Assembly (NCBI RefSeq): GCF_017916365.1
Contig: NZ_JAFMSU010000002.1
Coordinates: forward strand, 1,054,001 to 1,118,000
Source of the DNA: Rufibacter roseolus
Lineage (GTDB): Bacteria; Bacteroidota; Bacteroidia; Cytophagales; Hymenobacteraceae
Length of the DNA: 64,000 nucleotides
Direction: 5' to 3'
Both the position numbers and the translations under genes were made by a program. Position 1 is the stretch's first letter; the number at the start of each line of letters is the position of its first letter. The notes under the pieces were generated by a model. The model did no database searches. It was not told the origin of the DNA and was given only the letters and a program-made list of their open reading frames with translations. Below, piece after piece: positions 1-64,000 of this stretch.

Positions 1-953
1 ACGCGCTCCTGCTGGTGCCGCTGCTGTTCCTGCTGCGGTGGCTTTTCACGGTGCGATTCCGCCGGAAAATGGATGTGGCTTTATTCGAGGGTAACGTAAC
101 ATGGCACTGGACGGGTCTCCTGCGCTACCTCCCCGATGTGGTGTTTGGTCTGTTTCTGATGCTGGTCTTGGTGGCTCTGGCCCGGCCCCAGAAAACCGAT
201 GAAACCGTGGAGCTCTCTTCTGAGGGAATTGACATTGTGCTGGTCATGGACGTCTCAGGCTCCATGGAACTGACCGATTTTCTACCCAACCGCCTGGAAG
301 CAGCCAAGGAGGTGGCCCTGCAGTTTGTGAACGGCCGGGTGCAGGACAGAATCGGGCTGGTTGTCTTCGCGGGCCGCGCCTTCTCCCTCGCCCCCCTCAC
401 CACCGACTACGAACTGGTACGGGAAAGCATCCGGAGTATCAAGCTGGGCATGGTCTCAGAGGACGGTACCGCCATTGGTAGCGCTTTGGCCGTAGCCATC
501 AACCGTCTGCGGGAGTCCAAAGCCAAATCAAAAGTCTGCATTCTCATCAGCGACGGGGAAAACACCGCCGGCAGCCTGGACCCGGAACTGGCTGCCCAGC
601 TGGCGCACGCTTTCCAGCTGAAGCTGTACACAGTGGGCATTGGCCGGGAAGGAACCGTGCAGATGGAGGCTGATTCTACCGGCAAGATGGTGACCATACA
701 GACCGGGCTGGAGGAAAAGACGCTGCGGCAACTTGCATCTCTGGCTGAGGGGCAGTTCTTCCGGGCGCAGGATGCCGGGGCCCTCACCGAGATCTTCCAG
801 CGCATCAACCGCCTGGAGAAAACCGAGATCAAAGAAACCCGTTACCGCGACACCCGGGACTATTACCAGATTTACCTGCGCTGGGCCATTGTGCTGCTGT
901 TGCTGTGGCTTCTGCTCAAAAACACCTTTTTCACCAATGCGTTAGAAGATTGA
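1..953 (+). CDS. VWA domain membrane protein, BatA-like (5' end outside window)
   Basis: The reading frame is open from base 3 with no start before the window edge, so the N-terminus is missing; a GTG at 15 is unlikely to be the true start. The product has a membrane segment, then a von Willebrand A domain with an intact MIDAS motif (DVSGSM at about bases 249-266, downstream TTDYE and SDGEN), and a C-terminal membrane helix before a short tail. This order matches BatA-type proteins of Bacteroidota, thought to act with MoxR ATPases at the membrane in stress tolerance. The stop codon overlaps the next start (TGATG), suggesting translational coupling. The family is clear; the BatA assignment rather than another VWA protein is inferred because upstream genes are not visible. 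Confidence 0.85.
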   Translation, partial: ALLLVPLLFLLRWLFTVRFRRKMDVALFEGNVTWHWTGLLRYLPDVVFGLFLMLVLVALARPQKTDETVELSSEGIDIVLVMDVSGSMELTDFLPNRLEAAKEVALQFVNGRVQDRIGLVVFAGRAFSLAPLTTDYELVRESIRSIKLGMVSEDGTAIGSALAVAINRLRESKAKSKVCILISDGENTAGSLDPELAAQLAHAFQLKLYTVGIGREGTVQMEADSTGKMVTIQTGLEEKTLRQLASLAEGQFFRAQDAGALTEIFQRINRLEKTEIKETRYRDTRDYYQIYLRWAIVLLLLWLLLKNTFFTNALED

Positions 954-1636
954 TGAGGACAATTGAAGAAAAAATACAAGATTTCCAGCAGCGGTTGAGC
1001 GGGACCAACTGCCGTCTTATTGCCGTGTCTAAAACCCACCCGGTGGAGTTGATCAGGGAGGCATATGACGGCGGGCAGCGAGCCTTCGGGGAGAACAAAG
1101 CCCAGGAGATGACGGCCAAACAGCCCCTTCTTCCGCCTGATGTGGAGTGGCACATGATCGGGCACCTGCAGACAAATAAAGTGAAGTACATCGCCTCGTT
1201 TGTGCACCTCATCCAGTCGGTAGACAGTTTGCGTTTACTGCATGAAATTGATAAACAAGGCCAAAAACATAACCGGGTCATTGATTGCCTTTTGCAGTTC
1301 TATATCGCGGAGGAGGAAACCAAATTCGGGTTGGACCTGGAGGAAGCCCGGCAGATCCTGAGGTCTACGGAATACAGCCAATTAAAGAACGTGCGTATCT
1401 GCGGCGTCATGGGCGTAGCCACCAACACCAATGATGAGCAGCACCTGCAAAGGGAATTTGCGCGTTTGCGGGGCTACTTTGAGGCTTTAAGAGACGAGTT
1501 CTTCCCTAATGCGCCGCACTTCAAAGAAATTTCCATGGGCATGAGCTCAGATTACCAACTGGCCATTGCCGAGGGCAGCACCATGATCAGAGTGGGCAGC
1601 GCCATCTTCGGCAACCGGAATTATCAGTTACAATAA
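953..1636 (+). CDS. YggS/PLPBP family pyridoxal phosphate homeostasis protein
   Basis: This 227-aa protein has the hallmarks of the YggS/PROSC family: RLIAVSKTHP near the N-terminus with the PLP-binding lysine at about residue 27, FGENKAQE, the WHMIGHLQTNK stretch, and a C-terminal SMGMSSDYQ...RVGSAIFG motif. It is a single-domain alanine-racemase-like TIM barrel that binds PLP and buffers cytosolic B6 vitamers and amino-acid pools. A longer reading frame opens at 905, but the ATG at 953 matches the family start and overlaps the upstream stop codon, so it is chosen. It is probably cotranscribed with the upstream VWA gene. Confidence 0.93.
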   Translation: MRTIEEKIQDFQQRLSGTNCRLIAVSKTHPVELIREAYDGGQRAFGENKAQEMTAKQPLLPPDVEWHMIGHLQTNKVKYIASFVHLIQSVDSLRLLHEIDKQGQKHNRVIDCLLQFYIAEEETKFGLDLEEARQILRSTEYSQLKNVRICGVMGVATNTNDEQHLQREFARLRGYFEALRDEFFPNAPHFKEISMGMSSDYQLAIAEGSTMIRVGSAIFGNRNYQLQ

Positions 1637-1654
1637 TCAGTACCTGATATTAAA

Positions 1655-2089
1655 ATGGCTTTCACCGTTTATTTTAAGTACTCCATCTGTGCCACTATAG
1701 GCCTGATTCTGGGACTGACAGTTATATTCCATATACAACTCTCCCTTTTGCTGGAGGAAGTATATCAGATATCCATCCACAACCATTATCCGGTATTAAC
1801 CTATATCCTTCTATTTGTATTGACTACCCCAGTGGCAGTTTTTATTAATAGGTATTTTAATTATTTACAGGCAATCACATATGACCACCTTTTAAGGATA
1901 GGTATTGTAGCTACTCTATCCTATTTGCTTCCAGGCTATTTATTTTTCACTTTATTAAACAACAATAAGTCTGTTTCACTAGGTGAAAGTATGTTTTTAG
2001 CAGGGTTTGGTATATTTGTTTGCTTTGGCCTAGCTGCTTTACAAGCGGTGCTTCTGGAAAAGTATTTTAACCGAAAAACATTAGCATGA
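1655..2089 (+). CDS. small integral membrane protein, unknown function
   Basis: A 144-aa hydrophobic protein with about four predicted membrane helices (about residues 10-30, 45-62, 80-100 and 112-132) and few charged residues. I do not recognise the family. It follows the YggS gene by 18 bases and its stop overlaps the start of the next gene (ATGA at 2086-2089), so it sits in an apparent operon with YggS and DUF423. Its base composition is more A+T rich than its neighbours, which may mean recent acquisition or relaxed constraint. Only membrane location can be inferred. Confidence 0.7.
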   Translation: MAFTVYFKYSICATIGLILGLTVIFHIQLSLLLEEVYQISIHNHYPVLTYILLFVLTTPVAVFINRYFNYLQAITYDHLLRIGIVATLSYLLPGYLFFTLLNNNKSVSLGESMFLAGFGIFVCFGLAALQAVLLEKYFNRKTLA

Positions 2090-2466
2090 CCATTAAAACG
2101 ATATTGATCCTGGGCGCTCTGCTGAGCGGACTGGGCGTAATGATTGGCGCCTTCGGGGCACATGGACTGGCCAAATTACTCACTGAGACCGGCCGCACCG
2201 AAACTTTTGAGACGGCTGTAAAATATCAGATGTACCATGCCTTGGGCCTGCTGCTAGTGGGCGTGCTCATGAGCCAGTATCCGGCGGCAACCGGCATGGG
2301 AGTCTCAGGTATTTGCTTCCTCATAGGTATTCTTATTTTCTCCGGCTCTTTGTACATCCTTTGCCTCACGGGTATTAGATGGATGGGCGCCATCACTCCT
2401 ATAGGAGGTTTGTTTCTCATTGCCGGCTGGCTGAACCTGGTGTGGGCTTTGGTGAAGAACCTGTAA
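2086..2466 (+). CDS. DUF423 family membrane protein
   Basis: A 126-aa protein with four membrane helices and the typical DUF423 (YgdD/YwdK-like) signature: GAFGAHGL near residue 22, FETAVKYQMYHALGLLL in the middle, and GSLYILCLTG...WMGAITPIGG towards the C-terminus. The biochemical role of the family is not established; it is an inner-membrane protein. The start overlaps the previous stop by four bases, and a strong hairpin terminator follows about 17 bases after its stop, closing this operon. Confidence 0.9.
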   Translation: MTIKTILILGALLSGLGVMIGAFGAHGLAKLLTETGRTETFETAVKYQMYHALGLLLVGVLMSQYPAATGMGVSGICFLIGILIFSGSLYILCLTGIRWMGAITPIGGLFLIAGWLNLVWALVKNL

Positions 2467-2482
2467 CCATTTATCTCTTTAT

Positions 2483-2525
2483 AAAAAAACGCCTCTCCTG
2501 CTTGAGCAAGAGAGGCGTTTTTTAT
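2483..2525. terminator. bidirectional rho-independent terminator
   Basis: A-run, then cgcctct, a 14-base middle segment, agaggcg and a T-run form a GC-rich hairpin usable from both strands. It lies between the convergent DUF423 and DUF1573 genes. Confidence 0.88.
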
Positions 2526-2552
2526 GCCTATTCAGAAAATCAGGCAGAAAAC

Positions 2553-3008
2553 TTAGTTGGAAGTAGCTGCCGCAATGGTGGTTACAATCATAACCTGGGC
2601 GTTGCCTTGCACGGCGTTTGACTCTACGGTGATAACCTTATTTTGCTGACCGCGTTTGCCAGCGCTGTTGAACTTGGCTGTGATGGATGCGGTCTCGCCG
2701 GGCATTACCGGAGTTTTAGGATAATCTGTGGCGGTGCAGCCGCAGGTAGTGCGCACATTGGAAATGATTAAAGGCAAGGTACCGTTGTTGGTGAACTTGA
2801 AGGTGTGCTCTACCACGTCGCCGGCTTTGATCACCCCGAAGTCGAACTTCTGCTCCTCAAAAAGGATGGACGGACCTACGGGTGCAGGGGCCGGCGCAGC
2901 GATAGGTGTGACCGGAACCGCAGCGGCCTGGGTCGTTGAGTTAGTCTGGGCCATGGCCGCGCCGCTACCAAAAAGCAGGAACAAAGCGCCAATCAAGAGT
3001 TTTTTCAT
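2553..3008 (-). CDS. DUF1573 domain secreted protein
   Basis: A 151-aa exported protein with a cleavable signal peptide (MKKLLIGALFLLFGSGAAMA-Q), a Pro/Ala-rich linker to about residue 45, then one Ig-like DUF1573 domain with the typical FDFGVIKAGDVVEHTF, TTCGCTATDYPKTPVMPGE and FNSAGKRGQQNK motifs. The family belongs to the ASPM/SPD-2/hydin superfamily; its role in Bacteroidota is not settled. A two-domain paralogue lies at 20079-20870. It starts 44 bases after the helicase gene on the same strand and may be transcribed with it, or from its own promoter in that gap. Confidence 0.92.
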   Translation of the reverse strand: MKKLLIGALFLLFGSGAAMAQTNSTTQAAAVPVTPIAAPAPAPVGPSILFEEQKFDFGVIKAGDVVEHTFKFTNNGTLPLIISNVRTTCGCTATDYPKTPVMPGETASITAKFNSAGKRGQQNKVITVESNAVQGNAQVMIVTTIAAATSN

Positions 3009-3052
3009 ATCGATTGCTGTTAAGTATTAGCAGGTTTATACTGCTAAAGTAA

Positions 3053-4480
3053 TCATTCTTCTACACGTTCTGGCGCATTCTCCAGCAGTTTCTCATTGAA
3101 GTTCACCAGGAACAGCTGCTCAGAGGCCCGGGTGGCGGCAGTGTACAGCCAACGCGCGAACTCCTGGGTCACCAGATCCTCTTTCAGGAAACCGTGGTCC
3201 ACGAACACTGCCTGCCACTGCCCGCCCTGCGCTTTATGGCAGGTAAGCGCGTAGGCAAACTTCACCTGAAGGGCGTTCAGGTACTTGTCCTGGCGCATTT
3301 CCTGGGCGCGGGCGCGTTTGCTGGTGATGTGCTGGTAATCTTCCAGCACCTGCTGATAGAGCGCCTTGTTCTTGTCGGCGGGCAGAGCCGGGGCCTCAGT
3401 GTACAGGGTGTCCAGCATGATCTTGGTGTCTAATTCCTCCTCGTTGGGGTAATCCACAAAGCGGATTCTTACATCTGCGAAGCGCATGCCATACATTTCC
3501 TCGTAGCGAATTATCTTAGTAATCTCCACGAAGTCACCATTGGCCATGAACCCGATGCTGGAGTCTTTGGGCAGCCAGGTGTAATTGTTGCGCACGATCA
3601 TGAGGTAATCGCCCACACCAATCTCGTCCTCGGCAAAGAAGATCTGCCGCCGGATATGCTGGTTGTACAGGTTCGCGGTTTTGTTTGACCGGCAGATCAC
3701 CGTGGTGTTGTCAATCCCGAACTTATCGTAGGCGTACCGCAGGCCGTCTTCCAGCTTGTCGCCGCGCATGGAGAAAATATCGCGGTAGCCTTTCGTTCTG
3801 AAAGCCAGCTCGGGCTGCTCTTTGACCAATTCATTCCGCAATCGAGTGGCGTTCATCAAAATCCCGGATTCCTCGGCCTGGCGCATGACCTGGCGCATCT
3901 CCATCTCGTGTACGTGGCACTTGAAATTGCTCTGTAGGTACGCCGCATCCAGCGACGGGCTGATGGCTTGGTTCACGGGCGGCAACTGGGCCGTATCGCC
4001 GATGAGCAGCAGTTTGTTGCTGGGTTTCTCAAACACGTAGCCCATCAGGTCCTGCAACAGCCCGTTATCCCCGAAGGCTTTGTCATCTGAGATCATGGAG
4101 GCCTCATCCACGATGTAGATGACCTGCTCGCTCTTGTTGGGCTGGCGAGAAAAAGCCAGGCCCTCTGAGTACGGGTTGGCCGTCTGTTTGTAGATCTTCT
4201 TGTGGATGGTAGACGCCGGCTTTGCCGAATAGGTGGACATGACCTTGGCGGCGCGGCCCGTTGGCGCCAGCAGCACATACTTGTACCCGAAACTGTTGAG
4301 GATTTTCACCAAAGAACTCACCACCGTGGTTTTACCGGTACCTGCGAAACCCTTCAGCAGGAACACTTCCTTAAGGCCGGTGCGGCGCATGATGAAATGG
4401 TCCAGCTTCTGGAAAAGGTTGGCCTGGTCTTGGGTGGGTTCAAACGGGAAATTCTTGCGGAGCGCTTCTGCGGGAGTCAT
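3053..4480 (-). CDS. RecD-like ATP-dependent DNA helicase (UvrD_C_2 type)
   Basis: A 475-aa SF1 helicase. Walker A is GFAGTGKT at residues 44-51, Walker B is YIVDEASMI near residue 125, a GDTAQLPPV motif III follows, and the C-terminal motif TCHKAQGGQW with VDHGF and YTAATRA marks the UvrD_C_2 domain of the RecD/Dda group. It lacks the long N-terminal region of RecD2, as do the short Bacteroidota homologues often labelled exodeoxyribonuclease V alpha. No RecB or RecC is nearby, so a free-standing helicase role in DNA repair or replication is inferred. The start lies two bases after the stop of the thioesterase gene, a tight operon junction. Confidence 0.9.
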   Translation of the reverse strand: MTPAEALRKNFPFEPTQDQANLFQKLDHFIMRRTGLKEVFLLKGFAGTGKTTVVSSLVKILNSFGYKYVLLAPTGRAAKVMSTYSAKPASTIHKKIYKQTANPYSEGLAFSRQPNKSEQVIYIVDEASMISDDKAFGDNGLLQDLMGYVFEKPSNKLLLIGDTAQLPPVNQAISPSLDAAYLQSNFKCHVHEMEMRQVMRQAEESGILMNATRLRNELVKEQPELAFRTKGYRDIFSMRGDKLEDGLRYAYDKFGIDNTTVICRSNKTANLYNQHIRRQIFFAEDEIGVGDYLMIVRNNYTWLPKDSSIGFMANGDFVEITKIIRYEEMYGMRFADVRIRFVDYPNEEELDTKIMLDTLYTEAPALPADKNKALYQQVLEDYQHITSKRARAQEMRQDKYLNALQVKFAYALTCHKAQGGQWQAVFVDHGFLKEDLVTQEFARWLYTAATRASEQLFLVNFNEKLLENAPERVEE

Positions 4481-4482
4481 GT

Positions 4483-4938
4483 TTAGTTCTGGAGGGTTGC
4501 GGCCTGAGGCTGTAAGATAGCCATGGTTGCCGAGGCTTTCGCGACCTGGTTTTTCTGGCCACTGCCATCTATACTAAAGATTTCTGCCTCACAAAAGTTC
4601 AACCTTCTGCCCTGTTTTAAGACCCAACCCTTGGCAAAAAGCGCCTCTCCCACGCCGGGATTCAGATAAGAAATGTTCAAGTTAGAGGTAACCACGTGCT
4701 GGTCTGCGGGCACCAAGGTCACGGCCGCAAAACCCATCACCACATCCGCCAGCGTGGCAATGACGCCGCCGTGGGCGAAGCCTTTGTGCTGTTTATGCTT
4801 CTCCTCCAGGGTCAGGGTGCCTTCAATTAGGCCTATTTCTATCGTTTCTATTTCAAAACCCAGCAAATGCATGTAAAATTGCCGCTGAAGTTTTTCTTTT
4901 ACCGTATTTGAGAAATCAGGATTGAACGTCTTTAACAT
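4483..4938 (-). CDS. PaaI-family hotdog-fold thioesterase
   Basis: A 151-aa single hotdog domain. The stretch HKGFAHGGVIATLADVVMGFAA carries the HGG-x3-A-x2-D pattern of PaaI/YdiI-type acyl-CoA thioesterases, followed by NISYLNPG, typical of the second strand. Such enzymes hydrolyse acyl-CoA thioesters in the cytosol; the substrate cannot be told from sequence. It is the first gene of a minus-strand cluster with the helicase downstream. The Nudix gene diverges from it 38 bases away, so promoters for both must lie in a very short interval. Confidence 0.88.
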   Translation of the reverse strand: MLKTFNPDFSNTVKEKLQRQFYMHLLGFEIETIEIGLIEGTLTLEEKHKQHKGFAHGGVIATLADVVMGFAAVTLVPADQHVVTSNLNISYLNPGVGEALFAKGWVLKQGRRLNFCEAEIFSIDGSGQKNQVAKASATMAILQPQAATLQN

Positions 4939-4976
4939 CGGGCAAAAGTACTGCCTGGTGGCCTGCCCTACAACCT

Positions 4977-5462
4977 ATGGAGAACATTCATCCGCTTGCG
5001 GAAACTTACTCGTCTAAAGCCAGAATCAGAGTATGCGGACTTCTGGTCCAGGAAGATACCTTACTTTTAGCACGTCACAAAGCCGCCTTCGGAGAAGGCA
5101 ATTACTGGATGCCCCCCGGCGGCGGGCTTGATTTCGGGGAAAAGGTGAAAGATTGCCTCCGGCGGGAGTTTCTGGAAGAAACCGGGTTGGAGGTGGAAGT
5201 AGGCCGGTTTCTCTACCTGAATGAGTTTTTGCGGCCTCCGCTCCACGCTATTGAGCTTTTCTTTGAGGTAAGATTAGTCAGCGGCACTTTGGCGTTGGGC
5301 ACTGACCCGGAGCATGAGCCACATGCCCAGCTGCTGGAAGAAGTGAAATTCCTGAGCATCCGGGACATGTTCCAACTGCAGCGCGATGAACTGCACCCAA
5401 TTCTGCACGCGCTGGTGAACCTGGATGATTTGTTTATCCCGAGGCAGACATTTCTGGATTGA
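4977..5462 (+). CDS. Nudix hydrolase
   Basis: A 161-aa protein with a complete Nudix box: GGGLDFGEKV...REFLEETGL at about residues 48-71, matching GX5EX7REUXEEXGU. It is preceded by the typical GNYWMPPGG strand. Nudix enzymes hydrolyse nucleoside diphosphates linked to another group, using Mg2+ held by the box glutamates. The substrate cannot be assigned from sequence. The gene appears monocistronic; a palindromic repeat starts about ten bases after its stop. Confidence 0.92.
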   Translation: MENIHPLAETYSSKARIRVCGLLVQEDTLLLARHKAAFGEGNYWMPPGGGLDFGEKVKDCLRREFLEETGLEVEVGRFLYLNEFLRPPLHAIELFFEVRLVSGTLALGTDPEHEPHAQLLEEVKFLSIRDMFQLQRDELHPILHALVNLDDLFIPRQTFLD

Positions 5463-5471
5463 GGCTGTAGG

Positions 5472-5511
5472 CTGTTTTGGGGCCGTTTTTGGAAAAATGT
5501 GCCTAAAACAG
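5472..5511. repeat. dispersed intergenic palindrome, copy 1
   Basis: ctgttttggggccgttttt and aaaaatgtgcctaaaacag form an imperfect hairpin just after the Nudix stop codon. It belongs to the GTTTTAGGGC...GCCCTAAAAC family found throughout the window. It may act as a terminator. Confidence 0.6.
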
Positions 5512-5815
5512 GTTTTGCCACCTTTAAAATCAAGTGGTATGCTTTCCTAGAACCCAAATCATCTTTCCCACCGGCAATTTCTTTTTTGACCACGCCGAAG
5601 GCGGAAGTGTATACCTGGGGGTTTTAGGTTTCCATTCGGTTTAATAACTGTAAATACCAGGCCCGCCTTGCCACCCACATTTCCTCCCCAAAAAATGGTG
5701 GTTCCCTGTACAGGCCCTACAAGAGATGCTCCTGCTTCCTATCTGGCATCGGCATAGACACTCGCATGACCTCCGGACGTTGCTGCGTCTTGAGGCAAAA
5801 CCTACCCACCACTCA

Positions 5816-5920
5816 CTGGCGCGAGCCTCCGTCTCGTGCTTCTTTTGCTGCTTACCGAATGGATGAAGGATAAACTACTATCTATAATGCGTGCGGACAC
5901 GAGCCGGAGGCTCGCGCCAG
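5816..5920. repeat. REP-like inverted repeat pair
   Basis: Two 23-bp arms (5816-5838 and 5898-5920) are inverted copies with one mismatch, separated by 59 bases. Each arm is itself a small palindrome; the right arm contains cgagcc-gga-ggctcg, a 6-bp stem with a 3-base loop. The design resembles REP/BIME elements mobilised by REP-associated tyrosine transposases, but no transposase gene is in the window. The surrounding stretch 5512-6003 has no convincing gene; a GC-rich hairpin followed by a T-run (about 5931-5969) also lies there. Confidence 0.55.
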
Positions 5921-5930
5921 CGAGGAGATA

Positions 5931-5970
5931 CCGCCCCCCTACTCTGAGGGCGGGGGTGGTTCTTTTTTCA
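5931..5970 (+). terminator. possible terminator hairpin
   Basis: ccgccc and gggcgg pair across an 11-base gap, and the sequence continues ggggtggttcttttttc. This resembles a rho-independent terminator on the plus strand, though the nearest plus-strand gene ends about 470 bases upstream. Confidence 0.45.
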
Positions 5971-6003
5971 AGAATGTTTTCAGGTTTGTTAGCCCTTTCC
6001 ATG

Positions 6004-6069
6004 AAAGAGCCACTTCCTGTTTTAAGGCCGTTTTCTGAAAAACGGCCTTAAAACAGGAAGCGGCTCTTT
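6004..6069. terminator. very long hairpin, copy 2 of the dispersed palindrome
   Basis: Bases 6004-6034 and 6039-6069 pair over 31 positions with a single A:C mismatch around a four-base loop (ctga). The inner part, ttttaaggccgtttt, belongs to the dispersed palindrome family; the outer part (aaagagcc/ggctcttt) extends it and ends in a T-run. It lies 30 bases beyond the stop of the minus-strand aldo/keto reductase and probably terminates it. Confidence 0.75.
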
Positions 6070-6099
6070 TAGAATCATCATTTAGCATAAATGGCCAGA

Positions 6100-7050
6100 T
6101 CAATAAGCGCTGGCCTTATCTAGTAAAGCGATATCCTCTTGACTTAAAGTGATCTGTGCGGCTCTGGTTAAATCATGCAATTGCTCCAGGCTGGTAGCGC
6201 TGGCAATGGGCGCGGTGATACTGGGGCGGGCCATGAGCCAGGCGAGGGACACTTGTGCCGGGTTGGCGTTGTGTCTGGCAGCTACTTCATCTAGGGCGGA
6301 AAGGATGCTGAAACCCCGGTCGTTGAGGAACCGCTTCACGCCGCCGCCGCGGGGGCTTTTGTTCAGGTCATCCTCGGAACGGTACTTGCCGGTGAGGAAC
6401 CCGCTGGCCAGGGCATAGTAGCAGATCACCCCAATTTCCTCCTGCAGTACTAAGGGCTCCAACTCGGCTTCAAACTCCTGGCGGCTGTAGAGGTTGTACT
6501 CTGGTTGAAGACTTTGGTAGATGGGCAGGTTGTGCTGCTTGCTCGTTTCCAGGGCGGCTTTCAAACGGTCGGCTTTGATGTTGGAGGCCCCGATGGCCCG
6601 AATCTTACCGGCTTTGATGAGCCGGTCATAGGCTTCCAGGGTTTCCTCAAACGGGGTGCTGGCATCGTCTACGTGCGACTGGTACAGGTCAATGTAATCG
6701 GTTTGGAGGCGGCGCAGGGACTCTTCTACCCGCTCAAAGATGTACTCCTTTTTGAGGCCTTTTTTGTCTGGGGCAATCTCCCAGCCTACTTTGGTGGCGA
6801 TGACTACTTTGTCGCGGTTGCCACGGGACTTAAGCCAGTTCCCGATGATGGTTTCAGACTCTCCGCCGGTGTTGCCGGGAACCCAGACCGAATAGCCATC
6901 TGCGGTGTCAAGGAGGTTGAAACCGGAATCGGTGAAGGCATCCAGCAGTTGGAAAGACGTTTTCTCGTCAATGGTCCAGCCGAAGACGTTTCCGCCGAAG
7001 GCCAGCGGGGCCACTTCCAGCCTTGATTTTCCTAAGGTGCGTTTTTTCAT
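6100..7050 (-). CDS. aldo/keto reductase
   Basis: A 316-aa TIM-barrel oxidoreductase. Family motifs are clear: LLDTADGYSVW with the catalytic Asp and Tyr near residues 48-54, VVIATKVGW with the catalytic Lys, and DYIDLYQSHVDD with the active-site His. The C-terminal IASATSLEQLHDL segment is the NADP(H)-binding phosphate site. Closest in type to the YajO/AKR11-AKR12 soluble reductases that reduce aldehydes and ketones with NADPH. The natural substrate is unknown. It seems to be a single-gene unit ending at the long hairpin. Confidence 0.93.
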   Translation of the reverse strand: MKKRTLGKSRLEVAPLAFGGNVFGWTIDEKTSFQLLDAFTDSGFNLLDTADGYSVWVPGNTGGESETIIGNWLKSRGNRDKVVIATKVGWEIAPDKKGLKKEYIFERVEESLRRLQTDYIDLYQSHVDDASTPFEETLEAYDRLIKAGKIRAIGASNIKADRLKAALETSKQHNLPIYQSLQPEYNLYSRQEFEAELEPLVLQEEIGVICYYALASGFLTGKYRSEDDLNKSPRGGGVKRFLNDRGFSILSALDEVAARHNANPAQVSLAWLMARPSITAPIASATSLEQLHDLTRAAQITLSQEDIALLDKASAY

Positions 7051-7080
7051 CGTTTTAATAAAAGAAAGGTAAATACGCGG

Positions 7081-7127
7081 TAAAAAAGAAACCCGCTGAG
7101 ACCGGTAATCTGGCCAGGCAGCGGGTT
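7081..7127 (-). terminator. rho-independent terminator of the nitroreductase gene
   Basis: aacccgctg (7090-7098) and cagcgggtt (7119-7127) pair. On the minus strand the stem is followed by ttcttttttaccg, giving a T-run. It lies directly after the nitroreductase stop. Confidence 0.75.
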
Positions 7128-7159
7128 CTATCTATTTATTCTCCTTTAGAAGGGATTGG

Positions 7160-7792
7160 TTACGCTACTGTAAGGAAAAATTCATCTGCGGGGCGGCGCA
7201 CTTTCTTCGCCGAGGCCAGAAAATCTTTCTCGGCATCGCGGTAGCCTAAGGCAAGTAAGGCTACGCTACGCAGGCCTTTCTCGCGCAGGCCCAGCAGCTC
7301 GTCCAGGGCAGCCGGGTTGAATCCTTCCATCGGGGTGGAGTCTACTTTCTCGTGGGAGGCGGCTACCAGGCCGGTACCCAAGGCGATGTACGCCTGTTTG
7401 GCCGCCCACTGGAAGTTCTCCTCAGCGGTTCTGCTTGTAATTACTCCGGTAAGGCTTTGGGCAAAACCAGCCAGTGACTCAAGGCTTACGCCTCTTTCGG
7501 CGGCAATTCTTTCCATGTATTCGGTCACCTGCTCTTCCGTTAGGTTATCCCAGGCGGCAAACACCAGTAAGTGCGAGCCTTCAATTACCTGCGGCTGTTT
7601 GGCCGCCTCGGCGTGGATCTGTTTTAAAACCTCTGGGTCTTCAATCACCACCACGTTGTAAGGCTGGAAGCCCATGGAAGAAGCAGAAAGCCGGATGGCT
7701 TCCAGAATGTTATCTAATTTCTCCTGGGGAATTTTCTCGCCCGTCATCCGTTTGGTGGCATAGCGCCAGTTGAGGTCCTGAAGTAAGTTCAT
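7160..7792 (-). CDS. NAD(P)H-dependent nitroreductase family oxidoreductase
   Basis: A 210-aa nitroreductase-fold flavoprotein. SASSMGFQPYNVVVIED is the usual FMN-contact segment after the first helices, and the C-terminal ALGYRDAEKD...KVRRPADEFF is standard for the NfsB/YdgI-like group. Such enzymes use FMN and NAD(P)H to reduce nitro compounds or quinones in the cytosol. The frame extends upstream to 7864, but those 24 residues look non-coding, overlap the promoter, and the family begins at MNLLQDLNWRYATKRM, so 7792 is chosen. A divergently oriented HxlR regulator adjoins it, a classic arrangement for electrophile-responsive reductases. Confidence 0.92.
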   Translation of the reverse strand: MNLLQDLNWRYATKRMTGEKIPQEKLDNILEAIRLSASSMGFQPYNVVVIEDPEVLKQIHAEAAKQPQVIEGSHLLVFAAWDNLTEEQVTEYMERIAAERGVSLESLAGFAQSLTGVITSRTAEENFQWAAKQAYIALGTGLVAASHEKVDSTPMEGFNPAALDELLGLREKGLRSVALLALGYRDAEKDFLASAKKVRRPADEFFLTVA

Positions 7793-7839
7793 TTTTATGG
7801 AGTTTGTTAAAATAATTGTCTCTACGATAGTTGTATAAA

Positions 7840-7898
7840 CAAATTTACGTACATTTGGTTTCAAATAGATACTGGTTTACGTTTGTATACTAGTATAC
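7840..7898. promoter_or_regulatory. divergent promoter region with 14-bp operator palindrome
   Basis: The interval between nitroreductase and HxlR contains a perfect palindrome, gtatactagtatac, at 7885-7898. A Bacteroidota-type -7 box TACATTTG lies at 7850-7857 (plus strand, towards HxlR), with ttg at 7831-7833. The opposite strand has TAAATTTG at 7847-7840, towards nitroreductase. The palindrome fits a dimeric winged-helix repressor site and lies downstream of the proposed HxlR start point. Binding by the HxlR protein is an inference from layout. Confidence 0.6.
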
Positions 7899-7917
7899 CC
7901 GTAGAAATCATACTCAT

Positions 7918-8298
7918 ATGGAAGCAGTTATCGAAAAACCCGTCATCAAGCAAGATCGCAATCTGTGCATCACCCACATCCTGCCCATCAGAGATGCGCT
8001 GGATATTTTAAGCGGGAAATGGAAGATTCCGATTATTGTGGCCCTCTGCGTACATAAAAGACGCTTCAAAGAACTGCACCGCGATGTGCAGGGCATCACC
8101 GCCAAGATGCTCTCCAAAGAACTGAAAGAGCTGGAAATGAACAAACTGGTGAAACGTACCGTGCATGACACCTCCCCAGTAACCGTGGAATACTCTATCA
8201 CCGAATACGGCCACAGCCTTACCCCTGTTATCAACGAACTGCGCGACTGGGGCATGAAGCACCGCGACAAGATCATCTACCACCCCGAGGAGGTTTAG
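7918..8298 (+). CDS. HxlR-family winged-helix transcriptional regulator
   Basis: A 126-aa HxlR/DUF24 protein: ALDILSGKWKIPIIVALC at residues 29-46 is the family signature, followed by the recognition helix region GITAKMLSKELKELE and wing residues VTVEYSITEYG. A cysteine at residue 17 sits just before the DNA-binding domain, in the region where the redox-sensing Cys of YodB and HypR is found, so thiol- or quinone-sensing is plausible. It is divergent from the nitroreductase gene and likely controls that gene and itself through the nearby palindrome. Confidence 0.92.
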   Translation: MEAVIEKPVIKQDRNLCITHILPIRDALDILSGKWKIPIIVALCVHKRRFKELHRDVQGITAKMLSKELKELEMNKLVKRTVHDTSPVTVEYSITEYGHSLTPVINELRDWGMKHRDKIIYHPEEV

Positions 8299-8299
8299 C

Positions 8300-8335
8300 G
8301 TTTCGGGGCTGTTTTCTTAAAAACAGCCCCGAAAC
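8300..8335. terminator. bidirectional hairpin, copy 3 of the dispersed palindrome
   Basis: gtttcggggctgtttt and aaaacagccccgaaac are a perfect 16-bp stem with a four-base loop. It fills nearly the whole gap between the convergent HxlR and dctA genes, so it probably terminates both. Confidence 0.8.
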
Positions 8336-8338
8336 ATT

Positions 8339-9601
8339 TTATCCGATCAGCTTTTTGGCCTGTATCACGTCTATCTCCTTTTCCCATCTAGCCACGAAGA
8401 TGGTAGCCACGGCATTGCCGATGAGGTTGGTGAGCGCGCGGGCCTCACTCATGAACCGGTCAATACCCAGGATGAGCGCCAGCCCGGCCACCGGCACATG
8501 CCCTACTGCCGGCAAGGTGGCCGCCAGCGTGATAAATCCGCTGCCCGTGACCCCGGCCGCTCCTTTGGAGGTGAGCAACAACACCAAAAGTAAAGTCAGT
8601 TGCTCGCTGAAGCCCATGGGCGTATCGGTGGCTTGCGCCACGAACACAGCGGCCATGGTAAGATAGATGGAAGTCCCGTCCAGATTGAAGGAATAGCCGG
8701 TGGGCACCACCAGGCCCACCACCGGTTTGGCGCAACCCAGGCGCTCCAGTTTCTCAATGAGGCTCGGCAGCGCCGCCTCAGAAGAAGACGTGCCCAGCAC
8801 AATCAGAAGCTCTTCTCTTATAAAACGGAGCAGTTTGAAGATATTGAAGCCTATCGCCTTCATCACTGCGCCCAGTACAATCACAATAAAGAGCACGCAG
8901 GTGAGGTAGAAAGAGCCCATCAGCTGCCCCAACGCACCCAGAGAAGCCAACCCGTATTTGCCAATGGTGTACGCCATAGCCCCCAACGCACCCAAAGGCG
9001 CTACTTTCATGATGATGTGGATGACGACGAACAGCGCCGAGGCCAGCGACTGAATCCCGTTGTACACCGGCCGGCCCCGCTCCCCCACCTTGGACAAGCC
9101 AAACCCGAACAGCACCGAGAAAAACAGGATCTGCAGCAAATCGCCTTTGGCCAGGGCATCTATGATGTTGTTGGGGATAAGGTGCAGCAGGAAACCTACG
9201 GCGCCGGTGGTCTCCGCCTTCTCGCCGGCACTGGTCATGGCAGAAAGCGCCTCGGTATCCAAGGTGGCAGCGTCTACGTGCATGCCGGTGCCCGGCTGCA
9301 GCACATTCACCACCAACAGCCCCAACAGCAACGCCACCGTGGTGAGTACCTCAAAGTACAGCAGCGCCTTCACGCCTACCCTGCCAACCTGTTTCATGTC
9401 CTGCATACCGGCAATACCCGTGACAATGGTACAGAACACCACCGGCCCGATCATCATTTTCACCAGCTTGATAAAGGCATCGCCCAGCGGTTTGAGCTGC
9501 ACCGCCAGATCCGGCATAAAATGCCCCAGGGCAATTCCAATTATAATAGCGCTGATAACCTGTAAATAGAGGCTTTTGTAGAGGGGTTTCTTCCGGATCA
9601 T
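8339..9601 (-). CDS. dctA: C4-dicarboxylate:cation symporter, DctA type
   Basis: A 420-aa DAACS/SLC1 transporter whose N-terminus ([20 protein letters not shown]), [20 protein letters not shown] and [12 protein letters not shown] follow DctA closely. The serine-rich re-entrant loop ([14 protein letters not shown]) and the substrate/Na+ motif [13 protein letters not shown] are intact. It imports succinate, fumarate, malate or related acids coupled to Na+/H+. The frame runs on to 9676, but those 25 residues are not family-like, and the ATG at 9601 aligns with the DctA start. Transcription comes from the 9602-9906 interval. Confidence 0.92.
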
Positions 9602-9906
9602 GTAAGCGTGGGTAAAAGCAAGGGATAAGGATAGCCACTTTAAACGGAAGCTGCAACTAAAGGGCGTTTCTAACAAAGGATTGTCGCTCCAAAACCTCTA
9701 GGTTCCTGTTTATTGGCCATCTTTTGAAAATCAGTCCTAAAACGCACCTGGCTTCTTAGCTTCTGTTCAGGTCTATGAAGTACCTGATTCTTAAGGCCTG
9801 CTTCTGCTAAATTTCTGCTCCTTTATAAACAGAAGATGAACGTGTAAACTATTCCCCGACAAGTGTCGTTAATTAAATGACAATTGTTACCTTTGATTAA
9901 ACGCGT
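9602..9906. other. intergenic region between dctA and the toxin-antitoxin pair
   Basis: No gene is seen. It holds a degenerate copy of the dispersed palindrome (about 9708-9743) and the divergent promoters. Before the antitoxin gene there is an imperfect palindrome, tgtc...taattaa...gaca (9864-9882), followed by a -7-type box TACCTTTG (9888-9895). Toxin-antitoxin operons are usually autoregulated at such sites. Confidence 0.5.
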
Positions 9907-10344
9907 ATGACCATGGCCGCAGCAACCCTCAACCTTGAAACCAACCTTTCCAACACCTCGGTAGATGACCGCGACATCCTGATGCTGGTGCAGACGGTGC
10001 GCCAGGGCATCAAATACCCGCTGTTCGTGAAGATTGCGAGCCAGAGTCCGTTCAACCTGAGTGAGTGGTCGGTGTTTCTGCACTTGTCTGAGCGCACCAT
10101 CCAGCGGTACAAAAAGGAAAAGAAAACCTTCGATCCCATCCACTCCGAGAAAATCCTGGAGGTGACCTTGCTCTACAAACGCGGCATAGAAGTGTTCGGG
10201 AACCCCGAAAATTTCAATGCCTGGCTGGAGGCGAAGAACGTGGCCCTGGGCGGCATCACCCCCAAAAGCCTGCTGGATACCACCTTCGGGATCAGTTTGC
10301 TCAAAGACGAGCTCACGCGCATTGAACACGGCGTGCTGGCATGA
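9907..10344 (+). CDS. Xre/MbcA/ParS-type antitoxin (DUF2384)
   Basis: A 145-aa protein with an N-terminal Xre-like helical region (FNLSEWSVFLHLSERTIQRYKKEKKTF, about residues 48-75) and a C-terminal toxin-binding DUF2384 domain with KRGIEVFGNPENFNAWLEAKNVALGGITPKSLLDT. This pair of segments is diagnostic of antitoxins of RES toxins. It overlaps the toxin start by four bases (ATGA), so translation is coupled. It should neutralise the RES enzyme and repress its own promoter together with the toxin. Confidence 0.93.
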   Translation: MTMAAATLNLETNLSNTSVDDRDILMLVQTVRQGIKYPLFVKIASQSPFNLSEWSVFLHLSERTIQRYKKEKKTFDPIHSEKILEVTLLYKRGIEVFGNPENFNAWLEAKNVALGGITPKSLLDTTFGISLLKDELTRIEHGVLA

Positions 10345-10802
10345 TTGTTTTCAGGCTGAGCAAAGGTCTTTACAGGAACGATCTCTCGGGCCGCGGGGCC
10401 GAGTTGGCGGGCGGGCGCTGGAACAGCAAAGGCACCGCCCTGCTCTATACCTGCGAGTCGCGCGCGCTCTGCACCACCGAGATTGCCGTACACACGCCCC
10501 TGGGCATTGTCCCCGCAGATTACTGGCTTATTACGCTGGAAGTCCCGGATGATTTGGCGTTGGGCGAGGTACCCGTCTCCCAACTCCCGCCCGACTGGAA
10601 ATCCTTCCCGCACCCCAATGCCACCCAGCTCATCGGGGATGCCTTTGTGCGGGAAGCGCAATTCGCAGGAATCAAAGTTCCGTCAGCGGTGGTCCACGGT
10701 GACCATAACTACCTGTTCAACCCCCGCCACCCTGAGTTTCCGCAGATCAAGCTGCTGGATTCTGAGCCGTTCCCTTTTGACGAAAGATTGTTTGTAAAAT
10801 AA
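10341..10802 (+). CDS. RES-domain toxin, NAD+ phosphorylase family
   Basis: A 153-aa RES domain. The conserved residues are visible: Arg5 in VFRL, GGRWN at 24-28, and Y36...E47 in LLYTCESRALCTTEI. Family members (MbcT, ParT relatives) deplete NAD+ or ADP-ribosylate targets, halting growth unless bound by the DUF2384 antitoxin. The gene overlaps its antitoxin and appears intact, so an active type II module is likely. Which RES chemistry it performs (phosphorolysis, hydrolysis or transfer) cannot be decided from sequence. Confidence 0.93.
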   Translation: MIVFRLSKGLYRNDLSGRGAELAGGRWNSKGTALLYTCESRALCTTEIAVHTPLGIVPADYWLITLEVPDDLALGEVPVSQLPPDWKSFPHPNATQLIGDAFVREAQFAGIKVPSAVVHGDHNYLFNPRHPEFPQIKLLDSEPFPFDERLFVK

Positions 10803-10823
10803 GGATGCTAGATGGCGTGGTGC

Positions 10824-10858
10824 GTTTTACGCCCATTTTTTTCAAACTAGCCTTAAAC
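10824..10858. repeat. dispersed intergenic palindrome, copy 5 (degenerate)
   Basis: gttttacgcccattttt and caaactagccttaaac form a weak hairpin about 20 bases after the RES stop. It resembles the family but has several mismatches. Confidence 0.45.
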
Positions 10859-10883
10859 TGGAATCATATAACAGGTTGGAACC

Positions 10884-11522
10884 ATGGACAGCTACCGCGT
10901 GAACTTCGAGACCTGGAACAAACTGGCCCCTGCTTACCAGGACAAATTCATGGACCTGGACCTGTACAATGACACCTATGATCTTTTCTGCGGATTGATC
11001 CCAAAGGCCAATGCCCGCATTCTGGAAATAGGGTGCGGCCCGGGGAACATCACGCGTTATCTCTTATCCCAACGGCCCGATTTCCGGCTGGAAGCCATTG
11101 ACACGGCTCCCAACATGATCCAACTGGCCCGGGAGAACAACCCATCGGCTACTTTCCAGGTCATGGATGCCCGGGAGATAGATACCTTGCCGCTCGCCTA
11201 TGCCGGCATCATCTGCGGCTTTTGCCTCCCCTATTTATCCAGGGAAGATTGCGCCAAACTCATCAAAGACGCGGCACAACTACTGGAGGGAAAAGGCATC
11301 CTGTACCTCAGCGCCATTGAGGGCGATTATGAGAAATCTGGCTACGAAACCTCCTCCAGCGGCCAGGACCGGATGTTTGTCTATTACCACCACGCAGATT
11401 ACCTCACCGAGAAGCTTCAGGCCAACGGCTTTGAACTGGTCCATCTGCTCCGGAAAGGCTACCAGAACTCTGCCGGCTCCCCTTCCACCCACCTGATTTT
11501 CATCGGCCGGAAAAAAAAGTAA
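10884..11522 (+). CDS. class I SAM-dependent methyltransferase
   Basis: A 212-aa Rossmann methyltransferase. Motif I is ILEIGCGPGN at about residues 46-55, the acidic end of strand 2 is EAIDTAPNM, and motif post-I/II is FQVMDAREID. The C-terminus is conserved among small Methyltransf_25-type proteins (THLIFIGRKK). The substrate is unknown; such stand-alone enzymes methylate small molecules or are only predicted. No partner genes point to a pathway. Confidence 0.88.
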   Translation: MDSYRVNFETWNKLAPAYQDKFMDLDLYNDTYDLFCGLIPKANARILEIGCGPGNITRYLLSQRPDFRLEAIDTAPNMIQLARENNPSATFQVMDAREIDTLPLAYAGIICGFCLPYLSREDCAKLIKDAAQLLEGKGILYLSAIEGDYEKSGYETSSSGQDRMFVYYHHADYLTEKLQANGFELVHLLRKGYQNSAGSPSTHLIFIGRKKK

Positions 11523-11653
11523 CGCAAGCAGATTATCCGGGATGGATTGGCGGCCTGTCAGCCGTTACCTTAACCGCCTGAGATTAAATTTTTCCGAAGG
11601 TTCTTTCTTATACCTGCAAGTCTTTATTAGATTCAAACCTTAGAAGCAGGACC

Positions 11654-12466
11654 ATGAAAATAAAGACCTACATCATAGACGCTTTCACGAGCCAGACCTT
11701 CAAAGGTAATCCGGCCGGCGTTTGCCTCCTGGCCGAGCCTCTGGAGGAAAGAAACATGCAGGCTATCGCCGCGGAGATGAACCTCTCTGAGACCGCTTTC
11801 CTGGTGCAGCGCCGTGATGCGCCTGAGTTCTTTGACATCCGGTACTTCACACCCACCGTGGAAATAGCATTCTGCGGACATGCCACCCTGGCCTCGGCGA
11901 AGCTGGTGCTGGAGAAACTGGGCCTGGAACAGGTGACATTTACCACCCAGCACCAGTTGGTACTTCAGGCTTTGAAGGAGCCAGATTCCATTCTCATGCA
12001 GTTTCCGCTGTACGGCTATGCACCACAGGCTGACATGCTGGGGGTTTTTGAGGCGTTAAACCTTCCGTCCACCCTCCCGCTTTATTTCTCGGAGGCTATC
12101 CAGATGCTCATCCTGGAGGTGACCGACAAAGAAACCCTGCTCCAGCTTCGGCCTGATTTTGGGCAACTGCTCAGGGTGGTAGACATCGCCAATGGCCTGG
12201 CGGTGACTACCAGGTCAGAAGACCCCGAGTTTGATTTCTATTCCCGGTGTTTCTGGCCCTGGGTGGGCATCAACGAGGATCCGGTGACGGGCTCGGCGCA
12301 CAGCGTTCTGGCGAAGTACTGGTCAGACCGATTGCACAAGACCCAACTGCGGGCATTTCAGCTCTCGGCCAGAGGCGGCTATCTGCACCTGAACATCAAA
12401 GACGGCAAAACGCTGGAGGTGCGCAGCCAGGCGCAGATTGTCCTGGAAGGTGAGCTGACCCTATAA
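11654..12466 (+). CDS. PhzF-family isomerase/epimerase-like protein
   Basis: A 270-aa protein with the two-lobed PhzF fold. TYIIDAFTSQTFKGNPAGVC opens the first lobe; the catalytic Glu lies in LSETAFL (about residue 46); FCGHATLASA and DPVTGSAHSVLA are the paired conserved loops of the two halves. Family relatives isomerise phenazine precursors or epimerise amino acids, but most are uncharacterised. No phenazine genes are nearby, so a phenazine role should not be assumed. It may be a single-gene unit between two hairpin repeats. Confidence 0.92.
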   Translation: MKIKTYIIDAFTSQTFKGNPAGVCLLAEPLEERNMQAIAAEMNLSETAFLVQRRDAPEFFDIRYFTPTVEIAFCGHATLASAKLVLEKLGLEQVTFTTQHQLVLQALKEPDSILMQFPLYGYAPQADMLGVFEALNLPSTLPLYFSEAIQMLILEVTDKETLLQLRPDFGQLLRVVDIANGLAVTTRSEDPEFDFYSRCFWPWVGINEDPVTGSAHSVLAKYWSDRLHKTQLRAFQLSARGGYLHLNIKDGKTLEVRSQAQIVLEGELTL

Positions 12467-12524
12467 TTAAGATGTGTTTTTTCCTCCTGAGTCTCTCCCT
12501 TTCCGCCATCCGTATTCCGATGCC

Positions 12525-12560
12525 GTTTAGGGGCCGTTTTTTCAAAAACAGCCCCTAAAC
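12525..12560. repeat. dispersed intergenic palindrome, copy 6
   Basis: gtttaggggccgttttt and aaaaacagcccctaaac pair over 17 positions with one mismatch. It lies 58 bases after the PhzF stop and is one of the best examples of the family. Confidence 0.75.
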
Positions 12561-12615
12561 ACCGGTAATCTTTTTCCTTGAAATTCTTCCAAGCACCTAA
12601 TACTCCAACTACTCC

Positions 12616-13593
12616 ATGAGCAGCAGACGCCGTTTCTTAAAGTTATCCGCTATGGGCACCGCCCTGGTCAGCGGGTTCTACCCTATCCACAAGGCTTTTT
12701 CCGGTTCTATAAAGCAGGGCAAAACAAACAAGCCGTTGGTGATCTCCACCTGGGACCACGGCATGCCCGCGAACGATGCGGCCTGGAAAATCCTCTCCCA
12801 AGGCGGCAATGCCCTGGATGCCGTGGAAGCCGGCGTGCGCGTACCCGAAGGCGACCCCAAGGTGCGCACCGTGGGCTACGGCGGTTACCCAGACCGGGAA
12901 GGCAACGTGACCCTTGATGCCTGCATCATGGACAAAGACAGCAACTGCGGCTCGGTGGCTTACCTGCAGCATATCAAGCACCCCATCTCGGTGGCCCGCA
13001 AGGTTATGGAAAACACGCCGCACGTGATGCTGGTGGGCGATGGTGCCCTGCAGTTTGCCTTGTCCCAAGGATTCCAGAAAGAGAACCTGCTCACGGCAGA
13101 GTCTGAGAAAGACTGGAAAAACTGGCTTAAAGAATCAAAGTACAAGCCGGTCATCAACATAGAGAACCATGACACCATCGGGTTGCTGGCTTTAGACTCG
13201 CATGGAGACCTGGCCGGAGCCTGTACCACCAGCGGCGCTGCCTTCAAAATGCGGGGCCGCGTAGGCGACTCCCCTATCATCGGGGCAGGCTTGTTCGTGG
13301 ACAATGAAATAGGCGCCGCCACCGCTACCGGTCTGGGCGAGGCCGTGATCAGGATGGTAGGCAGCCATTTGGTGGTGGAACTCATGCGCCAGGGCCACGC
13401 CCCAGAGAAAGCCTGCCGCCTGGCTGTGGAACGCATTATCCAGAAGCAGAAAAACGTGAAAGACCTGCAGGTGGGCTTTATCGCCATCAACAAGCAGGGC
13501 GAGTACGGCGGTTACTGTATCCAGCGGGGGTTCAACTATGCCGTGCGCGATACCACCACCAACAAATTGCTGGATGCCAAATTCAAACTGTAA
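12616..13593 (+). CDS. exported N4-(beta-N-acetylglucosaminyl)-L-asparaginase
   Basis: A 325-aa Ntn-hydrolase of the glycosylasparaginase family. The N-terminus has a twin-arginine-like signal (SRRRFLKLSAMG) and hydrophobic stretch, implying Tat export. The autocleavage site is NHDTIGLLA, with the predicted nucleophile Thr at about residue 187. RGRVGDSPIIGAGLFVDN and GAATATGLGE match the substrate-binding region. The enzyme cleaves GlcNAc-Asn bonds, consistent with breakdown of glycopeptides in the periplasm. The CutC gene begins six bases after its stop, so they are likely cotranscribed. Confidence 0.93.
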   Translation: MSSRRRFLKLSAMGTALVSGFYPIHKAFSGSIKQGKTNKPLVISTWDHGMPANDAAWKILSQGGNALDAVEAGVRVPEGDPKVRTVGYGGYPDREGNVTLDACIMDKDSNCGSVAYLQHIKHPISVARKVMENTPHVMLVGDGALQFALSQGFQKENLLTAESEKDWKNWLKESKYKPVINIENHDTIGLLALDSHGDLAGACTTSGAAFKMRGRVGDSPIIGAGLFVDNEIGAATATGLGEAVIRMVGSHLVVELMRQGHAPEKACRLAVERIIQKQKNVKDLQVGFIAINKQGEYGGYCIQRGFNYAVRDTTTNKLLDAKFKL

Positions 13594-13598
13594 CCTCC

Positions 13599-14351
13599 AT
13601 GGGTAGATCCATATTGATGGAGGTTTGCGTAGACTCTGTACAGTCGGCTATTACTGCGCAGGCCGCCGGGGCCCAACGGGTGGAACTCTGCGACAACCTG
13701 GTGGAGGGCGGTACCACGCCCAGTGCGGGCATGATCCAAATCTGCCGGCAACACCTGTCCATTGGCTTGCACGTGCTTATCCGGCCGCGCCGGGGCGATT
13801 TCCTGTACTCAGACCTGGAGTTTGAAGTCATGAGGCATGACATCCAGATAGCAAAAGAGATGGGCACAGATGGCGTGGTTCTGGGCGTGCTGCTCCCCGA
13901 GGGCAACATTGATGTGGTCCGCACCCGCGAACTGATAAGCCTTGCCCGCCCCATGAGCGTCACCTTTCATCGGGCCTTTGACCTCACACCGGATCCTTTC
14001 AGGGCTTTAGACGATTTGCTCCAACTGCAGGTAGACCGGCTGCTGACATCGGGGCAGCAGCCCACAGCTCCCGAGGGCGCAGAACTCATCTCGGCACTTT
14101 GCCAAAAAGCCGGTGAAAACCTGAGTGTCCTGCCAGGCGGAGGCATCAACGAGGACAACCTCAAAGCACTTCTGGAGCAAACAGGTGTCACGGAATTCCA
14201 CGCTTCAGCGCGGGAGTTTGCCCCAAGCAAGATGACTTTCAGGAGAGAGGAAGTACCCATGGGCGGCAGTCCGCTGACCACCGAATATGGCAGCATGACC
14301 GCTTCGCAGACCAGAATTGCCAGATTGTTGGATTTAGCCCGGCAAACCTAA
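13599..14351 (+). CDS. cutC: CutC family protein
   Basis: A 250-aa TIM-barrel protein. Typical CutC motifs are MEVCVDSVQSAITAQAAGAQRVELCDNL, EGGTTPSAGMI, HVLIRPRRGDFLYSD, VTFHRAFD and the C-terminal LPGGGINEDN. CutC was named for copper tolerance in E. coli, but that role has been questioned, and no copper genes are nearby. A second possible start (ATG at 13617) would remove six residues and match the usual family N-terminus better. It is placed directly after the glycosylasparaginase gene. Confidence 0.92.
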   Translation: MGRSILMEVCVDSVQSAITAQAAGAQRVELCDNLVEGGTTPSAGMIQICRQHLSIGLHVLIRPRRGDFLYSDLEFEVMRHDIQIAKEMGTDGVVLGVLLPEGNIDVVRTRELISLARPMSVTFHRAFDLTPDPFRALDDLLQLQVDRLLTSGQQPTAPEGAELISALCQKAGENLSVLPGGGINEDNLKALLEQTGVTEFHASAREFAPSKMTFRREEVPMGGSPLTTEYGSMTASQTRIARLLDLARQT

Positions 14352-14408
14352 ACCCCATTCTTGGCAACTGCCCAAAGTTTTATACTTTTAGCTTTATTTT
14401 CAGCTTCT

Positions 14409-14444
14409 GTTTTAGCGTCCTTTTATGAAAACCGGGCTTAAAAT
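14409..14444. repeat. dispersed intergenic palindrome, copy 7 (degenerate)
   Basis: gttttagcgtccttttat and gaaaaccgggcttaaaat lie 57 bases after the cutC stop. The arms are only partly complementary but the motif is recognisable. Confidence 0.45.
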
Positions 14445-14523
14445 ATCCTAGAAGTCTATTCCCGCGTAAGCCTCGGAAATAAACCCCAGGCTTTTGCCGT
14501 TGGCACAGTAAATAAGATAACCC

Positions 14524-15678
14524 ATGCCCAAAATTCTGATCATAGATGATGAACGTAGCATCCGCTACACCTTGAAAGAGATTCTGGAGTACGAGAACTA
14601 CACCGTAGACGAAGCCGAAGACGGCGAGCGCGGATTGGAGATGCTGCAGAAATCCAAATACGACGTGGTGCTCTGCGACATCAAAATGCCCAAGCTGGAC
14701 GGTATGGAGGTCCTGGAGCGGGCCCAGATCCTGGTACCGGATACGCCCTTTATCATGATCTCGGCACACGGCACCATTGATACCGCCGTGGAGGCCACAA
14801 AGAAAGGCGCCTATGATTTCCTGGTGAAACCCCCGGATCTGAACCGCCTCTTGGTATCGGTGCGTAATGCGCTGGACAAAGCTACCTTGGTGACCGAGAC
14901 CAAAACTCTTAAGAAAAAAATCTCCAAGACCTATGAAATGGTAGGCGCCTCGCCTGCCTTGGGCAAGGTAAAATCGGCGGTGGCCAAAGTAGCGCCTACC
15001 GATGCCCGCGTGCTCATCACCGGCCCTAACGGCGCCGGAAAGGAACTAGTGGCCCGTTCCCTGCACGAGCAAAGCAACCGTGCCAACGGACCGCTGGTGG
15101 AAGTGAACTGCGCCGCCATTCCTAGTGAGTTGATTGAAAGTGAGTTGTTCGGGCACGAGAAAGGCTCGTTCACCTCGGCGGTGAAGCAGCGCATCGGGAA
15201 GTTTGAGCAGGCCAACGGCGGCACGCTGTTCCTGGATGAGATCGGGGATATGAGCCTTTCGGCGCAAGCCAAGGTGCTCCGTGCTTTGCAAGAACACAAA
15301 ATCACCCGCGTAGGCGGCGACAAGGACATTACCGTAGATGTGCGCGTGGTAGCAGCCACAAACAAAAACCTGTTGGAGGAGATTGAGGCCAAGAACTTCC
15401 GCGAGGACTTATACCACCGCCTGAGTGTGATCCTGATCCACGTGCCGCCCCTGAATGAGCGCCGCGAAGATATCCCTGATCTGGTAGAGAAATTCCTGCA
15501 GGACGTGGCCCGCGACTACGGCAACAAACCCAAGAAAATCACCCCGGAGGCCCTCACCTACCTGCAAGGCCTTGACTGGCGAGGCAACGTGCGGGAGCTC
15601 CGCAACGTGGTGGAACGCCTGGTGATCATGAGCGATGAAACCATCACCGAGGAAGACGCCCGCGCTTACGCGAAGTAA
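14524..15678 (+). CDS. NtrC-like response regulator lacking the Fis DNA-binding domain
   Basis: A 384-aa protein with an N-terminal receiver domain (acidic IIDDE, phospho-acceptor Asp at about residue 52 in VVLCDIKMP, KP pair in DFLVKPP) and an AAA+ domain. Walker A is GPNGAGKE (about 167-174) instead of the common GESGTGKE, Walker B is GTLFLDEIGD, and the sigma-54 contact loop reads GSFTSA instead of GAFTGA. The protein stops soon after VRELRNVVERLVIMS, so the usual C-terminal Fis helix-turn-helix is absent. It may therefore act without DNA binding or via a partner. No histidine kinase adjoins it. A perfect hairpin terminator follows. Confidence 0.9.
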   Translation: MPKILIIDDERSIRYTLKEILEYENYTVDEAEDGERGLEMLQKSKYDVVLCDIKMPKLDGMEVLERAQILVPDTPFIMISAHGTIDTAVEATKKGAYDFLVKPPDLNRLLVSVRNALDKATLVTETKTLKKKISKTYEMVGASPALGKVKSAVAKVAPTDARVLITGPNGAGKELVARSLHEQSNRANGPLVEVNCAAIPSELIESELFGHEKGSFTSAVKQRIGKFEQANGGTLFLDEIGDMSLSAQAKVLRALQEHKITRVGGDKDITVDVRVVAATNKNLLEEIEAKNFREDLYHRLSVILIHVPPLNERREDIPDLVEKFLQDVARDYGNKPKKITPEALTYLQGLDWRGNVRELRNVVERLVIMSDETITEEDARAYAK

Positions 15679-15692
15679 AAAACCGTCTTTCC

Positions 15693-15745
15693 TTTAAAAC
15701 AGAAACACCTCTCAATTCATTTTTGAGAGGTGTTTCTGTTTTAAA
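15693..15745. terminator. perfect 23-bp hairpin terminator
   Basis: Bases 15693-15715 and 15723-15745 are exact reverse complements around a seven-base loop. The stem runs from an A-rich end through acacctctc. It lies 15 bases after the response regulator stop and probably terminates both convergent genes. Confidence 0.88.
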
Positions 15746-15773
15746 GCTGTTTTGAGAAAAACAGCCATAAGAC
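15738..15773. repeat. dispersed intergenic palindrome, copy 8
   Basis: gttttaaagctgttttg and aaaaacagccataagac overlap the end of the preceding terminator and abut the stop of the LuxE-like gene. Inner complementarity (gctgtttt/aaaacagc) is perfect. Confidence 0.55.
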
Positions 15774-15774
15774 G

Positions 15775-16767
15775 CTAACTTACAAGCAGATTACAACCCC
15801 TTACGTCTGAGTTATCGAATCGACCCAGGATCTCAAAAGACCCGTCCGGGTACAGTTTGCCCAGGTCTTTGGTTTCAATGAAAGCGCAGGAATCTACGTT
15901 GGCCAGATCAATCACATTCACGCCGCCGGAGCCGGCCCCTGAGGAAACGGAGAGCGGATCATTCACGTCCCGCACCAGGATTCGGAGGGTACGCGATGGC
16001 TGGAAAATACCAGCGCCCGTAGAATAGGCCTGCGACAGGAGCTCCGTCATGCCGTATTCTGAATGAATAGCCTCCACTCCGAAAGCCTGGGTCAGTACCG
16101 CGTGCAGCTCGTCGCGCACCATCTCGCGGCGGCGGCCTTTCATGCCCCCGGTCTCAAATATGGTAATACCGCTCAGTTCTTCGGCGCCAGGTTCCTCGGC
16201 CAAATCCAACAGCGCATACGTCACCCCGAAGAGGTACACTTTCTTGCCTTCGGCCTTGGCTTTCTTTATGGCTTCCCGCAGTTCCTGGTGGTTCCGGAGG
16301 TAAAAGCCTGGTTCTACCTGGCCGGTAGCTTTGATGAAGTGATCTACCATCATCACCAGTGAAGAGTCTCCCTGCTCCAGGTAAGAGGGAAGCAAGGCCA
16401 AAACCACACTGCCGGCTAGTGGTCCGTAGGTTTCCTCAAAGAGGTGCTGGGCATGCTGCTTGTAAAATCCGGTGTCAAAAACCAGGTGCTGACTTCGCTG
16501 CTGCAGCGTGGTGCCGCTGCTCTTGAAAATGGCCTCGGGCTTGAATAGGTGAGACTGTACGGTATGGGTCTTGAAGAACTCAATGGGCAAAAAGGGTATC
16601 TGGCTCAGTTCCTTTACCTGGTTTGGGTCTTTCCTGAGAAAATGGATATACTGCCGGTAAACGGGGTTATGCTCCGCCTGGTATTGAAACAAAGCCAAGG
16701 CAGCAGCCTCAAAATTCAGGGGAACTTTCTGGATGATCTCTTTTTTGTATTCTTCGGGAAAACCCAT
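15775..16767 (-). CDS. LuxE/PaaK-like acyltransferase or acyl-protein synthetase
   Basis: A 330-aa adenylate-forming-like protein of the LuxE family. Clear features are PFLPIEFFKTHTV, the SSGTT phosphate-binding motif at about residue 80, the ALLPSYLEQGDSSLV segment, ETGGMKGR and HSEYGMTELLSQAY. LuxE activates fatty acids for transfer in bioluminescent bacteria; in Bacteroidota the homologue is widespread and its role unknown. A longer frame begins at 16803, but the ATG at 16767 fits the usual start. It diverges from the lipoprotein gene at 16846. Confidence 0.88.
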   Translation of the reverse strand: MGFPEEYKKEIIQKVPLNFEAAALALFQYQAEHNPVYRQYIHFLRKDPNQVKELSQIPFLPIEFFKTHTVQSHLFKPEAIFKSSGTTLQQRSQHLVFDTGFYKQHAQHLFEETYGPLAGSVVLALLPSYLEQGDSSLVMMVDHFIKATGQVEPGFYLRNHQELREAIKKAKAEGKKVYLFGVTYALLDLAEEPGAEELSGITIFETGGMKGRRREMVRDELHAVLTQAFGVEAIHSEYGMTELLSQAYSTGAGIFQPSRTLRILVRDVNDPLSVSSGAGSGGVNVIDLANVDSCAFIETKDLGKLYPDGSFEILGRFDNSDVRGCNLLVS

Positions 16768-16845
16768 GGGTGAGAAAGCTAAATTATACAACAAAGTAAG
16801 CAAGTGCGCGTTAGGATTTGTACCTTAGGTGCTCATAATTTTACT

Positions 16846-17406
16846 ATGAAAAGACATAGACTCTTCTTAGGCCTGGCCTTTGTACTTGGTTCTCTGGGGT
16901 TAACCTCCTGCTATGAAAAGCCGGATTTTGATATGACCCCTAACCTTACCTTCAGAGGAATTGAGCAGCGCACCCTGCGCAACGCCAGCAACGTCACCTA
17001 TGATTCCCTTATTCTGGTGGTTCGGTTTCAGGACGGCGACGGAGATCTAGGATTATCTGAGACCTTGTATCCCGAAGATATTCAGCCTCCATTTAACTCT
17101 GGTGGCGAACATTTTTACAACATGATCTGCAACATCTATAAGAAGGTAAACGGGAATTATGAGCGGGTAATGGTGAATGGCAGCCCTATCAATTACAACG
17201 GTAGGTTTCCCAGAGTTTCCACTGAGGACCGAGAAGAGCCGTTGGAAGGCGACATCCGCTATAGCATTAATATTTTTCAAAGCCGGTTAAGCCCATTGCA
17301 ACCTGGTGACACCATCAGGTTTGATGTAAAGGTATTTGACCGGGCCCTGCATGAAAGCCCTACCGTAACCACCTCAGATGTGGTTCTGTTTTCAAAGCCT
17401 CAATAA
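16846..17406 (+). CDS. putative lipoprotein, unknown function
   Basis: A 186-aa protein with a lipoprotein signal: MKRHRLFLGLAFVLGSLGLTSC, lipobox LTSC. The mature part is hydrophilic and beta-rich, with an acidic FQDGDGDLGLSE segment. The family is conserved in Cytophagales as far as I recall, but I know no function. Starting at 16804 would add 14 residues ahead of the signal, so the ATG at 16846 is preferred. It should be anchored to the periplasmic or outer membrane and is followed by a strong terminator. Confidence 0.78.
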   Translation: MKRHRLFLGLAFVLGSLGLTSCYEKPDFDMTPNLTFRGIEQRTLRNASNVTYDSLILVVRFQDGDGDLGLSETLYPEDIQPPFNSGGEHFYNMICNIYKKVNGNYERVMVNGSPINYNGRFPRVSTEDREEPLEGDIRYSINIFQSRLSPLQPGDTIRFDVKVFDRALHESPTVTTSDVVLFSKPQ

Positions 17407-17423
17407 ACCCATACAAGACATAT

Positions 17424-17468
17424 TAAAAGCCAGCGGCCTGCTTATGAGAAGCAGGCCGCTGGCTTTTA
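17424..17468. terminator. bidirectional rho-independent terminator
   Basis: A perfect 20-bp stem (taaaagccagcggcctgctt and its complement) with a five-base loop lies between the convergent lipoprotein and E1 genes. Confidence 0.92.
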
Positions 17469-17481
17469 TAGGAAATCCACG

Positions 17482-19893
17482 CTAGTAAAGGGATGGATAG
17501 CTCTCGGGATCTGCTTCGTTCATGATGGCGTATACCTGCTCAAACACATCCTCGGCGCTTGGCTTGGAGAAGTAGTCTCCGTCTGTAGAGTATGATGGCC
17601 GGTGATCCTGCGCCGACAGCGTAGCCGGTTTAGAATCCAGCCAGCGCCAGGCCTCCTGCTCATCAATCACCTTTTGCATCATAAAGCCAGTAGCCCCTCC
17701 AGATACGTCCTCATCGGTGAACAGAACGCGGCTGGTCTTCCGGATGGAGTCGGTAATCAGATGATCCAGGTCAAAAGGCAGCAAGGTTTGCACGTCAATC
17801 ACCTCAGCGGAGATGCCCACGGTCTGCAGTTGCTCTGCGGCCTCCATTACTACCCGGCACATAGAACCGTAGGTCACAATGGTGATATTGGTACCTTTTC
17901 TAAGAACCTCTGGCATACCCAGCGGCACGGTAAACTCCCCTATGTTCGCAGGAATACGTTCTTTCAGGCGGTAACCGTTCAGGCACTCTACTACTAGCGC
18001 CGGCTCATCAGACTTGAGCAACAGGTTGTAGAAACCAGCGGCCTGGGTCATGTTACGGGGCACCAGCACGTGCATGCCGCGCAAGCTATTCAGAATCATC
18101 CCCATGGGCGAGCCAGAATGCCAAACACCTTCCAGGCGGTGGCCGCGGGTACGCACAATCATAGGGGCTTTCTGGCCGCCTTTGGTGCGGTACTGCAAGC
18201 TAGCCACGTCATCGCTCAGGATCTGGATGGCATACAATAGGTAATCCAAGTATTGGATCTCGGTGATGGGGCGAAGTCCTCTTAGAGCAGCGCCAATGCC
18301 TTGTCCAGCGATGGTACACTCCCGAATACCGGTATCCGTCACCCGCAGTTCGCCGTATTTGTCCTGCAAACCGGCAAAGGCCTGGTTTACGTCCCCGATC
18401 TTTCCTACATCCTCCCCGATGGCGAACAAGCGGGGCTCACGGGCCAGTGCGGCGTCAAAGCAGGCTTGCAGTACCTCCCGACCGTCAACTATCGGGCTGT
18501 TCTCGGTATATTCAGGTTTGATCTCCTCCACCAGCAAAGCAGACTCGTCTGATTGGCTGTAGAGGTAAGAATTGTAGCGCTCTGCGTTCTCTCCCTGCAC
18601 AGTTTCCAGCCATTTCACCAAGTCGCGCTTGGCAATGCCTCTTTCCTTGCGCACAAAGCGAAGGGCTTTACGGGCAGCCTTAATAGCATCAGATCTTAGT
18701 GGGTTGATGGTTTTGGCCAGTTCCTCGCGGATGGAAGCTATTTCTGAGGCGTTTTCTGAAATACTGCCAGAAAGCTGCTCCAGCAAGTGCAGGCATTGGT
18801 TATGGTCTTCCTGAATGCCGGCGTTGAAGGAACTCCAGGCGGCAGCCCGGGCTACGCGCACCGCTTCCTTGGCCTCAGCCTCAATCTGGTTCAGTTCAGC
18901 ATGTTCAGCGTAGCCGCTGGTGATAAGCCAGTTGCGCATCTGCTTGATACAGTCATACTCCTCTTCCCAGGCCAGGCGCTCCTTTGATTTGTAGCGCTCA
19001 TGCGAGCCTGAGGTGGAGTGACCCTGCGGTTGCGTTACCTCTTCCACGTGGATGAGCACGGGCACGTGCTGCTCACGGCAAACCTGGGTGGCCTGCTGGT
19101 ACACCTCGCAAAGGGCGGCGTAATCCCAGCCTTTCACCTTGAATAACTCAAATCCCTGCTCACCTGGGGCCTCACGCTGGAAGCCGGCCAGAATCTCAGA
19201 GATGCTGCTTTTAGTTGTTTGGTAATGGGCAGGCACCGAGATGCCGTAACCGTCATCCCACACCGATACCAGCATGGGTACCTGCAGAACGCCGGCCGCG
19301 TTGATGGCCTCAAAGAAAACCCCCTCAGAAGTAGAGGCATTCCCGATAGTCCCGAAGGCGATCTCGTCTCCGTTGTTGGAGAAATCTGTGAACTGGTGCA
19401 GTTCCGGGTTTTGTCTGTATAACTTAGAAGCGTAGGCTAATCCTAAAAGGCGAGGCATCTGTGCTCCTGTTGGCGAGATGTCAGCCGAGGAGTTCTTGGA
19501 GGTAGTCTGCGGTTTCCATTTGCCTTCGTCGTCCAAAAGGCGGGTGCCGAAGTGGCCCGTCATGCTCCTACCCGCGGTGGAAGGCTCCTGCTCTACGTCT
19601 GTATGGGCATAAAGCTGCGCGAAGAACTGCTGAACGGTCAGTTCGCCGATAGCGAACATGAACGTCTGGTCCCTATAGTACCCTGAGCGGAAATCGCCGG
19701 GGCGGAAAAAACGGGCCATGGCCAATTGCGCCACTTCCTTTCCGTCGCCGAAAATTCCGAATTTGGCTTTACCCATGAACACTTCTTTCCGGCCGGTTAA
19801 ACTGGCCTGCCGACTCTCGCACGCAATGCGATAGTCCTGCAACATCTCTTCTTTAGTAAGGGAAAGCTGATTAATCCGTTCAACGGTTTGCAT
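17482..19893 (-). CDS. fused E1 alpha/beta subunit of 2-oxoacid dehydrogenase
   Basis: An 803-aa fusion. The N-terminal half is the E1 alpha-type thiamine diphosphate domain (GTIGNASTSEGVFFEAINAAG, WDDGYGISVP, HSTSGSHERYKS). The C-terminal half is an E1 beta-type transketolase domain (FAIGEDVGKIGDVNQAF, DTGIRECTIAGQGIGAALRG, RTRGHRLEGVWHSGSPMG) with a C-terminal domain (EVIDVQTLLPFD). It decarboxylates a 2-oxoacid and passes the acyl group to an E2 lipoyl protein. Branched-chain 2-oxoacids are the likely substrates by family resemblance. E2 and E3 are not in the window. The fusion makes subunit stoichiometry fixed. Confidence 0.88.
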   Translation of the reverse strand: MQTVERINQLSLTKEEMLQDYRIACESRQASLTGRKEVFMGKAKFGIFGDGKEVAQLAMARFFRPGDFRSGYYRDQTFMFAIGELTVQQFFAQLYAHTDVEQEPSTAGRSMTGHFGTRLLDDEGKWKPQTTSKNSSADISPTGAQMPRLLGLAYASKLYRQNPELHQFTDFSNNGDEIAFGTIGNASTSEGVFFEAINAAGVLQVPMLVSVWDDGYGISVPAHYQTTKSSISEILAGFQREAPGEQGFELFKVKGWDYAALCEVYQQATQVCREQHVPVLIHVEEVTQPQGHSTSGSHERYKSKERLAWEEEYDCIKQMRNWLITSGYAEHAELNQIEAEAKEAVRVARAAAWSSFNAGIQEDHNQCLHLLEQLSGSISENASEIASIREELAKTINPLRSDAIKAARKALRFVRKERGIAKRDLVKWLETVQGENAERYNSYLYSQSDESALLVEEIKPEYTENSPIVDGREVLQACFDAALAREPRLFAIGEDVGKIGDVNQAFAGLQDKYGELRVTDTGIRECTIAGQGIGAALRGLRPITEIQYLDYLLYAIQILSDDVASLQYRTKGGQKAPMIVRTRGHRLEGVWHSGSPMGMILNSLRGMHVLVPRNMTQAAGFYNLLLKSDEPALVVECLNGYRLKERIPANIGEFTVPLGMPEVLRKGTNITIVTYGSMCRVVMEAAEQLQTVGISAEVIDVQTLLPFDLDHLITDSIRKTSRVLFTDEDVSGGATGFMMQKVIDEQEAWRWLDSKPATLSAQDHRPSYSTDGDYFSKPSAEDVFEQVYAIMNEADPESYPSLY

Positions 19894-20024
19894 GCGTTAT
19901 CTTATAAGGTCCTATAAGGATTTTTAAAGTCAAAACTACGTAAGATTTACCCCATTTTCAAATGCCATGGCTTTGATTCTGGTCCTGGAATTGATTTTTA
20001 GTAGTTATCCGAACTAATTTTTAT

Positions 20025-20032
20025 TATTTTTG
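20025..20032 (+). promoter_or_regulatory. putative -7 box (TATTTTTG)
   Basis: Matches the Bacteroidota TAnnTTTG consensus 47 bases before the DUF1573 start codon. No clear -33 box was found, so this is a weak call. Confidence 0.4.
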
Positions 20033-20078
20033 TTAGCTCACTTAACGGGCCATAAAACTGATACAAACTTAAAGAATT

Positions 20079-20870
20079 ATGAAAAAAATCTATCTACTGC
20101 TCGCTTTTGCCCTGGTAGTACTTACCCAAGGAATGGTTTCGGCCCAGGGAGTGCTTACCTTCGAGAAAGACACCCATGATTTTGGCAATGTTACCGAGGG
20201 CGTACAAGCTATCTACGAATTTAAATTCAAGAATACTGGAAATCAGCCGGTAGTAATTTCGCATGTACAGGCTTCCTGCGGATGTACTACCCCAGAATGG
20301 CCCAAAGAGGCAATCTTACCAGGCAAAACCGGCGTGGTGAAAGCAGGTTACAACAGCGCTGGCCGTCCTGGTGCTTTCAGCAAAACGTTGACTATTACCT
20401 CAAACGGCAATCCAGAGACCCAGTCTCTTTTCATCAAAGGAACCGTAGTTCCTAAAGATGCGGCGCCCGCCCCTGCAGCCCACACCGCTGAGGAAGTGGC
20501 CAAATCCCCAAAGATCGACGTGGCCAGCTCCACCTATGATTTCGGGAAATTGGAAAAAGGCCAGAAAGCCACCGCTAAATTCACCATCAAAAACACTGGT
20601 AAAACAGACCTGAATGTGACCGGAATTCAGACTGCCTGCAACTGTGTGGCCTTCAAAATGAGCCCTTCTGTAGTAAAAGCAGGACAATCTGCAAAGTTGG
20701 AACTTACCTATAGTCCTCAGGTGTTACAGGACAGAATTGAGACAGTAACGCTTGTTTCAAACGACATCACCGGCGCTACGCCTGCCTTTACCCTAAAGGC
20801 CAAAGTGGTAGATAGCCTGGCAAAGCAAAGTTCAGTTAAGGTTAACAAGGCGTCAGTGCCTTTTAAATAG
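20079..20870 (+). CDS. two-domain DUF1573 secreted protein
   Basis: A 263-aa exported protein with a signal peptide (MKKIYLLLAFALVVLTQGMVSA-Q) and two Ig-like DUF1573 domains. Domain one has FEKDTHDFGNVTEG, QASCGCTTPEWP and YNSAGRPGAFSK; domain two, after an Ala/Pro linker near residue 135, has STYDFGKLEKGQ and TACNCVAF, where the usual CGCT is CNCV. It is a paralogue of the one-domain protein at 2553-3008. A likely periplasmic or surface structural role is inferred; none is proven. It is followed by a terminator at 20899. Confidence 0.92.
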   Translation: MKKIYLLLAFALVVLTQGMVSAQGVLTFEKDTHDFGNVTEGVQAIYEFKFKNTGNQPVVISHVQASCGCTTPEWPKEAILPGKTGVVKAGYNSAGRPGAFSKTLTITSNGNPETQSLFIKGTVVPKDAAPAPAAHTAEEVAKSPKIDVASSTYDFGKLEKGQKATAKFTIKNTGKTDLNVTGIQTACNCVAFKMSPSVVKAGQSAKLELTYSPQVLQDRIETVTLVSNDITGATPAFTLKAKVVDSLAKQSSVKVNKASVPFK

Positions 20871-20898
20871 TTTTTTCATAGTTTTATTTTGTACTAAT

Positions 20899-20927
20899 GG
20901 CAGTAACAGTGTTGCTGCCTTTTTTTA
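20899..20927 (+). terminator. rho-independent terminator
   Basis: ggcagtaac-agt-gttgctgcc makes a nine-pair stem (one G:U) followed by seven Ts. It terminates the DUF1573 gene. Confidence 0.85.
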
Positions 20928-21059
20928 TGCCCGTTTCAATACTATACAGCCTTTTAGTACTAAAATTCAGCCTTACAGCATAACAATCAGGACAACTGTA
21001 GGTCTGCTTTCTGTCCAGAATAACTAATATTATATTCTAGCAAAGAACAGAGTTAAAAC

Positions 21060-21821
21060 ATGAGGCAACTATTACCATTGGTTATTTCACTATTTCTTAC
21101 CTCTCTGGTCACCCAAGCCCAGCAGAAAAAAGCTGCGGCAAAACCTATTGTTGAAGCAGAAGCGCCGGTTAAGCAAACCACCATTAGTGTTATAGGCCCC
21201 TTCAAAATAGGGGAAACAAAAGTAACATTTATGCTTACCCTCCAAGACTCTCTGAATCCTGGTGCAAAGATCCCTGTAACGGATCTACAGATTAGACCCA
21301 TGGAGTTTGAAGGAACCAACATCGCGGAGGTAGTGAACAACCATTTTTTTCTTAACAAAGCCCACCGGGAATCTACTACCTGCCCCAATTCCCGCGTATT
21401 TTACCTTGATCGCCTCTTAATTGGGGATGACGAATACACCGAGATCTTTCTCCATTTTTTCAATGGAAAACTGTTCAGCCTCAAGTGTGAGGCCCCTATT
21501 AAACTAGGGGAAAAACTGGCCGCCAAATTTGGACAGCCCATGTCAACCACCACCGTAAAAGACAGGCCATACATGGGAGTAAGGGTTTTCCAACACAAAG
21601 AGGTCAATAGTTATTGGCACAACCAAACCATTAAGGCACGGCTATACTCATCCTCTGGTGCAGAATGGGGTGAGCACAGCTATTTCATCATCAGAGATGA
21701 AGCCGTCTATAAAGAATGGAAGATATGCGATGATGAAAGTTTAGCCAACAGGAAGAAAAGGATAGAAAAGGACCGGAAAGCTATAGAAGAAGGTAAGTTG
21801 CTGCAAATACCTACCTATTAA
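21060..21821 (+). CDS. secreted protein, unknown function
   Basis: A 253-aa protein with a signal peptide (MRQLLPLVISLFLTSLVTQAQ-Q) and a short Lys/Ala-rich linker. The mature part has alternating strands and a basic, lysine-rich C-terminus. I recognise no family motif. The gene is transcribed alone, with about 230 bases to the next gene, and is somewhat A+T richer than its neighbours. A periplasmic location is the only safe inference. Confidence 0.72.
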   Translation: MRQLLPLVISLFLTSLVTQAQQKKAAAKPIVEAEAPVKQTTISVIGPFKIGETKVTFMLTLQDSLNPGAKIPVTDLQIRPMEFEGTNIAEVVNNHFFLNKAHRESTTCPNSRVFYLDRLLIGDDEYTEIFLHFFNGKLFSLKCEAPIKLGEKLAAKFGQPMSTTTVKDRPYMGVRVFQHKEVNSYWHNQTIKARLYSSSGAEWGEHSYFIIRDEAVYKEWKICDDESLANRKKRIEKDRKAIEEGKLLQIPTY

Positions 21822-21910
21822 TATAATAGTGTTGCCATCTCAACATCAACAAAGAAGCGCATTCCCGCAATAGTCAAATTTGAAAAGTCATAGTTATATC
21901 ATTTTATCTT

Positions 21911-21948
21911 AGTTTTACAGCCTTTTTTATAAAATGAGGCTGAAAACT
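21911..21948. repeat. dispersed intergenic palindrome, copy 9
   Basis: agttttacagcc and ggctgaaaact pair with one bulge around an AT-rich loop, 90 bases after the secreted protein gene. Confidence 0.5.
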
Positions 21949-22013
21949 GTCTTGAACCAAACAAACGTTAATTAAAATAGAACTGGGGTTGCAAATCTCA
22001 TAGGTGGTTGGTG

Positions 22014-22021
22014 TATATTTG
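22014..22021 (+). promoter_or_regulatory. putative -7 box (TATATTTG) of ald
   Basis: Exact match to TAnnTTTG, 33 bases before the ald ATG. A ttg lies 22 bases upstream at 21989-21991. Its position inside the longer reading frame argues for the downstream ATG as true start. Confidence 0.55.
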
Positions 22022-22054
22022 TACACTTTTTCACCACCTTATAAAAAATCGCAA

Positions 22055-23170
22055 ATGATTATTGGTCTTCCGAAGGAGATAAAAAACAACGAGAACCGCG
22101 TGGCCCTCACCCCCGGTGGCGTGGCGGAATTTATAAAGAACGGACATACTGTGTATGTACAAGCTACTGCCGGTGAAGGCAGTGGTTTCTCAGATGAGGA
22201 ATATGCCATTGCTGGCGCAACCATCCTTCCAACTATTGAGGAAGTGTACGGCATTGCCGAGATGATTGTGAAAGTGAAAGAGCCTATTGAGCAGGAATAT
22301 AACCTTATCAAGGAAGGCCAATTATTGTTCACTTACTTCCACTTTGCTTCTTACGAGCCTCTAACCCACGCCATGATCCAGCGCAAGGCTACCTGTCTGG
22401 CGTACGAGACCGTAGAACTGAAAGACCGTTCTCTTCCTTTGCTGGTACCTATGAGCGAAGTGGCGGGCCGTATGGCGCCGCAAGAAGGTGCCAAATACCT
22501 GGAGAAACCTTTGAAAGGCCGCGGCATTCTGTTGGGTGGTGTACCTGGTGTGAAGCCAGCCAACGTATTGGTATTGGGTGGTGGTATCGTAGGAACCCAG
22601 GCAGCTAAGATCTCTGCCGGTTTCGGTGCCAACGTGACCATCATGGACATCAGCCTGAAGCGTCTGCGGGAGCTGGATGACATCATGCCTGCCAACGTGA
22701 CCACCGTGATGTCTAACCACTACAACATCAAGGAAGCCATCAAAACTGCTGACTTGATCATTGGGGCGGTTTTGATCCCAGGCGCGAAAGCCCCTCACCT
22801 GATCACCCGCGAGATGCTGAAAGACATGCGTCCGGGTACCGTTTTGGTAGACGTAGCCGTTGACCAAGGAGGTTGCATCGAGACATGTAAGCCTACTACC
22901 CACGAGAACCCAACCTTCATCATTGATGATGTGGTGCATTACTGCGTGGCCAACATGCCAGGTGCGGTTCCTTACACTTCTACACTTGCCCTCACCAACG
23001 CTACCCTGCCTTACGCCCTGTTACTGGCTAACAAAGGTTGGAAAGCAGCTTGCCAGGAGCGTGACGAGCTGAGACTCGGCTTGAACGTGGTAGACGGTAA
23101 AGTAGTGTACCCAGGCGTGGCCGAGGCTTTCGGATTGCCGTTGACAGATGTAGCTGAAGTTTTGGCTTAA
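22055..23170 (+). CDS. ald: alanine dehydrogenase
   Basis: A 371-aa protein matching alanine dehydrogenase throughout: [23 protein letters not shown] at the start, MIVKVKEP with the substrate-binding Lys, FTYFHFA with the catalytic His, [20 protein letters not shown] as the NAD-binding Rossmann motif (about residues 166-180), and [13 protein letters not shown] plus [20 protein letters not shown]. It interconverts L-alanine and pyruvate plus ammonia with NAD+. The frame opens at 22004 but those residues cover a promoter box. A strong terminator follows. Confidence 0.97.
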
Positions 23171-23183
23171 TCTCCCTTATTCA

Positions 23184-23223
23184 TAAAAAAAGGCCGCCTC
23201 TTCTCTGAAGGGGCGGCCTTTTT
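23184..23223. terminator. bidirectional rho-independent terminator
   Basis: aaaaaaaggccgcc and ggcggcctttttt form a GC-rich hairpin with A- and T-runs directly after ald. Confidence 0.92.
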
Positions 23224-23244
23224 GTTTGCCCATATTTTTTGAAT

Positions 23245-23270
23245 GTTTTACCCAAAATATATCTAAAACA
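23245..23270. repeat. dispersed intergenic palindrome, truncated copy
   Basis: gttttaccc and tctaaaac flank an AT-rich centre. It resembles the outer arms of the family with the inner part lost. Confidence 0.3.
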
Positions 23271-23338
23271 AGAAGGCTATTTACCCCTGTCTATCAACTA
23301 AATAAATCAATTGACAACAGGGTTTACAACTAACCTGT

Positions 23339-23794
23339 TTATAGCCCGATTTCCTGAAAAGAAGGCAAAACCGGAATAGGCGTAATCTGCTTCGTTTCAT
23401 TGTGTACGTGCCAGCAGTAATGGTCACGGCCGTTGCTGACCATCAGGTAAGGTGCCCCGATGGTTTGGTTATAGACAGCCACTTGCCGTACGGTGGCCTC
23501 GGTAATGGGCATGTGCACGGCTTTACATTCCACTAACAATAGCGGCGAGCCTTCGGTAGAGTAGACCCTTAGGTCAGTGCGTTTTTGCAGTGTGTTGTAT
23601 TTGGTGCCACGCTCCACACTCATCAATGCCAGAGGGTAATTCAGGTGGGCGTGCAACAAATGGATGATGTGCTGCCGTACCCATTCCTCTGGAGTCAGGA
23701 CCACATATTTGCGCCTAACCTGGTCAAGAATAAAGGTTTTCCCTTCAGAATCCTTAAGTTTGTAAGAATACGCCGGTAAAGAAAGCTGCTCCAT
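23339..23794 (-). CDS. HsdR N-terminal-like (HSDR_N_2) small protein
   Basis: A 151-aa protein resembling the isolated N-terminal domain of type I restriction subunit R. It has Arg-Lys-Tyr-Val-Val-LTPEEWVRQ near residue 28, a TDLRVYS...LLLVECKA pair corresponding to the D...ExK of the PD-(D/E)xK nuclease fold, and VRQVAVYNQTIGAPYLMVSNG. There are no helicase, M or S subunits nearby, so it is a stand-alone family member widespread in Bacteroidota, not a restriction system. Start at 23794 is favoured over 23842. It diverges from the AMP nucleosidase gene. Confidence 0.85.
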   Translation of the reverse strand: MEQLSLPAYSYKLKDSEGKTFILDQVRRKYVVLTPEEWVRQHIIHLLHAHLNYPLALMSVERGTKYNTLQKRTDLRVYSTEGSPLLLVECKAVHMPITEATVRQVAVYNQTIGAPYLMVSNGRDHYCWHVHNETKQITPIPVLPSFQEIGL

Positions 23795-23869
23795 AGCCCA
23801 AAAGTACAAACCTGAAAGCAGAGCAGCTGTTTCTGCACCCATTTTGTCAAAATAGAACCAAAATAAACT

Positions 23870-24640
23870 ATGAAGACCAAACAGGAGATTGTAGAGAACT
23901 GGTTGCCCCGCTACACCGGGCGGCCGCTAAATGAGTTTGGGGAATATATCCTCCTGACCAACTTCCTCAATTACGTGGTCATGTTCGCTGATCAGTTCGG
24001 GGTGGAGATCAAGGGCTCGGACAAACCCATGCAGACCGCTACCGCCCAGAACATTACCATCATCAACTTCGGGATGGGGAGCGCCATGGCAGCCACTGTG
24101 ATGGATTTGCTTTCTGCAGTGAAGCCTAAGGCGGCTTTGTTCCTGGGCAAGTGCGGCGGCCTGAAGAAAGCCAAACTCGGTGATCTCATCCTGCCCATCG
24201 CGGCCATCCGGGGCGAGGGAACATCAGACGATTACCTTCCACCGGAAATCCCCGCCTTGCCTTCTTTCCGTCTTCAGCGGGCTGTTTCGTCCATGATCAA
24301 AAAGCACGAGATGGACTATTGGACCGGGACTGTCTACACCACCAACCGCCGCGTGTGGGAGCATGACGAGGAGTTCAAGGAATACCTACGCTCCATCCGG
24401 GCTTTGGGCGTGGACATGGAGACTGCTACCATCTTTGTGGTAGGCTTTATGAACGATATCCCGCACGGCGCCCTGCTGCTGGTATCTGATAACCCCATGA
24501 CCCCAGACGGCGTGAAAACCGCTGAGAGTGATTTGAGAATCACCGCTGATTTCGTGACCAAACACCTTCAAATAGGAATTGACGCATTGCTGGAGCTTCG
24601 TGACTCCGGTGAATCTGTGAAACACCTGCGCTATGAATAG
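23870..24640 (+). CDS. amn: AMP nucleosidase (short form)
   Basis: A 256-aa purine-nucleoside-phosphorylase-fold protein. INFGMGSAMAATVMDLL, FLGKCGGLKKAKLGDLILPIAAIRGEGTSDDY, VDMETATIFVVGF and LLVSDNPMTPDGVKT are typical of Bacteroidota AMP nucleosidase. It lacks the N-terminal domain of the E. coli Amn. It hydrolyses AMP to adenine and ribose 5-phosphate in the cytosol. Its stop lies inside the next gene (overlap of eight bases), implying coupled translation with the amidohydrolase. Confidence 0.92.
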   Translation: MKTKQEIVENWLPRYTGRPLNEFGEYILLTNFLNYVVMFADQFGVEIKGSDKPMQTATAQNITIINFGMGSAMAATVMDLLSAVKPKAALFLGKCGGLKKAKLGDLILPIAAIRGEGTSDDYLPPEIPALPSFRLQRAVSSMIKKHEMDYWTGTVYTTNRRVWEHDEEFKEYLRSIRALGVDMETATIFVVGFMNDIPHGALLLVSDNPMTPDGVKTAESDLRITADFVTKHLQIGIDALLELRDSGESVKHLRYE

Positions 24641-26285
24641 AAAGTGGAGTTACCTGGGACTGTCTGCCATGCTGGGGCTGTCCCTCCTATCTTCCTGTAG
24701 TCGCGGTGAGAAAGCCGATTTGCTGGTCTACAACGCCAATGTGTATACCGTGAACGCCGGTTTTGACAAAGCGCAGGCTTTTGCGGTGAAAGACGGGAAA
24801 ATTCTGGAGGTGGGCACCTCCGATGGCTTGCGCGAAAAGTATAAAGCCGATCAGGAAGTTGATGCGCAGGGCAAACCGGTGTACCCCGGCCTGATTGACG
24901 GTCACGCGCATTTTATGGGCTATGCTATAAACCAACGCGATGCCGATTTGGTTGGCACCACCTCCTTCGCCGAAGTTGTGCAGCGACTTCAAAACCATCG
25001 CAAAGCTTATCCGCAAGCGGCGTGGTTGACGGGCCGTGGCTGGGACCAGAATGACTGGAAGGTGCAACAGTTCCCCACCAAAGACACCCTGGACGCGCTT
25101 TTCCCAGATGTTCCCGTCCTTATTGAACGTGTAGACGGCCATGCCCAATTGGCAAACCAGAAAGCACTTGATCTGGCTGGGATAACTCCGCAAACAACCA
25201 TGACGGGCGGTAAGGTGGAAGTGGCCAATGGAAAGCTTACTGGTATTTTAATAGACAATGCCGCAAACCAGGTAGCTGCCAAAATCCCTTCGCCTTCCAA
25301 AAAGGAGCTCACCCAAATGCTAAAGCAAGCGGAAAAGAACCTTTTTAAAGTAGGCATCACCACCGTGGTGGACGCTGGATTACCCAAAGACGCAGTAGAC
25401 CTTCTGGACTCCCTGCAGAAAAAAGACGAGCTGCGCGTGCGGATTTACGCCATGCTCAGCCCTACGGCGGAGAATAAAGCCCATTTTTTCAAAAACGGGC
25501 CTTACACCACAGATAGGCTAACTATACGATCTTTCAAGGTATACGGAGACGGGGCCTTGGGTTCTAGAGGAGCTTGTTTGCTGCACCCGTACAATGACCG
25601 GCCCAATGAAACAGGCTTTCTGCTGGAGACGGTGCAGGCCTACAAAGACCTGGCAGCCGAACTTTATAAGCACAATTTCCAGATGAATACCCACGCCATC
25701 GGGGATTCTGCCAACCGGGTTATCCTGCAGATCTACGGAGACAACCTGAAGGGTAAGAATGACCGCCGCTGGCGCATTGAGCACGCCCAGGTAGTGAACC
25801 CAGCTGATGTGCCGCTTTTCGGTAAATACAGCATCCTGCCCTCGGTGCAGCCTACCCACGCCACCTCAGACATGTACTGGGCAAGTGAGCGCCTAGGCCT
25901 GGACAGAGTGAAACACGCTTATGCTTTCAAAGCCTTGCTGCAGCAGAACAACATCCTGCCGCTGGGTTCAGATTTCCCGGTGGAGCACATCAACCCGTTG
26001 TTCGGTTTCCACTCGGCCATTGCCCGGCAAGACGCTGATAACTACCCCACTGGAGGTTTCCAGATGGAGAATGCCTTGAGCCGGGAAGAGGCGCTGCGCG
26101 GCACTACCATCTGGGCCGCTTACGCCAACTTCGAGGAAAAGCAGAAAGGTAGCCTGGAGCCCGGCAAGGTAGCCGATTTCGTGATACTTGACCAGGACAT
26201 CATGACCATCAAACCCGAGGCTATCAGAGGAGTTAAGGTGATCAGCACCTACCTCAACGGTGAAAAGGTCTACGGGCAGAAATAA
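24633..26285 (+). CDS. amidohydrolase family 3 lipoprotein (YtcJ-like)
   Basis: A 550-aa metallo-hydrolase with a lipoprotein signal (LGLSLLSSCSRG, lipobox LSSC). The metal-binding motif DGHAHFMG lies near residue 89, later His-containing segments are NTHAIGD and RIEHAQVV, and GSDFPVEHINPLFGFHSAI carries the conserved Asp. It ends with the typical composite-domain strand SLEPGKVADFVILD. Relatives are annotated as YtcJ-type amidohydrolases with unknown substrates. It overlaps the AMP nucleosidase gene, but a direct metabolic link is unclear since this protein is exported. Confidence 0.92.
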   Translation: MNRKWSYLGLSAMLGLSLLSSCSRGEKADLLVYNANVYTVNAGFDKAQAFAVKDGKILEVGTSDGLREKYKADQEVDAQGKPVYPGLIDGHAHFMGYAINQRDADLVGTTSFAEVVQRLQNHRKAYPQAAWLTGRGWDQNDWKVQQFPTKDTLDALFPDVPVLIERVDGHAQLANQKALDLAGITPQTTMTGGKVEVANGKLTGILIDNAANQVAAKIPSPSKKELTQMLKQAEKNLFKVGITTVVDAGLPKDAVDLLDSLQKKDELRVRIYAMLSPTAENKAHFFKNGPYTTDRLTIRSFKVYGDGALGSRGACLLHPYNDRPNETGFLLETVQAYKDLAAELYKHNFQMNTHAIGDSANRVILQIYGDNLKGKNDRRWRIEHAQVVNPADVPLFGKYSILPSVQPTHATSDMYWASERLGLDRVKHAYAFKALLQQNNILPLGSDFPVEHINPLFGFHSAIARQDADNYPTGGFQMENALSREEALRGTTIWAAYANFEEKQKGSLEPGKVADFVILDQDIMTIKPEAIRGVKVISTYLNGEKVYGQK

Positions 26286-26286
26286 C

Positions 26287-26320
26287 TTTTTAGGGTCTTT
26301 TCCTTAAAACAGGCCAAAAT
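26287..26320. repeat. dispersed intergenic palindrome, copy 11 (degenerate)
   Basis: tttttagggtctttt and aaaacaggccaaaat follow directly after the amidohydrolase stop and precede the main terminator. Confidence 0.4.
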
Positions 26321-26321
26321 T

Positions 26322-26360
26322 AGAAAGGGCATCCAAGTAGTTGGATGCCCTTTCTCTTTT
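26322..26360. terminator. bidirectional rho-independent terminator
   Basis: gaaagggcatccaa-gtag-ttggatgccctttc is a perfect 14-bp stem with a T-rich tail, between convergent genes. Confidence 0.9.
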
Positions 26361-26374
26361 AAAAATCTCAATGC

Positions 26375-27688
26375 TTAGACTACCGTTGCCGGCACCGGGG
26401 CCAATTTGCGTGTTCTTATAGAAAACAGGATAATGAGCCCCAGCACAAAGAAAACCAGCAGCGTGAGGATACTGTTGCGCATAGACCCGAAAATCTGCTC
26501 GGTGATGCCAAAAGAGAGTGTTCCCAGCGCAAGGCCTACTTTATCACAGATATCATAGAAACTGAAGAACGAGGCATGATCAGTGGTCTCTGGTAGTAGT
26601 TTGCTGTAGGTGGAACGGGAAAGGGACTGCACGCCACCCATCACGGCGCCCACCACGAACGCCAACACGTAGTACTGATTGCCGGTGGTCACAAAATAAG
26701 CCCCGATGGTAATACCCACCCAGACAATCACCGCCCACATAAGGGCCATGGTATTCCCCACCCTTCCAGATAGCCAGGCAAAGAAATAAGCCCCGCCAAT
26801 GGCCACCGCCTGGATGATTAGCAGCACTGTGATCAAAGCAGTATCCGGCAGGTTCAGCTCTTTGGAGCCAAACAGGGAGGCCACGTACATCACCGTCTGC
26901 ACGCCCATGTTATAGAAGAAGAAGGCCATCAGGAAACGCTTGAGCAGCGGCAGGTCCTTCAGCATGCCCAATACCTTGCCCAGTTCCCTAAAGCCGTTGA
27001 GCAGGTACCCACCTTCTTTTTCCTTCGGGCTGCGGTTGTTGGGGAGGTAGGCAAAGGAATACTGGGCAAACCCAAACCACCACAAACCGGTCATCAGGAA
27101 GGAAATACGGGCGGGAAGCCCCTCGTCCTCAATGCCCACCACACCCGGGAAAAGCACCAGCGCCAGGGAAATGATCAAAAGAATCATGCTACCTATGTAG
27201 CCCAAGGAAAATCCACGGGCGCTCAGCTTGTCAAAGTTCTCCTCGGTGGCGATCTCCGGCAGGTAGGAATTGTAGAATACGATACTCCCGCTGAACCCAA
27301 TGGCGGCGACCATGAAAAGCAGCAGCGAGATGGAAAAGGTCTCCTGCGTAAAGAAGAATAAGCCCATACAGGCGGTAGAGCCCATGTAGCAGAAAAAGCG
27401 CATGAAATTCTTCTTGTTTCCGCCGTAATCCGCAATAGCCGTAAGCAGAGGACTCAAAAAGGCGATGGTGAGAAAGGCCCCGGTCAAGGCGTAGCTGTAC
27501 AGCACCGAAGCAGAGATCTCCAACCCGAAAAAGCTGACCAGGTCTCCCCTGTTTCCTTTGGTGAGGGCCACATAGTAAATAGGGAAAATGGCAGTGGTAA
27601 TAACAAGCGAGTAAACGGAATTGGCCCAGTCATAAAAGCACCAGGCTCTCATTACTTTAGGGTCATTTTTCTTTGTGGTTTGCATCAT
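26375..27688 (-). CDS. MFS transporter of the UMF1/Atg22 family
   Basis: A 437-aa protein with about 12 membrane helices. The N-terminal AWCFYDWANSVYSLVITTAIFPIYY and the loop DYGGNKKNFMRFFC are the UMF1/Atg22-like signature, as are YNSYLPEIATEENFDKLSARGFSLGYIGS and GGVQSLSRSTYSKLLPE. Yeast Atg22 exports amino acids from the vacuole; the bacterial homologues lack an established substrate. It is a single-gene unit divergent from the sigma factor gene. Confidence 0.92.
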   Translation of the reverse strand: MMQTTKKNDPKVMRAWCFYDWANSVYSLVITTAIFPIYYVALTKGNRGDLVSFFGLEISASVLYSYALTGAFLTIAFLSPLLTAIADYGGNKKNFMRFFCYMGSTACMGLFFFTQETFSISLLLFMVAAIGFSGSIVFYNSYLPEIATEENFDKLSARGFSLGYIGSMILLIISLALVLFPGVVGIEDEGLPARISFLMTGLWWFGFAQYSFAYLPNNRSPKEKEGGYLLNGFRELGKVLGMLKDLPLLKRFLMAFFFYNMGVQTVMYVASLFGSKELNLPDTALITVLLIIQAVAIGGAYFFAWLSGRVGNTMALMWAVIVWVGITIGAYFVTTGNQYYVLAFVVGAVMGGVQSLSRSTYSKLLPETTDHASFFSFYDICDKVGLALGTLSFGITEQIFGSMRNSILTLLVFFVLGLIILFSIRTRKLAPVPATVV

Positions 27689-27807
27689 AAAGGCAGAACT
27701 GCCGGGGTAAAACTCAGTTTGGGGTTCTAGTTAAGCAAAATACTCAAATATACCGGTATGGTTCTTTGATTTTAAGACGAAAATATAGGATAGCACACAG
27801 GTTCTTT

Positions 27808-27815
27808 TATCTTTG
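27808..27815 (+). promoter_or_regulatory. putative -7 box (TATCTTTG) of the ECF sigma gene
   Basis: Matches TAnnTTTG and lies 17 bases before ATG 27832, which supports a start at 27832 or 27838 instead of the upstream ORF start at 27766. Confidence 0.5.
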
Positions 27816-27831
27816 CAGTACACTTAACCTT

Positions 27832-28422
27832 ATGCATATGGGTACACCTCTACTTACCCAAGACCAGGAGTTGCACACCCTGCTCAAAACCAACGAGACG
27901 CTTTTCATGGAGACGTTGTTCAAGCAGTACTATACCCTGCTTTGTAGAACGGCTGTGCGTTTCACCAAAGACACCGAGGCAGCCGAGGACTTAGTGCAAG
28001 AAGTCTTCTGCAAAATCTGGCAGAACCGCGAGGTACTGGAAATCAGCACCTCCTACAAAGCGTACCTTGTCAGATCGGTTACAAACCAGGCCTTGAACTA
28101 CATTGAGAAGCAGAAACGTCTGGTCCTGTCTGAGGACACCTCTCCTTTTGAATCTACCCTATCTGCCAACACTACCATGGAACTGCTGGCAGGCACGGAG
28201 ATGGAGGGGCGCATCCAACAGGCCCTGAACGAGTTACCGCCGCAGTGCCGCCTCATCTTTGAAATGAGCCGTTTTGAGGAGCTTACCTACAAAGAAATTG
28301 CCGAAACGCTGGATCTTTCCCCTAAAACGGTGGAAAACCAGATGGGAAAAGCCTTACGCATTCTGCGGGAACATCTGCTATTTCTATATATAACCACTTC
28401 ATTATTTGCCACTTTAGCGTAG
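27832..28422 (+). CDS. ECF RNA polymerase sigma factor, FecI-like
   Basis: A 196-aa sigma-70 family ECF factor. Region 2 contains ARDxVQEVF-like EDLVQEVFCKIWQNRE, and region 4 contains LPPQCRLIFEMSRFEELTYKEIAETLDLSPKTVENQMGKAL, the Bacteroidota RpoE/FecI pattern. Start ATGs at 27832 and 27838 are both possible; the upstream extension lies over the promoter. Followed by FecR, a DUF2807 lipoprotein and an STN TonB receptor, it should be held inactive by FecR until the receptor binds its ligand, then direct transcription of the receptor operon. Confidence 0.92.
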   Translation: MHMGTPLLTQDQELHTLLKTNETLFMETLFKQYYTLLCRTAVRFTKDTEAAEDLVQEVFCKIWQNREVLEISTSYKAYLVRSVTNQALNYIEKQKRLVLSEDTSPFESTLSANTTMELLAGTEMEGRIQQALNELPPQCRLIFEMSRFEELTYKEIAETLDLSPKTVENQMGKALRILREHLLFLYITTSLFATLA

Positions 28423-28520
28423 GCAAGCCAAACTTTTACATTAGCTTAAAAATATTATCGTGGAGATAGGGGTATCGCCCCTATTATCTGTCATATAGAC
28501 ACCACGACACTAACACTACC

Positions 28521-29594
28521 ATGACACAAACAAAACCTGATACCCACGAGAACCCTGAATGGGTCTTGATGGCTAAAGCTTTGCGGGGGGAACTGTCAGA
28601 TCAAGAACAGCTGGAGTTTTCTGCCTGGCTGAACGAGGATGACGCCCACCTGCAACAATGGACCGAAGCCCTGGAAGTCTGGGACGAAGTAGGTACCGAA
28701 CAGAACAACACCTTCAACCCAGATGCAGAGCTAGCCTGGAACAAACTGAGCGCCAAATTAGACTTCCCCACTGAAACGAAAGTAATCCCGCTCATCCCTG
28801 AGGAGACGCACGCCTATGAGGCATCCCAGGAAACCGTAGAGAGACAGCTTTTCCCCTGGAATACCCTGTACAAGTATGCCGCGGCCTTCGTACTGGCTGC
28901 TGGATTGGCTTGGATAGGGTATTTGCAGTTTAACACAGACCCGGTGGCTTGGACTCAGGTGGCCACCGCCGCGGGCCAGAGACAGTTGATCAATCTGCCA
29001 GACAGCAGCCAGGTCACGCTTAATGAGAATTCCGTCCTGCGTTACCACACTGCCTTCAATGGCGCTGAGCGCAGGGTTGAACTGGTGGGTGAAGGATTCT
29101 TTGAGGTCCGCAAAAACCCTGAACAGCCTTTCATTGTGAAAAGCGGCAACGCCCAGACAAAAGTTTTGGGCACTTCTTTCAATGTGCGGGCAAACAAAAA
29201 CGAGGCCGATGTCTCTGTGGCGGTAGTTACCGGCAAAGTGGCTTTCTCTTCTCTGAAAGACAACAAGCAGGTGTTGCTCACCCCTGGTTACACCGGGCAC
29301 CTATCTGCCAATGGCCAGCTAGACCGAAAAGAAACCTTGCAATCTTCTTCCAGCACCTGGCGGGCACTGGTGTTCCAGAACACCTCCATCAAGGCCGTAG
29401 CCGACCAATTGGAAGCGTACTTCAAAGTTTCTGTGGAAGTTCCTAACCAGAGCCTGCAGGCGTGCACCTTCACTGGCACGTTTGAGAACCCTGAACTGGA
29501 TGAGATTCTAACGGTCTTGAAAGCTTCTTCAGACCTTAAGGTAAACCAGACCGCCGCCGGTTCCTATACCCTGGATGGCGCAGGTTGCAAGTAA
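28521..29594 (+). CDS. FecR-family anti-sigma factor
   Basis: A 357-aa inner-membrane protein. An N-terminal cytoplasmic region (residues 1-115) has the acidic anti-sigma segment, a membrane helix spans about 118-137, and the periplasmic FecR domain follows (LPDSSQVTLNENSVLRY, GEGFFEVRKNPEQPFIVKSGNAQTKVLGTSFNVRA). The C-terminal part (TSIKAVADQLEAYFKVSVEVPN, FENPELDEILTVLK) resembles the STN-interacting DUF4974 domain. It transmits the signal from the TonB receptor to the upstream sigma factor. It overlaps the next gene by 20 bases if the ATG at 29575 is used. Confidence 0.93.
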   Translation: MTQTKPDTHENPEWVLMAKALRGELSDQEQLEFSAWLNEDDAHLQQWTEALEVWDEVGTEQNNTFNPDAELAWNKLSAKLDFPTETKVIPLIPEETHAYEASQETVERQLFPWNTLYKYAAAFVLAAGLAWIGYLQFNTDPVAWTQVATAAGQRQLINLPDSSQVTLNENSVLRYHTAFNGAERRVELVGEGFFEVRKNPEQPFIVKSGNAQTKVLGTSFNVRANKNEADVSVAVVTGKVAFSSLKDNKQVLLTPGYTGHLSANGQLDRKETLQSSSSTWRALVFQNTSIKAVADQLEAYFKVSVEVPNQSLQACTFTGTFENPELDEILTVLKASSDLKVNQTAAGSYTLDGAGCK

Positions 29595-30360
29595 TAGCTT
29601 TCACCTGCCCAGAATTGTGAAATCAACTATTCGTGCAAAAGGAATCTACTCCCTTTTGGTTTGCTTTTACGTCTTCGTTTTTACCTCCTGTGACATTTTG
29701 GGCACTGGCCCGTGCCAGAAAGGAACCGGCGAGACGAAAACAGAAGCAAGGGATGTAGCTTCTTTTAAGGCTGTAGACATGCGGATCGGCGGAAACGTGC
29801 ATGTTTCCGCCGGATCTAAAGTGTCGGTGAGCGTACAAAGTTTCGCCAACCTGCTCCCAGAGATCATGACCGAGGTGGAAGGAAACACCCTGGTCATTAG
29901 ATCTGAATCCTGCCTTGATTACGCAGACGAAGAAACCAACATATTCATTACCCTGCCGGACATAACAGGGGCGGAGCTTAAAAGCTCTGGGCAGATGCGC
30001 ATCCAAACGGTGCCTTCTTCTGGTTTGTTGGCTATCCATTTAGCAGGGTCGGGTTCCATCAGGTACATTGGCAGTGCAGACCGCATCAATGTCCAGAACT
30101 CTGGTTCCGGCATTGTAGACCTGGAAGGCTTTGTCAATAACCTGGAAACCACCCTCACCGGCTCTGGCAGCATACAAGGGTATTTCCTGCATGCAGACAC
30201 GGCTAAAACCAAAACCACCGGTTCTGGTTTTCAGCAGATCTGGGTAGATAAGACCCTGGATGCCACCGTCACCGGAAGCGGAAATATCTACTACCGGGGC
30301 TATCCGCACCTGATTTCCACCTTCACCTCCGGAAGCGGAAAAGTAATCAATGACAACTAA
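29575..30360 (+). CDS. DUF2807 (head GIN domain) lipoprotein
   Basis: A 261-aa protein whose hydrophobic N-terminus ends in a lipobox (VFTSC). The rest is a DUF2807 right-handed beta-helix-like domain: FKAVDMRIGGNVHVSAGSK, LKSSGQMRI, HLAGSGSIRY, TLTGSGSIQGYF and TSGSGKVIND, showing repeated GSG turns. Its role is unknown; relatives are surface or outer-membrane proteins. The only in-frame ATG (29575) overlaps fecR by 20 bases; an alternative GTG at 29617 would give a shorter signal. Its place between fecR and the receptor suggests a part in the same surface system. Confidence 0.85.
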   Translation: MAQVASNSFHLPRIVKSTIRAKGIYSLLVCFYVFVFTSCDILGTGPCQKGTGETKTEARDVASFKAVDMRIGGNVHVSAGSKVSVSVQSFANLLPEIMTEVEGNTLVIRSESCLDYADEETNIFITLPDITGAELKSSGQMRIQTVPSSGLLAIHLAGSGSIRYIGSADRINVQNSGSGIVDLEGFVNNLETTLTGSGSIQGYFLHADTAKTKTTGSGFQQIWVDKTLDATVTGSGNIYYRGYPHLISTFTSGSGKVINDN

Positions 30361-30404
30361 AAAGCGGCTGCCTAAGGCTTTTCCTTGGGCAGCCGCTTTT
30401 TTTC
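30358..30404 (+). terminator. rho-independent terminator
   Basis: aaaagcggctgcc and ggcagccgctttt pair across a 13-base segment, followed by Ts. The left arm includes the last bases of the DUF2807 stop, so it ends that operon before the receptor gene. Confidence 0.88.
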
Positions 30405-30410
30405 TCCTCT

Positions 30411-30528
30411 CCTATTCAAATCCTATTCAAATCTCACTTTCAGATCCGGCAAGTACCTAATTGGTAATTGCTGCCCAAAGGCAAATGCTCGTTTTTAGGT
30501 TTATTTTTGAAAATCAGGCTCTAAAAAG
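30411..30528. repeat. 11-bp tandem duplication and a palindrome copy
   Basis: cctattcaaat occurs twice in tandem (30411-30432). A dispersed palindrome copy (gtttttaggt...aggctctaaaaag) lies at 30491-30528. The rest of 30405-30716 is AT-rich and should hold the receptor promoter, but no confident box was found. Confidence 0.5.
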
Positions 30529-30716
30529 ATTTAAGGTAGACAATGTTTTTCCCTTCTATTTCCAAAAATAGACCATAAACCAATTATAAGCCAGAAAGAA
30601 AGGCACTTATTAACTATATTTTAATTATAGTATTTTGTAAATATTCTTGAAATGTGGAAATTAGCGATAAAGTACATTTCCATTGCAGACCTTCCTGAAC
30701 TTTCAAAATACTGGCT

Positions 30717-33383
30717 TTGCTTAGACATCTACCCATATTTCTATGCGCCATATTCCTGATCCTTTCTTCCCCGAGGTCAGTAGCGCAGAATTTGCCGGCG
30801 GAGGTCTCCGTTTCATTTAATTACCAAGGTAAACCACTGGACCAGGTGCTTCAGGATCTGCAAAAGCGTTATTCCTTGAATTTCTCCTACAGCAACAGCC
30901 AACTGCCGCTCAACACCCCTATTACTTGCGCGGCCAATTCCCTTGGTTTAGAAAAAGCGCTGCAAACCTTATGCAGATGTGCCGATCTTTACTTTCAGAT
31001 TATAGGAGAGCAGATTGTTTTAAAGCCCAGAAATGCCGTCGCTAGTTCCTCCAGCCCCTTACCAGTCTATACCCAAACCATAAGGGGCACCGTCATTGAT
31101 GCAGGGTTGAGAACCCCTTTGATTGGAGCAACGGTTATGCTTCTTTCCGTAGAGCCCAAAAAGGCAGTGAGTACGGGCATAGATGGCACCTTTACGCTAG
31201 AGAAAATTCCCATAGGAAGACACTTCCTTAAGGTTACCTATCTGGGTTACAAAGAAGGCGAGATCTCCAACGTGATGGTGGTGTCTGGAAAGGAAACAAT
31301 CGTGCAGGTACAACTGGAGGAAAGCTTTATTCAGCAGGCCGAGGTGGTAGTGGTGGCAGAACGGGACAAAACGCTGCCCCAGAACCTTCTTATCTCCTCC
31401 AGCGTGCACACGCTTAGAACAGAGGAAATCAATCGGTTTGCCGGGTCCCGCCAGGATCCCAGCCGCATGGCGGCCAATTACGCCGGAGTCTCCAGCGCCT
31501 CTGACCAACGCAATGACCTTATCGTAAGGGGTAATTCTCCTTTGGGCGTTCTCTGGCGCCTGGAAGGCGTTGAAATCCCTAACCCCAACCACTTCACCTT
31601 CACTCCTAACACTGGTGGGGCCTTTAGCATGCTCAACAACAACCTGTTGGCCAACTCAGACTTCCTGACCGGCGCCTTCCCGGCCGAATACGGGAACCGG
31701 ATAGGAGCAGTAATGGATGTGCGCCTGCGGGAGGGAAACAACAAGAAAGTAGAGAATACCATCCAGGTGGGCCTGAACGGAATGGAGGTTGTTACCGAAG
31801 GACCACTGGTGAAGAAATGGGGTGGATCTTTTCTGGGCAGCATGCGGCTGTTCACCTTCCGGCCGCTGGAGAAGATTGGCGTAAGCATGGGCTACGAAGG
31901 GCTACCCAGGTACCAGGACGGCGCCTTTAAATTCGTGCTGCCAACCCCTAAAGCGGGCAAGTTTACGGCCTGGGGAATTGCGGGCAGTAGCAGCGTCACC
32001 ATCTATGACATAGACCCGGACACCACCACCTGGGGAAAGGTTAGGTACCGGCTTGAACCCACACTGTATAACCAGATGTACGCCTTTGGGGTGCATCATA
32101 CTTATTCTAACATTCCTAAAACAGTAACCGAGCTTATTATCTCTGCCTCTGGCAGCCAGGTGGAGGCCACCAGTATCGCAAATTACCGGAATCGTACCTC
32201 CAGGCTGTTTTATTACCTGCGCAACTTTGAGAAACAGCTGATTACCCGGTTTAATGTCACCCATAAGCCAAATCACCGGGTTCTTTTCAAAGGCGGCTTA
32301 ACTTGGCAGAAGATGTATTACAACAACCAGGAGATCATGTACCAGGACCAAAGGGATGTGTATGAGATTCCGCTGGATGCCAATGGCGCTGCCTCGCTTT
32401 TACAAGCCTATCTCCTATCTAAAATTTCCCTCACCAATCGTTTGGATTTACAGGCCGGGCTCTACAGCCAAAGGTTTTCTATTGGAGACAGAATATCAGT
32501 AGAACCCAGGCTATCTCTGGATTACTTTATCTCCGATGCCCAAAAGGTTTACCTCTCTGCCGGCTTGCACAGTCAAACCCAACCCTTGGTGTATTATGAA
32601 TACCGCTTCTTTTCACAGGAAAAGCCCGAATTCAACCAACCCTACAACCAACTGGACTTCACCAGAAGCCGCCAGGTAGTACTTGGCTATAACCAAAATA
32701 TCAATAACAGTTGGCGCTTGAAAGCCGAAACGTACTATCAATACCATTACAAAGTACCGGTTAGTAAGCGTGAAGGGGAAGAAGCTTTCTCCATGCTTAA
32801 TCTCGGCACCGATTATAGTTTTGTGACAGTTGATAGCGTGGTAAGTACCGGTACAGGCAAAAACTATGGGCTGGAACTAACGGCAGAACGGTTCCTCAAA
32901 AAAGGAATCTATGCTTTGGGCAATGTATCCTTTCTCAGGTCTTCCTTTACCGGTGGAGATGGCCAAAAAAGACCAACGGCATTCAGTATAGGTTTTATAT
33001 CTAATTTTTTGATTGGCAAGGAGTTCCATTTAGACCAAGCCAACCGGCACCATTTATCATTAGATCTAAGGGTAAATTATGCCGGCGGAAGAAGATATAT
33101 TCCCATTGATGAAATCAGAACCAAAAACGAGGAAACCGATAAGATTTACTACGACGTAGCCAATGCCTATCACCCAAGGTTAAGAAGATATTTCAGAACT
33201 GATCTAAGGCTATCTTACCAACTAAACACCCAGAAAACCACCCATTGGATTTTTGCCGCGGCAGATAACTTAACCAACCGTAAAAACGAACTGTATTATG
33301 GTTGGGACCTGGAACAGAATGAAGCCAAAACTTACTACCAATTGGGCATTTACCCCTACCTGGGCTATAGAGTTCAGTTCTAA
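30717..33383 (+). CDS. STN-domain TonB-dependent outer-membrane receptor
   Basis: An 888-aa receptor that must start at a non-ATG codon: the frame has a stop at 30696 and no ATG before the signal peptide, so TTG at 30717 is chosen (CTG 30711 possible). The signal peptide ends near SVAQ. An STN domain follows (NYQGKPLDQVLQDLQKRYSLNFSYSNSQLP), then a carboxypeptidase-regulatory-like domain (RGTVIDAGLRTPLIGATVML...), a plug (SRDP-like NYAGVSSASDQRNDLIVRGNSPLGVLWRLEGVEIPNPNHF) and a beta-barrel ending in aromatic LGYRVQF. The STN domain should contact FecR, making this the input of the sigma/FecR switch. The ligand is unknown. Confidence 0.93.
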   Translation: MLRHLPIFLCAIFLILSSPRSVAQNLPAEVSVSFNYQGKPLDQVLQDLQKRYSLNFSYSNSQLPLNTPITCAANSLGLEKALQTLCRCADLYFQIIGEQIVLKPRNAVASSSSPLPVYTQTIRGTVIDAGLRTPLIGATVMLLSVEPKKAVSTGIDGTFTLEKIPIGRHFLKVTYLGYKEGEISNVMVVSGKETIVQVQLEESFIQQAEVVVVAERDKTLPQNLLISSSVHTLRTEEINRFAGSRQDPSRMAANYAGVSSASDQRNDLIVRGNSPLGVLWRLEGVEIPNPNHFTFTPNTGGAFSMLNNNLLANSDFLTGAFPAEYGNRIGAVMDVRLREGNNKKVENTIQVGLNGMEVVTEGPLVKKWGGSFLGSMRLFTFRPLEKIGVSMGYEGLPRYQDGAFKFVLPTPKAGKFTAWGIAGSSSVTIYDIDPDTTTWGKVRYRLEPTLYNQMYAFGVHHTYSNIPKTVTELIISASGSQVEATSIANYRNRTSRLFYYLRNFEKQLITRFNVTHKPNHRVLFKGGLTWQKMYYNNQEIMYQDQRDVYEIPLDANGAASLLQAYLLSKISLTNRLDLQAGLYSQRFSIGDRISVEPRLSLDYFISDAQKVYLSAGLHSQTQPLVYYEYRFFSQEKPEFNQPYNQLDFTRSRQVVLGYNQNINNSWRLKAETYYQYHYKVPVSKREGEEAFSMLNLGTDYSFVTVDSVVSTGTGKNYGLELTAERFLKKGIYALGNVSFLRSSFTGGDGQKRPTAFSIGFISNFLIGKEFHLDQANRHHLSLDLRVNYAGGRRYIPIDEIRTKNEETDKIYYDVANAYHPRLRRYFRTDLRLSYQLNTQKTTHWIFAAADNLTNRKNELYYGWDLEQNEAKTYYQLGIYPYLGYRVQF

Positions 33384-33398
33384 AATAAAACTGTGTAT

Positions 33399-34880
33399 TT
33401 ATTTTACATATAAGGCTGACCTCTTAATCCTTTCCAAAATAAATTCCCACAAATGCTCATAGGGAATGATTTCAATCTCGGCATAAGCATCACCAGGCGT
33501 GGGTGTTTTTTGCAATTTGTGGTATAAATAATGGCCTTTTTTATGGGTTGTAGAATATTCAAAATTTGACCTAACTAACACCGTTAAGAGCTTAAAGAAA
33601 ATACGGCTACGCTCGCTAAAACTGTCTTTAAAATGGTGTTGGGCATATTTTTTTAAAGAATCTACTCTATACTCCAAGGCTTCAAAATCAACAATTTCAA
33701 GGTAGTACATTACCTGAAGAATAAGAATGGCAACGTTGAATCCTTCTTTGTCTTTACTGTAAGATGGTGCGTTTTGCACCAAAATTTTCCATTTTAGAGG
33801 GCTTTCTTTCTGAGGGGCAATAAACTGCAAATAGGCTTCCAACAAGGTCCATCTTTCCTGCGCCAATTTGTTTATCTTCTTTATAAAAGGGTTTTCCTGT
33901 ACCTGGTGCAGCAACATATGTGCCACCTCATATTTCTTGGCGTGTATGGCTAATAAGGTATAGTTCTCCATGTAAGCGAACCAGTTATTGCTGGAAGTGG
34001 AGAATAAAGGAAGGTAAGTATTGGCCAGAATCAATCCTTCTTCCAATTTCTTGGCTCTTAGGTGGGCGTATACCTGAATAAATTTATTAAATCTTATATC
34101 TATACGGTTAGCTACAAACTTGTACTCCTGAAGCACCTTTTCTGACATGTTAGTTACCAGAACAATTTTGTCAAAATCACCGGTTAATTCATGCGACCAG
34201 ATAGATAGCCGGTAATAGTTATGAAATGTCTCAAAAGTGAGGGCTTGCTGCCATAATGATAACATTTTATCCAGGACTTCATCAATTTTTTTAAGGTAAT
34301 TTTTTCTTGCTACTACAGAGTTGCTTAGCTCAATATTAGCTTGCAAAAAAAGCAATTCAGACTCCTGGTCAGCAGTCACTTTAGGAGCTAACTCATTCAG
34401 TTGTTTAAGAGCTTTATAAAAGAATGTTTTCTCTTTTAAGTTAACACAAGACTGGAGAATAAGCCTTAAGCAAATTGAGGAAATATAATTAAAATCGTAT
34501 TCTACTGTTTTAGCCAATACCTGCTTTAAAAGCGGAAGGGCAATATCGTTACCTCCAGCATCCATCAACACCCTTGCCTGGTAAAACTTGGCTAAACAAT
34601 TCTGCTCTACAGAATGAGAAGCCGGCAATCCCTCTCTCCTATCATCCATGAGAAAAAGCTGATTCATTAACTTTTTTCTCAATCTTGATTTAATCATTTT
34701 CAAGCCATCTCTCTCATCATTATCTCCGTAAAGTATAGCTTTTGCTGATTCCTCATCTGTAATATTGCCTTTCACCACTTCCAGATAAAGTCGCTTCTCT
34801 TTGGAATTGTTCGTAAAAATCTGAGGAGAAATACCTCCTCTCTTTTCTATTATGCGTATAATTTTTTTCAGTTCCTCCAT
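33399..34880 (-). CDS. large helical-repeat (TPR-like) protein, unknown function
   Basis: A 493-aa, A+T-rich, lysine- and leucine-rich protein with no signal peptide or membrane helices, probably cytosolic. It is almost wholly alpha-helical with TPR-like spacing (for example ARVLMDAGGNDIALPLLKQVL and LEEGLILANTYLPLF). The N-terminal 70 residues contain a KSRLRKKLMNQLF basic segment. I recall similar proteins in Cytophagales beside small exported peptide genes, but know no function. It is divergent from the 75-aa peptide gene and its base composition differs from the sequences to its left. Confidence 0.78.
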   Translation of the reverse strand: MEELKKIIRIIEKRGGISPQIFTNNSKEKRLYLEVVKGNITDEESAKAILYGDNDERDGLKMIKSRLRKKLMNQLFLMDDRREGLPASHSVEQNCLAKFYQARVLMDAGGNDIALPLLKQVLAKTVEYDFNYISSICLRLILQSCVNLKEKTFFYKALKQLNELAPKVTADQESELLFLQANIELSNSVVARKNYLKKIDEVLDKMLSLWQQALTFETFHNYYRLSIWSHELTGDFDKIVLVTNMSEKVLQEYKFVANRIDIRFNKFIQVYAHLRAKKLEEGLILANTYLPLFSTSSNNWFAYMENYTLLAIHAKKYEVAHMLLHQVQENPFIKKINKLAQERWTLLEAYLQFIAPQKESPLKWKILVQNAPSYSKDKEGFNVAILILQVMYYLEIVDFEALEYRVDSLKKYAQHHFKDSFSERSRIFFKLLTVLVRSNFEYSTTHKKGHYLYHKLQKTPTPGDAYAEIEIIPYEHLWEFILERIKRSALYVK

Positions 34881-35060
34881 CTACTTAATTCAAGTGAATC
34901 TTATGATTATTAAGACCCTATTTTTTGAATAATTGCAATCTATCTATAAATCGTAAAATATATTTTGCTTTGAATCTTAAGGTTCTTTTAAGATCAAATA
35001 AGCTAAATACATTTATATTAAAAAGAACTTCTATGTTTATTCATATTTTTTATAATTTTT
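34881..35060. other. AT-rich divergent intergenic region
   Basis: Strongly A+T-rich stretch between the helical-repeat gene and the peptide gene. No gene is seen. It should contain the helical-repeat gene's promoter; no confident TAnnTTTG box in the right place was identified. Confidence 0.5.
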
Positions 35061-35100
35061 TTTATAGTTAATTAAAGGTTTATTGTTTCCTTTATTTCCG
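35061..35100 (+). promoter_or_regulatory. shared upstream element, copy 1
   Basis: tttatagtta (35061-35070), 15 other bases, then tttcc-ttt-atttccg (35086-35100). The same arrangement with identical 15-base spacing precedes the 88-aa peptide gene at 39754-39791. The peptide ATG is at 35149. This may be a promoter or regulator site common to the two genes. Confidence 0.6.
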
Positions 35101-35148
35101 GAGTGTCTTCAGCCTACATTTGTTTTATACTTTAATCCTAAAAACGTC

Positions 35149-35376
35149 ATGGTAGAATTACTTATCGCTCTGCTCTTACAACTCTCAGTTTTAACAGGAA
35201 ACAATCCTGCGGAAAAAAAAGAAAAAGATAGCAACAAAACCAATTCCACAACTTCTACTACCACCTCTACTTATACTACCCAGACAACCACCAGTACTAC
35301 AACTACAGGAGGTACTGGCACAGGTTCAGGGGAAACCGGTTATGGCGGATCCGGAACTTGGGATACCAGAGACTAA
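35149..35376 (+). CDS. 75-aa Thr/Gly-rich small peptide
   Basis: A hydrophobic N-terminus (residues 2-16, ELLIALLLQLSVLTG) is followed by a charged stretch (AEKKEKDSNK), a Ser/Thr tract (about 31-53), a Gly-rich tract (54-69) and the C-terminus WDTRD. The N-terminus could be a membrane anchor or secretion signal, giving a secreted or surface-tethered peptide. A frame opens at 35083 but those residues overlap the shared upstream element, so ATG 35149 is chosen. No family recognised. It lies upstream of an oligopeptide-type ABC transporter set. Confidence 0.62.
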   Translation: MVELLIALLLQLSVLTGNNPAEKKEKDSNKTNSTTSTTTSTYTTQTTTSTTTTGGTGTGSGETGYGGSGTWDTRD

Positions 35377-35502
35377 GTACTTCTTTACAGATATAAAAGA
35401 TAGATTAACCTCTATCTTTATGAGTTCAGTCATTGGGCTAAGGCTATTTGAGGCAAGTTTTGTAATATTGAGCGTGGCGTATGCCTGTACTTCTTGCTCT
35501 AT

Positions 35503-37224
35503 ATGAAAAAATACTGCGCAAAGAGCCTTAGCTTACTTTTTTTATGGCTTTCAGCTTGCTCTTCTCCCTCCAAGGAACCAACCATAAAAGTAAGGTTTGC
35601 CCAAGACCCGGAGTCATTGCACCCGTTAAGTTATGGCAATGCCCCTGCGCTTCAGATTCTCAATTATATCTACCAAAGCCTATTGACAGTTGATTTAGAG
35701 AACAACTCCATTCAACCGCTTTTGGCTGCAGACCTGCCCAGCATTAGGCGGGAAGATTCCCTTTCTTACTTTACGTTTACCATCAGGCCAGAGGCGCAGT
35801 GGGACAATGGCTCTCCAGTGACGGCACAGGACGTGGCGTTTTCCCTTAAGATGCTGCACAGCCCCTTATTAGACAATGAGCGGTGGCGGGGGCAATATGA
35901 TTTTATCAAAGACATTCAATTCTCAAAAAACAACCCTAAAACCTTCACCCTTATCTGCTCAGGATATACCCCTGAGATGAAATTGATGACGGGGGACTTT
36001 TTTGTGCTTCCAGCGCATCAGTTTGACCCGAACGGGATATTGGCTTCCGTTCCCTATGCGTTGATCAGGCAAAAATTTGACTCTCTGTCTAACACGGCCA
36101 CCTTTAAAGCCTTTGCCTCTACCATAAACCAGCCCGGTATGGCAAGGGATACAGCCCTGGTAAAAGGAAGTGGTCCATATATGCTCAACAAATGGAGCAC
36201 GGGCCAATCTCTGGTCTTAGAAAAAAAGAAAGCATGGTGGGGAAACAAGGCAATGGCCCAAGCTCCTGTGCTGAGAGCAAATCCCTCCCGCATCCTGTTT
36301 CAGGTTTTACCAGATAACGCTGCAGCCTTGCTGGCTTTGAAGTCTCAGGCCCTGGATGTCATGGACAATATCCCATTAGTCACCTTTCAGGAAATGAAAC
36401 GGGACGAAAAATACCAGCAGGTCTACAACTTCTATTCCCCTACCTCCTTTGATTTTGTTTATATGGGGGTAAACGGGCAGAATGCCAAACTGGAAAATCG
36501 ATTGACCAGGCAAGCTTTAGCTCATTTGCTTAATGTTCCTCAGATTATCTCATCTGTACAGGGCGGCCTAGCTACACCAACAGTGGGTTTGGTGCACCCC
36601 CAGGAAAAAAACTTCTATAACGCCGAACTGCCTTTGGTCAAGTATGACCAGGAGAAAGCCAGGGCTCTGTTGCAGGCGGCCGGTTGGCAGCAAACCTCCT
36701 CTGGATGGCAGCAAAAAATCAATGGCAGGCCACAAACCCTTACACTAGAGTTACTGTATAGGGCCGGAAATTCTGACTTTGAAAACATGAGTTTGCTTTT
36801 CCAGCAGAATGCTAAGTCTCTGGGGATACCGGTTACGCTTCAAGCGCTGGAAAGCAGCCAAATCAGTGAAAGGCTGGAGAGCAGGCAATTTGATGTTTAT
36901 TTAAGGACTTTAGTGGGAACCCCGTTCTCCTACAACCTTATTCCTATTCTGCACACCTCCAATGCCAATGAGGGCGGCGCCAATGTAACCGGATTTGGTA
37001 ACGCTGAAACTGACCTACTTCTAGAAAAGATTGCCGTGGAAGAACACACGGCAGAGAAAGCACTTTTACTTAAATCGCTGCAAAAAGCCATGCAGGAGGA
37101 AAGCAACCTTATCCCGCTTTACTTCCAGCAAAATAAAATTGCGGTGTCAAAAAAATTAGATTCTGTCATCATCTCTGGCTTGAAACCAGGTTATGATCTG
37201 ACCAAAGCTACCTTCAAGAAATAA
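35503..37224 (+). CDS. oligopeptide-type ABC transporter substrate-binding lipoprotein
   Basis: A 573-aa SBP family 5 protein. The signal ends in lipobox LSAC (LFLWLSACSS). Signature segments include VRFAQDPESLHPLSYGNAPALQI, FTIRPEAQWDNGSPVTAQDVAFSLK, GSGPYMLNKWSTGQSLVLEKKKAWWGN and the C-terminal ESNLIPLYFQQNKIAVSKKLD. It should bind peptides or nickel-type ligands in the periplasm for the two permeases directly downstream (spacing of six bases). A start at 35494 (TTG) is possible but ATG 35503 fits the signal. Confidence 0.92.
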   Translation: MKKYCAKSLSLLFLWLSACSSPSKEPTIKVRFAQDPESLHPLSYGNAPALQILNYIYQSLLTVDLENNSIQPLLAADLPSIRREDSLSYFTFTIRPEAQWDNGSPVTAQDVAFSLKMLHSPLLDNERWRGQYDFIKDIQFSKNNPKTFTLICSGYTPEMKLMTGDFFVLPAHQFDPNGILASVPYALIRQKFDSLSNTATFKAFASTINQPGMARDTALVKGSGPYMLNKWSTGQSLVLEKKKAWWGNKAMAQAPVLRANPSRILFQVLPDNAAALLALKSQALDVMDNIPLVTFQEMKRDEKYQQVYNFYSPTSFDFVYMGVNGQNAKLENRLTRQALAHLLNVPQIISSVQGGLATPTVGLVHPQEKNFYNAELPLVKYDQEKARALLQAAGWQQTSSGWQQKINGRPQTLTLELLYRAGNSDFENMSLLFQQNAKSLGIPVTLQALESSQISERLESRQFDVYLRTLVGTPFSYNLIPILHTSNANEGGANVTGFGNAETDLLLEKIAVEEHTAEKALLLKSLQKAMQEESNLIPLYFQQNKIAVSKKLDSVIISGLKPGYDLTKATFKK

Positions 37225-37230
37225 ACAGGG

Positions 37231-38586
37231 ATGGCATTGCGGAATGTAGCTTTTCAGGTACTGAAATTTGCCTTTTCGCTGTGGCTTACCGCCTCTATTG
37301 TGTTCATGATGGCTCGTTTGCTGCCGGCCGGCCATGGGCCCAAAGGAATGAATGAAATTGACCAGGCCACCTATGGTGCTGCGGATGCCGCTTCCCGAAG
37401 CAGCCTTAGAGCAGACTACCAAAGGAGAACTGGCCTGGACAAGCCACTCTTTTACTTTAAAGTAAAACTCCAGGGCCAGAGGTTAGCGGATCAGTTAAAA
37501 CCTTCCGCCGCCGACCAGCCTTGGGTCAACAAAGCAGTTTTAAGGCACGGCCTCCCGGAGGCCTCCAGATTCTACCACGTTTGGCAACAATGGCTACCCC
37601 AAGCACCTGGGCAAAAGAGCCCCCTGTTAAAAAAGTTACTCTACTGGACTTCTCTTGATGCCTCTCTTGACCGCAAATCCCTGGAAAAAGAAATAGCCAG
37701 TTTATTACGAGCATTACCAAAGGCAAACGCACGGCCGCTTCTCAACGCGTGGCAAAATTTGGTTGCCCAACCAGCCCCCTTTCTTTATTACCTTCCAACC
37801 TTGGAATGGCAAGGCCGAGACAATATCTACCACCATTGGCTAACCCAACTTCTGCATGGCAACCTTGGTACTTCTACCCAGGACTATGAACTGGTCACTA
37901 CCAAAATAAAGGAAAGCGCTGCCGTTACCATTGCTTTAGGGACGTTAGGGCTTACCGCTGCGCTTTTAGTTTCTTTCTTTGCCGGTCTTTACTTCACCAA
38001 GAATCCGGTTAGCACCTTCACTTTTCTATTAAGGCAATTTCTGTTTGTCCTTGACAGTATCCCTGCCTTTCTCATTGCCCTCTCTTTGTTAGGGGTATTT
38101 TTGCTGGTGGGCGGTTCTGTTTATCCTTCTTTGGAAACTGATGGTAACAATGGATTATGGGCTTCCATGGCTTCCCCTTCTATCTTGCTGGGGAGCCTTT
38201 GCGTGTCACTACTGATAATACCGCACCTAACGCTGCAATTCCACCAGAGTCTAGTCTCCCAAACATCTGCCCTGTACCAACGCACCGCCCTGGCAAAAGG
38301 GCTTACTTTTCAAAAAACGCTCTTAAAACATCTTTTACCCAATGCCCTGCTTCCTAGCATTACCTTATTGAGCGAAGTAATCATTGGTCTCATGGCTGGT
38401 ATTCTAGTGGTGGAAATAACGTTTTCCTTACCTGGCATTGGCAGCCTGTTAACGCAATCCATTCTAACCCCAGATTACCCTGTACTGGTAGGGCTAACCC
38501 TCACACTCTTAACCTTCCGGTTGGTGGTAGTAGGGCTTACTGAGCTGGTGTACGGTTGGGTGGACCCAAGAATGAGAAACAACTAA
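37231..38586 (+). CDS. DppB-type ABC permease with large insertion
   Basis: A 451-aa permease, well above the usual 310-340 residues. TM1 spans about residues 8-28. The canonical LGLDKPL segment (residues 68-73) and the usual downstream partner YHHWLTQLLHGNLGTS (200-214) are present, but about 120 residues of hydrophilic, helix-rich sequence (about 77-198) lie between them, predicted to be periplasmic. The remaining helices and the EAA loop (YQRTALAKGLTFQKTLLKHLLPNALLPS) are normal. It pairs with the next permease. No ATPase gene follows. Confidence 0.9.
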   Translation: MALRNVAFQVLKFAFSLWLTASIVFMMARLLPAGHGPKGMNEIDQATYGAADAASRSSLRADYQRRTGLDKPLFYFKVKLQGQRLADQLKPSAADQPWVNKAVLRHGLPEASRFYHVWQQWLPQAPGQKSPLLKKLLYWTSLDASLDRKSLEKEIASLLRALPKANARPLLNAWQNLVAQPAPFLYYLPTLEWQGRDNIYHHWLTQLLHGNLGTSTQDYELVTTKIKESAAVTIALGTLGLTAALLVSFFAGLYFTKNPVSTFTFLLRQFLFVLDSIPAFLIALSLLGVFLLVGGSVYPSLETDGNNGLWASMASPSILLGSLCVSLLIIPHLTLQFHQSLVSQTSALYQRTALAKGLTFQKTLLKHLLPNALLPSITLLSEVIIGLMAGILVVEITFSLPGIGSLLTQSILTPDYPVLVGLTLTLLTFRLVVVGLTELVYGWVDPRMRNN

Positions 38587-38594
38587 AGGGCGTC

Positions 38595-39650
38595 ATGGGG
38601 AGATCTAAAACAAATAGCCCAATGTCTCTGGCGGAAAAGGCATCCTTAACCTGGTTGTTGATTTTCACGGTAGCGGCCCTTCTTTCCCAAATTCTGGTTT
38701 TACGGGGTGAGCAGGTGGTGGCCATACCAGAGCAAGCCTACCTCCCACCTTTCACCACGTTTGAACATCTCCTGGGCACCGACGGATTAGGAAGGGACGT
38801 TTTGTTTTACTTGTTTCTTAGTTGCCGCACAGCGTGGCTATTAGCCATTCCACCCTTAGTTCTTGCCTCTTTGATTGGCGTCGGCTTGGGGACTATAGCC
38901 GCTATAGCAGGAAATCACGGCTGGAGAATACCGTTGGTAAGGTTCTTTGCCTTGGTTTTACTTTTATCGGTTTACGGCATCTTGTATCCTGTCACACATT
39001 TTTGGCCTGTTTTTGCAGAATCAGCGCTAATCCGATGGATTTATTACGGCAGCAGTTTTCCTTTGCTCTACCTTCTGCTGACCAAAGAAGGTTTTCCTGC
39101 AAACTCCGGGAATAGGAGATACATCACATTAGCTGTGGATGATTGGCTACAGAAGATCATCAATATCTGGTCGGCGCTACCGAAGTTGCTTTTACTGTTG
39201 CTGCTTACGGCCTTCACCCCTTTTTCTTTGGGCACCCTGTTAGGTTGGATCTGTGCAACCTATTGGGTGCTACCAGCCCGCATTGCCAGAGCCAACGTTC
39301 TTCTGCTAAAAAAAGATTCTTACTATGAATCAGCCCTGGCATTGGGCATACCTTTCTACCGGGTTTTTACCAATTACCTTTTGCCTTCCTTAAAAGGACC
39401 CATTTTAACAAACTTCTGCTTTGCTGCTTCGGGATTGCTGGGGGTTGGTTCAACTTTGGCGTACCTGGGAATTGGCATTCCGGCGGATGTACCTTCCTGG
39501 GGTAAAATGCTAGCTAACGCGCGCTTCTCCATTGAAGCTTGGTGGCTTTTAGCTTTCCCGGCCACTTTTCTCCTCGCCAGTATCTTTAGCCTTCAGGTTT
39601 TAGGCAACAATATAACTGTCCAAAGTAGGCACAAATCTGTTACAAAATAG
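38595..39650 (+). CDS. DppC-type ABC permease with insertion
   Basis: A 351-aa permease. HLLGTDGLGRDVLFYLFLSCRTAWLL is the DppC signature, and the EAA loop is YESALALGIPFYRVFTNYLLPSLKGPI. Between TM2 and the core helices there is an extra hydrophobic segment (about residues 115-200) with additional membrane helices, absent from ordinary DppC. ATG 38595 is used; the frame opens upstream with TTG 38556, overlapping the first permease. The gene lies nine bases after it. The nucleotide-binding subunits must be encoded elsewhere if the transporter is active. Confidence 0.9.
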   Translation: MGRSKTNSPMSLAEKASLTWLLIFTVAALLSQILVLRGEQVVAIPEQAYLPPFTTFEHLLGTDGLGRDVLFYLFLSCRTAWLLAIPPLVLASLIGVGLGTIAAIAGNHGWRIPLVRFFALVLLLSVYGILYPVTHFWPVFAESALIRWIYYGSSFPLLYLLLTKEGFPANSGNRRYITLAVDDWLQKIINIWSALPKLLLLLLLTAFTPFSLGTLLGWICATYWVLPARIARANVLLLKKDSYYESALALGIPFYRVFTNYLLPSLKGPILTNFCFAASGLLGVGSTLAYLGIGIPADVPSWGKMLANARFSIEAWWLLAFPATFLLASIFSLQVLGNNITVQSRHKSVTK

Positions 39651-39753
39651 AGGTTTTTACGCCGAAATTTTTCCTGTCATTTAAGCTAAAGCAGGCTATT
39701 ATCAACCCTACACCACTTAATTACATTTTTTTGTCCTATTTCATAGGCTATAC

Positions 39754-39791
39754 TTTATAGTTATATAATCTGCAATAGTTTCCTATTTCCG
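39754..39791 (+). promoter_or_regulatory. shared upstream element, copy 2
   Basis: tttatagtta (39754-39763), 15 other bases, then tttcc-t-atttccg (39779-39791). Copy 1 precedes the 75-aa peptide gene. The two differ by two bases in the second block. The rest of 39651-39833 has no gene. Confidence 0.6.
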
Positions 39792-39833
39792 CAGCATGAG
39801 ACCCTCTATCATTGTACCATATTAAAAGAGCAA

Positions 39834-40100
39834 ATGAAGATGGACATCTTAGGGTTACGGAGTAAAAACAGTTCTCAGAACCAGGTAAGCCTGCAAGTAA
39901 GCTTACAGGCTTCTAAGAAGCCCGGTGGGCAAACCAGCCAAACTGTTTTTAGCAAAACCTCAATCTCTGCCTCTTCCTCTGCAAAAAATATAATGGAATT
40001 CTCTACCACTACCTTGTCTGAAGGCTTTGTTCTGGACGGATTCTTTTTAGGAACCTTTGAATTTGATTCCCTTACAGGACACCCTGGAATACGCTATTAG
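39834..40100 (+). CDS. 88-aa Ser/Gln-rich small peptide
   Basis: An 88-aa reading frame beginning ATGAAGATGGAC. It has a short basic N-terminus, a Ser/Gln/Thr-rich middle (about 12-50) with QVSLQVSLQAS, and a hydrophobic, aromatic C-terminus (FVLDGFFLGTFEFDSL, then TGHPGIRY). No signal peptide or membrane helix is evident and no family recognised; a modified or exported precursor peptide is possible. Support for coding comes from the shared upstream element and the clear terminator 75 bases after its stop. It is the last gene of the ABC-linked cluster. Confidence 0.55.
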   Translation: MKMDILGLRSKNSSQNQVSLQVSLQASKKPGGQTSQTVFSKTSISASSSAKNIMEFSTTTLSEGFVLDGFFLGTFEFDSLTGHPGIRY

Positions 40101-40174
40101 TTTTTGAGTTGTCTTCCGTAGCCCCCCATGCGGAAGTTAGTTTCTTGTTTCAGTTTTTTTGTTGTTTGTCTGTT

Positions 40175-40208
40175 TGCCTGCCGACTTGTCACCGGCAGGC
40201 ATTTTTTT
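40175..40208 (+). terminator. rho-independent terminator
   Basis: tgcctgccg and cggcaggca make a nine-pair stem with a seven-T tail, closing the peptide/ABC cluster. Confidence 0.9.
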
Positions 40209-40283
40209 GCCTTACCCTCCAGTAGGCGCAAATCAACAAACACAACCTTTTGCTTTTCCCCTCCCTCTTTTTAGTAATTGGCT

Positions 40284-40318
40284 GTTTTAAGCTTCTTTGG
40301 GAAAAACATGCTATAAAC
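40284..40318. repeat. dispersed intergenic palindrome, copy 13
   Basis: gttttaagcttctttg and aaaaacatgctataaac resemble the family with several mismatches. It lies just before the stop of the minus-strand SpoIIAA-like gene. Confidence 0.4.
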
Positions 40319-40337
40319 TTCGCTCAAGGATTTAATC

Positions 40338-40787
40338 TCAAACTGCACCATCCGGATAAATCCAGAAAAGGGCACTTGTGTAATCAGTGAAGACTTCGTG
40401 TTCAATGACGCCTTTTGACTCATATTGCTCTTTACCTTGATCAGTGAACTCAGTGTTCGCTACCAAAGCTGGGTAGTAGTCGGCGCAAACCACGCCCAGT
40501 TTCAGGATAGAGGATTTAGAGGCTTCGGTGGTCCACTCGGTAATCACCCATTCTTTTTCCTCGGGACTGATGATATAAAGCTGCAAATCATCAATGATCC
40601 AGTTCTTGATCTGGTACTGGTTTGTTAACTCAAGCCCCTTCCAGAAGCCTACTTTTCGCTCTTCCAATGAAATCTGGCGCTTCCATTCCAATACAAGTAA
40701 GGACCGCGATTCAAAAAGGAGAATGGACACAAAGTCATTGTCAAAGGCCGGTGGTGGAATCTCCTTAAAAGGTAATTTGTCTATCAT
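40338..40787 (-). CDS. SpoIIAA-like/STAS-type small protein
   Basis: A 149-aa cytosolic protein. Its pattern of alternating strands and helices (LLVLEWKRQISLEERKVGFWKGLELTNQYQIKNWIIDDLQLYIISPEEKEWV) matches SpoIIAA-like proteins, where the mid-length WIIDDL strand is conserved. A similar fold is suggested for 55837-56250. Function is unknown; such single-domain proteins occur in many copies in Hymenobacteraceae. Sequence similarity between the two copies is weak. The gene appears isolated. Confidence 0.62.
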   Translation of the reverse strand: MIDKLPFKEIPPPAFDNDFVSILLFESRSLLVLEWKRQISLEERKVGFWKGLELTNQYQIKNWIIDDLQLYIISPEEKEWVITEWTTEASKSSILKLGVVCADYYPALVANTEFTDQGKEQYESKGVIEHEVFTDYTSALFWIYPDGAV

Positions 40788-40960
40788 TGCCTAATTGTTT
40801 GAGATTTGGACAAACGCTATTGCTGTTTTTGGGGGATCAGAAGGGGCTTTCAGTTATAGCCTTTTAGCAGGTTATTTACCCTAGTTTACTAAAAACGCCC
40901 CTAAAACCAAAAACGCAGCAGGGTATGAAAGTGAGAATGAAACTATACAATTCATGCTAG

Positions 40961-41305
40961 CTAGACCTGGCATGGCAATTCTAATTGGGATAGCAGCCGG
41001 AGAAACACTTTACGGGTGTCATGAAAAGCCTTCAGGTATGAATACGTATCCTGCTTAGGGGAAGAAGTTATGGAGCAAGCCTCGTACTGCAGAAGGTCTA
41101 CTTGCCAGGAAGCTTCCTGAAGAAACGCTTGGTCCAGGTTGAATCCTTCCAGATGGGTCAGCAAGAATCGAAAACTGAGCGCCAACAGAATAACCCCTTC
41201 AACGGAGTCTCCCCGGCTAAACTCCTCCCTCCTGAAGCCAGCCTGCAGTTTCAGGATTATGATGTGCTGGTATGTAAACGGACCGTCCTGCATAATTCTA
41301 CCCAC
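40961..41305 (-). CDS. hypothetical protein, uncertain
   Basis: A possible 114-aa protein beginning at GTG (ATG 12 bases later) with ALSFRFLLTHLEGFNLDQAFLQEASWQVDLLQYEAC. It has no recognised motif. Overlapping plus-strand ORFs exist in the same bases, so coding is uncertain; this frame is the longest and has a plausible amino-acid balance. An imperfect palindrome (tgctg...cagca, about 40821-40920) lies downstream of its end. Low confidence. Confidence 0.35.
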   Translation of the reverse strand: MGRIMQDGPFTYQHIIILKLQAGFRREEFSRGDSVEGVILLALSFRFLLTHLEGFNLDQAFLQEASWQVDLLQYEACSITSSPKQDTYSYLKAFHDTRKVFLRLLSQLELPCQV

Positions 41306-41904
41306 AATTGAATTTTTCTAACTTCCTGCATTTTAAGCAAAGCAGAAAACAAGAAGGAGATAAAACGCTGGGCGAAAGCAAATGGCCGTTGAATCTAAGG
41401 ATACTCTGGCCGAACAAATAGGCTTCACCTCTCTCCTTTGTCCGTTTACAAGAAAGGTAGCGGCACCTGGCTTAACCGTTTCATTCTTGCTTGACCAGAG
41501 GCTAGGTCACATCTATTTAATTTTCCGCCCAATTGTATCATTCCCTTAAAGCAGACACTTTACTTATGGTTGTATTCTATCAACAATGTCTATATAAATG
41601 GCCCACTTGATTTTTAACCCTGTTTTTAGCTTGAGTTGGCGGCTCCTTTATAATAGGGCAAATTGTTTACGTCTATCGAATTCGTTTAAACAGACAACCT
41701 AATCCATTAGAGAAGCATCTAGGAAATTGTATATTGGCTTCAAGTACTTAGGGCAATCTTTATAAAAGTGTTTGTTCTTGCTCAAATAAAGTCAAAAAGG
41801 TAATTGATGATGAATTGCTATTGAAGAAGCCCTTGGGTTTTACTCAAGCATCATCATCGGCTATATACCCATTACAACAATTCATTTCATAACGGCTTCA
41901 CACC
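41306..41904. other. intergenic region, no gene seen
   Basis: About 600 bases, AT-rich, without a convincing ORF, tRNA or repeat pair. It contains isolated family-like tracts such as ccctgtttttagc (about 41622-41634). It must include the promoter of the GH31 gene, but no confident site was found. Confidence 0.4.
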
Positions 41905-43473
41905 ATGAAAATACTTTGTCTGGTTTTAGGGCTCTTTTTAGCAATATCGGCGTATTCTCAAGACAAGACCGAGATCAAATTCCAGAAAGGGGAAGCATGG
42001 TACGTAGGCATAATTGACAAAGGCCATTTGATGCCCCTGATTAAAGGCTTCGGCTTTGACATGGTGAAAGCCAACACGTATAATCAACTTCAACCACTTT
42101 TCATCTCCAGCAAGGGACGCTACCTTTTCAACGAGGAACCTGTGGCCTTTGTGGTGAATGATAATAGTATTGAAATTGAAGGAAGAGGCAATCTTATAGT
42201 GCAGACCGCGGGCAAAACACTGAAAGAAGCTTATAGAGAGGTGGCTTCCAAACACTTTTCCTTCAAAGGCCAGGTACCTCATCCAGATTTGTTCCGAACC
42301 CCCCAGTATAACACCTGGATAGAACTGACCTACAATCAAAACCAAAAGGATGTGCTGGGTTATGCCCAATCCATGCTTAAGAACGGCATGCCACCCGGAG
42401 TTATCATGATTGATGATACTTGGCAGCATGACTACGGGGTATGGGAGTTTGACGCGAATAAGTTTCCTGACCCCAAAGCCATGATGGACACCCTCCATAG
42501 CCTGGGGTTCAAGGTGATGCTTTGGGTTTGCCCGTTTGTGAGCCCAGACTCCCGTGAATACCGGCAATTAACCCAGACAGGTGGCTTGCTATTGGATAGC
42601 GAGGGCACAAAACCTATGATGGTGGATTGGTGGAACGGCATAAGCGCCGTCATAGACCTGAGCCACCCAAACGGGGCCAAGTGGTTCAAAGGCAGATTAG
42701 ATTACCTGCAAAACAAGTATGGCGTGGATGGCTTTAAGTTCGATGCTGGTGATATCCGGTTTTACAACGATGGGAAATCATACGGCAACATTTCTCCGCA
42801 CCAACAGAGCATGCTGTTTAATAAGCTGGGGATAGATTACCCGCTGAACGAGTACAGGGCGGCCTGGAAAGTTGGCGGCGAACCGCTGGCGCAACGCCTG
42901 GCAGACAAAGCCCACAACTGGGAGGATTTACAGAAATTGATTCCCCAGATTACACTGCAGGGGCTAATGGGTTACCCTTTCTCCTGCCCAGATATGATTG
43001 GCGGCGGGGAGTTCGGTTCCTTTCTGGACTTAAAGCAAATTGACCAGGAGCTCATCGTCAGGTCGGCCCAGTGCCATGCCTTTATGCCCATGATGCAGTT
43101 CTCTGTAAACCCATTCCGGATTCTGGACCAGAAGCACGAGAAGGCAGTGAAAGAAGCCGTTGTTCTACGCCAGAAATTTGTACCCATGATTATGGAGGTG
43201 GTAAAATCAGCCGCTCAAAAGGGTGAGCCAGTGGTACGCATGATGGAGTACGAATTCCCAAACCAAGGCTTTGAGAAGATCAATGATCAGTTTATGTTAG
43301 GAAATACCTATTTGATTGCCCCTATCCTGACCAAAGGTGCAGCCTCACGCAAGATAGCCTTACCCCAAGGCCAATGGCAAGACCAGCACGGCAAAATATG
43401 GAAAGGAAATAGAACCATAGACTACCCTGCCGGTCTGGAAACCATCCCCTATTTCACCCGGGTAAAAAACTAA
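41905..43473 (+). CDS. secreted glycoside hydrolase family 31 protein
   Basis: A 522-aa protein with a signal peptide (MKILCLVLGLFLAISAYSQ). The GH31 catalytic region is clear: GVIMIDDTWQHDYGVWEFDANKFPDPKAMMDTLHSLGFKVMLWVCPFV, then the nucleophile segment GVDGFKFDAGDI, and PYTS-like FSCPDMIGGGEFGSF towards the acid/base region. The family acts on alpha-linked glucosides or xylosides, including alpha-glucosidases and alpha-xylosidases. The substrate is not assignable. It is a single-gene unit in a region of otherwise decayed sequence. Confidence 0.92.
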   Translation: MKILCLVLGLFLAISAYSQDKTEIKFQKGEAWYVGIIDKGHLMPLIKGFGFDMVKANTYNQLQPLFISSKGRYLFNEEPVAFVVNDNSIEIEGRGNLIVQTAGKTLKEAYREVASKHFSFKGQVPHPDLFRTPQYNTWIELTYNQNQKDVLGYAQSMLKNGMPPGVIMIDDTWQHDYGVWEFDANKFPDPKAMMDTLHSLGFKVMLWVCPFVSPDSREYRQLTQTGGLLLDSEGTKPMMVDWWNGISAVIDLSHPNGAKWFKGRLDYLQNKYGVDGFKFDAGDIRFYNDGKSYGNISPHQQSMLFNKLGIDYPLNEYRAAWKVGGEPLAQRLADKAHNWEDLQKLIPQITLQGLMGYPFSCPDMIGGGEFGSFLDLKQIDQELIVRSAQCHAFMPMMQFSVNPFRILDQKHEKAVKEAVVLRQKFVPMIMEVVKSAAQKGEPVVRMMEYEFPNQGFEKINDQFMLGNTYLIAPILTKGAASRKIALPQGQWQDQHGKIWKGNRTIDYPAGLETIPYFTRVKN

Positions 43474-43606
43474 GGAGATCCTTCTTGCTTTGCATACTCC
43501 TTATGGACTATCGCGAGTAACAATAACTACCTCGCCGTTCCACAACCTTTACTGAGGCGAAACCAGAATTGAATTCTATTGGATTGTAAAACCAAAATAA
43601 CTGGCA

Positions 43607-43978
43607 ATGATGATAAGCAAAACTGAAATCTTAGGAATGGAGGAAAGACTCATTGAAGGAATAAAAGGCAGCGACATCAAGTTCCTAGAAAAATCCCTCC
43701 ACAAAGACCTGCTGTTCCTGGCCCCCAATGGCCAAATCATTACCAAAGAAATGGACCTGGCCTCTCACCGGGCCGGCGAAATGGAAGTAGAGCAGCTAAT
43801 CCCGACCTTTGAGCAAGTAAGAATCATTGGTGATACTGCTCTTGTGGTGGTGGTCTATGATACAAAAGGCACCATGTTGGGGAACCCAATTCAAGGAAAA
43901 TTCCGCTACTTCAGGGTTTGGAAACAATTCCCCGATGGCTTGAAAGTAATGGGTGGCAGTTGCATTAAACTTGATTAA
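43607..43978 (+). CDS. NTF2-like (DUF4440-type) protein
   Basis: A 123-aa cytosolic protein with the NTF2-like cone fold: an N-terminal helix pair (ILGMEERLIEGIKGSDIKFLEKSLHKDLLFLAPNGQIITK), the strand pair VRIIGDTALVVVVYDTKGT and the final FRYFRVWKQFPDGLKVMGGSCIKL. Such proteins are often annotated as DUF4440 and include enzymes and binding proteins of varied function. No further role can be inferred. Starts at 43607 or 43610. Confidence 0.82.
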   Translation: MMISKTEILGMEERLIEGIKGSDIKFLEKSLHKDLLFLAPNGQIITKEMDLASHRAGEMEVEQLIPTFEQVRIIGDTALVVVVYDTKGTMLGNPIQGKFRYFRVWKQFPDGLKVMGGSCIKLD

Positions 43979-44317
43979 ACCTGAATGCCATTTTACCCAA
44001 ATCTTTAATCTTGGTTTGCTCCCGACTAACCAATGAAATAATGACCAAGCCTGCGAATTGCAGGCCTGCATTGGTTACATCCGGAATGAAGGTTATTGAA
44101 GAATTACCCTACTTCAGGTGGAAGGTCAAACTTAGCCTATTTTAGCTGCCTTCCTTATAATGGGAAACCTGAGTGATGAAGGCAAAAGCCAAAAAAGCAA
44201 CAGCTTTTTCATAGGATTCCCTAAAAAGGAGTATTTATCAAGGATAATCGAGTATTTACCCCTTCAACTTTCCTTCCGCAATCCCATATAAATAGTGATT
44301 ATTAGTTGTTTTATTTT

Positions 44318-44521
44318 ATGGGCAAATCTGAAAAAGTGCTTGAGGGTGACCTTCTATTTAAGCGGATCGTGGAAATGGTGGAATTGCACTACTTGTTACA
44401 ACCTTTCAATGTGTACACTTACCTAGGAAAAGATGGATTGGTGAGATTTGACGACCAGCACTTCATAGGTGACCGAAACAAGTACGCCATCACAGTAATT
44501 AGCTACTTTTTGCAGCGGTAA
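44318..44521 (+). CDS. possible 67-aa small protein
   Basis: A short frame starting ATGGGCAAATCTG (start 44306 also possible). The sequence MGKSEKVLEGDLLFKRIVEMVELHYLLQPFNVYTYLGKDGLVRF has a balanced composition, but no family is recognised. It may be a remnant or a genuine small protein. Confidence 0.35.
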   Translation: MGKSEKVLEGDLLFKRIVEMVELHYLLQPFNVYTYLGKDGLVRFDDQHFIGDRNKYAITVISYFLQR

Positions 44522-44855
44522 AGGCAAATTTACAATCATGGGCTACATCCGCTTCATTTCTATAATTTCTATGTAGTGTATAGCTCACCAGGATTTCAAA
44601 TAGCCTTCACAAAGCAGCGTATCGTTAAAAAGACTGCTTACCAGAAGGATTCTTCCTTGAGTTCTGCTGACCACCTTGCCTAATATCCGCGTTTTAAGGT
44701 CAATTCTGCAAAAGTGTTGCACTCTGGCAACTCTACACCTTAATCAGTCACTACTATCGTACCTGATTCACCCACTAAGGTACGGTAGTGGCTATTGACC
44801 ATGTTCTACAACCAATCTTTTAAAAAACACTTGCGAAGAAAAAATATTTGAGTAA
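44522..44855. other. intergenic region with a hairpin
   Basis: No gene is seen. cactac-tat-cgtacc (44749-44763) and ggtacggtagtg (44779-44790) form a 12-bp stem with a three-base bulge. The bases before 44306 (43979-44305) likewise hold no recognised gene. Confidence 0.45.
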
Positions 44856-44879
44856 CTTTGAAACGCAAAGTACTTTAAC
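44856..44879 (+). promoter_or_regulatory. operator-like palindrome, copy 1 (upstream of 44880)
   Basis: ctttg-aaacg-caaag-tactttaac directly before the ATG at 44880. ctttg and caaag are inverted repeats and aaagtacttt is a further palindrome. The TAACTTTG at 44853-44860 matches the -7 consensus, so a bound protein would block the promoter. Copies 2 and 3 lie at 45837 and 49301. Confidence 0.65.
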
Positions 44880-45503
44880 ATGAACCAGCAGCAAGAGCAA
44901 CTAGAAACCCTGCATGAGATCCGGAACATCATGGATCGTTCTTCCCGCTTTATCTCGCTCAGCGGATTGTCCGGTGTATTTCCAGGTCTGTTGGCACTTG
45001 CGGGAGCGGCTGTGGTGAAGTGGTACTTTAGTCAGCGTAATATCAACTATTATGATGACCTGGGCCGCTCTTTCACCCGCCAGGACATTCTCTTCCTCTT
45101 AGGTACTGCGACTGCCGTGCTTTTCCTAGGTATTTGTACGGCCACTTATTTTACGGTCCGGAATGCGCGTAGAAAAAACCATCGGGTTTGGGACAGCCAA
45201 TCCAGGAGACTGGCTGTAAACCTGGCCATTCCGTTGGCCGCCGGCGGGGTATTTTGCGCTGTCCTGATTTACCATAACCTGTTGTATTTGGTGGCTCCGG
45301 CCATGCTGGTATTTTATGGATTGGCCTTATTGAATGGCAGTAAGTACACCATAAGTGACATCCGTTACCTGGGTATCATTGAGATTGTGCTTGGCCTAGT
45401 GGCCAGCTTCTTTGTGAGTTATGGGCTGCTGTCCTGGACCATAGGATTTGGCATGCTGCACATAGTGTATGGCGCGCTAGTGTATTTTAAGTACGAACGC
45501 TAG
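44880..45503 (+). CDS. multi-pass membrane protein of the regulator cluster
   Basis: A 207-aa protein with about five to six membrane helices (about 25-48, 72-90, 103-125, 128-145, 160-180 and 182-200) and a long N-terminal soluble tail (LETLHEIRNIMDRSSRFISLSGLSG). I recall this family next to winged-helix and DUF4153 genes in Bacteroidota but know no function. The regulator gene follows seven bases after its stop. It is expressed from the promoter overlapping operator copy 1. Confidence 0.78.
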   Translation: MNQQQEQLETLHEIRNIMDRSSRFISLSGLSGVFPGLLALAGAAVVKWYFSQRNINYYDDLGRSFTRQDILFLLGTATAVLFLGICTATYFTVRNARRKNHRVWDSQSRRLAVNLAIPLAAGGVFCAVLIYHNLLYLVAPAMLVFYGLALLNGSKYTISDIRYLGIIEIVLGLVASFFVSYGLLSWTIGFGMLHIVYGALVYFKYER

Positions 45504-45510
45504 CAGACCA

Positions 45511-45819
45511 GTGAAGAACTATTTAGAGAACATAAACAAAGCCTTTGAGAGCAAGGCACGGTTGGGCATTATGTCAGTGCTGATGGTAGAGGACAAAGTT
45601 GACTTCAGCACCCTCAAGGATACCCTGCAGTTAACCGACGGAAATTTGGCCAGTCACTTGCGGGCCCTGGAGGAAGCCGAGTACCTGCGCGTGGAAAAGC
45701 AGTTTGTGGGCCGTAAACCCCAGACCACCTACCATGCCACAGATGGTGGACGACAGGCCTTCAAAAGCCATTTAGATGCGCTGGAGAAACTCATTTTGAG
45801 CAATCGGCAGGGAAGCTAA
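45511..45819 (+). CDS. winged-helix transcriptional regulator (HTH_34-like)
   Basis: A 102-aa DNA-binding protein starting at GTG. It has AFESKARLGIMSVLMVEDKVDFSTLKDTLQLTDGNLASHLRALEEAEYLRVEKQF, the ArsR/MarR-like winged helix with recognition helix around TDGNLASHLRALE, followed by a wing GRKPQTTYHATDGG. There are no Cys or metal-binding residues. It is cotranscribed with the preceding membrane protein, and is the best candidate to bind the three ctttg-N5-caaag sites in this region, including the one in its own promoter. Effector unknown. Confidence 0.9.
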   Translation: MKNYLENINKAFESKARLGIMSVLMVEDKVDFSTLKDTLQLTDGNLASHLRALEEAEYLRVEKQFVGRKPQTTYHATDGGRQAFKSHLDALEKLILSNRQGS

Positions 45820-45836
45820 TTTTTTTTGCGCCTAAA

Positions 45837-45860
45837 CTTTGTATTTCAAAGTACTTTAAC
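45837..45860 (+). promoter_or_regulatory. operator-like palindrome, copy 2 (upstream of 45902)
   Basis: ctttg-tattt-caaag-tactttaac, identical to copy 1 outside the five-base spacer. It lies 42 bases before the ATG of the 111-aa membrane protein. Confidence 0.65.
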
Positions 45861-45901
45861 AAACCTTAAATAATAGTTTAAACCTTAGAAGCCATAGTAT
45901 C

Positions 45902-46237
45902 ATGACAACTCAGAACAATTTAACAGCCCAGCCCAACCATTCGGTATCCATTATGAAGCCCGTGCTGATTGGGGCCGCCATTGCCTTACTAGTCATCTCC
46001 TTTTTTGTATTTGGTGTGGATTACCCAAATCCGGCCTGGGGAAAGTACTGGATGATAAAACCGCTCATCATCACTCCGTTGGCGGGTGCCACGGGTGGGG
46101 CCTTTTACGCTTTTATGGCTTACCAGAGCTCCCGGGGTTTTAACAGAACCTTGGCCATTCTCCTAAGCATTGTGGTCTATTTGATAGGACTATGGCTTGG
46201 AACCGTTTTAGGCCTAGCAGGAACTATGTGGAATTAG
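45902..46237 (+). CDS. small membrane protein
   Basis: A 111-aa protein with three predicted membrane helices (about 18-38, 50-70 and 85-107), separated by YWMIKPLIITPLAGATGGAF. No family recognised. It is under operator copy 2 and therefore part of the same proposed regulon. The next gene (DUF4153) follows after 180 bases containing a palindrome copy (46311-46346). Confidence 0.75.
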   Translation: MTTQNNLTAQPNHSVSIMKPVLIGAAIALLVISFFVFGVDYPNPAWGKYWMIKPLIITPLAGATGGAFYAFMAYQSSRGFNRTLAILLSIVVYLIGLWLGTVLGLAGTMWN

Positions 46238-46310
46238 AAGCAGATGAATTCAGGTTGCGGTTTTACAAGGCTGCAATCACGCATCTACCTTCTCTATAAA
46301 CAGCCTCCTT

Positions 46311-46346
46311 GTTTTTAGGCTGTATTCAAGAAAACAGTCCCAAAGC
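46311..46346. repeat. dispersed intergenic palindrome, copy 14
   Basis: gtttttaggctgtattc and aagaaaacagtcccaaagc: the inner ggctgt/acagtcc pairing is recognisable, the outer pairing is partly lost. Confidence 0.45.
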
Positions 46347-46417
46347 GTAGATCCCAAGTTGCACATCCCGTGCGCCCTTCACTGCAATTGAGGAAGCCAA
46401 CATCTAAAGAATAAAAA

Positions 46418-47671
46418 TTGACACCCATGAAAGAGGAAATCCTTACCCATCTCAACGACCCGAGGCACTTAGAGAAGCTGTACCGGGCCAACAAGGCCGG
46501 TTTCAAGCAGGAGTTCAGTGGTCTCTACCCGCAACTCAGCGGCAACACCTTAGCCGATTTCTGGCACGAACGGTTGAATTATGAATCTGACGTCATCTCC
46601 TGGGGATCCAAGAAAGAGTTTCTGTTTGTGGTGCTCGCCTCCTTCCTGGCTGGTGTGCTGGCCAAAATACCCAACATCTTCAACATTAACGAAGAGTTCT
46701 TCTATCCTCGTAACATCGGGTTTCTGGTGTTTCCCTTTCTGGCGGCTTATTTCGCATGGAAGAATCACCTGGAAGGCAAAAAGGTCATGTTTGTCTTTGG
46801 GGTGATGGCCATTTGCCTGGTGTACATCAACTCCCTGCCAAACTCCACCACCAGCGATACCCTCATTCTGGCCTGCATCCATTTGCCTTTGCTCTTGTGG
46901 GTGATGCTTGGGGTATCTTTTACCGGCCAAAGCCTCAGAGACTACTCCAAACGGCTGGAATACCTACGGTTTAACGGCGACTTGGCAGTGATGTCTGCAA
47001 TGTTGGTGATTGCTGGAGTCATGATGACGGGCATTACCCTCGGTTTGTTCGAGCTGATTGGGTTGAAGATTGAGAAGTTCTACACCGAGTATGTGGTGGT
47101 TTTCGGGGCGGTGGCAGTTCCCATTGTGGCCACCTACCTCACCCAAACCAATCCGCAATTGGTGAACAAAGTATCACCGGTAATTGCCAAGATCTTCAGT
47201 CCGCTGGTATTGGTCATGCTTATCATTTACCTGGGTGCCATCATCTACTCAGGTAAAGACCCCTACAACGACAGGGAGTTCCTGATGCTGTTCAACGTGC
47301 TCCTGATTGGGGTAATGGCCTTGATCTTCTTCTCCGTAGCCGAGACATCTGCCCAGGAGAAGTCCACCTGGGGTATCTGGGTGCTCCTGCTTTTATCTTC
47401 CGTAACGGTAGTGGTAAACGGCATTGCTCTATCTGCCATCTCTTTCCGCATCTCTGAGTGGGGCATTACACCTAACCGCGTGGCGGTCATGGGCGCAAAC
47501 GTTCTCATGCTCGTCCACCTTTTGCTGGTGACCGTGATGCTTTTTAAAACCATCACCAGAAAAGCAGCCATCAATCAGGTTGGGAAAGCCATTGTACTGT
47601 ACCTGCCGGTTTACTTTGTCTGGACCATCATCGTCATTTTCCTTTTCCCCCTATTCTTTGAGTTTAAATAA
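46418..47671 (+). CDS. DUF4153 membrane protein
   Basis: A 417-aa protein with a soluble N-terminus (about 75 residues) and about ten membrane helices. FLFVVLASFLAGVLAKIPNIFNINEEFFYPRNIGFLVFPFL and GSLYILC-free middle regions with YNDREFLMLFNVLLIG fit the DUF4153 family. It has no known function. It has no own copy of the ctttg site; it may be read from the copy-2 promoter or its own. Confidence 0.8.
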   Translation: MTPMKEEILTHLNDPRHLEKLYRANKAGFKQEFSGLYPQLSGNTLADFWHERLNYESDVISWGSKKEFLFVVLASFLAGVLAKIPNIFNINEEFFYPRNIGFLVFPFLAAYFAWKNHLEGKKVMFVFGVMAICLVYINSLPNSTTSDTLILACIHLPLLLWVMLGVSFTGQSLRDYSKRLEYLRFNGDLAVMSAMLVIAGVMMTGITLGLFELIGLKIEKFYTEYVVVFGAVAVPIVATYLTQTNPQLVNKVSPVIAKIFSPLVLVMLIIYLGAIIYSGKDPYNDREFLMLFNVLLIGVMALIFFSVAETSAQEKSTWGIWVLLLLSSVTVVVNGIALSAISFRISEWGITPNRVAVMGANVLMLVHLLLVTVMLFKTITRKAAINQVGKAIVLYLPVYFVWTIIVIFLFPLFFEFK

Positions 47672-47753
47672 CCAAGTAATAGGGCCTACTGCAGTACAGG
47701 TGATTGCTCTAATAGGTGAAAGTTTTGTTTTAAAATCATAATTAAAGAATATC

Positions 47754-48044
47754 ATGAACAAAGAAATAAGTGTAAGCAGCAGCCTTTCCAATTGGCTTTT
47801 TGGAATAGTGGTATTTGCCATTGGTATAGTGAACACCTTTTGGGGAAATGATCCTGGTTTCTGAGTATTTCTATTACTCTTATCCTTCGTGTATTTCCCT
47901 CCTGCAGTTAATTACATCAAAAGCAGGTTTGGTTTATCACTGCCAATATGGATTATAATAGCCTTAGGTTTATTTATCATCTGGGCCGCCTTAGGAGTGG
48001 GAGAATTGTTTGATAAAATTGATTTAATGAGAATGAGCTTCTAA
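47754..48044 (+). pseudogene. small membrane protein gene with a nonsense codon
   Basis: The frame from ATG 47754 to TAA 48044 is 97 codons but carries a TGA at 47862-47864 (codon 37). Restoring it gives a protein with two or three helices whose middle and C-terminus (SFVYFPPAVNYIKSRFGLSLP...LGVGELFDKIDLM) align with the intact 90-aa protein at 48127 (SLIYFPPTNGYLHRRLGFTFP...LGVSDLGDMIDKL). So it is a tandem paralogue broken by one base change (TGG to TGA) or a sequencing error. Confidence 0.7.
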
Positions 48045-48126
48045 TATCTTTTTTACTTAATTATTAAAAACAAGCCTAAAATAGTATGGTTGTTGATTTC
48101 TTACACCAGATATATAAAACGGATAT

Positions 48127-48399
48127 ATGAATGCAAATACTAGCTCTTTTCCCATGATTGCCTGGACAGTCTTCTTGATTATTGTTGTCATCGGCGTACT
48201 TAATTTATTTCTGGTGCATCCAGTCCCGGCAATGGGCTACTTGTTGTTGTCCTTGATTTACTTTCCTCCGACCAACGGCTATCTCCATAGAAGGCTAGGT
48301 TTCACTTTCCCGGTTGCGGTGAAGGTCATTCTGTTCGTGATCATCATGATGTTCACTTTAGGGGTGAGTGACCTCGGTGATATGATTGATAAACTGTAA
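48127..48399 (+). CDS. small membrane protein, intact paralogue
   Basis: A 90-aa protein with three predicted helices (about 10-30, 36-53 and 65-84) and YFPPTNGYLHRRLGF between them. It is the sister of the broken gene at 47754. Function unknown. The following DoxX-like gene overlaps its 3' end if an upstream start is used, but ATG 48446 is preferred. Confidence 0.72.
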   Translation: MNANTSSFPMIAWTVFLIIVVIGVLNLFLVHPVPAMGYLLLSLIYFPPTNGYLHRRLGFTFPVAVKVILFVIIMMFTLGVSDLGDMIDKL

Positions 48400-48445
48400 A
48401 ACTTCTATAGAAAGTAAAAGGAATGTCGGCGCGGCAACATACTTC

Positions 48446-49168
48446 ATGGCAATGAGCATATCTACCAAATTAGACCAACTTCATACCCAGGCAAGGGAAA
48501 ACAGGTGGCTCTGGCTGTTCTCCATATTCTGCCGGCTTATATTGGCGGTTGGCTTCATTCCGCCTGGGATCGTGAAAATCATGGATGAGCGGTTTACGGC
48601 CCTTTCTGTGAATCACCCTATGGGGAATTATCTGGAAGCGCTTCACCACACTGGATATTATTACACCATAATTGGGGTGATGCAGGTTCTGGCCGGCGTA
48701 TTATTGCTCATTCCGCGCACTGTAATCCTGGGAGCCTTCATCTATTTCCCCATTATTCTAAACATTTGCATTCTCTCCCTGGCCGTCCGGTTTGATGGGT
48801 CTCGGCTTACCTCGCCTTTGATGGTGCTGGCCAATCTATACCTCATTTGCTGGTACTATCCTACCTGGAAGTCTATCCTACCCTTCAACCAGCCTACCCG
48901 CCAAAGTTTGAGAACCAAATGGCAGCAATTGGACCCTAAATTCCCCATTAAGTTCTTTTCGGGGGTGGCAACTGCCTTCGCCGTAGTAGTGGTGTTTGCG
49001 GTTTATGGAAATGAAATGATGCCCCGGAATACGCTGAAGGAATGCCAAACCCAGTGCCCCAACAGCGATAACCCGCAAGCGTGTTACACATTTTGTGATT
49101 GCATTCACCAGGAAGGACAACCACTTAATACCTGCCTGGAGACTTATTATAAAGCTTCTGTTAAATAA
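48446..49168 (+). CDS. DoxX-like membrane protein
   Basis: A 240-aa protein with about four to five helices. ICRLILAVGFIPPGIVKIMDERFT, HTGYYYTIIGVMQVLAGVLLLIPRTVILGAFIYFPIILNI and LANLYLICWYYPTWKSIL are the DoxX-type pattern of proteins of quinone or oxidative metabolism. A distinctive Cys-rich C-terminal tail (KECQTQCPNSDNPQACYTFCDCIHQEGQPLNTCLETY, six cysteines or more) follows the last helix, possibly disulfide-bonded outside the membrane. Start at 48446 rather than 48386 because the latter overlaps the previous gene. Confidence 0.72.
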   Translation: MAMSISTKLDQLHTQARENRWLWLFSIFCRLILAVGFIPPGIVKIMDERFTALSVNHPMGNYLEALHHTGYYYTIIGVMQVLAGVLLLIPRTVILGAFIYFPIILNICILSLAVRFDGSRLTSPLMVLANLYLICWYYPTWKSILPFNQPTRQSLRTKWQQLDPKFPIKFFSGVATAFAVVVVFAVYGNEMMPRNTLKECQTQCPNSDNPQACYTFCDCIHQEGQPLNTCLETYYKASVK

Positions 49169-49300
49169 ACTTCTTTATTCTGTCTAGGCAGAGAATACAG
49201 CTCTAATTTTTTAGGTAAATCCTACTTATTTTCAAAACTACATTGGGTGTTCCTATACGCACCTAATCAGAACGTTTATTGCTTATTTCTTCTATTTACG

Positions 49301-49324
49301 CTTTGAATTACAAAGCACTTTATA
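49301..49324 (+). promoter_or_regulatory. operator-like palindrome, copy 3 (upstream of 49375)
   Basis: ctttg-aatta-caaag-cactttata, the same spacing as copies 1 and 2 with a t to c change after caaag. It lies 51 bases before the ATG of the serine hydrolase gene. Confidence 0.6.
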
Positions 49325-49374
49325 AACTGTCAAATTTAAAACTTCTACTCCTATTCATCTAAATTATAAAGCAT

Positions 49375-51099
49375 ATGAAAACAAAATCAATCAAATCTTC
49401 AACAGGTTCCTTCCTCTTAACTACAGGACTTAAAAAAGCAAATTACAAAGGTGTATTTCACCTGCTTCTGATCATAATTACTGCTATCATTTTTGCGGAT
49501 TATTCAGCATTTGCGCAGGATAAAACAGCCGAGATAGACAAGGTATTCAGTTGGGCCTCAAAGGAAACCCCGGGGTGCGTTTGTGCGGTCTCGCAGAACG
49601 GAAAAGTGGTCGTGGACCGCGCTTACGGTGCTGCCGATCTTGAGCGGGAAGTACCCCTAGACCTGAATTCGGTGTTTGACATTGGGTCGGTGAGGAAGCA
49701 GTTCATTGCCGCGGCAACCCTGCTATTAGTGCAGGAGAAAAAACTATCCCTTACCGAGGACATCCAAAAGTACCTTCCAGAGTTGCCAGATTACGGCCAA
49801 AAAATCACGCTGGACCATCTGCTTACCCATACCAGCGGCATCCGGGACTGGACAGGTTTGTTGCCACTGGCCAACGGGAAACCGGAAGCCATTACGCTCA
49901 TTCTCCGGCAGCGCGGACTTAACTTCAAACCCGGTGAGGAATGGTCTTACTCCAACAGCGGCTATGTGTTACTGGTAGAGATTGTGGCGCGCACCAGCGG
50001 AATGCCATTTGCAGATTTCGCTCGGAAACGCCTTTTTGAGCCACTCGGGATGAAGTCCACCTCCTACGTTACCGACATGACCGCCGCTGTGAAGAACCGG
50101 GCGCTTGGATACGAGAAAACGAAGGATGGCTGGAAACTGGACATGTACTTGGGCAACGACCGGGGCGGTGGCGCCATCCTCAGCACGGCCGGTGACCTTA
50201 TCCTCTGGAACGATGCTTTGGACAAAAACCGTCTGGGAAAGTTTGTCACAGATAAGCTGCAGGAACCGGCCAAACTGAACAACGGCAGAAAGCTGGGTTA
50301 CGGCCGAGGCCTCTTCCTGGAAGCCTACCGCGGGGTCAAAGAAGTGTGGCACTCTGGCGGCGCGGCCGGGTACCATACCTGGTTAGGCCGTTTTCCAGAG
50401 CAAGGCGTTTCTGTGGCTGTTTTGTGTAATTCAGATGCAAAACCTGCCACAGGTCTGGCCGAACGCATTGTAGACCAGTTTGTAACCTACGCAGACTCCC
50501 AGAAAGCAGTAGCTAGCACCCCGCCTGTCCTTACCGGGGAGGCCCTGGAAGAAGCCAAAGGCAAGACAGGTTTGTTCTTCAACGAGAAAACCGGCGAGCC
50601 GCTGCGATTGGCCCTGGACCGGGATAGATTCAGGGTGACAGGCGGACCAGGTTTGGTGCCGGTGGGCAAAGACCGTTATCGCCGCTTTGGGGCCTTTGTA
50701 CAGTTCATGTCTCAGGATGAATTTGAGCTGCACTTCCTCTCCCCTGATCAATTTGAGCTGAAATCCATGGAGGGCAAAACCACCAGATACCGCAGAGCCG
50801 AACCTTATACTCCGACTGCCGCTGACCTGCAAGCCTTCTCTGGCCGGTACCAAAACAATGAGATAGGCGCGTTCTTCGACATGGGCACCGCCAACAACAA
50901 CCTGGTGGGTCGGGCCAACGATGCCCCCGGCCCCGATTTTGAATTCCAGCCCGTCAGCCAGGACACCTTTCAGTTAAGCGGCCTGACGCTACGCTTCGTG
51001 CGGGATAAATCCGGGAAGGTAGTGGCCCTGGACTATAGCAACCCAGTGGTCCGCAATATCAGATTCACTAGATCTGGCGACCAGACCAGCAGCCGATAG
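49375..51099 (+). CDS. serine hydrolase, class C beta-lactamase/PBP-like
   Basis: A 574-aa exported protein with an N-terminal hydrophobic stretch after a basic leader (ending near YSAFAQ). The beta-lactamase-like domain has S-V-R-K (S105 to K108) as the SxxK motif, YSNSGY as the YxN motif and HSGGAAGYHTWL towards the C-terminal HxG. A C-terminal beta domain (about 400-570) is typical of esterase EstB-like proteins. It may be an esterase, D-aminopeptidase or related enzyme. Operator copy 3 upstream suggests control by the winged-helix regulator. Confidence 0.9.
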   Translation: MKTKSIKSSTGSFLLTTGLKKANYKGVFHLLLIIITAIIFADYSAFAQDKTAEIDKVFSWASKETPGCVCAVSQNGKVVVDRAYGAADLEREVPLDLNSVFDIGSVRKQFIAAATLLLVQEKKLSLTEDIQKYLPELPDYGQKITLDHLLTHTSGIRDWTGLLPLANGKPEAITLILRQRGLNFKPGEEWSYSNSGYVLLVEIVARTSGMPFADFARKRLFEPLGMKSTSYVTDMTAAVKNRALGYEKTKDGWKLDMYLGNDRGGGAILSTAGDLILWNDALDKNRLGKFVTDKLQEPAKLNNGRKLGYGRGLFLEAYRGVKEVWHSGGAAGYHTWLGRFPEQGVSVAVLCNSDAKPATGLAERIVDQFVTYADSQKAVASTPPVLTGEALEEAKGKTGLFFNEKTGEPLRLALDRDRFRVTGGPGLVPVGKDRYRRFGAFVQFMSQDEFELHFLSPDQFELKSMEGKTTRYRRAEPYTPTAADLQAFSGRYQNNEIGAFFDMGTANNNLVGRANDAPGPDFEFQPVSQDTFQLSGLTLRFVRDKSGKVVALDYSNPVVRNIRFTRSGDQTSSR

Positions 51100-51133
51100 C
51101 AGCCGCAGGAGAACTGCACTTTTGTCCGTGCAA

Positions 51134-51173
51134 CTGTTTCGGGTTTGTTTTCCTGAAAATAGACCCGAAACAG
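51134..51173. repeat. dispersed intergenic palindrome, copy 15
   Basis: ctgtttcgggt and acccgaaacag are a perfect 11-bp outer stem with a ttttc-ctgaaaa centre, 35 bases after the serine hydrolase stop. Confidence 0.65.
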
Positions 51174-51306
51174 AGTTCTCAGATAAAGATTCAGGTCCGA
51201 CACCAGCCAAACAGAATCGCAAAGAAGTCTTACTTCACTTTCTTAAGGTCAAAAGCTGGAGCTTATAAAATGTCAAAAGTAGTCTGTCATTAGAAACGCA
51301 AACCAA

Positions 51307-52740
51307 TTGAAAGTAAAGCTAATCTTACCCGCCCTGGCAGAAGCAGAAAGCCCCTTTTGGCGGCCTATCAAGTATTCTTTGTTTCCGCCTTTGGGCTTAG
51401 CCACCCTGGCGGCCTACTTATCCCCCGATGATGAGGTGGACCTGCAGGACCAACACGTGGAAGAACTTAACCTCAACGATAACCCAGATCTGGTCATCAT
51501 TCAGGTATACATCACCAATGCCTACAGGTCTTACAAAATTGCGGACCATTACAGAAAGCAGGGTGCTTATGTGTTACTGGGCGGCCTTCATGTTACCTCC
51601 CTTCCAGACGAAGCTGCCCCGCACGCAGATACCATTTTCCTGGGGCCGGGAGAAGAAACGTTCCCCCAGTTCCTGAAGGACTTTAAGAACAAAAGCCCTA
51701 AGAAAGTCTATAGTTCAAGCATCAGAACGCTGGACAAGATTCCGCCCATCAGAAGGGATCTCATTAAACGAAGTAAATACCTGGTTCCTAATTCCATAGT
51801 GGTTACCAGGGGTTGCCCGCATCATTGCAGCTTCTGTTATAAAGACGCATTTTTTGAAGGAGGTAAAGGTTTTTACACCCAGATAGTGGACGATGCTCTG
51901 GCGGAGATCGATCGACTCCCAGGCCGTCACCTTTATTTTCTGGATGACCACTTGCTGGGTAACGCCAAATTCGCTGCTAACCTTTTTGAGGGCATGAAAG
52001 GCATGAACAGGGTATTTCAGGGAGCGGCTACCGTGGATTCTATTCTAAGGGGGAACCTGATTGAAAAAGCCGCCGAGGCTGGCTTAAGAAGTTTGTTTGT
52101 TGGCTTTGAAACGTTCTCGCCCGCTAACCTGAAGCAGAGTAATAAGAAACAGAACCTGGAGAAAGACTATCAGAAGGCCGTCAACAGGCTTCATTCCTTA
52201 GGGATCATGATCAACGGCAGCTTCGTTTTCGGGCTGGATGAAGATGACAAAGATGTTTTCAAGCGCACCGTAGACTGGGGCGTGAACAATGGGATCACCA
52301 CTTCTACCTACCACGTGCTAACGCCCTACCCCGGAACAAAGCTGTTCAAGGATATGGAACAACAAGGGCGGATCCTCACCAGGAACTGGGACTTGTATGA
52401 TACCAGAAACGTGGTCTATCAAACCACTAACCTAACCGCCGAGGATCTGAAGAATGGGTATGACTGGGCCTATAAGGAGTTTTATAGCTGGTCCAATATT
52501 TTCAAATCCAGCATGAACCACTCTTCGCACAAGCACAAGCTGAAACACTTCTTTTACACCGGCGGGTGGAAGAAGTTTGAACCGCTTTGGAATTTCTTGA
52601 TCAAAACAAACAACCTGAACAACATGCTGCCCCTTCTGGAATCAATCCTATCAAAAGTAAAGACAGGAGAAAAAGAAACAGGTGCTGACCCTGGTCTAAT
52701 CCAACTTGAAATTTTGCCTCAGTTACCAGCTGATGTATAA
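51307..52740 (+). CDS. B12-binding-type radical SAM protein
   Basis: A 477-aa radical SAM enzyme starting at TTG 51307. The N-terminal B12-binding-like domain (LGLATLAAYLSPDDEVDLQDQ, VLLGGLHVTSLPDEAAPHADTIFLGPGEE) lacks the DxHxxG cobalamin-ligand motif. The [4Fe-4S] motif is C170-x3-C174-x2-C177 (RGCPHHCSFCYKD), followed by YFLDDHLLGN and VGFETFSPANL. It is closest to the broad B12-binding radical SAM group with a C-terminal DUF4070-like region (HVLTPYPGTKLF). The substrate is unknown, and no adjacent precursor peptide is evident. Confidence 0.9.
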   Translation: MKVKLILPALAEAESPFWRPIKYSLFPPLGLATLAAYLSPDDEVDLQDQHVEELNLNDNPDLVIIQVYITNAYRSYKIADHYRKQGAYVLLGGLHVTSLPDEAAPHADTIFLGPGEETFPQFLKDFKNKSPKKVYSSSIRTLDKIPPIRRDLIKRSKYLVPNSIVVTRGCPHHCSFCYKDAFFEGGKGFYTQIVDDALAEIDRLPGRHLYFLDDHLLGNAKFAANLFEGMKGMNRVFQGAATVDSILRGNLIEKAAEAGLRSLFVGFETFSPANLKQSNKKQNLEKDYQKAVNRLHSLGIMINGSFVFGLDEDDKDVFKRTVDWGVNNGITTSTYHVLTPYPGTKLFKDMEQQGRILTRNWDLYDTRNVVYQTTNLTAEDLKNGYDWAYKEFYSWSNIFKSSMNHSSHKHKLKHFFYTGGWKKFEPLWNFLIKTNNLNNMLPLLESILSKVKTGEKETGADPGLIQLEILPQLPADV

Positions 52741-52813
52741 AAAGATGCAAATCTTGGTAAGCAGAACGCAGCCTGGGAAAGCCTGAATGCCCTGGTGGAA
52801 GTTAAAAATTGTG

Positions 52814-52863
52814 GGTTGCTGTTTAGGGCCAATTTATTTAAAAACAGGCCCTAAACAGCAACC
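52814..52863. terminator. perfect 17-bp hairpin, copy 16 of the dispersed palindrome
   Basis: ggttgctgtttagggcc (52814-52830) and its exact reverse complement (52847-52863) around a 16-base AT loop. It lies 74 bases after the radical SAM stop, between convergent genes, and probably terminates both. Confidence 0.8.
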
Positions 52864-52926
52864 AATTGTAATTTCTCTTAATCCGGTTATATCAAATGCG
52901 CTGAGGTTACCCGGTTCATTCCCAAG

Positions 52927-53661
52927 CTACTCGGGTAATGAAACCCCGGTGAGCTCTCCGCACAAAGCCAGGAACCTCTCCTGCAATTGAATGTCGTCGG
53001 CTTCAGGGTTGTGGGGTCTTTCCTTCTGGTGGAAAAAGTACCGGCCGCTGACTTTCGCCTTTTCTTCCTTGCTGGTGGCTAGCCACACCTGGGTGGCATA
53101 CCCTTTTTCCAAATCATCCGGAGCCCCACGCCCGCCCATTTTGGTAGGTACCCAGCCCGGGTCAACGGCATTGGCATAAACCTCAGCCCATATCCTCGCT
53201 ACGGCTTTGCAAAGCATCAGCACGTGCAGCTTTGAGTCTGAATAGTTTATGTAGTTAGCACTCGTCTTAAAGGAGTCTAGTTTCGCTCGGCCATGGAGAT
53301 GCATCCCGGAGCTCAGGTATAACAAGCGCTCCGGTTTTTGTATCAGGCAGGTAAGAACATAAGGTGCCAGGGTGTTCACCGCGAATATATCTTTGGCAGG
53401 CGCCTGGTAAACGCCGGCATTATGGATCACCACGTCAAAGGCATCCAGTTCATTTACTTTCCGGGCAAGGTGGATTGTTTCTTCCAGGTTGGACAGGTCA
53501 CCGGTCAAAACCGCCTCTGCCCCTGGGTTGGCCTTCAAGGCATCACGGCCTCGCTCTGCATTACGGGCATGCAGAACCACCTGATGCCCCTGCTGTAACA
53601 ATGCCCTTGCAGATAGTTGCCCTAGTCCATCGGCGGAGCCGGTGATGAAAATTCTTGCCAT
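52927..53661 (-). CDS. short-chain dehydrogenase/reductase
   Basis: A 244-aa SDR. The cofactor motif is TGSADGLG at residues 7-14 (GxxxGxG type), HNAGVY is the NAG motif, LSSGMHLH supplies the catalytic Ser, YSDSK carries the catalytic Tyr and Lys, and DPGWVPTKMGG is the typical downstream segment. It is an NADP-preferring candidate by the basic residue after strand 2. Substrate unknown. The alcohol dehydrogenase remnant begins 60 bases upstream on the same strand. Confidence 0.92.
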   Translation of the reverse strand: MARIFITGSADGLGQLSARALLQQGHQVVLHARNAERGRDALKANPGAEAVLTGDLSNLEETIHLARKVNELDAFDVVIHNAGVYQAPAKDIFAVNTLAPYVLTCLIQKPERLLYLSSGMHLHGRAKLDSFKTSANYINYSDSKLHVLMLCKAVARIWAEVYANAVDPGWVPTKMGGRGAPDDLEKGYATQVWLATSKEEKAKVSGRYFFHQKERPHNPEADDIQLQERFLALCGELTGVSLPE

Positions 53662-53720
53662 GCCTGTGTTTTCTGCTTTATACGCTTCGCTTGCCTTTTC
53701 TTACCTGCGCGTACCCAGAT

Positions 53721-53946
53721 TTATTTCTTAAAAGAGGCAATGTCAATGACAAAGCGGTACTTGACATCAACATTGAGTAATAGGTCATAGGCCTCATTTG
53801 TCGGCTTGATGTTGATCATCTCAATGTCTGAGACAATGTTGTGTTCCCCACAGAAGTCTAGCATCTTTTAGCTCTCGGCAATACCGCCAATCATGGATCC
53901 CAATACGCTTCTGCGGTAAGGGAAATAGCTGAGCCGGCTATTGATA
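53721..53946 (-). pseudogene. C-terminal remnant of a zinc-type alcohol dehydrogenase
   Basis: Read on the minus strand, this stretch encodes SRLSYFPYRRSVLGSMIGGIAES, a stop (TAA at 53870-53868), then KMLDFCGEHNIVSDIEMINIKPTNEAYDLLLNVDVKYRFVIDIASFKK and a stop. This is the end of a cinnamyl/YahK-type NAD(P)-dependent alcohol dehydrogenase, with nothing of the N-terminal catalytic domain present. So it is a truncated, nonsense-containing relic. The ORF track does not list it because of the stop. Confidence 0.8.
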
Positions 53947-54122
53947 GAGGATGCTCATCATGAAGCAACAATGCACTTTCAAGAGCATTTTTCAAAAACG
54001 CGCCAGAAACCAGATTCAGGCAAAACAGGACTGCCTGTTATCAAATTTGCCACCAATGACACTGGCATTCACCTGGTCTACTCCCTAACTACAAACCCAC
54101 TTACATTTCAGCTGGAAAGCTT

Positions 54123-55631
54123 TCATTCCACTTTGGCAGCCCACTGTTTCATCCCTCCGCCTATGATGTGAAACCCAGTGATCTTTCCCGCCTTGTCTTT
54201 GGAGAATACCTGGTCTACCCATCTTGCCTCGCGCATATAAGAGTCTGTAGGAGAAGAAAAGAAAATCTCCGACTCTGTTCCGTTTTGATGGTCTTTTAGG
54301 TACAATGTCCCTTTTTTAAGGACCACTAATACAAAATCCTCCGGATTACCCTTGAACTGGTACTTCCCAACAAATTTGCTGAGTTCTTCCTCAGAAAGCG
54401 CAATAGCTGTTTTCTGGGAGAAGGGTGCAAAACCCTTCCATCCGTAAACGGTGGCCACACTATTGATTACCTCCTGCGCGAACCGGGTGTTGTCTGAATT
54501 CACCAATACCACCACTCCGTTGCCTCCTTCCATAGAACCGTAGTATTGGCTGCTGAACCCTTCGTTCAGGCCGCTGTGATGAAAAAAGGACACCCCACCC
54601 CTTTTCTCCAGGAAAACCCCGTACCCGTACGTAGAATCAGGGCCGGGCGGAGAAACCATTTGCCTAGCCATCTGGGTGGACAATATTTGATCGGGCTCCC
54701 CTTTGAGCGCCAGTTGCACTCCTATGACAAACCGGGCGATGTCCTCGGCAGTAGACCACAGTCCAGCGCCGCAGGCCTTCTCTGGGTACAGGTGGTACTT
54801 GGAGCCAATAGACTGCCCGTCTGAGCGGTAAGCGGTGGCGAGTCTCATCTTGAACCTCCCGGAAGGGACAAGTTCATAAGTGCTATTCCGCATTTTTAAA
54901 GGCCCAAACACCCGCTTCTGCATGTACTCACCGTAAGAAAGCCCCGTCTGGTCCTCTACCATCAACTCTGATATTTCGTAGCCGCCGCCGGAGTACTGGA
55001 ACTTCAGCCCTGGTGCGAACTCTGACCTGACGGCCGGGGAGTTGGCTGGGCTCTTCCCGTTTACAATCTGGATAAGATTAGGCAGTGCAGCACCTACCTT
55101 GTACCCATCATAGCCATGGACAGAAAGCCCCGCGGAATGGCTCAACAACCGGGAAAGTGAGATCTTTTGGTTCTGGGATGCAGTATCATAGGGAAACTGC
55201 CAGGAGCGCAGGTAATCATTGATATCTGCATCCAGGCTGATTTTTCCTTCTTCTACCAGCTTTAGGCACCCCAACGCATGAAGTGACTTCCCGATGGAGG
55301 CTGCCTGGAACAGAGTGGTTGGCGTAACTGGCCGCCTCTCGGCCGTATCCGCCCAACCGTAGGCTTTGGTCCACTCTATTTTATAATCCTTTATCACGGC
55401 CAAGCTCAACCCGTTTATCTTGTAGAAAGCCATCCTTTCCGCTATGGTCCAATCGGGTTTGCCTTTGATCCGAACCCAGGAAAAAAGGCTATGCTCCACC
55501 TGCTTGATCTGCTCCTCTACCCTGCTGGGGTAACGGGGCGGTTGCTGGGCATTAACTGGCAAGCCAGAAAAGATTAAAAAAGCAATTAAGATGACGAGGG
55601 GAACAGGTGATTTTTGCATTACACGTTTCAT
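54123..55631 (-). CDS. serine hydrolase, beta-lactamase-like
   Basis: A 502-aa exported protein with signal peptide (LVILIAFLIFSGLPVNA-Q). SxxK is S112-I-G-K115 in FQAASIGKSLHALG, the YxG/N motif region is QYSGGGYEISE, and the late motif is HHSGLNEGFSSQ. A C-terminal domain of about 100 residues (LSKFVGKYQFKGNPEDF...) follows, as in EstB-like enzymes. It is the second such hydrolase in the window; the two are only distantly similar. Function is probably ester or peptide hydrolysis in the periplasm. Confidence 0.9.
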   Translation of the reverse strand: MKRVMQKSPVPLVILIAFLIFSGLPVNAQQPPRYPSRVEEQIKQVEHSLFSWVRIKGKPDWTIAERMAFYKINGLSLAVIKDYKIEWTKAYGWADTAERRPVTPTTLFQAASIGKSLHALGCLKLVEEGKISLDADINDYLRSWQFPYDTASQNQKISLSRLLSHSAGLSVHGYDGYKVGAALPNLIQIVNGKSPANSPAVRSEFAPGLKFQYSGGGYEISELMVEDQTGLSYGEYMQKRVFGPLKMRNSTYELVPSGRFKMRLATAYRSDGQSIGSKYHLYPEKACGAGLWSTAEDIARFVIGVQLALKGEPDQILSTQMARQMVSPPGPDSTYGYGVFLEKRGGVSFFHHSGLNEGFSSQYYGSMEGGNGVVVLVNSDNTRFAQEVINSVATVYGWKGFAPFSQKTAIALSEEELSKFVGKYQFKGNPEDFVLVVLKKGTLYLKDHQNGTESEIFFSSPTDSYMREARWVDQVFSKDKAGKITGFHIIGGGMKQWAAKVE

Positions 55632-55836
55632 AGCTTAAGTTTCAGTGAGTAGAGGAGGCTAAGCTATGGGTCCGGGTTGGTGAAAGACATAAAGAAAACT
55701 TTTAGAATACCTTTAGATTGACAGAACAGGTTCTTTTTCACCACAGATCTTCTTTATTTTGCACCCACACTAACTTCTTATGGAATAATTCTAAGTACAT
55801 TTGGATCCTTTTCACCTATTTCCAACTGAGAAATAA

Positions 55837-56250
55837 ATGCGACTGTACAGCAGCCACCTGCTCACCATAGATTATAACCCCAGCACCGATATTCTTTTTA
55901 CACAGTGGCCTAGCGCCCACCCCTACAACCTGGCGGAGGTGGAAAATGCTTTGCATATTCTGGTGGAGACAATCCGTAACTATGATGTTAAAAGGCTTCT
56001 GATAGATGCCAGTACAACTAAGATAGACCCCAACCTGGATGAGGAGCGCTACAAAGGCATCATCATGAGGTTTGCCATGGATCTGATGAAAACACGCCTG
56101 CAGAAATCGGCCAGAATATTGACCGCAGATAAGGCGCGCGAGGCGAGATCACAGGAAATAGCCCAGGAAGTCTCCCAAAAAACCCACCTGACGGTGCAAA
56201 GCCAATACTTCGCCACCAAGGCAGAGGCTGAAGCCTGGTTATTAGAGTAA
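55837..56250 (+). CDS. SpoIIAA-like/STAS-type small protein
   Basis: A 137-aa cytosolic protein with the pattern of a single SpoIIAA-like domain: YNPSTDILFTQWPS, VETIRNYDVKRLLIDASTTKIDP and an amphipathic C-terminal helix TKAEAEAWLLE. It resembles the 40338-40787 protein in layout but not in detail. Function unknown. It stands between two minus-strand genes with no clear partner. Confidence 0.72.
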   Translation: MRLYSSHLLTIDYNPSTDILFTQWPSAHPYNLAEVENALHILVETIRNYDVKRLLIDASTTKIDPNLDEERYKGIIMRFAMDLMKTRLQKSARILTADKAREARSQEIAQEVSQKTHLTVQSQYFATKAEAEAWLLE

Positions 56251-56320
56251 ATTCAGGCCCTGCTGTGCTTTAAGGTGCAACAGGGTAATACGAAGGACTA
56301 CACCTACTTCCAATAAAGGT

Positions 56321-57256
56321 TTAGTCCGGCGTCCAGTATACCCGCCTATTTTTTACAGTCTTCTTCAAACCAAGGGTTGGTAATCTATCTTGGGTGGTGC
56401 CCAGGTAGGTAAAATGCGGCAAATCCGAAATAACCGTCTGGAACCAGCCATGCCGGGCCAGGATGGTGCGTACCGCTGCCTGGTCGCTCTCGTTTATATC
56501 CAGGGCCAGCATGGAGATATGCTGCGAAGCTCCGGGAGCTGTACCCGAGTAAAGCACTGACTTGGAGAAATCCATGCTGAAAAAGAGCCCTTGCGCTTCT
56601 AACTGTAAAATCTCTTTCACTTGCCCGGCAGGCGCCAACATGCGTATTCTGGTTGCTTCGCGAGCACTTAGCTTCCCGCGCCGCTGCCAGAAAGCCAGCC
56701 CGGAGTGAACGCGCCGGCTCCATATTTTTTCCGTGTCACGGTAACTGCGCCGGCCCGCCCACCTGCCACGAGGTGTAATGCGCAGTTTTTTATCTGCGGC
56801 TTCCTTACGGGCACTGAGCAATGCCTCCATCGCCTCCGTTTGCAGTTCAATGGGTATGCCGCTGAAAAATTCGCGGCGGGTTTTTATCTGTGCTTGCCAG
56901 TTTGCGCAGTCAGAGGCATTGGCGAAAATGATGGAAGGTGGATGAACTACGTTGCCTTGCGCCACAAAAAGCGCCCCATTTTCTTTTAACAACCGCTGCG
57001 CCACCCAATCATCCTCTCCCGGCAAAGGTAACTGCCCCGGCAAATTCAACTCAAACAATGATTTTCTTTCGTTCAGTTGGGCAGAATCAACGATTGGGTT
57101 AGAGGCAGGTACAACCTGTGCAATGGAATGAGATCTGATAACCGTTGATTGCTCATAAAAGGAGAGAAAACCAGGCAATAGCAAAACACCCCCTAAAAAG
57201 AATAGGTAAATGTTTTTGAGCGGCTTTTTCCTGGGAGATTTGTTTAACCTCGGCAT
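56321..57256 (-). CDS. M15/VanY-like zinc D,D-peptidase candidate, membrane anchored
   Basis: A 311-aa protein with an N-terminal membrane helix (KNIYLFFLGGVLLLPGFLSFYEQS) and a C-terminal peptidase-like domain. The metal ligands of the M15 family are visible as SGTAPGASQHISMLALDINE (His and Asp) and VISDLPHFTYLG (second His). This points to a cell-wall D,D-carboxypeptidase-type enzyme in the periplasm, though homologues in Bacteroidota are often listed as hypothetical. The frame opens at 57334; the ATG at 57256 gives a short basic N-terminus before the helix. Confidence 0.78.
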   Translation of the reverse strand: MPRLNKSPRKKPLKNIYLFFLGGVLLLPGFLSFYEQSTVIRSHSIAQVVPASNPIVDSAQLNERKSLFELNLPGQLPLPGEDDWVAQRLLKENGALFVAQGNVVHPPSIIFANASDCANWQAQIKTRREFFSGIPIELQTEAMEALLSARKEAADKKLRITPRGRWAGRRSYRDTEKIWSRRVHSGLAFWQRRGKLSAREATRIRMLAPAGQVKEILQLEAQGLFFSMDFSKSVLYSGTAPGASQHISMLALDINESDQAAVRTILARHGWFQTVISDLPHFTYLGTTQDRLPTLGLKKTVKNRRVYWTPD

Positions 57257-57717
57257 CAACAAATAATAAGGTTTAAACAGATACAGTTCGGTTACCTGCA
57301 TAAAACTACAAAGTTTGTTCAAATCTCCCTCCACCTGCGGTAATTTCTACTTCTGGGTTTGGCAACTTCCTCAAACGCCCCGTTCGGATTTATCCCTATC
57401 CTGCAGATGTTTCTTTTAACAAGCAAGAAGCAAATTCCGCCTATGTATTCACTGGTGGCCTAGACCACCTGTTGCGTGAACAACCGGGTAAAATGTGCAG
57501 GTTACTTTAAGCCGAATTCGTAAGTAATCTCACAAAGGGTTCTACTCCATGTCCAGTACCCTTTCCTTGGCCAGCAAAAGTCTTTATCTGAATCAGCCGC
57601 TATGACCTACCGCTTTTTAAAGCTTTGGGTACCGTTATTTTGGTGTAAGGTAATAGATCACCGTTGGTAGTGGTTACACCATCTATTCTTTTGGTCCTGA
57701 ATATATCTGTCACGATC

Positions 57718-58220
57718 AGGCTCTGTTCCATAAATTTCATTTTTAAAGATTACCTGCTGAAGCCAATAAAGCCAATTGAAGTAGCAAGGGCTATAAAGAA
57801 ACACGAAGATTTATAACGGCACCATGTCTCACAGGAACTAAGCAACCTTTGCCAATTGGTACAGTCGTCACAGCCATAGGCCGCCTGTTCACGTTTTCTT
57901 GTAAAAAGCAGGTAATTTATCAAAGCTATACCTGTTGAGAAGGTATCTTATTTCTGGGCTGAAGAATGCGTGGTATTTCCGGTAACGAAACAAGGTAAAC
58001 TGTACATCCTCAACTACTCCCTTGACCAGCTGGAAGAGTAAGTGGGTAAAACAGCTTTTTCCCCTTTACGATGGAAACTCATTGTTCATATACATGCGGT
58101 CCAGAAATAAGGCTTTGTTTTAAGGGTGGTTTGCACCTGATACTTCAACCTACTCCAGAAAGAGATATCATCATGTGCAATAGCAAACCCAATAATTTCA
58201 AAAGATGGCTGGATCAGTAG
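57718..58220 (+). pseudogene. decayed LytTR-family response regulator
   Basis: One frame shows the end of a receiver domain (KDYLLKPIKPIEVARAIKKHEDL) up to a TAA at 57814, then RFLVKSR (57892) with TAA at 57913, then AIPVEKVSYFWAEECVVFPVTKQGKLYILNYSLDQLEE up to TAA at 58039. A shift of frame gives the rest of the LytTR domain (WKLIVHIHAVQK, then FKRWLDQ with TAG at 58218-58220). At least three stops and one frameshift mark it as a relic. No histidine kinase lies beside it. Bases 57257-57717 hold nothing recognisable. Confidence 0.8.
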
Positions 58221-58602
58221 TGTCTGTTGGGCATCAATAGTCTTACGATGTTTCTAAATTGCTCATCATTGATATGTCCAAGAGTGAAAAAAAAATGAGC
58301 TGTTTTACAATAAACCTGCCTCTTATGTTTTGAGGAGGAGCAATAGAATCTTGGATAATACTTTGCTGTTCCCCCCGTGCAACGCCTGCTACTTTAGAGG
58401 TAAGCGAGTAGCTGCAAAGAAGACCCTCCATAAGTCTGCAGTTAACTGATGTTAAGCTGTAGGAAGATGATGTGGTATGGCTGAAATACCATATGAATCT
58501 TTAAGTTTACAACCTCATTGCAATGCTACCATCCAGAAAGCCGTTCATACCTATTGGGAGAACTCTTCTTCCCAATAGCACAGACAGCATAACAACCTCC
58601 TA
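58221..58602. other. intergenic region, no gene seen
   Basis: About 380 bases of degenerate sequence between the LytTR relic and the MBL gene. Short ORFs here have no motif and look like chance frames. It should hold the promoter of the MBL gene. Confidence 0.4.
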
Positions 58603-59712
58603 ATGAAAAGAAAATACATTTTAAGTTTTTTAGCCATAGCACTGCTCCTTGCTTTAGGCGTAACCGGATGCTATGTAAAGAACCAACTTGGCAAAGTAGA
58701 ACCCCAAGATGAACGCAAAGGTAAATATTCCAAAATCTCTTATTTTTCACCTGAGAAAGATGAATTCGTCAGCCCTAAAGAGATAGTCTATTACGCTGAA
58801 AAGGTGACCGGGGGAAACTCTGGTTTTGCGAGATTTTTCAAAACTTCTCCTAATGCCCCGAAGTCTGAGTTGCCCAGACGCATGCTTACGAAAAATGATT
58901 TCCCGGAAGTGCCTTCTACTTTTGCTGCCTATTGGTTAGGGCATTCCACAGCCATCATTGAGCTTGACGGACACCGTGTATTGATTGATCCGGTATTTGG
59001 GAACGCGGGCCCCTTACCCATGATTGCCAAAAGGATGAGTGTGTCTCCCTTGCTTAGGGAGGAACTCCCGGACATTGATGTTGTCATTATTACCCATGAC
59101 CACTATGACCACCTTGAAGCAGAAACCATTAAGTTTTTGGCCGATAAAGACATACAGTTTATCGCACCGTTAGCCGTGGGAGTCAGGTTACAGGGCTGGG
59201 GAGTACCGAAAAACAAAATCACCGAATTGGGTTGGTACCAGTCTGTGACCCATGGATCTCTGAGTATAACAGCCTGCCCTACGGTGCATTACTCAGGGAG
59301 AAGTTACAATGACAGAAACAAGACTCTTTGGGCTTCCTATGTGATCAAGGGGAAAGAGAAGAACGTGTACTGGAGCGGCGATACCGGTTATGGAGAGCAT
59401 TTCAAAGAAATAGGCAGGAAATACGGCCCTTTTGACCTGGCTTTTATGGAGATAGATGCGTGGAACAATGGATGGCCAAACACCCACCTTTTCCCGGAGC
59501 AGGTCATAAAAGCATGCCAGGATGTAAATGCCAAAATCTTGTTCCCCATCCATTTCTCCACCTTTGATCTGGCACTACATCCTTGGGATGAATCTATCAA
59601 AATGGTGGCTGATAAGGCCGCGCAGAACAACATAGAATTATTAACACCAGTGATGGGGCAGAAAGTGATTCCGGGAGAAACCAAGACAACAGATTGGTGG
59701 ATGCTTAAATAA
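58603..59712 (+). CDS. MBL-fold lipoprotein, NAPE-PLD/UlaG-like
   Basis: A 369-aa metallo-hydrolase with a lipoprotein signal (LLALGVTGC, lipobox VTGC). The metal-binding motif is ITHDHYDHL (HxHxDH), with later ligands in CPTVHYSG, WSGDTGYGEHF and FPIHFSTFDLALHPWDES. The order and the YWLGHSTAIIELDGHRVLIDPVF segment match the NAPE-hydrolysing phospholipase D-like group of lactonase_B proteins. It should act at the periplasmic side of a membrane on a phospholipid or similar ester. Substrate not proven. Confidence 0.9.
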   Translation: MKRKYILSFLAIALLLALGVTGCYVKNQLGKVEPQDERKGKYSKISYFSPEKDEFVSPKEIVYYAEKVTGGNSGFARFFKTSPNAPKSELPRRMLTKNDFPEVPSTFAAYWLGHSTAIIELDGHRVLIDPVFGNAGPLPMIAKRMSVSPLLREELPDIDVVIITHDHYDHLEAETIKFLADKDIQFIAPLAVGVRLQGWGVPKNKITELGWYQSVTHGSLSITACPTVHYSGRSYNDRNKTLWASYVIKGKEKNVYWSGDTGYGEHFKEIGRKYGPFDLAFMEIDAWNNGWPNTHLFPEQVIKACQDVNAKILFPIHFSTFDLALHPWDESIKMVADKAAQNNIELLTPVMGQKVIPGETKTTDWWMLK

Positions 59713-60474
59713 ATATCTCATCAAAATGGAGGTTGCCATAAGGTAGGAAGCTCCTGAGATCAGAATAAGGGCTCTGATAGACTTATAGGGATCATTTTTA
59801 CTAAAAAACTTGCTTCAGATATCGCGTTTACTGCATGGTTGATCAGGTTCTGCCGTTACTTTCGCTTCAAGTCTGGAAAAGGTCAGAATTGAAGCACACC
59901 ACAGAAGTGCCTCCAATTTCATTGTAAAAGTTGGTTGACATGTACCAAATTATAAAGTGTATGGCTAACAATTTCCTGGGAATGCACCTTTAAACAACAC
60001 TTAAGAGGAGTTGCACTTCTTGCACTTTCTGCACTTTTGAACTCACCCGAAGAAGCTGACTAAACGATAACATACCTACCCGGTCAGACCCAGAGCGTTT
60101 TTATTGTTAGTCTCTCCCCTGTCTGATTTATCCTTGTCATAGTAATCCTTCCCACCTAAGCACAGATTTCCCCTAGGAAAAGATAATTGTCTCCGCGCGC
60201 ATTATCCACGGCTTCAGGACCCACTACTTATCTCCTAGGCTTTTATGTCTGGGGCAACGCGCTGCTCAGGTTAATGTGGGATGATTTCTGGCAAATGGTA
60301 GAGACCCAATTTTCCCGCAGAAGACCTGCCGGTGAACTTGTTCGCCTTTGTCAGTTCCTCCCTGGCTGTCTTTCTGAATCTGCTGTGTAATGCCTTCGAG
60401 CCTGTCACACGATACCAATTACAGGATTTTCAGTTACATTGCGCAGGATTCAAGGTTCACCTATTTAGAAACAA
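59713..60474. other. intergenic region with a 9-bp tandem repeat
   Basis: No convincing gene. A 9-bp unit ttgcactt(c/t) is repeated three times in tandem at 60011-60037. Small frames such as 60187-60390 lack any family motif. The region separates AT-richer DNA to the left from the G+C-richer kup block. Confidence 0.5.
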
Positions 60475-62433
60475 ATGGAGATCAATTCGACCCATTCATA
60501 TGCACACAATCGGCTTTCAGTTGGGGGGCTGCTCATCGCCCTCGGTATCATCTACGGCGATATCGGCACCTCTCCCCTTTACGTAATGAAAGCCATCATC
60601 CTGAGCGGAGGCAACATCATTAACCAGGACCTGGTCTACGGGGGCGTTTCCTGCGTCTTTTGGACGATTACCCTGCAAACCTCGGTCAAGTATGTACTCC
60701 TGACCCTACAGGCCGATAACAATGGGGAGGGAGGCATCTTCTCTTTGTACACTTTGGTACGTCGCCGGGCCAAATGGCTTATTATCCCGGCCATCATCGG
60801 GGGCAGCGCCCTGCTGGCGGACGGCGTGATCACCCCGCCCATCTCGGTTTCCTCCGCCATTGAGGGGCTCCGGATCATCAACCCCGACATCCCTACGGTG
60901 CCTATCGTGATCACCATCATCACGCTCCTTTTCGTCGCTCAGAGTTTTGGCACCCAGATCGTGGGCAAAGCCTTTGGCCCGGTCATGTTCATCTGGTTCG
61001 CCATGCTGGCTGTGCTGGGAATGCACAGCATCTTCTCTCACCCGGAGGTGCTGCAGGCCGCCAACCCCCTTTACGCTTACCGGCTTCTGGCGGAGTACCC
61101 AGGCGGTTTCTGGCTGCTAGGCGGTGTGTTCCTCTGCACCACCGGGGCCGAGGCCCTATACTCAGACCTGGGCCACTGCGGCCGGGACAACATCCGCGTC
61201 AGCTGGCTCTTTGTCAAGCTATGCCTGCTGCTCAACTACTTCGGCCAGGCGGCCTGGCTTATGCAGCACGCAGGGGAATCCGTCTCAGACAAGGTCAATC
61301 CTTTCTATGGACTAATGCCCGATTGGTTTTTGCTCACCGGGATCGGGATTGCCACCCTGGCCGCCATCATCGCCAGTCAGGCCCTGATCACGGGTTCCTT
61401 CACCCTTATCGGGGAGGCGATCCGCCTCAACCTCTGGCCCCGGGTACGCCTTCGCTACCCCACCGTGGTGAAAGGGCAGCTCTATGTGCCCAGCGTCAAC
61501 CTGCTGCTCTGGGCAGGCTGCGTGGCCGTGGTGCTCTACTTCCGGGAGTCTGAGAACATGGAGGCCGCCTACGGGCTGGCCATCACGGTGACCATGCTGG
61601 CCACCACCGTCCTCATGGTCTATTACCTGAAGCTCAGAAAGGTATCCAAGGTCCTCATCGGGCTTTTCCTGGCAGTCTACCTGACCATCGAGGGCTCTTT
61701 CCTGGTGGCCAATCTCATCAAGTTCCCACACGGCGGCTGGGTGTCGGTGGCCATCTGCATGGCCCTGGTGACGGTGATGTATATTTGGTTGCGGGCCTTC
61801 TTCATCAAACGGCGGCTCACCGACGAGGTGCCCCTTGACCGGTACGTGGACGCCCTCAAAGAACTGAGCGAGGACCAATCCATCCCCAAGTACGCCACGC
61901 ACCTGATCTACATGACCGGGGCCGAGCGGAGGAACTACATCGAGTCCAAGGTCATCTACTCCATCTTCCAGAAGCGGCCCAAGCGGGCAGACATCTACTG
62001 GTTTCTGCACGTCTACACCACCGATGAGCCCTACACCATGGAGTACAAGGTCCACCACATCGTCCCCAATGACGTGATTAAGGTAGACTTCCGGCTCGGC
62101 TTCAGGGTGGAGCAGCGTATCAACCTCTATTTCCGGAAGGTGGTGGAGAACCTGGTGGAGAACAAAGAGGTGGACATCACGAGCCGCTACGAGTCGCTGA
62201 GCAAGCAGAAAGCGGTGGGCGACTTCCGGTTCGTGGTGCTGGAGAAATACCTGTCTCCGGAAAATGATCTGCCTTGGCAGGAGAACCTGGTCATGCGGGC
62301 ACACTACAACATCAAGGATCTGACTGCCTCTGAGGACAAGTGGTTCGGGCTGGACACCAGCTCCGTGAAGGTGGAGAAGGTGCCGCTCATTATCAACCCT
62401 GTGAAAGAGATAGAGTTGAAGCGGGTGATTTGA
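60475..62433 (+). CDS. kup: KUP-family potassium transporter
   Basis: A 652-aa transporter with about 12 membrane helices in its first 430 residues and a hydrophilic C-terminal domain. The signatures are LIALGIIYGDIGTSPLYVMKAI, ADNNGEGGIFSLYTLVRR, GGSALLADGVITPPISVSSAIEGL and YVPSVNLLLWAGCVAVVLYFRESENMEAAYGLAITVTMLATT. It takes up K+ with protons. The gene is visibly richer in G+C than the region upstream, with preference for ccg, ggc and ctg codons. The whole gene appears intact. Its neighbours give no regulatory clue. Confidence 0.97.
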   Translation: MEINSTHSYAHNRLSVGGLLIALGIIYGDIGTSPLYVMKAIILSGGNIINQDLVYGGVSCVFWTITLQTSVKYVLLTLQADNNGEGGIFSLYTLVRRRAKWLIIPAIIGGSALLADGVITPPISVSSAIEGLRIINPDIPTVPIVITIITLLFVAQSFGTQIVGKAFGPVMFIWFAMLAVLGMHSIFSHPEVLQAANPLYAYRLLAEYPGGFWLLGGVFLCTTGAEALYSDLGHCGRDNIRVSWLFVKLCLLLNYFGQAAWLMQHAGESVSDKVNPFYGLMPDWFLLTGIGIATLAAIIASQALITGSFTLIGEAIRLNLWPRVRLRYPTVVKGQLYVPSVNLLLWAGCVAVVLYFRESENMEAAYGLAITVTMLATTVLMVYYLKLRKVSKVLIGLFLAVYLTIEGSFLVANLIKFPHGGWVSVAICMALVTVMYIWLRAFFIKRRLTDEVPLDRYVDALKELSEDQSIPKYATHLIYMTGAERRNYIESKVIYSIFQKRPKRADIYWFLHVYTTDEPYTMEYKVHHIVPNDVIKVDFRLGFRVEQRINLYFRKVVENLVENKEVDITSRYESLSKQKAVGDFRFVVLEKYLSPENDLPWQENLVMRAHYNIKDLTASEDKWFGLDTSSVKVEKVPLIINPVKEIELKRVI

Positions 62434-62620
62434 GCGAAATTAAACCAATATCTCCTTTTCAGTTAGCCGCTTAGAACCGGAATGAGACTATCTAAGATGA
62501 TTCTTTATCCCCAGGTAGATGAAAAGGGCAATCTTGTTAACTTCAGCCCTTGCGTCCTCCTTCTGTTCGGGCTACGCATGCATGGCATTGATCTAAAACC
62601 AACCTAACCAGCAGGAAACA

Positions 62621-63046
62621 ATGAAAAAAGTAACAGGTATCGGCGGTATCTTCTTTAAATGCAAAGACCCCGAAAAAATGAGGGAGTGGTACCAGGAGCA
62701 TCTTGGCCTGAACACCAGCCAATACGGGGCGGTCTTTGAGTGGCGCCAGGGCGCGGACAGTACCAAGAAGGGGTTCACGACCTGGAGCCCCTTCAAGGAG
62801 ACGACGAAGTACTTTGAGCCTTCCGCCAACGATTTCATGGTAAACTACCGAGTGGCTGATTTGGAGGCCTTATTGGAGGAACTGAAGAAAGCCGGCGTCA
62901 TGATAGTGGACCAGATTGAGACCTACGATTACGGCAAGTTCGTGCATATTCTCGATGCGGAGGGGAACAAGGTGGAGCTATGGGAGCCAAATGACGAGGA
63001 GTATGAGAAGCTGGGAGAGCAGCTCAACAGCCCAACAACGAAGTAA
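62621..63046 (+). CDS. VOC family (glyoxalase-like) protein
   Basis: A 141-aa protein with two beta-alpha-beta-beta-beta repeats of the vicinal oxygen chelate fold: GGIFFKCKDPEKMREWYQEHLGLNT in the first half and NYRVADLEALLEELKKAGVMIVDQIETYDYGKFVHILDAEGNKVELWEP in the second. Metal ligands of the classical glyoxalase (His, Glu) are recognisable in the second half as FVHIL and ELWEP. Role unknown. It is convergent to the GlcG gene with a shared hairpin between them. Confidence 0.9.
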   Translation: MKKVTGIGGIFFKCKDPEKMREWYQEHLGLNTSQYGAVFEWRQGADSTKKGFTTWSPFKETTKYFEPSANDFMVNYRVADLEALLEELKKAGVMIVDQIETYDYGKFVHILDAEGNKVELWEPNDEEYEKLGEQLNSPTTK

Positions 63047-63057
63047 CACACCTTGGT

Positions 63058-63096
63058 GCCTAGCTACCCGGTACTGACCCTTACCGGTAGCTAGGC
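63058..63096. terminator. bidirectional hairpin terminator
   Basis: gcctagctacccggta (63058-63073) and taccggtagctaggc (63082-63096) pair over 15 bases with one bulge. The right arm overlaps the stop codon of the downstream minus-strand gene. No strong T-run follows. Confidence 0.75.
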
Positions 63097-63492
63097 CATG
63101 GCATTTATCCCCGCCTGGGCCACCGTATGGTCGTTCTCCACCGTGCTGCCGGACACCCCGATGGCGCCGATGACCTCACCGTTGCTACCCAGGATCGGGA
63201 GTCCGCCCGGGAAGGTAATGAGCCCGCCATTAGAGTGCTCTATGTTGTAGAGGGGGCCGTTGGGCTGCGAGGCCTGGCCCAGGTTACCGGTGGGCATGTC
63301 AAAGAGGCGGGCCGTCCTGGCCTTGCGGATGGCGATGTCTATGGAACCCAGCCAGGCCCCATCCATGCGGGCGAATGCTGTCAGGTTGGCCCCTGCGTCT
63401 ACCACCGCGACGTTCATTTTCAGGTTCAGTTCCCTGGACTTCTCCAAGGCTGCTTGGACGACCCTTTCTGCTTGTTCTAGTGTGATTCCCAT
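63091..63492 (-). CDS. GlcG/HbpS-family (DUF336) protein
   Basis: A 133-aa protein with the GlcG/HbpS pattern: [59 protein letters not shown], then [34 protein letters not shown]. Relatives bind heme (HbpS) or are linked to glycolate metabolism (GlcG); most have no proven function. It is convergent to the VOC gene. Nothing around it suggests a specific role. Confidence 0.9.
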
Positions 63493-64000
63493 TAGGTTTG
63501 CTTTAAGGTTTCATGGAGGGTTTAAACTACGTCAGTTAAACAAAAGGCACAGGTAGCGGCCTTATTCCCTGGAAACTACAGACGCCGCTTCAGACATGCC
63601 ACATCTGCGCCGGGTAAGATTGGTCCCATTTCTAATTAGGCTGATCTGAAGGTGAGAGTGGCAGGTTAAGCCAATTATCAGGCAAAAGGAGGAGTTTGGC
63701 CAATCGCCCAAGGGTAAGTCCCGCCGGAGAATCCCTCCGCCTCGGATCTGGGCTGTGCATGATTCCGCAGCAGATCTTTAGCTAATTTAGCCACAAAACA
63801 GTTGGATTCAAACCATTAAATCCATGTCACCCTTATCTGCACTTCTGTTAACTAGAATCACGAGGGGACCTGATTTAACATTACGGCTTTTGCTTGAGAG
63901 ATATACTAAGTTTCATGCTCTCATAGCCAATGCCTTTATCTTCGACTTGTCTGCGGATAGGAAAAAAAACCATACCTGACGAAAACAAACCCGCACTGTC
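63493..64000. other. region without recognisable genes
   Basis: No ORF of convincing length, tRNA or repeat pair was found in the last 508 bases. Short frames here lack motifs. The promoter of the GlcG-type gene should lie near 63500-63560. Confidence 0.5.

Follow-up and report, generated by a model that had tools for sequence, protein, structure and literature searches.

A putative peptide-signalling module with a TPR-like protein, small peptide genes and an oligopeptide importer in Hymenobacteraceae

Related systems and the layout of the locus

The described systems closest to the locus presented here are the RRNPP systems of Bacillota (Rap-Phr, NprR-NprX, PlcR-PapR and AimR-AimP), which share with it a small precursor adjoining a TPR-like receptor of ~500 aa, an oligopeptide importer and a short conserved core at or near the precursor C-terminus. 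Passages of a 2023 survey of complete Firmicutes genomes and viruses (PMC10075063) treat oligopeptide signals as the Bacillota mode and give the following criteria for RRNPP pairs: a propeptide of 10–100 aa, secreted via Sec (SignalP) or a PptAB-type route, a receptor of 250–500 aa built of TPRs, and receptor and propeptide genes that are directly adjacent (−60 to 400 bp). In our locus the precursor PEP1 has 75 aa, the candidate receptor HEL has 493 aa and their genes are 268 bp apart; HEL is a TPR protein by the fold of its AF2 model, with weak support from Pfam HMMs. There are also clear differences from RRNPP systems: the host is a Gram-negative member of Bacteroidota, the importer genes are encoded together with the receptor-precursor pair (in one family), and receptor and precursor are divergent with a spacer of ~270–380 bp in most loci. 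A literature search found no description of this module.

The locus was found in Rufibacter roseolus, in a window of 64,000 nucleotides (the whole stretch of DNA analysed). Its features are:

33399..34880, minus strand: HEL, open reading frame of 493 aa, all-helical and TPR-like, proposed intracellular peptide receptor and regulator
35065..35123, plus strand: conserved cis-element 5' of PEP1, TAGTTA-N15-TTTCCTTT-N21-TACATTTG (from an alignment of the intergenic spacer in 9 sequences)
35149..35376, plus strand: PEP1, open reading frame of a 75-aa precursor
35344..35373, plus strand: proposed signal core GGSGTWDTRD, the last 10 codons of PEP1
35503..37224, plus strand: SBP (ATG at 35503, 573 aa), substrate-binding lipoprotein of family 5, proposed to catch the peptide
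37231..38586, plus strand: permease B, DppB/OppB type, 451 aa (PF00528, E=1.6e-20)
38595..39650, plus strand: permease C, DppC/OppC type, 351 aa (PF00528, E=1.3e-15)
39758..39815, plus strand: second copy of the cis-element, 5' of PEP2, TAGTTA-N15-TTTCCTATTTCC..TATCATTGT
39834..40100, plus strand: PEP2, open reading frame of 88 aa (alternative start at the second ATG, 39840)
40177..40208, plus strand: terminator-like inverted repeat with T7, read from the sequence

All six open reading frames lie where the first-pass annotation had placed them and in the order that it gave. Its remarks that no ATPase gene adjoins the permeases and that both permeases are unusual also hold: in permease B some 200 residues separate hydrophobic segments 1 and 2 (28 to 232), and the Pfam domain of permease C comes only after a long stretch of sequence. 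PEP1, SBP and the permeases stand in one row on one strand. The candidate terminator is an inverted repeat rich in GC with T7 behind it, ending at ~40208; a shorter version of it is one of the two sites listed by a terminator scan, with 0.8 expected from shuffles.

The arrangement is strongly conserved. HEL (on the minus strand), SBP, permease B and permease C occur together in 79 of the 80 named relatives' loci, a set that includes one locus from outside Hymenobacteraceae (L196, Rhodocytophaga), and the same order is present in all 35 further chosen Hymenobacteraceae loci. By comparison, the commonest other neighbour gene cluster within 10 kb is found in 41 of the 80. HEL itself is present in 146 of 150 family genomes, all 146 of which encode a close SBP (E ≤ 6e-101), while none of the four HEL-negative genomes does so, having a remote SBP match only (E 2e-10 to 6e-12). 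These four genomes represent one genus, so a single loss may account for them. Chance is excluded as the cause of the module arrangement. The earlier observation of this gene set is confirmed and was, if anything, understated. The idea that it forms a module is supported, as neither of the results named in advance as refuting it, a lack of co-occurrence with the SBP/permease set or of protein-level conservation in the peptide frames, was obtained.

HEL and the importer

The AF2 model of HEL is an all-helical TPR solenoid (mean pLDDT 88), in agreement with the helical-repeat nature initially assigned to the protein. When the model was compared with known structures by VIA-align, ranks 1–6 were pheromone-bound Rap proteins (Z 17.1–15.8), NprR followed at rank 8 and AimR at rank 9, and RRNPP receptors took 11 of the top 20 places. 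LGN and Rpn6, TPR solenoids with different functions, reached Z 15, within ~2 of the best Rap. Foldseek E-values were modest, the best being 6.7e-4 (MalT), with 0.03 for NprR. The likeness of the model to Rap, NprR and AimR fits the role of a TPR-type cytosolic sensor that had been proposed for HEL. Regarding sequence homology, which differs from fold in this respect, a profile of HEL searched against the PDB retrieved no RRNPP receptor, the sole match being a designed helical protein (E 0.0084). The Pfam TPR signal is weak as well (TPR_12 matches 4 of 28 members, with E 3e-4 at best). HEL length is 482–513 aa among the 80 named relatives, some being slightly longer than 500 aa.

In RRNPP systems the mature peptide binds the receptor and alters its activity, and those receptors that act as transcription factors bear an N-terminal HTH. 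The N-terminal domain of HEL is modelled as four helices (pLDDT 69), with a best Z of 5.0 to a sigma-4 domain (3.1 A, 64 aligned). Searched alone, this domain gave no convincing fold match, and its identity as a DNA-binding domain was not confirmed; a SARP-like winged helix finds no support, the models being without strands. HEL, PEP1 and PEP2 match no Pfam, NCBIfam or PADLOC family above cut-off. Weak matches to T6SS_VasJ, Dynein_light, New_glue and YxzE, and one to SPO22 among HEL relatives (E 6e-4), were dismissed as below cut-off or single. A search of phage records for HEL gave no match. On a Hymenobacter plasmid HEL and SBP are both present, lying apart, and no peptide gene was seen beside that HEL.

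SBP is an SBP_bac_5 protein (PF00496, E=1.5e-56) with an LSAC sequence that we take to be its lipobox, and both permeases are BPD_transp_1 proteins (Pfam). Together with an oligo_HPY-class ATPase elsewhere in the genome, all parts of an Opp/Dpp ABC importer are present. Specifically, a search of the genome at E ≤ 0.001 found no SBP_bac_5 protein besides SBP, and at the same threshold oligo_HPY gave two matches only, both in one 618-codon open frame that lies ~0.5 Mb along another contig, unlinked to the module. Its sequence reads like a fusion of two ABC halves. With one SBP_bac_5 protein and a single oligo_HPY frame found, the transporter can be complete, and as the latter is the only one found, we infer that it serves the permease B/C pair. 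The module departs from Opp/Dpp importers in its ATPase, which is encoded elsewhere and seems to be a fusion, in the long additional loop of permease B (in Rufibacter's genus), and in that every match to NCBIfam Opp/Dpp models is far below cut-off.

The small peptide genes and their promoter-like element

All 79 loci with the full set have a small peptide gene in the interval from HEL to SBP; an automatic rule picked it in 73, and in the other 6 it was read from the locus. PEP1 consists of a hydrophobic N-terminus free of K and R, a Thr/Ser linker and the C-terminal core GGSGTWDTRD; its relatives likewise have a hydrophobic N-terminus, followed by a linker of low complexity and a core rich in Gly that ends in Trp. 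Judged from its residues, the N-terminus of PEP1 is not a textbook Sec signal. Residues 2–13 are without K or R in 75 of the 79 relatives, which sets these precursors apart from RRNPP propeptides, and an acidic residue occurs there in 45. Precursor length in the 79 named loci is 45–271 aa, with the upper end taken by those of Hymenobacter that have many repeats. The distance between HEL and PEP1 has a median of 351.5 bp and a range of 268–877 bp (76 of 80 loci), values to be read with the wrong open reading frame picked at L218 and with 877 belonging to the third tandem copy in L197, where the first copy is at 375.

The core is the conserved part of the precursor. In 22 of the 79 precursors, all from Hymenobacter, it is repeated 2–18 times (with units such as HGTGGWGDGY and HGSGGWSG), and the GGSGTWDTRD of PEP1 corresponds to this repeated unit. 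Repetition of the core up to 18 times is a further difference from RRNPP systems. Yeast alpha-factor-type precursors contain tandem identical short peptides with variable spacers in one precursor. The tandem identical cores of Hymenobacter resemble them, although the present precursors are bacterial and the Rufibacter and Pontibacter loci examined have a single copy. In two species (L233, L263) seven core copies are identical in protein (pN 0), with pS values of 0.64 and 0.53. Since the copies remain identical while 53–64% of synonymous sites differ, selection keeps the core. Moreover, pN/pS of the PEP1 core is 0.13 among 10 Rufibacter/Sabulibacter sequences, as compared to 3.2 and 0.97 in shifted frames of the same stretch. 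The residues after Trp vary by genus: Rufibacter has WDTRD or a near form, Adhaeribacter WDD-N and much of Hymenobacter WG-D/E-G.

Both short frames had been proposed as peptide genes from the window alone, and conservation at the protein level, seen for PEP1 in the pN/pS values, extends to PEP2, where ten C-terminal residues are invariant in 10 aligned Rufibacter-group sequences and relatives exist in other genera. PEP2 ends in GTFEFDSLTGHPGIRY, has no Pfam or NCBIfam match and lacks a hydrophobic leader. A single-sequence search finds it in 13 of 150 family genomes, all in Rufibacter's genus. An HMM matches in 59 of the 80 loci, other genera included and always ≤700 bp downstream of permease C; note that its seeds, seven sequences from the same loci and that of the window, match by construction. 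On present evidence we do not call PEP2 a pheromone.

The promoters of PEP1 and PEP2 share a GTTA-N15-TTTCCT element, so that a second small protein stands under the same motif in Rufibacter, which has no counterpart in RRNPP systems. The last part of the element, TACATTTG, resembles the Bacteroidota −7 box. The window has just two matches to the full motif, the PEP1 element among them, and in 9 of 9 Rufibacter/Sabulibacter loci the motif precedes both genes. Elsewhere in the 79 loci it gave 8 matches in 3.2 million strand-bases, as against 0 for two scrambled control patterns; these counts are partly circular, the motif having been found by eye in Rufibacter and the pattern loosened after viewing other genera. 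Among the loci of other genera, 50 of 70 lack the strict motif ahead of PEP1, 47 of 69 lack it ahead of PEP2, and just 3 of 69 have it at both genes. A regulon search in 800 kb of the same genome returned just two full-motif matches, which is background-like.

A proposed signalling circuit and its alternatives

Gene order and its conservation, the core repeats and the selection on them, the fold similarity of HEL and the motif shared in Rufibacter lead us to read the module as an RRNPP-like peptide-signalling (pheromone) system of Bacteroidota, with a probability of about 0.7. The steps from export of the peptide to DNA contact by HEL and its regulon are proposals and would run as follows. PEP1 would be a propeptide that its hydrophobic N-terminus directs to the inner membrane or across it, and proteases would free the region of the Gly-rich, Trp-containing core as a peptide of ~8–10 residues. 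Import of this peptide into the cytoplasm would be the task of SBP and permeases B and C, with energy from the unlinked double-ABC ATPase, and once inside it may bind the concave TPR surface of HEL. HEL, its state changed, could then control transcription of at least PEP1 and PEP2 via the GTTA-N15-TTTCCT element.

A peptide from a Gram-negative cell must cross the outer membrane too, which counts against this reading. The same envelope favours a cell-autonomous circuit, in which the peptide is exported to the periplasm only, trimmed and re-imported by the same cell, so that it would inform the cell of export, envelope state or time and not of cell density. Importer and precursor are encoded together as such a circuit would have it, and the retention of HEL in nearly the whole family suits a housekeeping checkpoint as well as communication. 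However, the variation after Trp between genera speaks against it, and amplification to as many as 18 core copies suggests that selection has favoured the output of free peptide; we regard this circuit as rather unlikely. A leader followed by a short, conserved core that contains Trp, Asp and Gly would also suit a secreted antimicrobial or RiPP-like modified peptide, with importer and HEL giving self-uptake or immunity, and tandem cores do occur in RiPPs. Yet no other gene cluster within 10 kb is found in more than 41 of the 80 loci, so no common maturase is seen, and neither HEL nor the peptides have a PADLOC match or a Pfam/NCBIfam match above cut-off. HEL is present in nearly all species of the family and the core is near-invariant in Rufibacter, as opposed to the patchy occurrence of bacteriocins, and an antimicrobial role is most improbable.

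SBP_bac_5 proteins and DppB/C-type permeases are commonly nutritional. The same-strand row of PEP1, SBP and permeases could accordingly serve the uptake of peptides as nutrients under a local regulator, with PEP1 as a small membrane accessory or a leader peptide and no signal. Against this, the conserved part of the precursor is the core, with identical repeats written in different codons, and a leader peptide or membrane subunit needs neither. Distant loci, moreover, pair a peptide gene with HEL and have no transporter gene in the stretch read (e.g. L146, L153, L162, L171, L172, L183). A merely nutritional function is therefore quite improbable.

The pairing of HEL with a peptide gene was compared with chance by counting peptide candidates beside HEL genes and beside other genes at two thresholds, 2.0, which leaves out the window's own PEP1, and a relaxed 1.5. 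At 2.0 with the first gene-length rule, candidates stood beside 37/81 HEL genes versus 13/363 other genes in the named loci and 9/27 versus 5/151 outside the family; with the changed gene-length rule the counts were 38/81 versus 12/328 and 10/30 versus 3/108, respectively. At 1.5 with the changed rule they were 69/81 versus 24/328 in the named loci and 17/30 versus 13/108 outside the family, where 13 of the 30 HEL genes had no candidate. Fisher values on these counts overstate, because the loci share ancestry. Four of the 17 outside-family matches are, we assume, TatA-like (L147, L149, L154) or NfeD-like (L155), so plausible peptides there number at most 13 of 30. The full transporter set is beside HEL in only 2 of 32 outside-family loci.

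In one distant family (f44) a divergent peptide gene with the core IDRxED or FDRxED lies upstream of HEL in 6 of 29 loci scanned, and 21 of the 29 have no [IF]DRxED-type peptide; the scan covered 29 of 30 loci (all except L283), mostly with 1.5 kb flank, and transporter linkage was checked in L170, L171, L172 and L183. We lean towards the view that a pheromone system of Bacteroidota with an intracellular receptor predates Hymenobacteraceae and has clade-specific HEL-peptide pairs (Gly/Trp in Hymenobacteraceae and Rhodocytophaga, [IF]DRxED in the distant family), precursors with multiple cores in Hymenobacter, importer linkage mainly within one family, and PEP2, a new and probably co-regulated family, as partner or output. 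If this is true, Bacteroidota own a peptide language whose precursor, receptor and importer are evident in culturable Rufibacter, Pontibacter and Hymenobacter, and two orphan gene families, HEL and PEP2, gain a suggested role. The hypothesis lends itself to tests with synthetic peptides of 10 residues, because the sequences of the cores are known. Rhodocytophaga, which shares the Gly/Trp core type with Hymenobacteraceae, has its peptide gene 507 bp from HEL (L196).

Gene set and importer

We file the module as a system that works like RRNPP, the peptide-pheromone receptors of Bacillota (Rap, NprR, PlcR, AimR), in another phylum. The six genes listed in the first-pass annotation were all found in place:

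33399–34880, minus strand: HEL, a 493-aa TPR-like helical protein and the proposed intracellular peptide receptor
35149–35376, plus strand: PEP1, a 75-aa precursor with the core GGSGTWDTRD
35503–37224, plus strand: SBP, a family 5 binding lipoprotein
37231–38586, plus strand: permease B
38595–39650, plus strand: permease C
39834–40100, plus strand: PEP2, an 88-aa small protein

The genome carrying them is 5.5 Mb in size, and its closest named relative among the best 80 of 462 loci is Rufibacter hautae (HEL identity 94%). SBP and both permeases are ordinary in family assignment and unusual in shape. The annotation had called the permeases unusual, and in permease B about 200 residues indeed separate hydrophobic segments 1 and 2. 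It had also noted that they lack an ATPase gene, which is correct locally. At E ≤ 0.001 the genome encodes one SBP_bac_5 protein, four BPD permease domains as two pairs (one being the module's) and two oligo_HPY matches within a single open frame far from the module; thus a complete importer is possible even though no ATPase gene lies nearby. This is a double-ABC open frame on another contig of the same genome (G000:C1, about 497–499 kb; L088, L089), which presumably serves peptide import. By eye, we take the gene after it to be RNase R-like.

With every match at E ≤ 0.001 counted, even weak and partial ones, HEL is present in 146 of 150 Hymenobacteraceae genomes, 86 of 291 genomes of the order and 26 of 395 genomes of the phylum sample. 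A close SBP is absent from the four HEL-negative family genomes, which belong to one genus and so perhaps reflect a single loss. The co-occurrence of the helical-repeat gene with the transporter set, on which the module idea turned, stood up well. HEL lies opposite SBP, permease B and permease C in all 35 chosen family loci (15/15 same-genus, 20/20 other-genus), and the order is kept in 79 of 80 named loci (the best 80 of 462) from Rufibacter, Sabulibacter, Adhaeribacter, Botryobacter, Pontibacter, Hymenobacter, Solirubrum and Rhodocytophaga; the two sets overlap in species and therefore their counts are not additive. Only L231 departs from this order; it is an additional HEL locus in Hymenobacter piscis and lacks SBP. 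When genes up to 10 kb on each side, where available, were clustered across the 80 loci, only HEL and the transporter genes were near-universal (SBP 79, permease C 79, permease B 73), and the commonest other gene occurred in 41.

Peptide genes and their shared upstream element

Between HEL and SBP, 35/35 chosen family loci have a small ORF that runs in the direction of SBP, with an ATG start possible in all except L076 (GTG). The 75-aa peptide proposed from the window is a real gene of constant plan, present in 79/79 named loci (73 by automatic rule, six by reading: L196, L198, L228, L233, L237 and L263). A short hydrophobic N-terminus (for example MVELLIALLLQL), with no K/R at residues 2–13 in 75/79, is followed by a linker of low complexity and then by a core rich in Gly that closes with Trp; 66/79 fit G-x-[GS]-x-W. 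What comes after the Trp is genus-typical: Rufibacter has WDTRD or a near variant, Adhaeribacter WDD-N, many Pontibacter WT/WV/WI and much of Hymenobacter WG[DE]G. Adhaeribacter soli (L197) has the PEP1 gene in three tandem copies. The core is repeated within one ORF in 22/79 loci, all Hymenobacter (2, 3, 4, 5, 7, 9, 11 or 18 copies, some units variant); other Hymenobacter are single-copy. L233 and L263 each hold seven identical HGTGGWGDGY units, where pN is 0 despite between-unit pS of 0.64 and 0.53, which shows that selection acts on the peptide and that the units are no recent DNA duplication. Lower pS in L250 (0.16) and L257 (0.37) indicates that some repeats are younger.

Conservation at the protein level, which the module idea implied for both peptides, is evident for PEP1 in the last ten codons, where pN/pS in Rufibacter (10 sequences, pairs not independent) is 0.13 versus 3.2 and 0.97 in shifted frames. 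The N-terminal block gives 0.41, with 0.67 and 3.4 in shifted frames. For PEP2, a single-sequence search reached 13/150 family genomes, all of this genus, and the C-terminus S-L-T-G-H-P-G-I-R-Y is invariant in 10 aligned sequences. Searching the order with a profile brought in just two more matches, both weak (E 0.001 and 0.009). Divergent PEP2 genes, with the signature TIDG-E/G-V...G-GI-IG-YFVG, were reached in Pontibacter by tracking the shared upstream element. An HMM built from eight seeds, seven drawn from the searched loci, placed a PEP2 relative downstream of permease C, at most 700 bp away, in 59/80 loci and matched no other small ORF of these loci. At least one miss (L191) is an HMM failure, since another record of the same species has PEP2.

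HEL–PEP1 spacers in Rufibacter have little in common except TAGTTA-N15-TTTCCTTT and TTTGT before PEP1. The former element also lies upstream of PEP2, and the window contains exactly two full-motif matches. In Rufibacter/Sabulibacter the full motif precedes PEP1 in 9/9 loci and PEP2 in 9/9; in other genera it precedes PEP1 in 20/70 and PEP2 in 22/69, the two together in only 3; the 2.86 million strand-bases elsewhere in those loci contain 6 matches. Two scrambled patterns gave zero matches in either upstream region. The element could serve as the operator of HEL or as a promoter that one specific sigma factor recognises. Two Rufibacter-group genomes carry a second PEP2 copy off the module (L061:9462–9719 and L062:9940–10197); the motif is present at the latter, and the former has no strict match.

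HEL as a candidate pheromone receptor

The description of HEL as a helical-repeat protein agrees with its AF2 model (81-sequence alignment), which is all helical with mean pLDDT 88. Foldseek by itself discriminates poorly among TPR folds: it placed MalT first, NprR at rank 39, Rap at 49 and NprR–NprX at 50. After re-ranking of 963 chains by VIA-align, peptide-bound Rap proteins took ranks 1–6, NprR 8 and AimR 9. The matches to Rap structures 8rsv (Z 17.1, rmsd 4.9, 291 aligned) and 4gyo (Z 17.1, rmsd 4.6, 286 aligned) compare with Z 15.5 for the best non-RRNPP row, and 11 of the first 20 rows are RRNPP. Rows differing by less than 1 count as ties, and high scores are usual for helical repeats; the modelled likeness is therefore suggestive but does not decide the matter. 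Four helices make up the N-terminal 88 residues; modelled alone they are poor (pLDDT 69) and match sigma-4 domains with Z 5, so that DNA binding is a plausible but putative function of HEL.

We infer that PEP1 would be exported and cut down to its core, which SBP, the permeases and the ATPase would take in; HEL would bind the imported core and then act on the PEP1 and PEP2 promoters. Weak points are the atypical PEP1 leader, the outer membrane and the putative nature of the HEL DNA-binding domain. It is also a weak point that a linked transporter is missing at most HEL loci outside Hymenobacteraceae. The module agrees with four of the five published RRNPP criteria (PMC10075063), the fifth, secretion, being outside that count; the sections consulted there do not mention a linked importer, long multicopy precursors or PEP2. 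A literature search, with subscription journals and preprints mostly outside it, returned no description of such a system in Bacteroidota, which leaves absence unproven.

HEL loci beyond the standard arrangement

Outside the family (32 loci, L145–L176) the SBP/permease set adjoins HEL only in L145 and L156, and in L157 two permease genes lie some 5 kb off. Hydrophobic small ORFs free of K/R/H are enriched in the position divergent from HEL: 17/30 versus 13/108 for other genes at a relaxed threshold (four of the 17 we take to be TatA- or NfeD-like) and 10/30 versus 3/108 at a stricter one, the set being extended by L183 and L184. In the distant family f44, HEL occurs in 21/23 genomes. Among 29 loci scanned there, peptides ending IDRxED, IDRRED or FDRxED lie at six HEL genes (L268, L270 (two), L271, L272 (two), L273, L275), and at L294 and L296 the peptides are similar but end differently; none was seen in 21/29, several of the 29 loci being partial or cut by a contig end. 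Thus receptor–peptide pairing recurs with a different core, not everywhere. No transporter was found beside HEL in the four f44 loci checked (L170, L171, L172, L183). The HEL–peptide pair seems to predate the transporter linkage.

In five Pontibacter loci (L180, L202, L216, L223, L243; L180 and L223 apparently of the same species) HEL forms a tandem array of three or four genes, whereas peptide gene and transporter are single, a pattern suggestive of duplicated receptors or of diverging output. A Hymenobacter sp. BRD128 plasmid (L343, NZ_CP053909.1) bears HEL and SBP copies (4157–5689 and 19350–21056) about 14 kb apart; its HEL adjoins an integrase gene, with no recognisable peptide gene beside it, and these are perhaps eavesdropping or decaying copies. 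Just behind HEL, at 27766–33383 of the window, lies a sigma factor/anti-sigma/TonB-dependent receptor set, which we take from sequence to be FecI/FecR/SusC-like. It is found in 14/15 same-genus loci, the remaining one being cut by a contig end, and was not seen in 20 other-genus loci. A 477-aa protein at 51307–52740, presumably of the B12-binding radical SAM type, is unrelated to the module.
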